36,781 nucleotides of DNA. Origin: Bacillota bacterium. GTDB lineage: Bacteria; Sysuimicrobiota; Sysuimicrobiia; Sysuimicrobiales; Segetimicrobiaceae. Under the pieces are notes generated by a model. It was not told the DNA's origin, did not search any database, and saw nothing but the letters and a program-made list of their open reading frames with translations. The DNA lies in contig JAJPJJ010000029.1 of NCBI GenBank assembly GCA_021324295.1, positions 1 to 36,781 on the forward strand, read 5' to 3'. Positions 1 to 36,781 of the stretch are shown here, in pieces (the stretch's first letter is position 1; each line of letters starts with the position of its first letter). Both the position numbers and the translations under genes were made by a program.

Positions 1-1253
1 AGCATCAGCACCGGACACTGCAGCTCCATCACCTCCGTGGGCGTGATCGTGCTGTTGTGCGGGTAGGCTACCGGCGGCCACCCGTCCGCCTCCCGCGTCG
101 CCCCCAGTCCCCCGTGCGGCAGCACGTGCACGACGAACGTGCCGAAGCGCGAGTCCTCGCCCGTGAAGTGGAACGGGAAGATGCCGCCGGCGGCCGCGAT
201 CACCTCGCCCGGCAGCAGCGGGGCCAGCGCGCCGAAGATCAGCGGAGGAATGTGCTTCATCACCTTGGCGCGCGCCTTGACCGGCGCCGGGAAGGTGCAG
301 TTGAGAATCGATCCTTCGGGGGCGGTGACGCGCAGGGGCCGGACTAGACCGTCGTTGTTCGGAATGCGCGAGGCGAGCATGCACTTGATCGGATAGACCG
401 TGGTGGAGTAGGTCATGTTGAATGCGGCATTGATCGCCGCGTGCCGCTGCTGGGGCGAGCTACCTGCGAAATCGAACAGCATCTCGCTGCCGCGGATCTC
501 GATGCGCAGCCGCAGCGTGAACGGTTCGAGGTAGCCGTCGCCAGTCACCTCGTAGGCGCTGACGCCGTCGGGCAGCGCCGCGATCGCCTCGCGCATCGCG
601 TGCTCGGACCGGCTCATGATCTCGGAGGCCAGCTCACGCAGGTCGGTGAGGCCGTAGTCGTCCAGGAACTCCCGGACGCGCCGGATCCCCACGCGGTGCG
701 TCCCGACGATCGCGTTCAAATCGCCCATGACCATCTCCGGCGCACGCGTGTTGGCGGCGATGAACTCGTGGAGGACCTCGACGGGTTTGCCCTCCCGGTA
801 GAAGAAGGTGGGCAGCACGCGGGTGCCTTCCTGGAACACATCGACCGCCTCCAGGTCCCCACGGTGCCCGCCCACGTCCGAAACGTGGGCCACCGTCCCG
901 AGGAACGCCACGAGCCGGCCGCGATGAAACACTGGCGAGACCAGGTTGTAGTCCGGAAGATGAGTGCTGCCGATCCACGGATCGTTGGTCACCAGCACGT
1001 CTCCGGGGCGCAGGGTTTCCTTGGGGAACCTGCGCAGCAGGTGGCGCGTCGTAATGGGCATCATCGTGCAGAACTGGGGAGGGCTCCACTGTGCCTGCGC
1101 CAGGCCGGCCCCGTCCTGGTCCATCATCACGCAGCCGAAGTCGTGACTCTCCCCGACAATCGAGGAGAAGGACGTCCGGATCGTCGCCGTGTCCATCTCG
1201 TCGACGATCGCCACGAGTCGCTGCCACTGGATCTCGAGGGCGATCGGGTCCAT
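1..1253 (-). CDS. hyuB: N-methylhydantoinase B / 5-oxoprolinase-type HyuB subunit (3' end off the window)
   Basis: About 417 residues are visible; the family usually has 500-580, so the C-terminal part lies beyond the left edge. HyuB proteins form the second subunit of ATP-dependent hydantoinases/oxoprolinases that open five-membered lactam or hydantoin rings in the cytoplasm. The N-terminus matches the family: MDPIALEIQWQRL, then FSSIVGESHDFGC, the signature NDPWIGSTHLPD at about residues 90-101 and AHVSDVGG at about 122-129. Further on come INAAFNMTYSTT and GEDSRFGTFV. The ATG at 1253 is chosen because the next upstream in-frame codons offer no start; its ribosome binding site is weak. The partner HyuA is not in the window and may lie to the left. 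The gene is divergent from the epimerase. The exact substrate cannot be told. Confidence 0.9.
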   Translation of the reverse strand, partial: MDPIALEIQWQRLVAIVDEMDTATIRTSFSSIVGESHDFGCVMMDQDGAGLAQAQWSPPQFCTMMPITTRHLLRRFPKETLRPGDVLVTNDPWIGSTHLPDYNLVSPVFHRGRLVAFLGTVAHVSDVGGHRGDLEAVDVFQEGTRVLPTFFYREGKPVEVLHEFIAANTRAPEMVMGDLNAIVGTHRVGIRRVREFLDDYGLTDLRELASEIMSRSEHAMREAIAALPDGVSAYEVTGDGYLEPFTLRLRIEIRGSEMLFDFAGSSPQQRHAAINAAFNMTYSTTVYPIKCMLASRIPNNDGLVRPLRVTAPEGSILNCTFPAPVKARAKVMKHIPPLIFGALAPLLPGEVIAAAGGIFPFHFTGEDSRFGTFVVHVLPHGGLGATREADGWPPVAYPHNSTITPTEVMELQCPVLM

Positions 1254-1274
1254 CGCAGGGGTCGGTTCGCCGTA

Positions 1275-1303
1275 TCGACAATATTTCCTGCCTGTTCTAT
1301 GAT
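1275..1303 (+). promoter_or_regulatory. Sigma-70-type promoter of the epimerase gene
   Basis: TCGACA (1275-1280), a 17-base spacer and TATGAT (1298-1303) match the sigma-70 consensus at 5 of 6 positions in each hexamer. A small inverted repeat, TCTAT-G-ATAGA (1296-1306), overlaps the -10 element and could bind a regulator. Transcription would start near 1310, about 120 bases ahead of the epimerase start. The region is shared with the divergent hyuB gene. Confidence 0.55.
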
Positions 1304-1432
1304 AGACGACATGAAGAGTTGCACCACCGCGCGCCCGTACACCGGTTCTCGGGGCGCGCTGGTACCCGCCGGGCGGCCTGACCCGGGCGGGCCATGCGCC
1401 TCCGGGCCGATCCACCGCAGGGGACGGCAGGG

Positions 1433-2425
1433 ATGATGGTCCTCGTGACCGGGGGCACCGGTTCCGTCGGCATCAACATCGTACGCCGCCTCGCCCAAGC
1501 GGGCCACAGCGTCCTCTGTCTCTCGCGTCGGGCCGCCGAGCCGGACCCGCTGCGGGATGCCTTTCTGAGCGCGGTGCGGGACCGGGTCACCCTCGTCGCG
1601 GGGGACGTCGGCCGCCCCGGGGATCTGGACCGGGTGTGGGAGCGCTACCAGCCGACGCACGTGGTGCACGCGGCGGCGATCACGCCGACGCCAGAGATGG
1701 AGCGTTCGATGGCCCGCACCATCATCGCGGCAAACCTCATGGGCACGGTGAACATCCTCGAGGCCGCATGGCGCGGCGGCGCGCGCCGCGTGGTGTACGT
1801 GAGCTCGGCCGCCGTCTACGGCGAGACCGACGAGGACACGACCATTACGGAGGATGCCCCGCTCAAGGCGCAGGGGCTCTACGGCATCACGAAGGAGGCC
1901 AGCGAGAAGCTGTGCAGCTGCTACGAGGACCTGCACGGCGTTCCTACGGTATCGCTGCGGGTCGGATGGGTGTACGGGCCAATGGAGCGCCCGATGAGCG
2001 GCTCTCGTGAACGGATGTCCCTCGTCTACCACTGCGTCAGGCTCGCCCTGGCGAACGAGGAAATCCGCCTGCTTCACCTGGACCACGTGCGCGACTGGCT
2101 CTACGCCGACGATCTGGCGCGCGCGGTCGCTGCGCTGCTCGTGCTGGACCGCGTGCCACACCGGGTGTACAACTGCGCCGGCCACCGGGGCTATACGCAT
2201 CGCGCGCTCCTGGAAACACTGCAGCGCGTGGTCCCGCTGCGGTACCGTCAGGTGGAAGACCCCGATCGGGCGAATGTTCCGGCGATACTGACCCGCAGGC
2301 GGCGCGGCCCGCTCAGCACCGAGCGACTCCTCGCTGACACTGCGTATCGCCCGCAGACTGACTTGGACGAGGGGCTGCGCATGTACGCGGAGTGGGTGCG
2401 GCAGGCAGGCGCGCAGACCGCGTAG
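1433..2425 (+). CDS. NAD-dependent epimerase/dehydratase (extended SDR)
   Basis: This 330-residue protein of the extended short-chain dehydrogenase family has the nucleotide-binding glycine motif GGTGSVG at residues 7-13. It also has the catalytic Ser of VYVSSAAVYG at about 124 and the Tyr-x-x-x-Lys pair in LYGITK (Tyr150, Lys154). Family members oxidise, epimerise or dehydrate sugar nucleotides or related polyols using NAD(P). The substrate is not readable from sequence. The start is placed at the ATG at 1433 (or 1436), preceded by AGGGGAC with suitable spacing; an ATG at 1394 would add 13 residues ahead of the Rossmann strand that look out of place. It is a single gene between divergent hyuB and the convergent importer operon. 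Confidence 0.85.
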   Translation: MMVLVTGGTGSVGINIVRRLAQAGHSVLCLSRRAAEPDPLRDAFLSAVRDRVTLVAGDVGRPGDLDRVWERYQPTHVVHAAAITPTPEMERSMARTIIAANLMGTVNILEAAWRGGARRVVYVSSAAVYGETDEDTTITEDAPLKAQGLYGITKEASEKLCSCYEDLHGVPTVSLRVGWVYGPMERPMSGSRERMSLVYHCVRLALANEEIRLLHLDHVRDWLYADDLARAVAALLVLDRVPHRVYNCAGHRGYTHRALLETLQRVVPLRYRQVEDPDRANVPAILTRRRRGPLSTERLLADTAYRPQTDLDEGLRMYAEWVRQAGAQTA

Positions 2426-2459
2426 GGACCACGGACGGTTCCGGGGGCTGGCACTCATG

Positions 2460-2476
2460 CCGGCTACCGCAGCCGG
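2460..2476. terminator. Small stem-loop at convergent gene ends
   Basis: CCGGCT and AGCCGG form a perfect 6-bp stem with a 5-base loop. It overlaps the stop codon of the DppC-like permease and lies 35 bases after the epimerase stop. There is no run of T on either side, so it may be a weak terminator or an RNA 3'-end stabiliser. Confidence 0.3.
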
Positions 2477-3360
2477 GGATCGAGCACGTCTCTCAACCAG
2501 TCCCCCACGAAGATAATCCCGAGCACGGTGATCGTGATTGCCAGCCCGGGGAAGGTGGCCAGCCACCACGCCGTCGCCACGTACTGTCGCCCGTCGGCCA
2601 GCATCCCGCCCCAGGTGATCGTCGGAGGTTGCACGCCGAGCCCCAGGAAGGACAGCGCGGATTCGGCGAGTATCGTCGATGCAACCTCGAGCGTCGCGAG
2701 GACGACCACCGACGGAGTAACGTTCGGCAGCAGGTGGCGGACCAGGATCTGGCTGTTGGTTTGGCCGATCGCGCGGGCCGCCAGAACGAACTCGCGCGCG
2801 CCGATTGCAAGCACCTCGGCGCGCACGACCCGGTTGAAGCTCACCCACCCCACGGTACCGAGGACGACGATCAGATTCAGCAGGCTGGGCCCCAGGACGC
2901 CCACGACGGCCAGGGCCAGGATGATGAACGGGATCGAGAGGAATGCGTCGACAAAGCGACTGATGAGCGCGTCCATCGAGCCCCCGTAGTATCCGGCGAG
3001 AAGGCCCGAGGACACGCCGATCGCGCCGGCGATACAGACGGCGGAGACACCGACGACGACCGAGATGCGAGAGCCGTACAGCACGCGCGACAGGATATCC
3101 CGGCCGAGGTTATCGGTACCCAACGGATGCCGCCAGGTCCCCCCGGGAAGCCACGCAGGCGGGATCAGCCTGAGATCGAAGTGGAGCCGGGTGGGATCGG
3201 CCGGGACCAGCAGGGGGGCGGCCACGGCGGCAGCGAGCACCGCGGCCAGCGTAAGACCTCCCAGGATGCCGACGGGGCTGCGCCGCAGGCGCTTCGCAAG
3301 GAACGCCACGCTGCGTCCCTCGTGTCGGAGAGCGCCCGCCTGCAGGGTATCGACGCTCAT
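2464..3360 (-). CDS. DppC/OppC-like ABC transporter permease
   Basis: This 298-residue inner-membrane permease belongs to the peptide/nickel importer class. It has an N-terminal cytoplasmic segment and a first membrane helix at about 30-50 (ILGGLTLAAVLAAAVAAPLL). The conserved periplasmic HPLGTDNLGRDILSRVLYGSR segment that typifies OppC/DppC proteins follows, then further helices. The EAA loop that contacts the ATPase lies near residues 180-210 (ARAIGQTNSQILVRHLLPNV). It starts 3 bases after the stop of the DppB-like gene and is the last gene of the operon SBP-DppB-DppC. No ATPase genes follow; the next gene is convergent. Substrate could be a di- or oligopeptide, a sugar oligomer or a modified amino acid. 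Confidence 0.92.
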   Translation of the reverse strand: MSVDTLQAGALRHEGRSVAFLAKRLRRSPVGILGGLTLAAVLAAAVAAPLLVPADPTRLHFDLRLIPPAWLPGGTWRHPLGTDNLGRDILSRVLYGSRISVVVGVSAVCIAGAIGVSSGLLAGYYGGSMDALISRFVDAFLSIPFIILALAVVGVLGPSLLNLIVVLGTVGWVSFNRVVRAEVLAIGAREFVLAARAIGQTNSQILVRHLLPNVTPSVVVLATLEVASTILAESALSFLGLGVQPPTITWGGMLADGRQYVATAWWLATFPGLAITITVLGIIFVGDWLRDVLDPRLR

Positions 3361-3363
3361 TCC

Positions 3364-4284
3364 CTAGCCGTATCGAATTCGCGGATCGAGGACTGTATAC
3401 AGCAGGTCGATCGCCAGGTTGACGCCGAGCACGATGACCGCGAAGACGAAGACGCCGGCCTGCACGATCGACATATCGCGTGTCAGCACGGCCTTGACCA
3501 TCAACTGCCCCATGCCGGGCCAGGCGAACACCTGCTCCACGACGACGACGCCGCCCATCAGCCAGGCGGATTGGAGACCGAACACGGTCAGCACCGGGAT
3601 CAGTCCGTTGCGCAGCGCATGCCTCGTGAGCACGGTCGGCTCAGCGACGCCCTTGGACCGTGCCGTGGTGATGTAGTCCTGTCGGATCACCTCGAGCATG
3701 CTGCTCCGAATCAGACGCGTCAGCGTAGTAGCGAGACCAACGCCTAGTGTCGCCGCCGGCAGGACGAGGTGGGCCGGGGTGTCCGACCCAGAGACGGGAA
3801 GCCAGCCCAGGACCACGGCGAACACGAGGATGAAGATGATTCCGAGCCAGAAGTTCGGCAACGCCCGGCCAAGGACCGAGGCGGTTGTTGCGACGAGATC
3901 GATCAGGGAGTTGCGTTTGACCGCGCTGATGATGCCGAGGGGCAGCGCCAGGACCCACGCCAGGAGGCCGGCGGCACCTGCGAGCTCCATCGTCTTGGGC
4001 AACCGCTCCACGACGAGCGGCAGCGCAGGCGTTCGATAGCGAAACGAGGTCCCAAAGTCGCCGCGCATGAGGCCCCGGAGAAACTCTGCGTACTGGACGT
4101 AAATGGGACGATCGAACCCGTAGGCGTGTCGCAGCTCGGCGATCTCCTCTGGCGTCAGGAGGTCGACCGGTGCGAGCTGCGCCACGGGGTCGCCCTTGAC
4201 GCGAATGATGAAGAAGATCGTCATCGTGACGAGGAGGAGGACCGGGATCATCTGCAGCAGGCGGCGGGCGAGGTATGTATGCAT
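3364..4284 (-). CDS. DppB/OppB-like ABC transporter permease
   Basis: This 306-residue membrane permease pairs with the DppC-like subunit. The N-terminus MHTYLARRLLQMIPVLLLVTMTIFFI is the typical first helix. The periplasmic DRPIYVQYAEFLRGLMRGDFGTSFRYRTP segment and the EAA loop (MLEVIRQDYITTARSKGV, ending RHALRNGLIP) are present, and the end LLYTVLDPRIRYG is diagnostic. I place the start at ATG 4284, with GGGAG six bases upstream; a GTG at 4299 would add five residues without a ribosome binding site. It is separated from the upstream binding-protein gene by about 150 bases containing a strong stem-loop. Confidence 0.92.
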   Translation of the reverse strand: MHTYLARRLLQMIPVLLLVTMTIFFIIRVKGDPVAQLAPVDLLTPEEIAELRHAYGFDRPIYVQYAEFLRGLMRGDFGTSFRYRTPALPLVVERLPKTMELAGAAGLLAWVLALPLGIISAVKRNSLIDLVATTASVLGRALPNFWLGIIFILVFAVVLGWLPVSGSDTPAHLVLPAATLGVGLATTLTRLIRSSMLEVIRQDYITTARSKGVAEPTVLTRHALRNGLIPVLTVFGLQSAWLMGGVVVVEQVFAWPGMGQLMVKAVLTRDMSIVQAGVFVFAVIVLGVNLAIDLLYTVLDPRIRYG

Positions 4285-4393
4285 GCATGCTCCCGTCACG
4301 CGGCGGGCGTCGTACCGCCTCGTGCCCTGGTAACTCTGGTCGCCGGTCCAGAGACGCTGTGCACGGGCAATGCGGAGGGTCGCGGGCGCCGCA

Positions 4394-4426
4394 CGGGGCA
4401 GGGGGGAGGCTCTCCCCCCTGCCCCG
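4394..4426 (-). terminator. Intercistronic stem-loop between binding protein and permease genes
   Basis: A perfect 15-bp inverted repeat (CGGGGCAGGGGGGAG and its complement CTCCCCCCTGCCCCG) surrounds a 3-base loop, directly after the binding-protein stop at 4435. No T tract follows. Such structures commonly protect the 3' end of the binding-protein message or attenuate read-through, giving more binding protein than permease. That role is inferred. Confidence 0.6.
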
Positions 4427-4434
4427 CGTTGCCA

Positions 4435-5970
4435 CTATTTCATCGTAGCGTTCCCCAGCCAGACGAACCCGTCCGGGGCCGGGGCCCAATCGAGCTTCCT
4501 GCTGGCGCCGACGGTATCCGCCATCTGATAGAGGAAAACCATCGGCCGGTCCTCATCCACGATCTCCTGAATCCTATAATAGAGCTGCTTGCGCTTTTCG
4601 ACGACCATCTCCCGCGCCGCTTGGTTGATGAGCTGATCGAGATCCGGACGGCAGTAGTGGGTGCGCTGGTTGCGTGCGCATGTAAATCCCAGCACGGCGA
4701 TCCAAGGATCGAAGAACGAGTTCCCCAGCGCATCCATGTAGATCTCGCGGTTGCCCCGACCCGCATAGGCTCCGTAGTAGATCTGCTCCCTGAACGTGGA
4801 CGTGTCCAGGACGTGCAGGTCCACCTTCAGCCCCACGTCGCTCAACATGGCCGCGATCGCCTCGCTGATCTCCTTCTGCATCGGCCAGATCGTGGTCGAG
4901 TCGAACGTCAGCGGCTTGCCGGAGTAGCCGGCCTCCCGCAGGAGCGCGCGGGCGCGGTCCGGATTGTAGACATCGGCGTTGTACAACGCGGGATGCCATG
5001 CGAGCGTCGGTGGGGTCACACGCGTCCGCGTGGGGACGCCGCCGCCCGCCAATTTCACGAGTGTGCGACGATCGATCGCGTAATCGATCGCAGCCCGGAT
5101 GCGGGGATCGGCCGTCACCCACCCTGGATCTGTGCGCAGCACGAGCAGCACGGTCTGCGTCGTCAGGAACTTTGCGAGGCGCAGGTTGGGGTTGGTCTGC
5201 ACCCGCTGCCAGTCCTGCGTGGGGACGGAGACCACCAGGTCGACGCCACCGCGCAGCAACTCCGCCACCCGCGTGCTCGGTTCGGGGATGGAGCGGATGA
5301 CCAGCTGATCGACGCCGGGCTTGCCCCTAAAATAATCCGGATTGGCTTGCAGCACCACGCGGTCGTCCTTGCGAAACTCGACGAACTTGTAGGGACCGGT
5401 CCCAACCGGGCGCTGCGCGTATCCCTGCAGCCCGACCTCCTGCATGTACTTCGGCGGGACCACCTGGCACCCCGTGCCGGCCATCTTGCTCAGCATCGCC
5501 GGCTCGGGCGCGGCCGTCGTGACCTCGAGCGTGTAGTCGTCGACGGCCCTCGCCTCCTTGACAAACGTCCACTGGGGATGCACCAGCATCTTTGAGTCCG
5601 CCAGGATGCGGTCGATCGTGAACTTGGCCGCCTGGGCGTTCAACGGCTCTCCATCATGGAACTTCACGCCCTTCCGCAAGTAGAAACGCCAGGTCGTGTT
5701 GTTGACGCGTTCCCAGCGCTCCGCCAGCCACGGGACGAAGCTTCCGGTCTTCCGATCGCGCCAGACCAGACAGTCTCCGATGTTCGAGTGGATCCACGTC
5801 GCGATGATCTCCCAGTCGGTAGGCGGGTCGAAAGAGGTCACGAGCTCCGGGAACGCGACGGTCAAGCGTCTCGCCGGAGCGGCACCGGCGCTCACGTGGC
5901 CTAGCAGTGCCGCAGCGAGGGCCGTCAGAAGCGCACACGCGACGACGTGCGGGAGCCGCCAACCCCTCAT
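4435..5970 (-). CDS. ABC transporter substrate-binding protein, peptide/SBP_bac_5 family
   Basis: This 511-residue secreted binding protein starts with an Arg-containing N-terminus and a hydrophobic signal segment (VACALLTALAAALLGHVSAGA, about residues 10-30). The mature family-5 fold follows: LTVAFPELVTSFDPP, then LVWRDRKTGSFVPWLAERWE and the hallmark WRFYLRKGVKFHDGEPLNA. GTGPYKFVEFRKDD and the C-terminal lobe ending DGFVWLGNATMK complete it. No lipobox cysteine is evident. GAAGG sits just ahead of the ATG at 5970. It is the first gene of the importer operon and is divergent from the M24 protein, which may act on the imported compound. The ligand is unknown. Confidence 0.92.
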   Translation of the reverse strand: MRGWRLPHVVACALLTALAAALLGHVSAGAAPARRLTVAFPELVTSFDPPTDWEIIATWIHSNIGDCLVWRDRKTGSFVPWLAERWERVNNTTWRFYLRKGVKFHDGEPLNAQAAKFTIDRILADSKMLVHPQWTFVKEARAVDDYTLEVTTAAPEPAMLSKMAGTGCQVVPPKYMQEVGLQGYAQRPVGTGPYKFVEFRKDDRVVLQANPDYFRGKPGVDQLVIRSIPEPSTRVAELLRGGVDLVVSVPTQDWQRVQTNPNLRLAKFLTTQTVLLVLRTDPGWVTADPRIRAAIDYAIDRRTLVKLAGGGVPTRTRVTPPTLAWHPALYNADVYNPDRARALLREAGYSGKPLTFDSTTIWPMQKEISEAIAAMLSDVGLKVDLHVLDTSTFREQIYYGAYAGRGNREIYMDALGNSFFDPWIAVLGFTCARNQRTHYCRPDLDQLINQAAREMVVEKRKQLYYRIQEIVDEDRPMVFLYQMADTVGASRKLDWAPAPDGFVWLGNATMK

Positions 5971-6018
5971 CCTTCTAGCCCCCTTCGCCCGCCCGATCGT
6001 CCGGCACCCTCGGGTCGG

Positions 6019-6041
6019 GGCGCAGCATGAATTGTTGCGCC
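6019..6041. promoter_or_regulatory. Palindrome in the divergent importer/M24 intergenic region
   Basis: GGCGCAGCA and TGTTGCGCC form 9-base arms around TGAAT, with one G-T position. It lies between the divergent start codons at 5970 and 6125 and is a candidate operator for coordinated control of the importer and the M24 gene. It could equally form a hairpin in the M24 leader. No clear -35/-10 pair was found beside it. Confidence 0.35.
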
Positions 6042-6124
6042 ACCTTCGACGGTTCGGCAGGAAATCCTTCAGCCCTCAACCGAAGAGAGCGCCGCGTATG
6101 GCGGTGGGGAGGAGGCCGGTGACC

Positions 6125-7291
6125 ATGACCAAAGCCGATCTCAACGAGCGCGATGCGCGCCTGCGGCGCACGCGTGCCGCGCTGGCGCGCCAAGGCCTCG
6201 ATGCGCTGCTCGTGGCTGGAAAGGGCCACTGGTGGACGGGGCGGGGCTACATTCGGTACTTTACCGACTTTCATCTGTGGGGACACGATGGGCTGCTGCT
6301 GTTACCGCTCGATGCCGAGCCGGCGCTCACCCTATCGAGCGCAGCCGTGGCCCAGCGGATCGCCGACAGAGGGTGGGTGACGGATACACGGGGCGACGTC
6401 TATGTTGTGCCACGGATGGCCGATGCCATCACGGAGAGGGGCCTGACCAGAGCTCGCATCGGCATTGCCGGGCTGCGCTTCATTCTCTCGGCCGGCAGCT
6501 ACGCAGAGCTGCGCCGGCTGCTGCCCGATGTGACGTTCGTCGACGCCGACGACATCATCGACCGCATCCGTATGATCAAGAGCCCTCTCGAGATCGCGCA
6601 GGAGTACGAACTCTGGGATATGGCGAAGGCCGCCATGCAGCACTTTGGCGAGCTGGTGCGCCATGCCAGGGGGGTAAGCCAGCGCGACATCGCGGCCGAG
6701 GCGACCAAGCAGCTCTGGGCTTCCGGCGCTCGCGACCTGCTGGTGTTCATCGGCGAATCACCTCGCGCCTCCGATCCGCCCGAGGATGTGCCTTTGCGTT
6801 GCGACGACAAGGTGCGCTTCCATCTTGAGATTTGCGGCCCAAGCGGGCACTGGTGCGAGATCACGATCAACTGTGCCTTCCGGCCGCCCAGCGAGGTGGA
6901 GCGCAGGCTCATGGAGGACGAGCTGCTTGCCTTCGAAGAGGTGCGGAGGGTGGCCAAACCGGGGGCGCGGCTGAGCGATATGGCCGCGACGTTCAACCGT
7001 GTGCTCACGGAGCAGGGCTGGGACCTGGGCGAGCCCACCTCGCACTTTCACTTCCATGGCCAAGGCATGGATACGATCGAGCGCCCGTGGTTCGCTCAAC
7101 AAGCGCCCTGGGGGCAATCACAAGACTGGGTGCTCGAGGCAGGTCTGGTCCTTTCTTACCATCCACGCCGCCACGTCCTTCCCAAGGGGTGCTGGAGCAC
7201 GGGCATCAATGAGGACATCTTGATCACGGACCACGGTGCCGAGCGGCTGAGCATTGATTGGAACCACCGTTGGCGCGCGGTGGGGGGGTAG
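6125..7291 (+). CDS. M24-fold protein (Xaa-Pro peptidase/creatinase family) with altered metal ligands
   Basis: This 388-residue protein has the two-domain creatinase/prolidase layout: an N-terminal domain to about residue 145 (LARQGLDALLVAGKGH, then LPDVTFVDADDIIDRIRMIKSPLEIA) and a C-terminal pita-bread domain. Peptidases of the family use Asp, Asp, His, Glu, Glu as metal ligands. Here the equivalent places read Glu235 (FHLEICGPSGH), Glu245 (WCEITIN), His311 (HFHGQGMD), His346 (VLSYHP) and Glu363 (GINEDILIT). Only the His and last Glu look canonical, so it may be a hydrolase of a non-peptide C-N bond, as creatinase is, or use a different metal site. The start at ATG 6125 follows GGGGAGGAGG with 9-base spacing; an ATG at 6098 is less well placed. 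It is divergent from the peptide-type importer. Confidence 0.8.
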   Translation: MTKADLNERDARLRRTRAALARQGLDALLVAGKGHWWTGRGYIRYFTDFHLWGHDGLLLLPLDAEPALTLSSAAVAQRIADRGWVTDTRGDVYVVPRMADAITERGLTRARIGIAGLRFILSAGSYAELRRLLPDVTFVDADDIIDRIRMIKSPLEIAQEYELWDMAKAAMQHFGELVRHARGVSQRDIAAEATKQLWASGARDLLVFIGESPRASDPPEDVPLRCDDKVRFHLEICGPSGHWCEITINCAFRPPSEVERRLMEDELLAFEEVRRVAKPGARLSDMAATFNRVLTEQGWDLGEPTSHFHFHGQGMDTIERPWFAQQAPWGQSQDWVLEAGLVLSYHPRRHVLPKGCWSTGINEDILITDHGAERLSIDWNHRWRAVGG

Positions 7292-7713
7292 GGGCGCTCA
7301 GCTGCCGCTTGAGTACCCAAGCTCCGACGAGATGGCATCCGCGGTCCGCGCGACGAGCGCGGCCAGGGTAAGGACGCGCCGGGGCGTCATGCGGAACGCG
7401 GGCAGGCTGGCTCACCAGCGCCGCCTTCTGACGCAGGTGGCCGTCACCGCCCCCTTCACGCTGCCCTCGGTCGCCATCACGGTCGCGTTGGGCCTCCTGT
7501 GTGGCCCTGGTGCTGCACCGGCCGTTCCGGGACGGCGCGTGGTACGCTCGTTGCTCCTTCTGCCGTGGGCCTCTGCCAATGCGCTGGAATACGCGGACGG
7601 AAACGGCGCTCGATCCCGGCCGCATCACCGATGCCGCGCGCCGGAACCGGCTGGACGCGCAGGTGCTCATCCTGTACCCTGGTGAGGCCTGCAGCTTCCC
7701 GCCGGGCCCGTGA
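7292..7713 (+). pseudogene. Probable decayed sugar ABC permease (MalF type) remnant
   Basis: No intact gene is present between the M24 gene and msrA. Reading across two frame changes near 7500 and 7540 gives a string typical of MalF-type permease helices: APFTLPSVAITVALGLLC, then ALVLHRPFR, then RRVVRSLLLLPWA. The pieces lie in order but in different frames, and no EAA loop, start or complete membrane domain remains. A short open tail to 7713 (ending in ILYPGEACSFPPGP) is not recognised. The rest of the gap up to 7767 shows nothing I can name. Confidence 0.4.
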
Positions 7714-7775
7714 TCGTTGCGGGTCAGTCCCACAGCGGAGCATCCCTTGCCGGCGGGGCCCGTAGCGCGGATAAT

Positions 7776-7834
7776 GCTCCTAGAGACGGTGATGGAAGGC
7801 CGGATTCCCCACGGAGGGAAACCGTGGAAGGAGC
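7776..7834 (+). promoter_or_regulatory. Structured leader of msrA that can pair with its ribosome binding site
   Basis: GCTCCT (7776-7781) is complementary to AGGAGC (7829-7834), which contains the msrA Shine-Dalgarno sequence. Inside that helix, CCACGG (7809-7814) pairs with CCGTGG (7822-7827), and a weaker GGAA/TTCC hairpin can form beside it. This gives a three-way-junction-like fold. It matches no riboswitch consensus I know; a thermosensor or attenuating fold is possible. Confidence 0.3.
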
Positions 7835-7838
7835 TGCG

Positions 7839-8390
7839 ATGGACAGGACGCGGGAGGTCGCGACGCTGGCCGGCGGGTGCTTCTGGTGCTTGGAGGCCGT
7901 GTTCGACGAGCTCGAGGGGGTGGAGTCGGTCGTTTCCGGCTACTCCGGGGGCCGCACGCCGCACCCGACCTACCAGGAGGTCTGCAGCGATACCACTGGA
8001 CACGCCGAGGCCGTCCAGATCACCTTCGATCCCGCGGTCATCACCTACCGGGACCTGCTGCGGGTCTTCTTCACCGTCCACGATCCCACCACGCTCAACC
8101 GGCAGGGCCCCGACGTGGGCACGCAGTATCGATCCGCGATCTTCTACCATTCGCCGGAGCAGCGGGACGCGGCCGAGGAGGTCATCAAGGAGGTCGCAGA
8201 GACCGGGCTGTGGGACCGCCCCATCGTGACGGAGGTGGCCCCGCTACAAGCCTTCTATCCCGCCGAGGAATATCACCAGAAGTACTTCGCCCGTAACCCG
8301 CACCAGCAGTACTGTCGCACGGTGGTGGCGCCCAAGGTGGCGAAGTTTCGCAAGCAGTATCTGACGCGTCTGAAGAAGGCGAAACGGTGA
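7839..8390 (+). CDS. msrA: Peptide-methionine (S)-S-oxide reductase
   Basis: This 183-residue cytoplasmic enzyme reduces the S epimer of methionine sulfoxide in proteins, with thioredoxin as the usual reductant. The catalytic motif GGCFWCLEAVF places the reactive Cys at residue 14. SVVSGYSGGRTPHPTYQEVC, GHAEAVQITFDP and FFTVHDPTTLNRQGPDVGTQYRS are all hallmark MsrA segments, and the C-terminal YHQKYFARNPHQQYC gives possible resolving cysteines. AAGGAG lies six bases ahead of the ATG at 7839; an upstream open extension is not supported. No msrB is fused or adjacent. The gene stands alone between a remnant region and the nitrilase-led operon. Confidence 0.95.
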   Translation: MDRTREVATLAGGCFWCLEAVFDELEGVESVVSGYSGGRTPHPTYQEVCSDTTGHAEAVQITFDPAVITYRDLLRVFFTVHDPTTLNRQGPDVGTQYRSAIFYHSPEQRDAAEEVIKEVAETGLWDRPIVTEVAPLQAFYPAEEYHQKYFARNPHQQYCRTVVAPKVAKFRKQYLTRLKKAKR

Positions 8391-8574
8391 GCGGAGCGTG
8401 GCGGCCTGCGGCCCGTGCTCGCCGCATCGCGATCACCGGCTGAGTCGCAAATAGCCTCATCGCGCCATCGAGCGGCCGCCTTCCACGGGCACGCCCTGTG
8501 CGCATACCGGGATGACGGGAGGACTCCCTTCCCGAGGCACGAAACACTGTCCCACACGCTGCCCGGGAGCCGCC

Positions 8575-9402
8575 ATGGCGTTGCGTCTTGCGGTCGTTCA
8601 GCCTCGGACGTTCCGCGGTGAGGAGGCGGAGCGCAACGTCGAGTGCGCCGCGCGCTACATCGCGCAGGCCGCCGAGGCCGGGGCGCAGATCGTCTGTTTC
8701 CCCGAGGGCTACCCCGGGCCGTCGAATCCCGCGCACAGCTACGACGGCCTCGTGGCCGTTCAGGACGAGGCGCACCAGCACGGCATCTACGTCGTAGCCA
8801 GTCGCATCGAGCCCGCCGCTCGCGAGGAAGGCCATCATATGGTACTCCACCTCATCGGCCCGGACGGCCGTGTCTGCGGGACCTACCGGCGGACGACGCC
8901 CGTGGGGCCGTACGTCTACCGCGATATCCCCGATTGGCAGTTCACCTACGTCGCGGGCGATGCGTTGCCGGTGTTTCCCACCCCGCTCGGCTCGGTGGGA
9001 CTGCTCGTCTGCAGCGAGGTCTATGCGCCGGAGTTGCCGAGGCTTCTGGCGCTCAAGGGCGCGGAGGTTGTCCTGATGCCGGCCGGCGCCCTTCTCAATG
9101 AGCTCCTGGCGACATGGCGGACCATGGTCTGGGCGCGAGCCATCGAGAACCTCATGTACACGGCCACGTGCCAGAACATCTTCGGCGTCGAAGAGGGCGT
9201 GGCGATGGTCGCCGCGCCCGAGTGCGTGCTGGCGCAGCGGGCCGCCCCCGGGGTCCTCACCGCGGACCTGGACATGGATCGCATCCGCTGGCTGCGCGCG
9301 CAGGACGAGAAGATCGAGATGCCCAAGCAGTACCGGGTCGTGCCGGGAACCCTGCGCTGGCACCGACACGACCTCTACCGCAGGAACTACCCGGACTGGT
9401 AG
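8575..9402 (+). CDS. Carbon-nitrogen hydrolase (nitrilase superfamily) lacking the usual Lys
   Basis: This 275-residue protein has the nitrilase alpha-beta-beta-alpha fold. The triad of the family is Glu-Lys-Cys. Glu44 is in IVCFPEGYPG and Cys146 is in GLLVCSEVYAPELPR, followed by ALKGAEVVLMPAG. The usual Lys, in a YRKTHL-like motif, is replaced: the sequence reads GTYRRTTP, with Arg at about 106. The family hydrolyses linear amides, N-carbamoyl amines or nitriles in the cytoplasm. The start at ATG 8575 follows GGGAG at 5-base spacing. It is the first gene of the plus-strand arm and ends 12 bases before the cytosine-deaminase-like gene, so an N-carbamoyl or amide product from that neighbour is a plausible substrate. 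Activity with Arg at this place is uncertain. Confidence 0.85.
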   Translation: MALRLAVVQPRTFRGEEAERNVECAARYIAQAAEAGAQIVCFPEGYPGPSNPAHSYDGLVAVQDEAHQHGIYVVASRIEPAAREEGHHMVLHLIGPDGRVCGTYRRTTPVGPYVYRDIPDWQFTYVAGDALPVFPTPLGSVGLLVCSEVYAPELPRLLALKGAEVVLMPAGALLNELLATWRTMVWARAIENLMYTATCQNIFGVEEGVAMVAAPECVLAQRAAPGVLTADLDMDRIRWLRAQDEKIEMPKQYRVVPGTLRWHRHDLYRRNYPDW

Positions 9403-9414
9403 CGGGGGAGCGCG

Positions 9415-10668
9415 ATGGATCTGGTGATCCGGCGAGCGCACGTGCGAGGGTCCCCTGAGCTGGTGGACATCGGCATCGACGGCGGGAAGATCGAGGCCAT
9501 CCGGCCAGGGATCGAAGCGCACGGGTCCAGGGAGATCGATGCCGGAGGGGGCCTGGTTGCCCCAACCTTCGTCGAGCCCCACACCCACCTGGACAAGGCA
9601 TTGACGGCCGATCGGTGCCCGCCCAACCGTTCCGGGTTGATCGACGAGGTCGTCGTGAACACAACGGAGGTCGCCCGCACCTACACTGAGGAGGACGTCT
9701 ACACGAGAGCGACGACGGTGGCCGGCTGGTTCGTGCAGAACGGCGTCACCCACATTCGCACGCACGTCGACATCGGCCCTCCCGTGGGGCTCACGGGCTT
9801 GGAGGGAGTCCTGGCCGCCCGGGAGGCGCTGCGCGGCGTGGCCGATATCCAGATCGTCGCGTTCGCCCAGTGGGGCATCGTCCGCAGCCCCGGGACAGAC
9901 GAGCTGCTGCGCCGGGCGATGCGGCGGGGCGCCGACATCGTCGGGGCCAACACGGTGGCCGAACGCACCCAGGCCGACGCGGACCGGCAGATCGACGTCG
10001 TCTTTGCGATCGCCCGGGAGTTCGACGCGGATGTGGACATCCACTGCGATTCGACCGACGATCCCAACGCCACGTCGCTGCACTATCTCGCCGCGCGCAC
10101 CATCGAGCTCGGGTACCACGGGCGTGTGACGGCCGGCCACTGTTGCGCGCTGTCCAGCTACGATCCGTACTACGCGGCGAAGGTGGCGCGGCTGGTCCGG
10201 GAGGCCGGAGTGAGCATCGTCACCATGCCGATCAAGATGCTGTACGCGGGTATCCGGGACCCGTATCCCAAGCGGCGGGGCATGACGCGCATCGACGACC
10301 TGCTGGAAGTCGGGGTGAACGTGTGCACCGGCCAGGACAACATCCTCGACGGGTTCTCCCCGTGCCTGGGGCGCGCCGATCCGCTGGAGACGGCCCTCCT
10401 CGTGGCGTACAACTTCAGCTTCAAGCGCCCCGGGGATCTGGAGCTCGTCTTTGATATGGTGACGACCAACGCTGCGCGGGCGCTCGGCCTCCGCGACTAC
10501 GGACTGGCGCCCGGCCGGCCGGCCACGCTGAATGTCCTGACGGCACCCACGGTGCAGGAGGCGATCCGGTTGCAGGCGCCCCGCAGATTCGTCCTGCGCA
10601 ACGGCACGATGGTCGCGGAGACGGAGCGCGTCGAGCGTCTGCACGCAGGCACCGCACCCCGGAGCTAG
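9415..10668 (+). CDS. Cytosine-deaminase-like metal-dependent amidohydrolase (plus-arm copy)
   Basis: This 417-residue protein aligns over its whole length with the CodA type of the amidohydrolase superfamily. Metal ligands are visible as His56 and His58 (EPHTHLDKA), His210 (VDIHCD), His242 (TAGHCCALS) and Asp308 (TGQDNILDG). YPKRRGMTRIDDLLEVGVNVCTGQD and ARALGLRDYGLAPGRPA follow the CodA pattern closely. In E. coli CodA the third motif is HCDE, and its Glu shuttles the proton; here it reads HCDS (Ser213). The reaction may therefore differ from cytosine deamination, for example hydrolysis of another ring C-N bond. The ATG at 9415 follows GCGGGGGAGC. It shares an operon with the nitrilase gene and has a relative at 16165-17397. 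Confidence 0.85.
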   Translation: MDLVIRRAHVRGSPELVDIGIDGGKIEAIRPGIEAHGSREIDAGGGLVAPTFVEPHTHLDKALTADRCPPNRSGLIDEVVVNTTEVARTYTEEDVYTRATTVAGWFVQNGVTHIRTHVDIGPPVGLTGLEGVLAAREALRGVADIQIVAFAQWGIVRSPGTDELLRRAMRRGADIVGANTVAERTQADADRQIDVVFAIAREFDADVDIHCDSTDDPNATSLHYLAARTIELGYHGRVTAGHCCALSSYDPYYAAKVARLVREAGVSIVTMPIKMLYAGIRDPYPKRRGMTRIDDLLEVGVNVCTGQDNILDGFSPCLGRADPLETALLVAYNFSFKRPGDLELVFDMVTTNAARALGLRDYGLAPGRPATLNVLTAPTVQEAIRLQAPRRFVLRNGTMVAETERVERLHAGTAPRS

Positions 10669-10977
10669 AGCATGATCTCCGACGTCTGAGGGGAGGCGCA
10701 CACAGGCGGATCGGCCGCGGGGGTGCCGCGCGCCCCCGACCGGGGAACGGCGTCCCACCCCAACGAATCACGGGAGCACGACGATTCGTCGGGTCGCCGG
10801 GAGGGCGCGGAGCGCAGGCCAGCCGCGCCCTTGTCGACAGTGCACGACGCTGCGCTGGCGGTGCGCCACGGGAGATCGGCCCCAGCGTGGCGCCGAGGGC
10901 CATCGACGATGGCTCGATCGCCGCGATGCGGCGACGCGGCAGGGCGCCCCGGTGCCCTGGGAGAGGGGCGAATCCGA
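10669..10977 (+). other. 309-base intergenic gap with two small inverted repeats
   Basis: No gene is recognised. CGGGGG (10718-10723) and CCCCCG (10733-10738) can form a GC hairpin without a T tract. The 13-base palindrome CGACGATTCGTCG (10779-10791) is a possible protein-binding site. An open frame continuous with the downstream hydrolase crosses most of the gap, but its translation is low-complexity Arg/Ala/Pro typical of non-coding high-G+C sequence. Confidence 0.4.
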
Positions 10978-12054
10978 GTGAGCCGTGAGACCGTACAGTC
11001 GGCGCTGCGCGTCCATGCCGGGCGGTTCGTCGGCGACGGCGTCCATCCGGTCGATCTCGACACCATCATCGCGGGCGTCCGGCGCTGGGACGAGTGGTTC
11101 CCGGCCTGGGCCGCGATCGGCGACCGGTACCAGCGGCTGGCCGACGAGGCACTCCAGACAGGCGACACGACGACCGCCGGAGAATGGCTGTGGCAGGCGT
11201 CGATCTCGTACCACTACGCGCAGTTCCTGTTCTTTCACGATCCTGAGCGGCGCGAGTCCGGACAGCGGAAGAAACAGGAGCTGTACGATCGCGCGGCCCC
11301 CCTGTTGGTCCCGCCGGCCCGGCGGTTTGGGGTCCCGCTCGACGAGGCGGTCGTCCCCGGGTTCCTGCGGCTGCCGCCCGGCCGGGGACCCTTCCCGCTC
11401 GTGGTGCTGCTGGGCGGTCTCGAGAGCACGAAAGAGGAGAGCTACCATTTTGAGAACATGCTCTTGAAGCGCGGCGTCGCGACCTGCACGTTCGACGGCC
11501 CCGGCCAGGGCGAGATGTGGTTCCAGGTCCGGCTCCGCCCTGACTTCGAGCGGTATACGTCCGCCGTCCTCGACTGGCTCGAAGGGCAACCGGAGATCGA
11601 CCCCGGCCGCGTCGGGATCCTCGGCCGGAGCCTCGGGGGCTACTACGCGATTCGCTCGGCGGCCCTGGATCCGCGCATCAAAGCCTGCGTCGCCTGGGGT
11701 CCGCTCTACGACATGTCCTCGTGGGATCACATGGCCGTGCTCACCCGCCTCGGCTTCCAGTACGTTTCGGGACAGCCCTCCGAGGCCGCGGCCAAGGCGT
11801 ACCTGCACGCGGCGGTCACGCTGGCAGGCGTGGCCGAGCGGGTGCGCTGCCCCGTCTACGTGCTCCACGGGGCCAAAGACGATCTGATCCCCCTGTCCCA
11901 TGTGGAGCGGTTGGATCGCGAGATCCGTCATGCGCCCCAAAAGCGCATCGTCATCGAGCCGGATGGGAACCACTGCTGCCACAACCTCTATCCCATCGTG
12001 CGTCCGCGAATGGCGGACTGGCTTGCGCGAGCGCTGGTGTCCCCGTGTTGTTGA
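10978..12054 (+). CDS. Alpha/beta-hydrolase (dienelactone-hydrolase/DPHN-hydrolase-like)
   Basis: This 358-residue protein has a helical N-terminal part to about residue 130 (AGEWLWQASISYHYAQFLFFHDP) and a C-terminal alpha/beta-hydrolase domain. The nucleophile elbow is GRSLGGYYAIRSAALDPRIK. The acid is probably in YVLHGAKDDLIP and the catalytic His in PDGNHCCHN. This arrangement resembles 2,6-dihydroxypseudooxynicotine hydrolase and FrsA-like enzymes, which cleave C-C or ester bonds; the substrate here is unknown. The GTG at 10978 is chosen, with GAGAGGGG upstream and the helical domain starting there. Its end overlaps the start of the next amidohydrolase by 10 bases, so the two proteins are made together. 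Confidence 0.82.
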   Translation: MSRETVQSALRVHAGRFVGDGVHPVDLDTIIAGVRRWDEWFPAWAAIGDRYQRLADEALQTGDTTTAGEWLWQASISYHYAQFLFFHDPERRESGQRKKQELYDRAAPLLVPPARRFGVPLDEAVVPGFLRLPPGRGPFPLVVLLGGLESTKEESYHFENMLLKRGVATCTFDGPGQGEMWFQVRLRPDFERYTSAVLDWLEGQPEIDPGRVGILGRSLGGYYAIRSAALDPRIKACVAWGPLYDMSSWDHMAVLTRLGFQYVSGQPSEAAAKAYLHAAVTLAGVAERVRCPVYVLHGAKDDLIPLSHVERLDREIRHAPQKRIVIEPDGNHCCHNLYPIVRPRMADWLARALVSPCC

Positions 12055-13433
12055 TCAGCGGTGGGACGGTCGTGACCATCAATCGCGCGCGGGACATCAT
12101 CGAGCGCGGCGCGGTCCTGGTGGACGGCGACCGGATCGCGGCGGTCGGCGAGGCCGGCGACCTCGAGCGCCGGCACCCGGGCGCGCAGCGCATCGACGCG
12201 AGCAGCAGGACGGTCATCCCCGGCCTCATCAACACGCACACGCATCTGATCCAGACCCTGCTGAAGGGCCTCGGTGACGACAAGCCGCTCTACGCCTGGA
12301 TCAAGGAGATGACTCTCCCGGCGTCGGTGCAGGCGACCGAGGAGGATTGCTACGCCGCGGCCCTTCACGGGGCGCTCGAGGCGATCCACTCCGGCACGAC
12401 CACGGTGGTGGACTTCACCTATGTCAATCACCGCCCCGGCCTCAGCGAGGCGATCGTGCGAGGCCTGGGCGACGCCGGCGTGCGGGCGATCGTCGCCCGA
12501 GGGCTGGTGACGCAGGGCGCCGACCTCGGGGTCCCGCCGGCGATGATCGAGACGACCGACCACGCCCTGGCGGAGTGCGAGCGGCTCATCAAGGCGCACA
12601 ACCGCCCCGACAGCCGCGTGCAGGTCGGCATGTCCCCGTGCATCCTCTGGATGGTGGATGAGCCGACGCTGCGAGAGACACGGCGGCTGGCGGATCGGGT
12701 CGGCGGCATTATCACGATCCACCTGTCGGAGACCACCTTTGAGGTGGAGCAGGCTCTCAAGCGCTACGGGAGGCGCGAGCTGGAGGTCATGGACGGCGTC
12801 GGATTCCTCGGCGGCGACGTGCTCGCCGTGCACTGCACGAAGTGCACCCCGAGGGACATCAGGGTGATGAAGGCGCTGGACGTCAAGGTCTCCCACAATC
12901 CGTGCAGCAACATGTACTTGGCTTCGGGGATCGCCCCGATTCCCGAGATGCTGCTGGCGGGTGTCACCGTCGGGCTGGCCACCGACGGCCCGGCCAGCAA
13001 CAACAACCAGAACATGCTGCACGTGCTCAAGTTCGGCGCCCTCCTGCACAAGGTCGCTCGCGAAGACGCCACCGTCGTGACCGCGGAGAAGATCCTGGAG
13101 ATGGCCACCATCGATGGGGCCCGGGCCATCGGCAGGGAGCACGACCTTGGATCGCTCGAGCCCGGCAAGAAGGCGGATATCGCGATCATGGCGTTCGATA
13201 ACCCATACGTCGCACCCGTTCATAACCCCGTCTCCGCGCTCGTCTACGCCGCGCTGGGCAACGAGGCGGAGACGGTGCTGATCGATGGCAAGATCGTGAT
13301 GCGCGCCCGCCGCGTCACGACGGTGGACGAGGTCAGCGTCCGGGAGCGGGCGCAGGCGGCCGCGGAGGCTCTCGCGCAGCGGTCCGGCGTGGCACATCTC
13401 GCGCGGCGTCGCTGGCGGTCGACCGGCTACTAG
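12045..13433 (+). CDS. MTA/SAH-deaminase-like (TRZ/ATZ family) amidohydrolase, plus-arm copy
   Basis: This 462-residue member of the ATZ/TRZ branch of amidohydrolases deaminates or dechlorinates purine-, pterin- or triazine-like rings. It has an N-terminal beta-sandwich (LLISGGTVVTINRARDII) and metal ligands His65 and His67 in GLINTHTHL. HLSETTFE, AVHCTKCTP, VSHNPCSNMYLASG and ATDGPASNNNQNM follow, then a C-terminal SLEPGKKADIAIM segment closing the sandwich. It is colinear and the same length as the protein at 17419-18807, clearly a paralogue. The GTG at 12045 overlaps the previous gene's stop and gives the expected N-terminal strand. A BMP-type binding protein follows, which suggests a nucleoside-like substrate. 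Confidence 0.87.
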   Translation: MLLISGGTVVTINRARDIIERGAVLVDGDRIAAVGEAGDLERRHPGAQRIDASSRTVIPGLINTHTHLIQTLLKGLGDDKPLYAWIKEMTLPASVQATEEDCYAAALHGALEAIHSGTTTVVDFTYVNHRPGLSEAIVRGLGDAGVRAIVARGLVTQGADLGVPPAMIETTDHALAECERLIKAHNRPDSRVQVGMSPCILWMVDEPTLRETRRLADRVGGIITIHLSETTFEVEQALKRYGRRELEVMDGVGFLGGDVLAVHCTKCTPRDIRVMKALDVKVSHNPCSNMYLASGIAPIPEMLLAGVTVGLATDGPASNNNQNMLHVLKFGALLHKVAREDATVVTAEKILEMATIDGARAIGREHDLGSLEPGKKADIAIMAFDNPYVAPVHNPVSALVYAALGNEAETVLIDGKIVMRARRVTTVDEVSVRERAQAAAEALAQRSGVAHLARRRWRSTGY

Positions 13434-13484
13434 CGCCTCCGGAGGGCGGGACCGAGAGGACGCACGGAGAGGGGAGGAATGCGG

Positions 13485-14471
13485 ATGTCCGCGATACGTC
13501 GAGGGGGATTGCGAGGCACGATGTCCGTCGCGGTGGCGCTCGCCGTAGCGATCGCGCTCGCGGCCGCGCCGATGCCGGCCGCGAGGGGCGCGGCCCCGCT
13601 CAAGGTGGCCGCGGCCCTGCCCGGGATCATCACCGACAAGGGCTGGAACCAGGCCGCCTACGAGGCGCTGAGGCAGATGCAGAAGCAGCTCGGCGCGCAG
13701 ATCGCGTACACCGAGCGTGTCGCCCAGTCCGACCAGACCGAGGTCCTGGGCGACTACGCGCGGCGGGGCTTCGATGTCGTCTTTGGTCACGGTGGCGAGT
13801 TCGATGCCGCGGCGAAGCAGGTTGCGCAGCGCTTTCCCAAGACCAAGGTGATCGTGTCCGCGGGGACCGTGACCGGCCGCAATCTCGCCTCCGTGCAGGT
13901 CAACGTCTTCCAGATGGGGTACCTGACGGGGACCGTCGCGGGGATGATGACCAAGTCGAACAAGGTCGCGGCGATCCTGGCGCAGAAGTTTCAGCAGACC
14001 GATGAGATGCTCCTCGGGTACACCGAAGGAGCCAGGGCCGTCAACCCCAACGTCACAGTGTCGAGCTCCTACACCGGCGACTGGAACGACGTGGGGAAGG
14101 CCAAAGAGGCGGCGATCGCCCACATCGCCCAGGGCGCCGACGTGGTCTGGCCGATCCTCGACCATGCGCTCGTCGGTGTGTTCGATGCCGTCAAGGAGAA
14201 GAACGTATACGCGCTGGGATTCACCGGGGACCAGCTCGATCTGGCACCCAAGAACATCCTCACTAGCGGCCTCCAAAGGATCGGTGTGGCGATGGTCGAG
14301 ATGGTCAAGCTCGTGGCCGCCGGCAAGTTTTCGGGCAAGGTGTACGTCTTCGGCCTGGAAGTCGGGGCGACGGGTCTGGGCCGCTATAACCCGGTCGTCC
14401 CGCAGAAGGTGAAGGACAAGGTCACGGAAGTCAAGCAGGCTCTGCTGGCGGGGAGGATCAAGCACCCGTAG
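13485..14471 (+). CDS. BMP-family (basic membrane protein) ABC substrate-binding protein, plus-arm copy
   Basis: This 328-residue exported protein has a signal segment (about 12-35, SVAVALAVAIALAAAPMPA). The BMP/Med-type periplasmic domain follows: LKVAAALPGIITDKGWNQAAYEALRQ, YARRGFDVVFGHGGEFDAAAKQVAQRFP, SSSYTGDWNDVGKAKEAAI, and GADVVWPILDHALVGVFDAVKE. BMP proteins are known nucleoside (PnrA, NupN) or related ligand receptors. The start at ATG 13485 has GGGGAGG at 7-base spacing; the ATG at 13479 is too close to it. No permease or ATPase follows: its 3' end overlaps the convergent amidohydrolase by 14 bases. It probably uses the ATPase and permeases at 18892-22487, whose own binding protein is closely similar. 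Confidence 0.9.
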   Translation: MSAIRRGGLRGTMSVAVALAVAIALAAAPMPAARGAAPLKVAAALPGIITDKGWNQAAYEALRQMQKQLGAQIAYTERVAQSDQTEVLGDYARRGFDVVFGHGGEFDAAAKQVAQRFPKTKVIVSAGTVTGRNLASVQVNVFQMGYLTGTVAGMMTKSNKVAAILAQKFQQTDEMLLGYTEGARAVNPNVTVSSSYTGDWNDVGKAKEAAIAHIAQGADVVWPILDHALVGVFDAVKEKNVYALGFTGDQLDLAPKNILTSGLQRIGVAMVEMVKLVAAGKFSGKVYVFGLEVGATGLGRYNPVVPQKVKDKVTEVKQALLAGRIKHP

Positions 14472-16035
14472 GCGGAGAGGGGCCCTGAGGGTCGGCGTCC
14501 GATCGCGGTCGCCCGTCTCCCGTCCGGGACTCCCACGTGCCACAGGGGTGCCAGCGTCCCGCTACCGCCGCGGTCGGGTGTCCCCAGGTCTTCGCCACCA
14601 GCTCCGCGAACCGCGGGGCGTGCTGCTGGATCTCGCTGTACGCCTCCCGGCACCTTCTCAAGAGGTGCGCGCCGCGGCCCGCCGCCTCCGCCAGGAGCGC
14701 CTCCTGGTCCGTGCCGGTCAGCCGTCCCGCCCTGATGACCGGCCGGCCCGAGGTCCAGACTTCCACGACGGCGTGCTCCGGCCGGCCAAAGACGATCTGC
14801 CACGAGGGATTGTGCAGCGGGGTCAGTGCAGGCACGTCGCGCCGTAGGAAGACGAGATCAGCCCACTTCCCCACCTCGAGCGAGCCGACCTCGGCCGCGA
14901 GGCCCAGCACCCGCGCGCCACCGAGCGTCGCCGCCTCGAGGGCATCCGCGGACGTTGGCCAGGACGTGGCATCGGGCTCGATGACCCGGCCGAGGAGCGC
15001 GGCCAGCTTCATCGCCTCGAACATCGACTGGCATCCGGCGCAGGCGGAGTTGTCGGTGCCCAGGGCCACGGTGATGCCGCGCCGCCGCATCTCGACGAAC
15101 GGCATGATGCCGTCTCCGAGGTGCAGGTTGGCGACGGGGACGTGGACGACTGCGGCCCCGTTCGTGGCAATGCGGTCGAGGTCGCTGGCGGACGTCCAGA
15201 TCGCGTGCGCAAGCGAGGCGTGCGGGCCGAGGAGCCCGAGCGCCTCGAGGTGCTCGACCATAGAGCGACCGTACTGTTGCTGCGCGGCCACCTCCTGCGG
15301 CCGCGACTCGAGCAGGTGCGTGTGCCACTGCAGGCCATGGCGGCGGGCCAGATCGGCGGTTGCCACCAGCAGCTCGTCGCTGCACCGCAGCGGCCCGGAG
15401 GGGCCGAGGGCGACGGTCACGCCATCTGCGGGCCGATGGCAGCGCCGGATGACCTCCTCGAGCGGCTCGAGCGAGCCGGCCGCCGGCAGGCCCGGCCCCC
15501 CGGCCACGGGACCGGCCGCGGAGGAGGGTACGGGAAACCCCGCGGGCAGCGTCGCCGCATAGGGACGGTCGGAGAACTGCGGCGTCAGCATGCAGCGCAG
15601 GCCCAGGCGGCGGTAGACCCGCGCTGCTCTGGCCAGGGCCTCGGCCGGCTGCGACAGATGGTCGAGGCAGGCGGTGCACCCGGAGGCGAGGAGCTCAAGG
15701 GCGCCCAGCGCCGACGAGACCTCCACGTCGTCGGCGCTCAACCGCGGCCCCTCGGCGATCACGTACATGACGTACGCCTCCAGCGGCGCCGCCTCGATGT
15801 GGCCCTTGAGCAGGTTGCCGTAGGAGTGATAGTGGGCGTCGATCAAGCCCGGCATCACGATCTGGCCGCCGAGATCCCGCACCTCGGCGCCCGGCACCGG
15901 GGCGGGGTGTCGGCCCGGGCCCAACGCCGCGATGCGGCCGTTCTCCACGAGCAGGTGACCGTCGGCGATCACGCGTCGCTCGGGATCCAGCGTGATCAGG
16001 CAGGCGTTCTCGAGCAACACCGCCGACGTGTTCAC
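14458..16035 (-). CDS. Amidohydrolase of the ATZ/TRZ family (distinct subgroup, minus arm)
   Basis: This 525-residue protein has N-terminal strands (VLLENACLITLDPERRVIADG) and metal ligands His68 and His70 in GLIDAHYHSYGNL, where HYH replaces the usual HTH. LQWHTHLLES, SLAHAIWTS and GTDNSACAGCQSM supply the remaining metal and acid residues. SLEVGKWADLVFLRRD closes the sandwich domain. It is more distant from the two MTA/SAH-deaminase-like proteins than they are from each other. The GTG at 16035 is preceded by GGGGGT; no better start is in frame. It is the last gene of the minus-arm series, 129 bases after the CodA-like gene. A Pro/Gly-rich tail of about 25 residues may reflect stop-codon drift into the convergent neighbour. 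Confidence 0.85.
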   Translation of the reverse strand: MNTSAVLLENACLITLDPERRVIADGHLLVENGRIAALGPGRHPAPVPGAEVRDLGGQIVMPGLIDAHYHSYGNLLKGHIEAAPLEAYVMYVIAEGPRLSADDVEVSSALGALELLASGCTACLDHLSQPAEALARAARVYRRLGLRCMLTPQFSDRPYAATLPAGFPVPSSAAGPVAGGPGLPAAGSLEPLEEVIRRCHRPADGVTVALGPSGPLRCSDELLVATADLARRHGLQWHTHLLESRPQEVAAQQQYGRSMVEHLEALGLLGPHASLAHAIWTSASDLDRIATNGAAVVHVPVANLHLGDGIMPFVEMRRRGITVALGTDNSACAGCQSMFEAMKLAALLGRVIEPDATSWPTSADALEAATLGGARVLGLAAEVGSLEVGKWADLVFLRRDVPALTPLHNPSWQIVFGRPEHAVVEVWTSGRPVIRAGRLTGTDQEALLAEAAGRGAHLLRRCREAYSEIQQHAPRFAELVAKTWGHPTAAVAGRWHPCGTWESRTGDGRPRSDADPQGPSPPTGA

Positions 16036-16164
16036 AGCATTACCCCCGTTCGGCCGCGAGCAGCGTCGAGCCCCGCGCCGCGCGCCCGGCGCCCGGGAGG
16101 TCGCCCGAGCGCCCCCGCAGCTCGCGTCCCCGGCGCCCCCGCGCGTCGCCCGCAGCGCGGCTTG

Positions 16165-17397
16165 TTAGATGTGGAGGTGGATGTCTTCGCGGCTTTCCGC
16201 AACGAGGCGCCCATGGCTGATGACGTAGCGCGGCGGGGCGTGTCGCCGGAGCGCTTCGTGCACGGTGTCCCCGCGCAGCACGACGAGATGAGCCGCCCGG
16301 CCGACGGCCACGCCGTAGTCCCCCAGGCGCATCACGCGGGCGCCGAGGGTCGTGATCATCTCAAACAGCATCTCCATCTGCGCGAACGTGGGCGTGCCGA
16401 CGATGTGCGAGGCTACGAACGCGACCTCGAGCATGCTGTGCTGGCCGTAGGGGTAGTAGGCGTCGGCGATATCGTCCTGCCCCAGCGCGACCGGGAGGCC
16501 GGCGTCGAGCAGCTCCGCGAACCGCAGGTGGAGCGGTCCGGTGTGCGGATCTGTGACGAACGCCATTCCGGCCCGCCGCGCCAGATCCACGAGCTCGCGA
16601 ACGTACGGCTCGGGATACAGGCGCATCGCTCTCGCATGGCAGGCCGTGACGCGGCCGACCCACCCTTCGCGCAGCGCCGCCCGGGCCAGCATCTCGGTCG
16701 TCCGCAGCCGGGGATCGCCGGCGTCGTCGGCGAGGAACGCAACGTCCCGGTCGAACTCCCTCGCGAGCCGGAACATGCGGTCGGTGTGCTCCTGGGCCTC
16801 CGTGTCGGTGCGCTCGATCCAGGGGATCCCGCCGACCACGTCGGCGCCCATCGCGAGCGCCTCCCTGACGTGCGTCTCGGCGCCCGGATCCCTCAGGACA
16901 CCGTCCTGCGGGAAGGCCACGATCCGGACATGGACCGTCCCTCGTAGCTCGTCGCGCAGCCGGAGGATGGCCCTCACCGCCTCGAGGCGGGCGCGGGTGT
17001 CTGTATCGACGAACGCCTGCACGTGCGTCACGCCGTGTCCCAGGCCTTCGAGCAGCGCCCGACGGGCGTTCTCGTAGATCCATGTCTCCGCGTACTGCTC
17101 CTTGACCGCCGACGCCAGCGCGATGGCGGCGCCGGCCTGCTCCATGGCGCCGCTCGTGTACCGCCGGATCGCCTCGTCCCCGATCATCGGGAGCGTGTAG
17201 ACCTTACAGAGGTGCAGGTGCGCGTCGACAAACGATGCGGAGAGCAGGTTCCCCCCGCCGTCGAGCTCGATCCGGCCTCTCGGGCGGTCGGGCGTGATCG
17301 CCGCGATCCGCCCGTCGCGGACGGCGACCTGGAGCCGCTCCCCCGACCGGTCGCGGAGCCGGACATCCGTGATCACGAGGTCGAAGCGATCCTCCAT
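16165..17397 (-). CDS. Cytosine-deaminase-like amidohydrolase missing one metal-ligand His (minus-arm copy)
   Basis: This 410-residue CodA-like protein has His60 and His62 (FVDAHLHLCK), His253 (TACHARAM) and Asp308 (ALGQDDIAD) in place. Where CodA and the plus-arm copy have VDxHCD(E/S)xDDP, this protein reads DVAFLADDAGDP, so the third metal-ligand His is Leu222 and the following acidic place is Asp225. The C-terminal part (RVMRLGDYGVAVGRAAHLVVL) matches the family. It is probably a hydrolase with a modified metal centre or a different leaving group. The ATG at 17397 follows GGAGGG, and the gene begins 21 bases after the stop of the MTA/SAH-deaminase-like gene, so it is in the same transcript. 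The exact reaction is not known. Confidence 0.83.
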   Translation of the reverse strand: MEDRFDLVITDVRLRDRSGERLQVAVRDGRIAAITPDRPRGRIELDGGGNLLSASFVDAHLHLCKVYTLPMIGDEAIRRYTSGAMEQAGAAIALASAVKEQYAETWIYENARRALLEGLGHGVTHVQAFVDTDTRARLEAVRAILRLRDELRGTVHVRIVAFPQDGVLRDPGAETHVREALAMGADVVGGIPWIERTDTEAQEHTDRMFRLAREFDRDVAFLADDAGDPRLRTTEMLARAALREGWVGRVTACHARAMRLYPEPYVRELVDLARRAGMAFVTDPHTGPLHLRFAELLDAGLPVALGQDDIADAYYPYGQHSMLEVAFVASHIVGTPTFAQMEMLFEMITTLGARVMRLGDYGVAVGRAAHLVVLRGDTVHEALRRHAPPRYVISHGRLVAESREDIHLHI

Positions 17398-17418
17398 GGG
17401 GCCATCCCTCCGATGAGG

Positions 17419-18807
17419 CTAGAACGCAAACGGCCGCCAGGCCCGCGCGCGGGGGCTCGGGATGTGTGCGCGCGCGAGCAAATCGCCGGCGGCACGCTGC
17501 GCGTCTTCCGTGATCGTCTCCTCGTCCACCGTCAAGAGCCGTCGTGCCTCCATCACCACCCGGCCGTCGACGATCACCGTATCGACTTCGGTCCCGACCG
17601 CCGCGTAGACGAGCGAGGAGACCGGATGGTGCACCGGCCCGGCGAACGCGCCCCGCAGATCCGCGACGATCACGTCCGCCCGCTTCCCGGGCTCGAGGGA
17701 CCCGATCTCCCGCTCGAGCCCGAGCGCCTCCGCCGCCCCGATGGTCGCCATCTCCAGCGCCTGTTCCGCCGTGATCGCGGTCGGGTCGAGGGTGTGCACC
17801 TTGTGCAGGAGTGCGGCGAACTTCAGCGCCTCGATCATGTTCTGGTTGTTGTTGCTGGCGGGCCCATCGGTGGCCAGGCCGACCGGGATACCGGCCTGCA
17901 GCATCTGCGGGACGGGGGCGACGCCGGCCGCGAGGTACATGTTGCTGGTCGGGTTGTGCGAGACGGCGACGCGCCGCGCCCGCAGGATCCGCAGATCGTG
18001 CGGTGTGAGATGTACGCAGTGCACGGCCAACGTCGGGGTCTCGAGGAAGCCGGTCTGCTCGAGAAACGCCAGGTCGCCGACCCCGAAGCGCGCCCGCGCG
18101 TTCTCCAGGGAGAACGGCGTCTCGGCGATGTGCATCGTCAGCCCGATGCCCAGGTCGTCCGCGAGCCGCTGGATGGCCCGCAGCCCCTCGCGGCTGCACG
18201 ACCAGATCATGCACGGGCCGTAGCGGACGGTGATCCGGCCATCGGCGCTGCCGTGATACCGGCGCGCGACGCGCTCGCAGTCCGCGAGGACCTCGTCCGT
18301 GGACTGGATCAGGGCCGGGGGCACGCCGTACGCCTCACCGTAGTCGATGTAGCCGCGCACGAAGACGCCCCTGATCCCGGTCTCCGTCATCGCGCGGACG
18401 ACGGCGTCCGAGAGGCCCGGCCGCGGATGAGGGTACATGAAGTCCTTCAGGGTTGTGGTGCCCGATCGAATCGCCTCGATGCATCCCGCTGTCGCGGCCA
18501 GGTAGCAGTCCTCCTCCGTCAGCGCACACGACGCCGGGCCCACCACCGACCGGAACCAGTCCTCCAGCCGGCGATCGTCGCCCGGTCCCTTGAGGAGCGT
18601 CTGGAACAGGTGGGTGTGCGTGTTGATGAGCCCGGGCAGCACCACCTTGCCGGACGCGTCGATGACCGTCTCCCCGCCGGGCGGCGGGGCGGGCCGCGCA
18701 CCCGGCTCGACGGAGGCGATGCGCCGGTCTTCGATCCTCACCGTGCCGGGATCCAGGATACGCCGCTGCGGATCCATCGTGATCACGGTGCCGCCGGTGA
18801 TCCACAT
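17419..18807 (-). CDS. MTA/SAH-deaminase-like (TRZ/ATZ family) amidohydrolase, minus-arm copy
   Basis: This 462-residue protein has the N-terminal strand MWITGGTVITMDPQRRIL and His64 and His66 in GLINTHTHLFQTLLKG. It then has GLTMHIAETPFSLE, LAVHCVHLTPHD, VSHNPTSNMYLAAG and ATDGPASNNNQNM, closing with SLEPGKRADVIVAD. Known relatives deaminate adenosine-type nucleosides, 8-oxoguanine or s-triazines. The start at ATG 18807 has GAGGAGAG just upstream; the ATG at 18828 adds seven charged residues that break the family start. It lies 84 bases downstream of the BMP-type permease genes, so a nucleoside or nucleobase brought in by that transporter is the likely substrate (inference). Confidence 0.88.
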   Translation of the reverse strand: MWITGGTVITMDPQRRILDPGTVRIEDRRIASVEPGARPAPPPGGETVIDASGKVVLPGLINTHTHLFQTLLKGPGDDRRLEDWFRSVVGPASCALTEEDCYLAATAGCIEAIRSGTTTLKDFMYPHPRPGLSDAVVRAMTETGIRGVFVRGYIDYGEAYGVPPALIQSTDEVLADCERVARRYHGSADGRITVRYGPCMIWSCSREGLRAIQRLADDLGIGLTMHIAETPFSLENARARFGVGDLAFLEQTGFLETPTLAVHCVHLTPHDLRILRARRVAVSHNPTSNMYLAAGVAPVPQMLQAGIPVGLATDGPASNNNQNMIEALKFAALLHKVHTLDPTAITAEQALEMATIGAAEALGLEREIGSLEPGKRADVIVADLRGAFAGPVHHPVSSLVYAAVGTEVDTVIVDGRVVMEARRLLTVDEETITEDAQRAAGDLLARAHIPSPRARAWRPFAF

Positions 18808-18891
18808 CTCTCCTCGCCTCCCGCACACGGGGCGCGCGAGCGCTCACACCCGGCCCGGTCGCGCCCGTCCCAGCTCCGGGCTCAGCCGGCC

Positions 18892-19827
18892 TCAGCGGTC
18901 CTCCCTCCCGTAGTGCACGCCGGCCGCCGCCGGGGCGACCGACCGGCCGACAAAGCCGCCGAGCACCACGAGCGCGAGCACGTACGGCAGCATCGTCGGC
19001 AACTGGTACGGGATGCCGAGGTTGTACGTCTGGATGAACAGCTGGAGAGCCTCCGCTGCTCCGAAGAGAAACGAGGCCCCCAGCGCCCCAAGCGGGTGCC
19101 ACTTCCCGAAGATCACGGCCGCCAGGGCGATGAACCCCCGGCCCGCGGTCATGTTCTCCGAGAAGAGGTTGAGCTGGCCGAGGGAGAGAAACGCGCCGCC
19201 CATCCCGGCCAGCACGCCGCTGGCGATCACCCCGAAGTAGCGCACCAGGGAGACGTGGATCCCCGCCGTATCGGCGGCGCGCGGCAGCTCGCCCGTCGCC
19301 CGCACCGCGAGGCCCCACGGGGTCGTGAATAGAAAGAGCGCGAGGGCGGGCGCGAGCAGCAGCGTGATGAAGACGAGCGGCGTCTGGGTGAACACGACGG
19401 GCCCGAGAAGGGGAACCCGGGCGAGGTAGGGCACCGCCACGATCTGAAACGCGGGCACCTGCTCGACCCCGGCCGGCCGCAGCACCATCCGCGCGACAAA
19501 CGTGGTCATCCCGAGCGCAAGAAGGTTGATACCGACCCCGCTCACGATCTGATTGGCGCCGAGGCCAACGCTGACGTAGGCGAGGAGCAGCCCGATCGCG
19601 CCACCGACCAGCATCGCGCCAAGCAGCCCCATCCAGGGTCCGCCGAGGTAGTGGGACCCCATCACCGCGGCGAGCGCGCCGAACAGCATCATCCCCTCCA
19701 GGCCGATGTTGAAGACGCCCGACCGCTCCGAGAACACGCCTCCCATCGCCGCGAGCGCGATCGGGGTGGACAAGCGCACGGTCGCCGTGAGGTAGGCGAG
19801 GAGGAGCGCGTTTTCAACGACGCTCAG
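18892..19827 (-). CDS. BMP-type ABC transporter permease (NupQ/YufQ-like)
   Basis: This second permease of a nucleoside-type importer belongs to the branched-chain-permease family. The hallmark GGVFSERSGVFNIGLEGMMLFGA is near the N-terminus, followed by about eight membrane helices and GLGANQIVSGVGINLLALG. Homologues begin about 15-20 residues before the conserved TVRLSTPIALAAMGG, so the usual-looking GTG at 19779 seems too late. The open frame extends to a CTG at 19827, about 8 bases after AGGGGTG, which would give LSVVENALLLAYLTATVRL. I list that longer form (311 residues); the GTG form has 295. The CTG start would overlap the shifted end of the preceding permease gene by 14 bases. Confidence 0.85.
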   Translation of the reverse strand: MSVVENALLLAYLTATVRLSTPIALAAMGGVFSERSGVFNIGLEGMMLFGALAAVMGSHYLGGPWMGLLGAMLVGGAIGLLLAYVSVGLGANQIVSGVGINLLALGMTTFVARMVLRPAGVEQVPAFQIVAVPYLARVPLLGPVVFTQTPLVFITLLLAPALALFLFTTPWGLAVRATGELPRAADTAGIHVSLVRYFGVIASGVLAGMGGAFLSLGQLNLFSENMTAGRGFIALAAVIFGKWHPLGALGASFLFGAAEALQLFIQTYNLGIPYQLPTMLPYVLALVVLGGFVGRSVAPAAAGVHYGREDR

Positions 19828-20913
19828 GGTCCGTCACCCCTGTGGCCACGGCGGCCGGCAGCGTCGCGGCGACCTGCGGCCATCCCCGCGCCCAGCGGAG
19901 GAGCCGTCCCTGCAGGGCCAGGCTGGCGGCGAGGAACAGCACGGTGAGCCCCTGAATCGCGAAGACGATCGCGACGGGAACCCCAGGCTGCGCTGCATCG
20001 TATCGGCGCCGCTGCGCAGCGCGCCGAAGAAGAACGCGGTGGCCACCACGGCCAGCGGCTGTCCGGCGCCGAGAAATGCGACGATGATCGCATCGTACCC
20101 GTAGCCCGGAGAGAACGCATCGAACAGTCGGTGCTTGAGCCCCATCACCTCGGACGCCCCACCCAACCCCGCCAGGGCGCCGCTTGCGACCATCGCGGCG
20201 ACGAGCGTCGCGTGCACGCGCACTCCCGCGTACGCCGCGGCCGCAGGGTTGGCTCCCGCCATCCGCACCCGGAAGCCGACCGCGGTGTACCCGAAGATGA
20301 GGTGGAGGAACCCCGCGAGGGCGAGCGCGAGCAGGATGCCGGCATGGGCGTCGGTGGCCGGGATGATGACCGGCAACTGAGCGGCGGCATCGAGCGGCCG
20401 CGAGTACGGGTAGGGAGCTCCGGGCTCCATGAGCGGCCCGCCCGCGAGGAAGCTCACGAGGTAGATCGCGACGTAGTTCATCAGGAGCGTGGTGATGACC
20501 TCGCTCACGCCCCGGCCGACCTTGAGCAAGGCCGGGACCAGCGCCCACACGCCGCCGGCCGCCCCGGCGGCCAGCAACGCGAGCGGGACGTGGACCACCG
20601 ACGGCAGCCCGTGGACGGAGAGACCGACCACCGCGGCCGCGAGGCCGCCCATGTAGATCTGGCCCTCGGCGCCGATGTTCACCAGCCCCGCGCGGAGGGC
20701 CACCGCGATGCCGAGGCCGGCAAACAGCAGCGGGGTCGTCTTGACCAGCGTGGTCGCGAAGCCGTAGACATCGGCAAGCGCGCCGCGCAGGATCTCCTCG
20801 TACGCCGCGGCCGGGTTGACGCCGGCGAGCCCCACCGGGACCATGCCGAGGAGAAGGGCCACCAGCACTGCCCACACGGGCAGGAGCCGGCCCGCCAGCG
20901 CGCGGCCGTTCAT
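19814..20913 (-). pseudogene. BMP-type ABC transporter permease (NupP/YufP-like) with a C-terminal frameshift
   Basis: The first 310 or so residues are a normal permease: MNGRALAGRLLPVWAVLVALLLG, LRAGLVNIGAEGQIYMGG, SEVITTLLMNYVAIYLV, SPGYGYDAIIVAFLGAGQP and FFFGALRSGADTMQRSLG. At the GGGG run (19981-19984) the frame then breaks into Ser/Arg/Pro-rich sequence ending at 19834. One frame away the expected C-terminus continues, GVPVAIVFAIQGLTVLFLAASLAL and on to TDPERR, ending at 19814. Restoring one G repairs the gene. This may be a sequencing error, a fresh mutation or slippage. The intact part starts with an ATGA overlap to the ATPase stop. If genuine, the last helix would be lost and the transporter could fail. 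Confidence 0.8.
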
Positions 20914-22487
20914 TGTGCGGGCGCCGCGGTCTGCGCCGTGCGCAGGGAGCCGGCCATCATGAGGCTGATGTCCTCGAGGCGGGCATCCCCGGGGCGCACG
21001 ATGCCCATGATCTCGCCGCCGTACAGCACCGCCACCCGGTCGCTGAGGCCGAGCACCTCGTCCAGCTCCATCGAGATGTACAGGACGCCGGCGCCCCTGT
21101 CCCGCTGCTCCAGGATGGTCCGCAGCACGTACTCCGACGCTCCCACGTCTAGGCCCCGCGACGGCTGCACCGCGACGATCAGCACCGGCTCACCGGACAT
21201 CTCGCGGGCGAGGACGACCTTCTGCTGGTTGCCTCCCGAGAGCTGCCGCACCGGCTGCAGCACGCTGTTCATGCGGATATCGAACCGCTCCGCGAGCGCC
21301 CTGGCATGGTCGATGATGCGCGACCGGTCGAGGACAGGCCCGCGGGAGAACGGCGGACGGTGGAACGCCTTGAGGGCGAGATTCTCAGCGATGGTGAAAT
21401 CCAGGATCACACCGAAGCGGCCGCGGTCGGCCGGGATGTATGCGAGCCGATCCGCGACAGCCCGCCGCCCCGCCGGCGTGGCCACATCCCGCCCGTCGAT
21501 GCGGATCCGGCCGGCCGTCGGGCGCCGCAGCCCGGCGATCACCTCAGCGAGCTCCGCCTGCCCGTTGCCGTCCACGCCGGCGATGCCCAGGATCTCCCCC
21601 CGGGCCACGGTGAACGTGACGCCCCGCAGGGCGGGCAGCCCGCGGTCGCCGACCGCGTGGAGATCGTCGACTTCCAGCGCGGGCCCGCCGGCCCGCGGCG
21701 GGCCCTTGAACAGCCGGAGCACCACGTCCCGGCCCACCATCATCCGCGCGAGCTCCGCCGGGGTGGTGTCCGCCGTTCGAACCGTGTCCACGACCCGGCC
21801 GTGGCGCAGCACGGTGATCGTGTCGCTGATGCGCATGACCTCCTCGAGCTTATGGCTGATGAAGACCACCGAGTGCCCCTCCGCCACGAGGCGGCGGATG
21901 ATCGCGAAGAGGGCCTCGGATTCGGCCGGGGTCAGGACAGAGGTGGGCTCGTCGAGGATCAGCAGATCGGCTCTCCGGTACAGCGCCTTCAAGATCTCCA
22001 CGCGCTGCTGCATCCCGACCGGCAGCGCCCAAACCGGCAGGCGCGGGTCCACGTCCAGCCCGTAGGCGCGCGAGAGCGACTCGATTTCGCGCTCGACGCG
22101 GCGGAGATCGAGGAACACGCCCCGGCGGGGGGGCAGTCCCAGGACGATGTTCTCCGCGACCGTGAGCGGAGGCACCAGGGTGAACTGCTGGTGGATCATG
22201 CCGATGCGCCGCCGGATCGCCTCCCGCGTCGAGCGAATCTCGACGGGCCGCCCACGCAGCAGCACACGGCCCTCGTCCGGAGCGTGGAGGCCGAAGAGGA
22301 TGTTCATCAGCGTCGTCTTCCCCGCGCCGTTCTCGCCCAGCAGTGCGTGCACCGTGCCGCGCCGAACGGCGAGGGTCACGCGGTCGTTGGCCAGCACCGG
22401 ACCAAACCGCTTGGTGATGCCTTCCATGCGGAGGATGTCCACGGACGGGAGGGCACCCGGCGCCGTCTCCGGTCCCCGAGGCGTCAC
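20910..22487 (-). CDS. ABC transporter ATP-binding protein with two nucleotide-binding domains (NupO/YufO-like)
   Basis: This 525-residue duplicated ATPase powers nucleoside-type BMP importers at the cytoplasmic face. Domain 1 has Walker A GENGAGKT (residues 51-58), the signature LPVGMQQRVEILKAL and Walker B LLILDEPTSVLTP. Domain 2 starts near residue 265, lacks a good Walker A (GVDGNGQAELAEV) and has the signature LSGGNQQKVVLAREM, as is usual for this family. It begins at a GTG (22487) that overlaps the binding-protein stop by four bases (GTGA) and ends in an ATGA overlap with the next permease, so the three genes are translationally coupled. Only the first site is expected to be fully catalytic. 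Confidence 0.93.
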   Translation of the reverse strand: MTPRGPETAPGALPSVDILRMEGITKRFGPVLANDRVTLAVRRGTVHALLGENGAGKTTLMNILFGLHAPDEGRVLLRGRPVEIRSTREAIRRRIGMIHQQFTLVPPLTVAENIVLGLPPRRGVFLDLRRVEREIESLSRAYGLDVDPRLPVWALPVGMQQRVEILKALYRRADLLILDEPTSVLTPAESEALFAIIRRLVAEGHSVVFISHKLEEVMRISDTITVLRHGRVVDTVRTADTTPAELARMMVGRDVVLRLFKGPPRAGGPALEVDDLHAVGDRGLPALRGVTFTVARGEILGIAGVDGNGQAELAEVIAGLRRPTAGRIRIDGRDVATPAGRRAVADRLAYIPADRGRFGVILDFTIAENLALKAFHRPPFSRGPVLDRSRIIDHARALAERFDIRMNSVLQPVRQLSGGNQQKVVLAREMSGEPVLIVAVQPSRGLDVGASEYVLRTILEQRDRGAGVLYISMELDEVLGLSDRVAVLYGGEIMGIVRPGDARLEDISLMMAGSLRTAQTAAPAQ

Positions 22488-23461
22488 CGGGGCGTGATCT
22501 CGCCGGCCAGGAGCTTCTTCCGCGCGTCGTTCACCTTCGTCCGCGCCGCCGCGGGGACCGCGGCGTTGTACCGGCCGAGGCGCGCCACGGTGGGATTCTC
22601 CAGCCCGATCACGTAGTTCTTGCCCTCGAACTTGCCCGCCACCGTGAGTCTGGCGATCTCCAGCATCGCCGCCGGCATGTTCTCGATGACGCTGGTCAGG
22701 ATGTTCTTCGGCAGGAGGTCGAGCTGATCGCCGACGTACCCGACGGCGTAGACGTTCCGTTCCTTCACGGCATCAAGGACGCCGATCAACGCATGATCGA
22801 GGATGGGGAAGACCACGTCCGCGCCCTTGGCGATCTGTGCGAGCGCGGCCTCCTTGCCTTTCCCCACGTTGTCCCAGTCGCCGGTGAAGGAGACCAGAAC
22901 CTGCACCTTGGGGTTCGCGTACATGGCGCCCTGGGAGAACCCCGCGATCAGGTCCTCGATCGCTTTGAACTTTTCCGCTGCGACGACCGCGACCCTGTCG
23001 TGCCTGGTCATGCTCCCCGCTACGATGCCGCCCAGGAAGCTCACCTGGAAGTGGTTCACCTGCAGGTCGGCCAGGTTGGGGCCGGTGTTCGTGCCGTTGT
23101 CGATCACGAATTTCGTCTTGGGAAAGCGTTGCGCGACCTGCTTCGCCGCGGCGTCGAACTCCCCGCCGTGGCCGAAGACGAGGTCGAACCCACGCCGCGC
23201 GTACCCGCTGAGTACTTCCGCCTGGTCCGGCTGCGCCACGCGCTCGGTGTAGGCGATCTGGGCGCCCAGTTGCTTTTCGATGAGCTTGAGCCCCTCGTAG
23301 CCACTCTGATTCCATGCCTTGTCCGTGATGATGCCCGGCAGCGCCGCCGCGACCCGCAGCTTCGCCGGCCCCGCTCCGGACGCGAGCGGCCCGAGGGCCA
23401 GCGCCAGCAGGACCCCCAGCACGATGCCGTCCCTCGCCGACCGCCAGGGTTGTCCGGACAT
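22484..23461 (-). CDS. BMP-family ABC substrate-binding protein, minus-arm copy
   Basis: This 325-residue exported receptor has a signal segment (about 13-32, IVLGVLLALALGPLASGAG) and the same BMP domain as the protein at 13485-14471. The two share LRVAAALPGIITDKAWNQ, YARRGFDLVFGHGGEFDAAAKQ and the stretch KGADVVFPILDHALIGVLDA almost residue for residue. The start at ATG 23461 follows GGGGGAG with 5-base spacing; an upstream open extension of 48 residues is Arg/Gly-rich and rejected. It directly precedes its ATPase, so this is the cognate receptor of the importer at 18892-22487. The ligand is probably a nucleoside or related heterocycle, judged from family knowledge and the flanking deaminases. 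Confidence 0.93.
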   Translation of the reverse strand: MSGQPWRSARDGIVLGVLLALALGPLASGAGPAKLRVAAALPGIITDKAWNQSGYEGLKLIEKQLGAQIAYTERVAQPDQAEVLSGYARRGFDLVFGHGGEFDAAAKQVAQRFPKTKFVIDNGTNTGPNLADLQVNHFQVSFLGGIVAGSMTRHDRVAVVAAEKFKAIEDLIAGFSQGAMYANPKVQVLVSFTGDWDNVGKGKEAALAQIAKGADVVFPILDHALIGVLDAVKERNVYAVGYVGDQLDLLPKNILTSVIENMPAAMLEIARLTVAGKFEGKNYVIGLENPTVARLGRYNAAVPAAARTKVNDARKKLLAGEITPR

Positions 23462-23574
23462 TCCGCTCCCCCCTTCTGCCCGGCACGAGCCCGGTCTCCC
23501 TCGAACACCGTGGCCGGGGGTGGAAGGCCACGCCCGGCTCCTCGGGGTCCGCCCGGGCCATGCACCGGCCCGCT

Positions 23575-24552
23575 TCATGCGCCCGTGGCGAAGGGGACGC
23601 GGCATCCGAGTCGCGCCAGGAGAGCGCGCTCCACCATCACGTGGACCCCTTTCACCCCGTTCACCACCTGCGTGACGCGCAGGTCCGCCGCAAGGCTGGC
23701 CAGCCGGTAGGCGTCACGCCACGTCAGCTGGCAGTGCGCCTGGAGGAGATCGAGGAGTGCCCGCACGGCGGCCTGCGCCGCGCGGTCCAGGTCCTCGTGA
23801 AACCCCATCGTCACGAGGTGCGTGGGCGTGAGGCCGAGCGGCAGGGACAGGGTGAAATCGCCCCGCACCGTGAGGCGCAGCTCGCCGTCGAGGCAGGTCT
23901 CGATCGCGGTCACGCACACCTCCCCGTCGCCCTGCGCTGCGTGCCCGTCGCCGACGCTGAGCAATGCTCCGTCCACCCACACCGGCAGGAACAGCGTCGT
24001 TCCCGCTACGAGCTCCTTGTTGTCCATGTTCCCGCCGTGAGCGCGGGGTGCCGCGCTGGAGATGCGGCCCCATCGCCGGGGCGGGGCGACGCCCAGGATG
24101 CCGAAGAAGGGGCGCGTCTGCAGAGCCACGCCAGGCGGCACGGTGGCGAGACCGGTCTCGCGGTCGAGGGGGATCGTGCAGACGTCGAGCTCCTCGACCT
24201 CCTCGGGGAACAGGCCGGCGAGTGGCCTGACAACGTTGTATCCGTAGGACGCTCCGAGCCGGATCGACAGGATGTCGACCTGAAGCACCTGGCCCGCCCG
24301 GGCGCCGTCGACAAAGATCGGGCCGGTCAGGATGTGCGGGCCCGGACCGCGGTCTCGGACCTCGGCGAAGATCAGCGGAAGCTCCGGGGGCATCCACTCC
24401 GCGGGGATCGGGTAGTCCGGAGAGCCCGAGACGGTGCGGATCCGGACCACGTCCCCGCTGCGCACGTGGGCCACGGGCGCCAGCGCCGCGTCGAAGAACC
24501 CCCAGTGGACGGTGGCCGGTGAGGCATCCAGGCGGTGCACGGCGGGCGGCAT
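23575..24552 (-). CDS. Acetamidase/formamidase family protein (FmdA/AmdA)
   Basis: This 325-residue cytoplasmic amidase of the FmdA/AmdA family hydrolyses formamide, acetamide or similar small amides to ammonia and an acid. Signatures include VHRLDASPATVHWGFFDA at the start, GPIFVDGARAGQVLQVDI, and the metal-site segment HGGNMDNKELVAGTTLFLPV. GALLSVGDGHAAQGDGEV, then a family-like C-terminus (TQVVNGVKGVHVMV), complete it. The ATG at 24552 is the only start near the conserved N-terminus, and no Shine-Dalgarno is visible. It lies between carbamate kinase and the BMP transporter on the same strand, with gaps of 238 and 113 bases, and would release ammonia and formate from ring-opening products. 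The 238-base gap upstream holds nothing I recognise. Confidence 0.9.
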   Translation of the reverse strand: MPPAVHRLDASPATVHWGFFDAALAPVAHVRSGDVVRIRTVSGSPDYPIPAEWMPPELPLIFAEVRDRGPGPHILTGPIFVDGARAGQVLQVDILSIRLGASYGYNVVRPLAGLFPEEVEELDVCTIPLDRETGLATVPPGVALQTRPFFGILGVAPPRRWGRISSAAPRAHGGNMDNKELVAGTTLFLPVWVDGALLSVGDGHAAQGDGEVCVTAIETCLDGELRLTVRGDFTLSLPLGLTPTHLVTMGFHEDLDRAAQAAVRALLDLLQAHCQLTWRDAYRLASLAADLRVTQVVNGVKGVHVMVERALLARLGCRVPFATGA

Positions 24553-24790
24553 CGGTGAGGAGGATACGTCGTGCCGTTCCCGGAACCCTCTCGGCGCGAC
24601 GGGACGCGTGTGGGACCCCACGATCGCGGGCGCCTCATCGTTTGCGCTGTCGTGCACGTCCGTTGCGCGGCTCGCAGACGATGCCGCGCGAGCGCCTGCC
24701 GTTCGGAGAGGCTCCGCACGCGCGTAGACCGTGGCTCGGTGCGGAGCGAGCCGGAGGGCCCGGGGCTCATAAGCACCGTCCGCACCGCCG

Positions 24791-25750
24791 TCACCGGCGA
24801 TCGCGCGGGATGGTTTCCCCTGGCTCGTACCAACGGATCGGCTCGTTGCCGGGACGGACGCGCGTGCCGGCGCCGTCGTGGAGCAGCGCCGGGGCATCCT
24901 CGAGCGCGCCGATCGCCGCCAGGCCCCCGGTGGCCTCCACGAACCGGCAGGCCGCCTCCACCTTTGGGCCCATCGACCCCACCGCGAAGGACAGGCGCCG
25001 CAGCGCCGCCGGCGGCGCCTGCCTGATCGGCCGCGCCGTCGGGGTGCCCCAGTCGCTCCACACCGCGGCGACGTCGGTGAGCATGAGCAACACGTCGGCA
25101 TGGAGCTCGATGGCGAGCAGCGCCGCCGACAGGTCCTTGTCGACGACGGCCTCAACACCCCGGAGCCTGCCGTCCGGGTCGATCACCACCGGGATGCCGC
25201 CTCCACCCGCGCAGATTACCAGCACCCCGGCCTCCACGAGCAGCCGGATGGCGCTCAACTCGACGATTCGGAGCGGCTCCGGGGACGCGACGACCCGGCG
25301 GAATCGGTCGCCGTCGCGCGTCACCGCCCAGGCCCGCTCCACGGCCAGGCGCCGCGCCTCCTCCTCCGGATAGCTCGGGCCGATCGGCTTGCTCGGTGTC
25401 CCGAACGCGGGGTCGCCGGCGTCGACGGCGACCTGGGTGACGATCGTCGCGACGTCTCGCCCGGGCAGCTCGTTCCGCAACTCCTGCTGGACGATGTACC
25501 CGATCATCCCCGCGCTCTCGGCGCCGAGCACGTCGAGCGGGTAGGGGCGAACGCCACGGTACGCCTCGTTTTGCAGCGCCAGGAGACCGACCTGCGGCCC
25601 GTTGCCGTGGGTCACCACGACCTGGTGGGCGCGGGCGATGGCGGCGATCGACCGGACCGCCCGCGCGACGTTGCGCCGTTGGGCGTCTGCCTCGAGCGGC
25701 TCACCCCGCTTGAGGAGCGCGTTGCCGCCGAGCGCGATGACGATTCGCAT
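24791..25750 (-). CDS. arcC: Carbamate kinase
   Basis: This 319-residue amino-acid-kinase-family enzyme catalyses carbamoyl phosphate plus ADP to ATP, CO2 and ammonia, the energy-yielding last step of arginine deiminase, agmatine, oxamate or allantoin routes. The start [13 protein letters not shown] and then [65 protein letters not shown] and [13 protein letters not shown] are all carbamate kinase signatures. The ATG at 25750 is the family start. No carbamoyltransferase or deiminase is in the window, so the source of carbamoyl phosphate is unknown. Neighbours point to purine or pyrimidine catabolism. Confidence 0.95.
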
Positions 25751-26070
25751 CAGCCGGCCGCCGCCCGCATTTCCCGCGCGTGCCATGCTCCGTCCACCGA
25801 TGATAGGCCCGATTCGATGCCCTCCTGCGGCGGTCCTTGCCGGGCTGGGCACCGCTGGGATGCACCGAGCACGCGGGACCCGATCTGCGCGCTCTGCAAT
25901 GGTCGGGCGGCGGCCTGACTCTCCCCGGGAGATACGCGTTCCCGATCCACCAACAGGTGAGTGCCACTGCCTCCGACGCCACATGGCGCCGCTCAGAGCA
26001 CGGGAGATGCAGAAGGTCGAGGCGGCAGAAAGTCGTCGAGGCCAAACCCAGTCGCTGGCCGCCTGGACAT
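25751..26070 (-). other. 320-base gap between carbamate kinase and the LacI gene
   Basis: No gene, RNA or clear promoter is seen. The frame upstream of arcC stays open across the gap, but its translation shows no domain and a biased Arg/Ala/Gly composition, so it is treated as non-coding. It must hold the 3' end of the regulator message and probably the arcC promoter. Confidence 0.4.
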
Positions 26071-27156
26071 TCACCGTCCTCCCCCGCAGGTTCTGCGGAC
26101 GACCAGCTCGGCCGGAAGGAGCTCAGCCTCGCGCGGCACCTGTTTGCCACCGATGGCTTCAAGGAGGCGCTCCACGGCGCGTGCCGCCTGCTCAGCGATG
26201 TGCTGCGCGACCGTCGTAAGACGGATCCAAGGGTGGGCGGCCAGGGTGATATCATCAAAGCCTACGACTGCGAGATCGCCGGGGATCTCGAGTTGGTGGT
26301 CCACCGCGTATTGGATCGCCTCCAGCGCCATGAAATCGGTCGTGGCAAAGACGGCCGTCGGCTTCCTGTCGCGCTGAAGCAGCTCCTTCATGGCGTTGTA
26401 CGCGTCGCCCGGGTGGTATTGCGTATAGAAGACCGGCGCGGCCTGCATTCGGGCTGCCCTGAGCGCCGCCTGGAATCCATCGATGCGCTCCACGACCGTC
26501 GAAAGGTTCGCCGGGCCTGCGATGACAGCCAGGCTTTGATGGCCCAGACCGATCAGGTGATTCGCGGCTGCAGTGGATCCGCCATAGTTGTCGCAGCCCA
26601 CGAACGATGCACGCGCCCGATGCAGTCGCCGGTTAAACAGCACCACCGGGAACCCCCTATCAAGCAACGCCTCGATCGCCGGCTCCTCAAGACGTGCCTG
26701 CCCGAACAGAAAGCCGTCCACGCGCTGCCGCAACAGAAACTCGATGACCTGTGCGCAACGTCCGGATTGCGAGGCGGCGAGCCCAAGGATGGTCCGAAAT
26801 CCGGACTTCTCCGCCCCGTGGATGACGATCTCGGCCGCTTGGGAGTTGAACGGGTTTGTGAGGTCATCGAGCACGAGACCGATCGTGGCGGTGCGACCGC
26901 GAGCCATGGAGCGAGCAACATCGTTGGGTCTGTACGATAGGTAGGAGATGGCATCCTCGACTCGGGCGCGCGTCTCCGGGCTCACCGGGGCACTGTGGTT
27001 GAGCACACGGCTGACGGTGGCCGTGGAGACGCCCGCCGCTTGCGCGACATCCTCGATGGTGATGGGGGCACTGATGCGTGCCTCCCCTTGCAGGCGCGGC
27101 GACCGCACAGAACGTCGGGGAGGGACGGCGGGTAGGCGGCGGCTGCGGCGCGTCAC
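26071..27156 (-). CDS. LacI-family transcriptional regulator
   Basis: This regulator has up to 361 residues. A LacI helix-turn-helix ([22 protein letters not shown], about 33-54) is followed by the hinge ([20 protein letters not shown]) and a periplasmic-binding-protein-like sensor domain. The latter contains [45 protein letters not shown] and [21 protein letters not shown]. Such proteins bind palindromes with a central CpG and are usually released by a sugar. The start is uncertain: GTG 27156 is listed, but about 30 residues precede the helix-turn-helix and there is no good ribosome binding site. It lies downstream of the GH88 gene on the same strand and probably binds the two operators at 29679 and 29788. 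Confidence 0.9.
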
Positions 27157-27308
27157 TGCACAGGAAACCGCGGCGCCGGCGTCCCCTGGAACGCACAGAC
27201 GCCCTCGTCCTCATCGCGGCCTGCGAAAGTAAGATCACGCAAACGGAGTCCGCAGCGAAGCCCGCCGGCTTGCAGCCGGGCGGAAGCGCTAGGGCAGAAC
27301 ACGCGTAT

Positions 27309-27314
27309 ATTATA
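27309..27314 (-). promoter_or_regulatory. Possible -10 element for the LacI gene
   Basis: TATAAT on the minus strand overlaps the stop codon of the GH88 gene, about 150 bases before the LacI start. No -35 match lies 16-18 bases upstream, so support is weak. It could provide separate expression of the regulator. Confidence 0.25.
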
Positions 27315-28422
27315 TCATCACTGAGCGGCGCGGGCTCGCCGGCGAATCCGAAACCCTCCCAAGGCAGGCCAGAGTGAAGTAGTCGCCCCAAATGACCGCG
27401 CTGTCGACCCCCTCGTTGTGAGGCCTCGAATAGCACGCGTGGAGCAGGAGACCGTCGTCGTCCCCCACGTTCAGGCACGTGGCCAGGGCCGAAGAGAGCA
27501 ACCGGCGTGCTTCCCCGTAGCGTTCGAGATCCATGAGGCCGTGGGCAGCGATGACGGCAGCCGACGAGTCCAGGGGGGCCCGCGGGTCGGTGTCGGCAAA
27601 GTCCCACGGCGGCACGGCGCGCTCACCGAGGCGAGTGAGGAAATAGTCTGCGGCGCGGTTTGCAGCCGCCCAGAGCGCCGAATCGCAGGTCTCCCGCCAT
27701 GCCCGTCCAAACCCTGCGATCGCCCACGCTTGCCCTCGTGACCAGCAGGATCCCGCGCTCATGCCCTGGAAGGTCCCGCGGTCGAGCACGGTGCCGGTAT
27801 CCGGGTCGAAGCGAAGCCGGTGGTATGTCGAGCCATCGGGCCGGAAGTACGTCCGCGACGCGGTCAGCGCGTGTGCCCTCGCCACTTCGCGGAGGGCCGC
27901 GTCTCCGGACCACCAGAGCAACGGCAGGTTCATCATCGTATCGATCGTCGAGGATTCACGGGCGCGGCGATCCTCGAGAGGTCCCCACGCGGCCAGGTAG
28001 CCACCCGGTTGCAGCCGTGACGCCAGCGTCCGGGCAGCGCGCAGCCCGACGGCACGAAGATGGGCATCCCCCGTCAGCTCGGCGCCAAGCCCAAAGCTCG
28101 GCCAGAAGAGGAAGCCAATATCATGTGTGTTGAGATCCCCGGCGCGAGGTTCCAGCTCGGGCAAGCGGGACGCCACGGCATCAGCCCACCGCGCGTCGCC
28201 CGTGTGCTCATAGAGCCGCCAGAGGAAGCCCATGCTGAACCCCGCCGTCCAGTTGCCGTGCGACCAGCCCTGCTCGCTCCAGCGGCCAGAAATCTCGGCC
28301 ATCAACCGACGCCAGCGACCACCCTCCGTCACATGAGGGAACCCCGGCCCTGTATCCGAGATCAGCCGCTCGCCTTGCACCTGCGCCACGTGCCACGCGC
28401 GCACAAACAAGTCGCCGCTCAC
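27310..28422 (-). CDS. Glycoside hydrolase family 88 (unsaturated glucuronyl hydrolase)
   Basis: This 370-residue (alpha/alpha)6-barrel enzyme has no signal peptide and so is probably cytoplasmic. GH88 enzymes hydrate the vinyl ether of unsaturated uronic acid residues left by polysaccharide lyases, releasing a keto-uronate. Both acidic residues known from the Bacillus enzyme are in place: Asp101 in NTHDIGFLFW and Asp161 in STIDTMMNLPLLWW. GSCWSRGQAWAIAGFGRAW and PPWDFADTDPRAPLDSSAAVIAA also match. The GTG at 28422 follows AGGAGG with 6-base spacing, 11 bases after the CoA-transferase stop. No polysaccharide lyase or ketodeoxyuronate pathway gene is nearby, so the substrate may be an unsaturated or modified uronide. 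Confidence 0.9.
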   Translation of the reverse strand: MSGDLFVRAWHVAQVQGERLISDTGPGFPHVTEGGRWRRLMAEISGRWSEQGWSHGNWTAGFSMGFLWRLYEHTGDARWADAVASRLPELEPRAGDLNTHDIGFLFWPSFGLGAELTGDAHLRAVGLRAARTLASRLQPGGYLAAWGPLEDRRARESSTIDTMMNLPLLWWSGDAALREVARAHALTASRTYFRPDGSTYHRLRFDPDTGTVLDRGTFQGMSAGSCWSRGQAWAIAGFGRAWRETCDSALWAAANRAADYFLTRLGERAVPPWDFADTDPRAPLDSSAAVIAAHGLMDLERYGEARRLLSSALATCLNVGDDDGLLLHACYSRPHNEGVDSAVIWGDYFTLACLGRVSDSPASPRRSVMI

Positions 28423-28432
28423 GGCTGGCCTC

Positions 28433-29608
28433 CTAAACGATGCCCTGGGCGCGCAATTCCGTGATCTCGGCCGACGAGTAGCCCAGTTCTCGCAAAATCT
28501 CCTCGCTGTGCTCTCCAAGGCCGGGAGGGCGGCATCGGAAGGGCGGCGGGTTCCCATCGTACCGTAACGGATGGCCAAGGACACGGACCCTGCCGGCGCG
28601 AGGGTGGTCGAACTCCAGAAATGACTGATTCCACAGCACCTGGGGGTCCTCCACCACCTCAGCGTATCCGTTCACGGGGGCACACCAAATCCCGGCCGGT
28701 CGCAACAGCTCAATCCATTCGCGAGTCGTGCGCTCTCGCAGGATCTCGGCCAGCACCGCAGCAATCTCCTCACAGCGCTCGAAGCGATCATCCTCCGTGA
28801 ACGCGGCCAGGGCCGCGCTGCCCGTCGCTTCGGCCAACCGCGGCACGGGGCTCAGCGAGATGGCAATCCAATGATCGCGCGTCCGATAGATGCCATACGG
28901 AGCCTCGTGGAATGTGCTCGCGAGCCCGTTGGGGCTGCGAGGTCTGAGGCGTCCGCCGTTCAAGTAGTACCCGAGCGGCTCAATCTGCAGATCGAGGGCG
29001 GCGGCGAGAAGGTTGACATCGACACGGCATCCCCTTCCGGTCTTGTGGCGTCCCTGCAACGCGGCCAGGACGCCGAGAGCAAGCAACGTGGCGGCGTGCT
29101 GGTCAACGACCGAAGCCCCGACGGGGGTGGGCGGATCGTCAGCTCCACCCGTCAGCGACGCCAATCCCGATATCGCCTGAACGAGGAGATCCTGTCCCGG
29201 ATACTCGGTGTACGGACCCCCGGGGCCGTACCCCGAACAGGAACAGTAGATCAATCGTGGGTTTTCACGCGCGACCACCTCGTATCCGAAGCCCAGTTTG
29301 GGCAGCACCCCAGGCCGGTAGTTTTCAACGAGCACGTCCGAGACGCGGATGAGTCGCCACAGGATTTCCTTGCCGGCGCCCGTCTTGAGGTCCAGCGTTA
29401 GGCTGCGTTGGTTACGGTTGGCAAGGAGGAAGAAGACGCTTTCACCGTTCAAGTAGGTGTCCGCACCCGACCAACTCCGCTCCCAGGCTCCACGGCCGCG
29501 AGGCTCGACCTTCACGACGTCCGCCCCGAGGTCTGCGAGCACCTGCACACCGGAGGGCCCTTGCAGGAAGTGGGTCAAGGAAATCACCTTGAGGCCTGTC
29601 AGAAACAT
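28433..29608 (-). CDS. Class III (CaiB/BaiF family) CoA-transferase
   Basis: This 391-residue enzyme moves CoA between carboxylic acids through an aspartyl-CoA intermediate. The opening LTGLKVISLTHFLQGPSGVQVLADLGADVVKVEP is typical. LANRNQRSLTLDLKTGAGKE, VLVENYRPGVLPKLG and the catalytic Asp140 in YPGQDLLVQAISGL follow, then TGRGCRVDVNLLAAAL and PVNGYAEVVEDPQV near the C-terminus. It starts at an ATG with GGAGG five bases ahead, and is the first minus-strand gene downstream of the LacI operators. Together with the enoyl-CoA hydratase-fold protein on the other strand it suggests acyl-CoA chemistry, perhaps activation of an acid released from a glycuronide. The acid is unknown. Confidence 0.92.
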   Translation of the reverse strand: MFLTGLKVISLTHFLQGPSGVQVLADLGADVVKVEPRGRGAWERSWSGADTYLNGESVFFLLANRNQRSLTLDLKTGAGKEILWRLIRVSDVLVENYRPGVLPKLGFGYEVVARENPRLIYCSCSGYGPGGPYTEYPGQDLLVQAISGLASLTGGADDPPTPVGASVVDQHAATLLALGVLAALQGRHKTGRGCRVDVNLLAAALDLQIEPLGYYLNGGRLRPRSPNGLASTFHEAPYGIYRTRDHWIAISLSPVPRLAEATGSAALAAFTEDDRFERCEEIAAVLAEILRERTTREWIELLRPAGIWCAPVNGYAEVVEDPQVLWNQSFLEFDHPRAGRVRVLGHPLRYDGNPPPFRCRPPGLGEHSEEILRELGYSSAEITELRAQGIV

Positions 29609-29676
29609 CGCAGCCTCCGTAGCGCCTCAGATCTCTGAGCCCTGGCTTCTTCCTCGCGTTTGCGGCCTTGCTTGGT

Positions 29677-29705
29677 AGTGTAAGCGTTTACAACCCCACA
29701 AGCAA
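29677..29705 (-). promoter_or_regulatory. Candidate promoter of the CoA-transferase/GH88 operon
   Basis: On the minus strand TTGCTT (29705-29700), a 17-base spacer and TACACT (29682-29677) form a modest sigma-70-type promoter, about 70 bases ahead of the CoA-transferase start. The LacI-type operator at 29679-29692 covers its -10 and spacer, so a bound repressor would block it. Confidence 0.4.
29679..29692. promoter_or_regulatory. LacI-family operator 1
   Basis: TGTAAGCGTTTACA is a near-perfect palindrome with TGTAA/TTACA arms and a central CpG, the classic LacI/GalR-type site. It overlaps the candidate minus-strand promoter. The likely ligand is the LacI protein encoded at 26071-27156. Confidence 0.75.
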
Positions 29706-29715
29706 GGCGGGGCTC

Positions 29716-29744
29716 CTGTAGTACGAACGCATGTTCGCTATAAT
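29716..29744 (+). promoter_or_regulatory. Candidate promoter of the sugar importer operon
   Basis: A consensus TATAAT lies at 29739-29744 with a weak -35 (CTGTAG, 29716-29721) at 17-base spacing. An inverted repeat, CGAAC-GCAT-GTTCG (29724-29737), fills the spacer and may bind a further regulator. The promoter sits between the two LacI-type operators. Confidence 0.5.
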
Positions 29745-29787
29745 CCTCGCCGCGCCGATGGAAGGAACCCGGGTCGCGGACGGTTAA

Positions 29788-29801
29788 TGTAATCGCTTAC
29801 A
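29788..29801. promoter_or_regulatory. LacI-family operator 2
   Basis: TGTAATCGCTTACA shares arms and central CpG with operator 1, whose centre is 109 bases away. It lies about 40 bases downstream of the candidate plus-strand start point, where bound repressor would block elongation or form a loop with operator 1. From here to the importer start at 29994 nothing else is recognised. Confidence 0.75.
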
Positions 29802-29993
29802 ACGCCGGCCGGGCGGCCCATCGCTCGGCGAGGAGACCACTCAGACGAGGACGATCAGCGGACCACACGTCTGCCTGTTCGCGGGGATCGCCACGACTTC
29901 TGCCCAAGCGACGCGCAGAAGGCCCCTACGGCCGCAATCCAGTTCTGCCACCCCGCATATCGCTCTTCTGGGCACCAGTCAAGGGGAGGGAGG

Positions 29994-31235
29994 GTGAAGT
30001 CGATGAGGATTCGGCAAGTCCTGGGCAGGGCTGAAGTCCCCCGGGGTTCGGCAACAACGGCGCGCCGCGCCCGAACGGGCTGGACGTCCATAGTCGGCGC
30101 GCTTGCCCTGGTGGCCCTGGTGGCTGCGACTTGTGGAGGTGCCGCGAAGGTGGTGACCGCAGCGGAGCGGTGCACGCCGGAGGCGCTGAAGCGCCAGAAG
30201 TTGCCGTCTTGGGTCAAGATGCCTAGCGCCACGTCGCTAACGACACGAGGTAATGTGGGCGAGACGCCGACCTGGTACACCGAGGTGAATATCACTCCCG
30301 GCCAGGTTCGGCAGGTCTGCGCTAAGGGCCTCAGGGCAGCCTTTCTCAACTGGTCCTCCGGCGCCTACAACCAGGCGGTCCTCGCCGGCGCTAGAGACGC
30401 CCTGGACGCCATGGGGATCAAGCTCGTTGCGGTGACGAACTACAACTTCGACGAAGCGCAACTGGCGACCGACGTGCGGAACGTGATGGCCCTCAAGCCT
30501 AACATCATCCTCTACAGCGGAGTGGACCCAACGGCCGACCGCGCGGCGCTGCAGCCCGCGGTGAACGCCGGCGTGGCCGTGGTCTCCTTCGCCAATGCTC
30601 CGGGGGGATGGACGACTAACAAGCCGAAGAACTTTGTGACCCTGATCTCGTACGATACATATGGGAATGGCGCCGCGGTGGCCCGCGAGGTTGCCAGACG
30701 ATTCCCGAACGGCGCGAAGCTTGGCATGATTTACTTCGACGCCAACTACAAGCTCGTGAATGAACGGGAGAAGGGCTTTGTGAACGAACTCAGCAAGACC
30801 AACGTCAGGATCGTCGTCCGCATGCCGATGAGCGATCCTCACAAGACCCAGGAAATCACCTCTGCGATGCTGGCGCGTTACCCGGATCTCAACGTGATTT
30901 TCGCGCCATGGGACCTTCCCGCCGACGGCGTCCTGGCGGCCCTGAACGCGGCGGGCAAGAAGATCCCGGTGGCGCACATCGACCTTGGGTTCACCGGTGC
31001 CACAGAGATCGCGTGCCGCACCGGGCCGATCTTCGTCATGTCGTCGCAGTTGGTGTACGAATGGGGACGCACCGGCGCCATCGCAGCCGCGCTCCATGCA
31101 CTAGGTCGACCGGTCCCGCCGTACGTCGTGGTGCCGGTCTTCGCCGCAACGAAGGACAACCTTCGGGAAGCCTGGGATCTGGCCTACGGCGGGGTCGTGC
31201 CTCTCCCGGATGCGGCGCAGAAGTGCTTGCATTGA
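29994..31235 (+). CDS. Sugar ABC transporter substrate-binding protein (periplasmic binding protein type 1)
   Basis: This 413-residue exported protein has a basic N-terminus and hydrophobic segment (about 31-46, TSIVGALALVALVAATC); the Cys could be a non-standard lipidation site. The mature part has the ribose/xylose-type fold: LRAAFLNWSSGAYNQAVLAGARDALDAMGI, LKPNIILYSGVDPTADRAALQPAVNAGVAVVSF, LGMIYFDANYKLVNEREKGF and DLNVIFAPWDLPADGVLAALNAAGK. GTG 29994 follows AAGGGGAGG with 5-base spacing. It is the first gene of the plus-strand operon under the LacI operators, followed by its ATPase and permease. A sugar or glycoside ligand is likely from the family and the GH88 neighbour. Confidence 0.9.
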   Translation: MKSMRIRQVLGRAEVPRGSATTARRARTGWTSIVGALALVALVAATCGGAAKVVTAAERCTPEALKRQKLPSWVKMPSATSLTTRGNVGETPTWYTEVNITPGQVRQVCAKGLRAAFLNWSSGAYNQAVLAGARDALDAMGIKLVAVTNYNFDEAQLATDVRNVMALKPNIILYSGVDPTADRAALQPAVNAGVAVVSFANAPGGWTTNKPKNFVTLISYDTYGNGAAVAREVARRFPNGAKLGMIYFDANYKLVNEREKGFVNELSKTNVRIVVRMPMSDPHKTQEITSAMLARYPDLNVIFAPWDLPADGVLAALNAAGKKIPVAHIDLGFTGATEIACRTGPIFVMSSQLVYEWGRTGAIAAALHALGRPVPPYVVVPVFAATKDNLREAWDLAYGGVVPLPDAAQKCLH

Positions 31236-31318
31236 GAAGCGACACCGGTGTGCTTGGAGCGGCACCTCGCTGGGCGGTGAAGACGGAGATGGCGAGTTCG
31301 CTGTTCCGGGGTTGAGCG

Positions 31319-32902
31319 ATGCACCGGACGGAGGCCTCGCTATCGTTCGCGCTCGAGCTGCTGGGCATCGTCAAGGTCTATGGAACCACAGAAGTGCTCC
31401 ACGGAGTCGACCTGCGTGTCCGACCGGGCAGCATCCACGCCCTGGTCGGGGCTAACGGAGCGGGGAAGTCGACCCTGCTGAAGATTGCCGTGGGGGCAAC
31501 GCCGGCGACGGCGGGGCGTGTCATCGTCAACGGCTTGGAGCGGCACTTCTCAGGCCCCCTCGAGGCGCGCAGGGCGGGAATCGGCATGGTATTCCAGGAA
31601 CGAAGCCTCGTGCCCGATCTTTCGATCGTCGATAACATCTTTCTCAACGGCGAAATAAGGCGCGCCGGGCTGATCGATGGGCGCGCCGAGGTGCGGGAGA
31701 CCCAGCAGATATTTGAACGGCTGGGCGTGCAGATTCCCCCGACGGCGCTCGTCGGGCGACTCGGCGTCGCGGATCAGCAGATGGTTGAGATCGCGAAGGC
31801 GCTGCGGTTGGCGACCTCCGTGCTCATCCTCGACGAGCCCACTGCCGCGCTAACCGAACGAGAAGTGCAGCGACTCTTCGCCGTCGTTCGGCAGATCGCG
31901 AGCTCGGGTGTCGGGATCGTCTACGTGTCGCACAGGCTCGCCGAAGTGTTCGAGCTCTGCGACGAAGTGACCGTCCTCCGCGACGGCCGTACCGTCATGT
32001 CGACCCCGGTCCGCGAGACCAGCATGCGCGACGTGGTGGAGGCGATCGCCGGCGGCATCTTCCAGCATGCCCACGAAGGCGCTGCCACGAGCGAAACACA
32101 GACCCACCGCTCCTTACGGAGCGGCGAGCGGTCGCCTCTGTTGGAGGTACGTGGGCTACACGTCGGTACCAAGCTGCGGGACATTTGCTTCGAGGTCTGT
32201 GCAGGTGAAATCGTCGGCGTGGCGGGCCTAGCCGGGAGTGGCCGGTCCACGCTGCTCGCTGCGTTGTTCGGGGTGATCCCCCGCCGCGCAGGCGAGATAC
32301 GCGTCGCCGGACGTCGCGTGAATCCGAGCTCTCCCGCGGAGGCGATCCGGCAGGGCCTATACCTCATTCCGGAGGACAGGAAGACGGAGGGCCTCGTGCT
32401 CTCGCATTCCGTCGAGGCGAACGTGGTCATTTCTATCCTCAGGCGCCTCTGCCTCGGTCCTCTGATCAACGGCAAGCGCAGCGCCGAGGTGGCTCTCCAG
32501 ACCATCGCGCAACTCCGCATCCAACCGGCCGACCGGCGGCAGCCGGTCGAGTGGTTGTCAGGTGGAAATCAGCAGAAGGTCGTGCTCGGGAAGGCGTTCA
32601 ACGCGCGCTGCCGGGTGCTTCTTCTCGATGAGCCCACCTTCGGCGTCGACGTGCGCTCGAGGACCGAGATCAGCGCTCGCGTTCGGGCCTTCGCCGATGC
32701 AGGCAACGCGGCCGTCTGGGTCACGTCCGACCTGCGGGAGCTGCGGGAGGTCGCGGATCGAATCCTCATCTTGGCCGACGGCACCTTGCGCGACATCGTC
32801 CCGAACTGGCCACAACGGCGCGGGGAATCTGAAATAGCTCACCTTATGCAACCGCGATCCGTCGTCCACGCCGATCCAGCAGTCCGTGACGACCACGGGT
32901 GA
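31319..32902 (+). CDS. Sugar ABC transporter ATP-binding protein (RbsA/MglA type)
   Basis: This 527-residue ATPase has two nucleotide-binding domains. Domain 1 has Walker A GANGAGKS (44-51), a signature-like LGVADQQMVEIAKAL and Walker B VLILDEPTAALTE. Domain 2 (from about 275) has the usual degenerate Walker A LAGSGRSTLLAAL, then the signature LSGGNQQKVVLGKAF and VLLLDEPTFGVDVRSR. This pattern is characteristic of carbohydrate uptake transporter-2 ATPases. The ATG at 31319 lies 83 bases after the binding-protein stop with only a weak ribosome binding site. It energises the permease that starts 6 bases after its stop. Confidence 0.93.
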   Translation: MHRTEASLSFALELLGIVKVYGTTEVLHGVDLRVRPGSIHALVGANGAGKSTLLKIAVGATPATAGRVIVNGLERHFSGPLEARRAGIGMVFQERSLVPDLSIVDNIFLNGEIRRAGLIDGRAEVRETQQIFERLGVQIPPTALVGRLGVADQQMVEIAKALRLATSVLILDEPTAALTEREVQRLFAVVRQIASSGVGIVYVSHRLAEVFELCDEVTVLRDGRTVMSTPVRETSMRDVVEAIAGGIFQHAHEGAATSETQTHRSLRSGERSPLLEVRGLHVGTKLRDICFEVCAGEIVGVAGLAGSGRSTLLAALFGVIPRRAGEIRVAGRRVNPSSPAEAIRQGLYLIPEDRKTEGLVLSHSVEANVVISILRRLCLGPLINGKRSAEVALQTIAQLRIQPADRRQPVEWLSGGNQQKVVLGKAFNARCRVLLLDEPTFGVDVRSRTEISARVRAFADAGNAAVWVTSDLRELREVADRILILADGTLRDIVPNWPQRRGESEIAHLMQPRSVVHADPAVRDDHG

Positions 32903-32908
32903 CCGCGG

Positions 32909-34012
32909 ATGATACATGGGGCGAAGGGCACCCCCGCGGCCAACCGGATGCGCGACAATCCCGGCCGGTCCTCAGAGGGCTTCGCGGAAACAGCGTCCTC
33001 GCCAAGCAAGGATGCATGCACGCTGCGCCGGTGGCGAGAGTACGCGCGCACGTCTCAAACCGCGCTCTTCTCGGTCGAAAGCTCGCTTCTCTTGATCCTG
33101 GTCATGGTTGCCCTGATCGGCGTGTTCTGGGTCCTGCTACGGGACACCGCGTTCATGAGCGTCGGCAACTTCATGAACATCGTGAAAGCGAAAACACCGG
33201 TGATCGTGATGGCAGTGGCCAGCGTGTTCGTCATCAGTGCGGGCGAGATCGACCTGTCCATCGCGTCAGTGCCTCCCGTCGTCGGGACGCTCGCCGCGAC
33301 GCTGCTCGCGCATGGATACGGAATGTGGATCGCAGTGGCAGCGGCGCTGGCGGTAGGCTTGAGCGTCGGATTGATAAACGGCGCGATCACGGTCCTGATC
33401 GGGATTCCATCGTTCATCGTCACCCTGGGCATGATCGGCGCGCTCGAGGGAGCTGCGCGGCTCATCTCCGGGGAGCAGGCGGTCCCGATTACAAACGAGG
33501 TCTACACCTCAAACTTCGGGTCAGGAAGCCTCGGCCCAGTCCCCGTGCTGCTGGCGTGGACGCTCGGGGTTGGAGTCCTGGGCACCGTTGTGCTACGCAG
33601 TACGCCGTTCGGCAAGGCTGTGCTCGCAACAGGAGGCAACGAGGTGGCCGCCCGCTATTCGGGAGTCCGAACCCGCCGCATCAAGGTCGCCGTCCTCATC
33701 CTCAGCGGGCTCGCGGGGGCGCTGGCCGGCCTGCTCTATACGGGACAGCTCGCCTCGGGCCGCTACGATCTCGGCGGAGGTGATCTCCTCACAGTCCTCG
33801 CCGCGGTTGTCATTGGCGGAACCGCACTCAACGGTGGCCGCGGTAGCGTGGAGGGCGCGATCGCTGGAGCCCTGTTGGTAGGCCTCGTGAGCAATGGCGT
33901 GATTCTACTCGGCTTCTCCACCCCGCAGCAGCAGATCTTTTCTGGCCTCATCATTGTACTCGCGGTCGCGCTGAGCGGGCGTCGCCTGCGCCAACTACGA
34001 TCGCTGCGATGA
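32909..34012 (+). CDS. Sugar ABC transporter permease (RbsC type)
   Basis: This 367-residue membrane protein has a hydrophilic N-terminal tail of about 50 residues, then some nine helices. The conserved motif is MAVASVFVISAGEIDLSIASV, with IGIPSFIVTLGMIGALEGAARLISG, TPFGKAVLATGGNEVAARYSGVRTRRIKVAV and VVIGGTALNGGRGSVEGAIAGALL. These are diagnostic of RbsC-like permeases. The tail is longer than usual, so an internal ATG such as 32948 could be the true start. It completes a full binding-protein/ATPase/permease importer. Confidence 0.92.
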   Translation: MIHGAKGTPAANRMRDNPGRSSEGFAETASSPSKDACTLRRWREYARTSQTALFSVESSLLLILVMVALIGVFWVLLRDTAFMSVGNFMNIVKAKTPVIVMAVASVFVISAGEIDLSIASVPPVVGTLAATLLAHGYGMWIAVAAALAVGLSVGLINGAITVLIGIPSFIVTLGMIGALEGAARLISGEQAVPITNEVYTSNFGSGSLGPVPVLLAWTLGVGVLGTVVLRSTPFGKAVLATGGNEVAARYSGVRTRRIKVAVLILSGLAGALAGLLYTGQLASGRYDLGGGDLLTVLAAVVIGGTALNGGRGSVEGAIAGALLVGLVSNGVILLGFSTPQQQIFSGLIIVLAVALSGRRLRQLRSLR

Positions 34013-34049
34013 GCTTGCCGGCGGACTCGATAGGAGGGGGGAACGAGGC

Positions 34050-34802
34050 GTGATTCGCCTGGACGTAGAGGAAGCGGTCGCCACCATCACCATCGACCGC
34101 GCTGAGAAGGCCAACGCCCTTCCCGAAGCCGGGAAGCGGGCACTCGCCGACACAATCGTCGCAGCGGGACAGCGCCCCGATGTGACGGCCTTGGTCGTGA
34201 CGGGAGCGGGAGACCGGTGCTTCTGCGCCGGGAGCGACATCGGCGAGATGCGGAACTTCAACCCGGAGGCGATGTACCGCATGCTCGGAGCGGAGCGTGA
34301 CATGTACCTCGCGGCGCTTTCCTCGCCGAAACCGGTCATCGCGGCTGTCAACGGATTCGCTCTCGGAGCTGGATTGATCCTCGTCATGGCCTGCGACTAC
34401 GCGGTTGCCACTGCTACCGCGCGGTTCGGGACTCCGGAGCTGACGATCGGCGTGGCTGCTCCCCTTGAAGGGTTCCTGCTCCCATGGATCGTAGGGCTGG
34501 GGCATGCGAGACGGCTGTTCTATACCGGGCAACAGCTCGATGCGGTTGAGGCCCAGCGGCTCGGCCTCATCCACGAGGTGACCAACCCCGAGAGGTGTCG
34601 ACCGCGTGCCATCGAAGCGGCGAGAGAGATAGGTTCCCTGCCGGGCACAAGCTTCGGGGTCCAGAAAGCGCTCCTTCGCCAGCTCGTGTCGAGCGGACAC
34701 CTTGAGTCCGTCATCGAGGCCAGCCGGTATGCCACGAGCTTACAGTTCGCGGATCGGACAACGGCCGAGGCTCTCGACCGATCCGTGGCGCGGCGACGAT
34801 GA
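34050..34802 (+). CDS. Enoyl-CoA hydratase/isomerase-family protein
   Basis: This 250-residue crotonase-fold protein opens with LDVEEAVATITIDRAEKANAL. The first oxyanion-hole segment is RCFCAGSDIGEM, and the second oxyanion-hole segment is NGFALGAGLILVMACDYAVA. Of the two glutamates of classical hydratases, the one in GGCE is Ile110 here, while that in the PE(L/I) motif is Glu130 (FGTPELTIG). A one-Glu site is more like an isomerase or another crotonase reaction. The GTG at 34050 follows AGGAGGGGGG with 8-base spacing. Its stop overlaps the next small gene (ATGA), linking it to the amidase pair. Its CoA substrate may come from the divergent CoA-transferase. Confidence 0.88.
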   Translation: MIRLDVEEAVATITIDRAEKANALPEAGKRALADTIVAAGQRPDVTALVVTGAGDRCFCAGSDIGEMRNFNPEAMYRMLGAERDMYLAALSSPKPVIAAVNGFALGAGLILVMACDYAVATATARFGTPELTIGVAAPLEGFLLPWIVGLGHARRLFYTGQQLDAVEAQRLGLIHEVTNPERCRPRAIEAAREIGSLPGTSFGVQKALLRQLVSSGHLESVIEASRYATSLQFADRTTAEALDRSVARRR

Positions 34803-35008
34803 GTGCGGCCGACTTCGTCGACCGACGGCTCGGCTCCTCTGCCAGACTGATCCCTGCAGCCGACCGGGAGTGGCTGGCCCGGGAGACGTCTTTCATTGCG
34901 GAGGTATCGCGCAGGCTCGCCGAGGTGGAAAAGAGCCCCCTCGATTTCGCGGCGATGTCTCCCCTATCCCCTGCCGGACCAAGTAGCTTATGGAGCCTCG
35001 AGAGCTGA
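34799..35008 (+). CDS. Small GatC/AtzG-like protein, probable amidase partner
   Basis: This 69-residue protein starts in an ATGA overlap with the crotonase-fold gene and overlaps the amidase start by 19 bases, so it is clearly in the translated chain. The sequence (ARLIPAADREWLARET, then VSRRLAEVEKSPLDF) resembles the pattern of GatC and AtzG proteins: an N-terminal short helix, a helical DREWL segment, a long helix ending in a L-x-EV-x motif, and an extended Pro/Ser-rich tail. GatC-type subunits wrap around and stabilise GatA-type amidases. Identity is low, so this rests on size, pattern and position. Confidence 0.6.
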   Translation: MSAADFVDRRLGSSARLIPAADREWLARETSFIAEVSRRLAEVEKSPLDFAAMSPLSPAGPSSLWSLES

Positions 35009-36429
35009 CCATCCACGAGGCGAATGAGCACCTCGCCGGAGGACGATTGTCCGCCACCGAGCTCGTCTCCTCGGTCCTCGATCAAATCGGTCGCCTCAAC
35101 CAGCACATCAATGCCTATATCACGGTCCGCCCCCACTCCGAGCTGCTGGACGAGGCTCGGCGGAGCGACCAGCGGCGCAGGCGCGGAGAATCGCGGGGCC
35201 CAATGGAGGGCATTCCCATCGCCCTGAAGGACAACTTTGAGACGGCGGGGTTGCGGACGACGGTCGGGTCGAAGATACTCATGGACTGGGTGCCTAACCG
35301 GGACGCTACCGTGGTAAACAAGCTGCGACGCGCGGGGGCCATCATCGTCGGGAAGCTCAACATGCACGAGTTCGCGGACGGGCCGACCAACGACAACCCT
35401 CACTTCGGGCGAACGCTGAATCCGTGGGCCCCGTCCCGGACCCCGGGCGGCTCCAGCGGCGGGAGCGCAGCCGCGCTCGCAGCTCACATGTGTCTTGGAG
35501 CCACGGGAACCGACACGGGGGGATCGATTCGGACACCGGCCGCGTTCTGCGCCGTCGTCGGGCTCAAGCCGACGTATGGGCTCGTGAGCCGGGTAGGCGT
35601 CTTCCCCTTCTCTTGGTCGCTCGACCACGCTGGGCCGATGGCTCGGACGACCCGCGATGTCTCGATGCTCCTCGCAGCGATGGCGGGATACGATCCTGAG
35701 GACCCAGTGTCGGTGTCGGGCCCTCCAATTGCGCCACCCCCTGATGACGCCGATATCGGGGGTGTGGTCATCGGGATTGAAAAATCTTACCTCACCGCGC
35801 TCATGGAAGACGGCGTCCGGCGCAACTTCGACCGCGCTGTTAGCCGCCTGGCGGAGTTGGGGGCGAGAATCGAAGAGGTACGGATGCCCCGACTCGAAGT
35901 CAGCCTGCCAGCGGAGGTCGCCATCCTCTTCCCCGAGGCGGCCTCCGTGCACCGGAGCTTCCTCGACGAGCGCCCAATGGACTACGGTGAGGACGTCCGG
36001 CGATCGCTCCTGTCAGGACGGCTCTACCGGGCAGATGATTACGTGGAGGCTCAGCGGGTCCGATCGGTCCTTCGGCGGGACCTGACGGCTACGTTCGAGA
36101 GGGTCGACGTCCTCGCGACGCCAACGGTCAGCATCGAGCCTCCCGAGTGGGGACAGGATACCTTCATCGTTCAGGGACGCCGCCTTGACCTCTTGAACGC
36201 GTTCATCCGCTGTACTGCACCGTTCAACCTGACAGGGCACCCTGCACTCTCCGTCCCGTGCGGCCTCACGGGCAACGGCCTCCCCGTTGGGATCCAGCTG
36301 GTCGGGCCTCCATTCTCAGAGGCGAAGCTCCTCCGGCTTGGATACGCATTCGAGGTAGCGCGCGGACCGTTTGCACGCCCTCCGGGCATCGCGAGCACCT
36401 CGAGAGCCGACGGGAGTGGCTCCTGCTGA
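34990..36429 (+). CDS. Amidase signature family hydrolase (GatA/AtzE-like)
   Basis: This 479-residue hydrolase of the amidase signature family has the Ser-cisSer-Lys triad: Lys80 in PIALKDNFE, cis-Ser156 in [11 protein letters not shown] and nucleophile Ser179 in [35 protein letters not shown] and the C-terminal [32 protein letters not shown] are also typical. It hydrolyses an amide or biuret-like bond, or could amidate in a GatCAB setting. No gatB is present, so a free amidase is more likely. It has no Shine-Dalgarno of its own and depends on coupling to the small upstream gene. It is the last gene of the LacI-controlled plus strand. Confidence 0.93.
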   Translation: [479 protein letters not shown]

Positions 36430-36700
36430 CCCTCGTCGCGTTTGTCTTCTCTGTAACCTCAACATGCTGGTCACCGCGGGACGCCGCCGCCACCGCTGGG
36501 CCGAGCGCCTGGATCACGTCGGCGCTCACCTGGATCCCCATCCTGGCACCACCAGGCTGAGAGTGGGCAGGCGCGGGTCCACGGCCTAACGCTGCTTAAC
36601 GTGCTCAATTCCGCGCTCGAGCGTCCAACCTTCGTGAACCATCTTTGCGACGGCTTCAGCGAGCACCGGAGGCTGGAGTGTGTGCTATAGTTCGTTGAGA
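36430..36700. other. Gap after the amidase with possible gene remnants
   Basis: No intact gene is seen. On the plus strand, a short frame from about 36410 to 36560 reads LLLTLVAFVFSVTST then GPSAWITSALTWIPILAP, hydrophobic enough to be a membrane-protein scrap. On the minus strand, a stretch at about 36590-36690 reads LAEAVAKMVHEGWTLERGIEHV before a stop. Neither is long enough to identify. They may be debris beside a mobile element to the right. Confidence 0.3.
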
Positions 36701-36704
36701 ATGC

Positions 36705-36776
36705 GGGAAGCGGCCCCGGCATGGTGAATGGAATCGTTGGGAGAAACGCACACACCATGCGAAGGAGGCCGCTCCC
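36705..36776 (+). promoter_or_regulatory. Folded leader sequestering a ribosome binding site
   Basis: GGGAAGCGGCC (36705-36715) pairs with GGCCGCTCCC (36767-36776) with one bulged A, and CATGGTG (36720-36726) pairs with CACCATG (36753-36759). The Shine-Dalgarno GAAGGAGG (36761-36768) lies between the two helices and partly inside the outer one, directly before the ATG at 36777. Such a fold could restrict translation. Confidence 0.5.
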
Positions 36777-36781
36777 ATGTC
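36777..36781 (+). CDS. Start of an unidentified gene running off the right edge
   Basis: An ATG with a strong GAAGGAGG eight bases upstream begins here, but only the first codon and two more bases are in the window, so the product cannot be named. The folded leader and the gene debris on its left are typical of insertion-sequence transposases, but that is a guess. Confidence 0.35.

What the first reader, a model, noticed from the sequence alone, without database searches (positions are those of the whole stretch)
26071..36429. Regulon mixing GH88 glycuronidase, CoA-transferase, crotonase-fold enzyme, sugar importer and amidase
GH88 enzymes normally sit with polysaccharide lyases and ketouronate genes. 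Here the partners act on acyl-CoA and amide bonds. A glycoconjugate of an organic acid or amide (for example a uronide-linked aromatic or an N-acylated sugar acid) would fit. I know of no described pathway with this set.
Basis: inference. Interest (0 to 1): 0.56.

Follow-up and report, generated by a model that had tools for sequence, protein, structure and literature searches.

The report
CoA-primed glucuronide-splitting gene cluster
A gene set found in distantly related soil and water bacteria combines a sugar-acid hydrolase with enzymes of fatty-acid chemistry, and probably cuts glucuronic acid off other molecules by a coenzyme-A route that has not been described.

Summary
Two perfect LacI-type operators lie in the divergent promoter gap; the pattern occurs nowhere else in the 4.02 Mb genome, so both units look like one regulon. 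The set recurs: 18 GH88 loci (two near-duplicate pairs) in at least four phyla carry a GH88, a CoA-transferase (family III, type I, or both) and a dehydratase (crotonase, MaoC, or both), with importers that change from locus to locus. None of 60 other GH88 loci from the same scan do. The GH88-linked family III CoA-transferases form one clade apart from 32 others, most from the same genomes. My best explanation: the CoA enzymes do not degrade an aglycone but prepare the uronic acid itself. CoA-transferase activates the C6 carboxylate, the dehydratase removes the 4-OH as from a 3-hydroxyacyl-CoA (D-glucuronide has the right stereochemistry for a crotonase), and GH88 hydrates the resulting unsaturated uronide, releasing the aglycone. 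CoA-free versions are published (GH154 with GH88; P29_PDnc with GH105); I found no CoA version in print. Weak points: no biochemistry, the window crotonase lacks one catalytic glutamate, and the amidase is unexplained.

The parts
28433..29608 (-). CoA-transferase family III (CaiB/Frc type); proposed to put CoA on the C6 carboxylate of the glucuronide and take it back
   Evidence: PF02515 E=6e-106; formyl-CoA transferase 1p5h catalytic Asp (D169, number recalled) aligns with the Asp of VVDQH, which is invariant in 12 aligned relatives; one clade with the other 17 GH88-linked copies
27310..28422 (-). GH88 unsaturated glucuronyl hydrolase-like protein, 370 aa, GTG start at 28422
   Evidence: 1vd5 E=4e-46, catalytic Asp pair kept; GTG preceded by AGGAGG; grouped with CoA-type GH88s in the tree
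26071..27156 (-). LacI-family regulator (start codon uncertain)
   Evidence: PF00356 and Peripla_BP_3
29679..29692 (.). operator TGTAAGCGTTTACA
   Evidence: one of only two TGTAANCGNTTACA sites in the 4.02 Mb genome
29788..29801 (.). operator TGTAATCGCTTACA
   Evidence: the second of the two sites
29994..31235 (+). sugar ABC importer, substrate-binding protein
   Evidence: Peripla_BP_4 E=1e-28
31319..32902 (+). sugar ABC importer, double ATPase (RbsA/AraG type)
   Evidence: PF00005; NCBIfam best AraG, below its cut-off
32909..34012 (+). sugar ABC importer, permease (AraH/RbsC type)
   Evidence: PF02653 E=3e-32
34050..34802 (+). crotonase-fold enzyme; proposed dehydratase of the uronyl-CoA
   Evidence: ECH_1 E=2e-41; E164 equivalent kept, E144 equivalent is Ile (rat numbering recalled)
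34990..36429 (+). amidase-signature hydrolase, role unknown (amide or carbamate in the substrate?)
   Evidence: PF01425 E=5e-124; relative in the Aureimonas cluster L024

Best explanation
The cluster takes up a small glucuronide and cuts it inside the cell in three steps. (1) CoA-transferase moves CoA onto the C6 carboxylate of the glucuronosyl group. (2) The dehydratase (crotonase here; MaoC elsewhere) removes C5-H and C4-OH, the alpha-H and beta-OH of a 3-hydroxyacyl-CoA, giving a 4,5-unsaturated uronyl-CoA; CoA-transferase passes the CoA to the next substrate and frees the unsaturated uronide. (3) GH88 hydrates the vinyl ether, and the aglycone falls off together with 5-keto-4-deoxyuronate. 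LacI senses the substrate or a product and controls both units. Shown: genes, order, operators, recurrence, clades, kept catalytic residues. Inferred: every reaction, the substrate, the order of steps, LacI binding the operators.
For: Recurrence: W, L013, L015 and 15 of the 80 scanned loci hold GH88 with both a CoA-transferase and a dehydratase; 0 of the 60 scanned loci outside the top group do. GH88 tree of 64 rows: the label needs 6 changes v 17.2 shuffled (0 of 500). Replacement by unrelated enzymes: CoA-transferase III or type I, crotonase or MaoC; of the 18 loci 6 have crotonase only, 5 MaoC only, 7 both. CoA-transferase III clade 18 of 18, SH-aLRT 99. The one clade member with neither nearby, L028, has both 17-20 kb away on its contig. 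Stereochemistry: syn elimination from a 3S-hydroxyacyl-CoA with ring O in the kept alpha position gives C4 S, C5 S, which is D-glucuronide. GH88 N-termini are not signal-like by a crude hydropathy test, as a CoA-dependent (cytosolic) route needs. Possible downstream enzymes for the oxidised product occur nearby: ALDH, KdgD-like DHDPS, GarL-like aldolase. Precedent: dehydratase plus GH88 (PMC12269599) or GH105 (PMC8511951).
Against: No biochemistry. The window crotonase, L021's and one of L019's two lack the E144-equivalent Glu (Ile/Val), which normally handles the water, so the window enzyme may be an isomerase or need another leaving group. Related CoA-transferase/crotonase/MaoC operons exist without GH88 (L111, L114, L115, L176, L177), so these enzymes also serve other acids. 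Four loci (L017, L026, L027, L036) add an acyl-CoA dehydrogenase, which the scheme does not need. Seven loci have both dehydratases, unexplained unless they serve different epimers. L018 has MaoC but no CoA-transferase of this clade in its held genome. The amidase has no place in the scheme.
Confidence: 0.57

Rival explanations
1. One reading: GH88 frees an organic acid or amide from a uronide, the amidase opens an amide, and CoA-transferase plus crotonase degrade the freed acid by beta-oxidation.
For: Amidase behind the window crotonase and in L024; acyl-CoA dehydrogenase in 4 loci; CoA-transferase/MaoC/crotonase operons without GH88 exist, one with an acyl-CoA synthetase and a thiolase (L177).
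Against: The aglycone would have to be similar across phyla while importers and accessories change; acyl-CoA dehydrogenase is confined to 4 of the 23 mapped loci and no thiolase was listed at E<=1e-15 among 54 of 81 unclassified neighbours (4 families not shown in 81); the unsaturated uronide that GH88 needs would have no source in the cluster.
Confidence: 0.2
2. Same scheme, but the group removed from C4 is not water: a 4-O-methyl (plant glucuronoxylan), 4-O-sulfate or 4-O-acyl group is eliminated from the uronyl-CoA.
For: The missing E144 equivalent in the window, L019 and L021 crotonases suits a leaving group that needs no acid; sulfatases beside GH88 in L029, L032, L033.
Against: Most linked crotonases and all 14 MaoC keep the full dehydratase residues; nothing in the window points to methyl or sulfate.
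Confidence: 0.12
3. Ordinary unsaturated-oligosaccharide use: lyase products made elsewhere are taken up and cut by GH88, and the CoA genes serve unrelated central metabolism.
For: GH88 catalytic residues are canonical; typical Rhizobium GH88 loci do sit with a heparinase-type lyase gene.
Against: No polysaccharide lyase among the families listed for 54 of 81 unclassified neighbours; HepII/III tblastn hits 1 of 84 loci, L067, not a CoA locus; the CoA-transferase clade tracks this GH88.
Confidence: 0.08

Closest known systems
BcGDH (GH154) + BcGH88 of Bacteroides caccae, PMC12269599
   Same: Saturated non-reducing-end glucuronate is dehydrated to the 4,5-unsaturated form, then GH88 cuts it
   Different: One CoA-free dehydratase proposed to use tyrosines; part of a polysaccharide pathway with a lyase; no CoA-transferase, crotonase or MaoC
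P29_PDnc + GH105 of Formosa agariphila (ulvan), PMC8511951
   Same: Dehydratase makes the substrate of an unsaturated uronyl hydrolase
   Different: CoA-free, unrelated enzyme, GH105 instead of GH88, ulvan oligosaccharides
CaiB/CaiD carnitine pathway of enterobacteria (mechanism recalled; listing only)
   Same: Family III CoA-transferase plus crotonase, CoA recycled from product to substrate, beta-hydroxy acid dehydrated
   Different: Substrate is carnitine; no glycosidase; no glycosidic bond is cut
GH88 unsaturated glucuronyl hydrolase of Bacillus sp. GL1 (1vd5/2ahf; organism recalled)
   Same: Family, catalytic Asp pair
   Different: Normally follows a polysaccharide lyase; different genomic partners
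Keto-glycoside oxidation-elimination-hydration pathway (recalled; one search found only papers that hold its title words)
   Same: Glycosidic bond cut by elimination and hydration after activation
   Different: Activation is oxidation at C3, not a CoA thioester at C6

Membership tests
GH88 unsaturated glucuronyl hydrolase | Sequence similarity to solved family members and the catalytic Asp pair | tested here: met
   phmmer 4e-46 to 1vd5; both Asp aligned, invariant in 18 aligned relatives; Pfam PF07470 25.0 bits, just under 26.6
GH88 unsaturated glucuronyl hydrolase | Hydrates 4,5-unsaturated uronides | not testable with these tools
   no assay
CoA-transferase family III | PF02515 match and the catalytic Asp (D169 of formyl-CoA transferase) | tested here: met
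Enoyl-CoA hydratase with full dehydratase residues | Both catalytic Glu (E144, E164 of the rat enzyme; numbers recalled) | tested here: not met
   window: E164 kept, E144 is Ile; among the 14 called crotonases E164 is kept in 14, E144 replaced in 3 (window, L019, L021)
Crotonase superfamily | ECH_1 profile over the domain | tested here: met
   PF00378 2e-41
CoA-free uronate dehydratase + GH88/GH105 pair (GH154, P29_PDnc) | A GH154 or P29_PDnc gene beside GH88 | tested here: inconclusive
   tblastn of a Rhizobium DUF2264 protein (that DUF2264 is GH154 is recalled; one search found no paper with both names): 0 of 84 GH88 loci; no P29_PDnc sequence was available
Polysaccharide-lyase-coupled GH88 locus | A polysaccharide lyase beside GH88 | tested here: not met
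   none in the window's Pfam results nor among families listed for 54 of 81 unclassified neighbours

The most novel reading that the evidence does not exclude
Bacteria in several phyla break the glycosidic bond of glucuronides through a CoA thioester of the sugar: a uronyl-CoA is made, dehydrated like a fatty-acid intermediate and hydrolysed by GH88. Crotonase and MaoC versions may serve the C4 epimers (D-glucuronides by syn, D-galacturonides by anti elimination).
Probability: 0.5. Interest if true: 0.85.

Novelty: new variant of a known kind. Interest (0 to 1): 0.72.

Why it matters
Cutting a sugar-acid glycoside through an acyl-CoA would join two chemistries that are treated as separate, carbohydrate hydrolysis and fatty-acid-type CoA chemistry, and would be a third, independently assembled answer to the question how a terminal uronic acid with a free 4-OH can be made a GH88 substrate. 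It gives a function to gene sets that annotation pipelines would split into 'GH88', 'CoA transferase' and 'enoyl-CoA hydratase', and it is directly testable with a few purified proteins and a commercial glucuronide.

Tried and rejected
Considered and rejected: that the CoA enzymes act on the GH88 product. 5-keto-4-deoxyuronate has no hydroxyl beta to its carboxylate, so a crotonase has nothing to remove (reasoning). That the set is a chance neighbourhood: from the counts, a family III CoA-transferase within 8 kb of a given gene has odds of about 5, 1, 2, 11, 0.6 and 2 percent in six of the genomes (hand calculation; fragments counted as genes).

Led nowhere: paper searches for a CoA-dependent uronide route (nothing relevant beyond PMC12269599); plasmid searches: the GH88s listed are at most 40% identical, and the three regions opened have no CoA-transferase or crotonase annotated. 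The first gene-calling script gave false long ORFs and was replaced. A structure prediction was not run: the families are clear by sequence.

Rows dropped: the GH88 tree used 64 of 94 rows (every second control row kept); the cluster map used 23 of 85 sequences, the HMM map all 85. In the tree script L018, L023, L028, L030 and L031 were labelled 'no' by hand. The HMMs were built from the mapped loci, so bit scores favour them; the trees do not depend on that. Near-duplicates counted apart: L026/L027 and L032/L033. L050's CoA-transferase hits in two pieces and was used as called, not mended.
Full report
WHAT IS THERE. The window is one whole 36,781-base contig of a 4.02 Mb, 129-contig genome. 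Region 26071-36429 holds a minus unit, CoA-transferase family III > GH88 > LacI, and a divergent plus unit, sugar-binding protein > double ATPase > permease > crotonase > amidase. GH88 falls just short of Pfam's cut-off but is clearly an unsaturated glucuronyl hydrolase by sequence (1vd5, 4e-46) with both catalytic Asp kept; one solved chain, 2ahf, carries Asn at the first of them. Its true start is probably the GTG at 28422, 10 bp behind the CoA-transferase stop, after an AGGAGG (read).

ONE REGULON. The gap between the units holds TGTAAGCGTTTACA (29679-29692) and TGTAATCGCTTACA (29788-29801). TGTAANCGNTTACA with up to one mismatch has 2 matches in the window and none in 100 shuffles. In the whole genome the exact pattern has only these 2 sites; the reversed control has 0. 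Binding by this LacI is inferred.

RECURRENCE. A same-family genome (G003) has TRAP importer, GH88 and MaoC on one strand and CoA-transferase (74% identical), crotonase and a hydrolase on the other. The window's own genome has a second GH88 (40% identical) with crotonase, a type I CoA-transferase (PF01144, another family than III) and a different importer, beside a divergent GntR regulator. A scan of 84,980 species genomes found 162 GH88 relatives and returned the best 80. Mapped with HMMs, 15 of the 80 carry both a CoA-transferase and a dehydratase: L017, L019-L022, L024-L027, L029, L032-L034, L036, L050. With the window, L013 and L015 that makes 18. Titles and the tree's origin labels place them in Actinomycetota, Verrucomicrobiota and Pseudomonadota, besides the window's own group and two groundwater MAGs named only 'bacterium'. 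The 60 loci L035, L037-L049 and L051-L096 have no CoA-transferase; three have a weak crotonase hit. The other five of the top 20: L018 and L031 have MaoC only; L030 has a CoA-transferase at the edge of the fetched DNA and a MaoC somewhere in its genome; L028 has CoA-transferase and crotonase 17-20 kb from GH88 on the same contig; L023 has neither and groups with the non-CoA rows.

DEHYDRATASES. The small protein in 14 of 23 mapped loci is MaoC, a hot-dog-fold (R)-hydroxyacyl-CoA dehydratase family, with a GD..xNH motif in all 14 (meaning of the motif recalled). Crotonase is in 13 of 23. Of the 18 core loci, 6 have crotonase only, 5 MaoC only, 7 both. So the same two steps, CoA transfer and dehydration, are filled by unrelated families in different loci, the strongest sign that the pair of reactions is what is conserved.

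TREES. GH88 (64 rows of 94): the CoA label needs 6 changes against 17.2 in shuffles (0 of 500 as low); the labelled rows fall in two groups, one with the window, the other with the own-genome paralogue L015, plus one long-branch second copy, L027_15966, placed apart. CoA-transferase III: all 18 GH88-linked copies form one clade (SH-aLRT 99); the four background rows inside it are those same copies fetched a second time, and the other 32 background enzymes, most from the same genomes, lie outside. Both trees are 'quick' trees without bootstrap.

RARITY. In a survey of 386 genomes (43 of the window's order, 343 others) 15 have any GH88 at E<=1e-40, and only G000 (two) and G003 (one) score above 400 bits. 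The set is scattered and rare.

MECHANISM. GH88 enzymes need a 4,5-unsaturated uronide. No lyase is seen beside these genes: none in the window, none among the families listed for 54 of 81 unclassified neighbours (four families not shown), and one HepII/III tblastn hit in 84 loci, at L067, outside the set. A glucuronosyl group has a free carboxylate at C6 and a hydroxyl at C4, beta to it: it is a 3-hydroxy acid. CoA-transferase plus crotonase is the textbook pair that activates and dehydrates such acids, as CaiB/CaiD do with carnitine (recalled). A geometric check shows that syn elimination from a 3S-hydroxyacyl-CoA to the E-enoyl product, with the ring oxygen in the retained alpha position, requires C4 S and C5 S: D-glucuronide. 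D-galacturonide (C4 R, C5 S) would need anti elimination from the 3R form. That crotonase works by syn elimination on 3S substrates is recalled knowledge.

PRECEDENT. PMC12269599 (abstract, passages and Discussion read) shows that a GH154 protein dehydrates saturated terminal glucuronate for GH88 in Bacteroides caccae, seen before, its authors say, only with P29_PDnc and GH105 in ulvan use (PMC8511951, abstract and Discussion read). So dehydrate-then-cut is known; the CoA-dependent form was not found in ten searches of an open-access library, which leaves out most subscription papers. Two Rhizobium GH88 loci have a heparinase-type lyase and a DUF2264 gene and no CoA genes.

AGAINST. Missing Glu in the window crotonase, GH88-free sister operons, an acyl-CoA dehydrogenase in four loci, both dehydratases in seven loci, L018 without a CoA-transferase of this clade, and the unexplained amidase. 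None refutes the scheme; together they keep my confidence at 0.57.

DOWNSTREAM. Aldehyde dehydrogenase (8 of 23), KdgD-like DHDPS protein (4), GarL-like HpaI aldolase (4) and FAH hydrolase (5) recur near GH88. Oxidation of the GH88 product at C1 would give 5-keto-4-deoxyglucarate, the substrate of KdgD and of GarL-type aldolases (recalled); none of these is in the finding's own cluster.

Noticed in passing
window 14458-25786, minus strand: Operon-like run of amidohydrolases, a PnrA-type ABC importer (Bmp binding protein, double ATPase, two permeases), an acetamidase/formamidase and a carbamate kinase, at higher G+C (about 0.71) than the GH88 cluster (0.65): looks like a ureide or nucleoside-amide degradation island next door.
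   Followed up: no
window 8512-14471, plus strand: CN-hydrolase, amidohydrolases, an FrsA-like esterase and a second Bmp binding protein; the window as a whole is rich in amide-cleaving enzymes.
   Followed up: no
L015 (G000:C24) 2144-9873: Second CoA-type GH88 cluster of the same genome: crotonase, GH88, type I CoA-transferase, MalEFG-like importer, divergent GntR/UTRA regulator.
   Followed up: partly
L111 (G000:C51), L114 (G004), L115 (G023): MaoC, crotonase and a more distant CoA-transferase III with ABC transporter genes but no GH88; in L111 also an FAD oxidoreductase and an NMT1/THI5-like binding protein: a sister system for another acid.
   Followed up: partly
L018 4252-6547 and L021 4201-7692: GH88 beside a beta-keto acid cleavage enzyme (BKACE) and a 3-hydroxyacyl-CoA dehydrogenase-family protein: perhaps another route for the released sugar acid.
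   Followed up: no
L026, L027 from 15960: A second, very divergent GH88 copy directly behind the CoA-transferase; L027's lies on the longest branch of the GH88 tree.
   Followed up: no
L180 and L181 (Rhizobium plasmids): GH88 loci with heparinase II/III and DUF2264 genes plus an ABC importer and YesL, a useful contrast to the CoA type.
   Followed up: partly
L176 (Aureimonas, G387:C1:379600-397000): About 9 kb beyond the L024 cluster lies a second CoA-transferase III, crotonase, MaoC, TRAP and LacI operon without GH88.
   Followed up: partly
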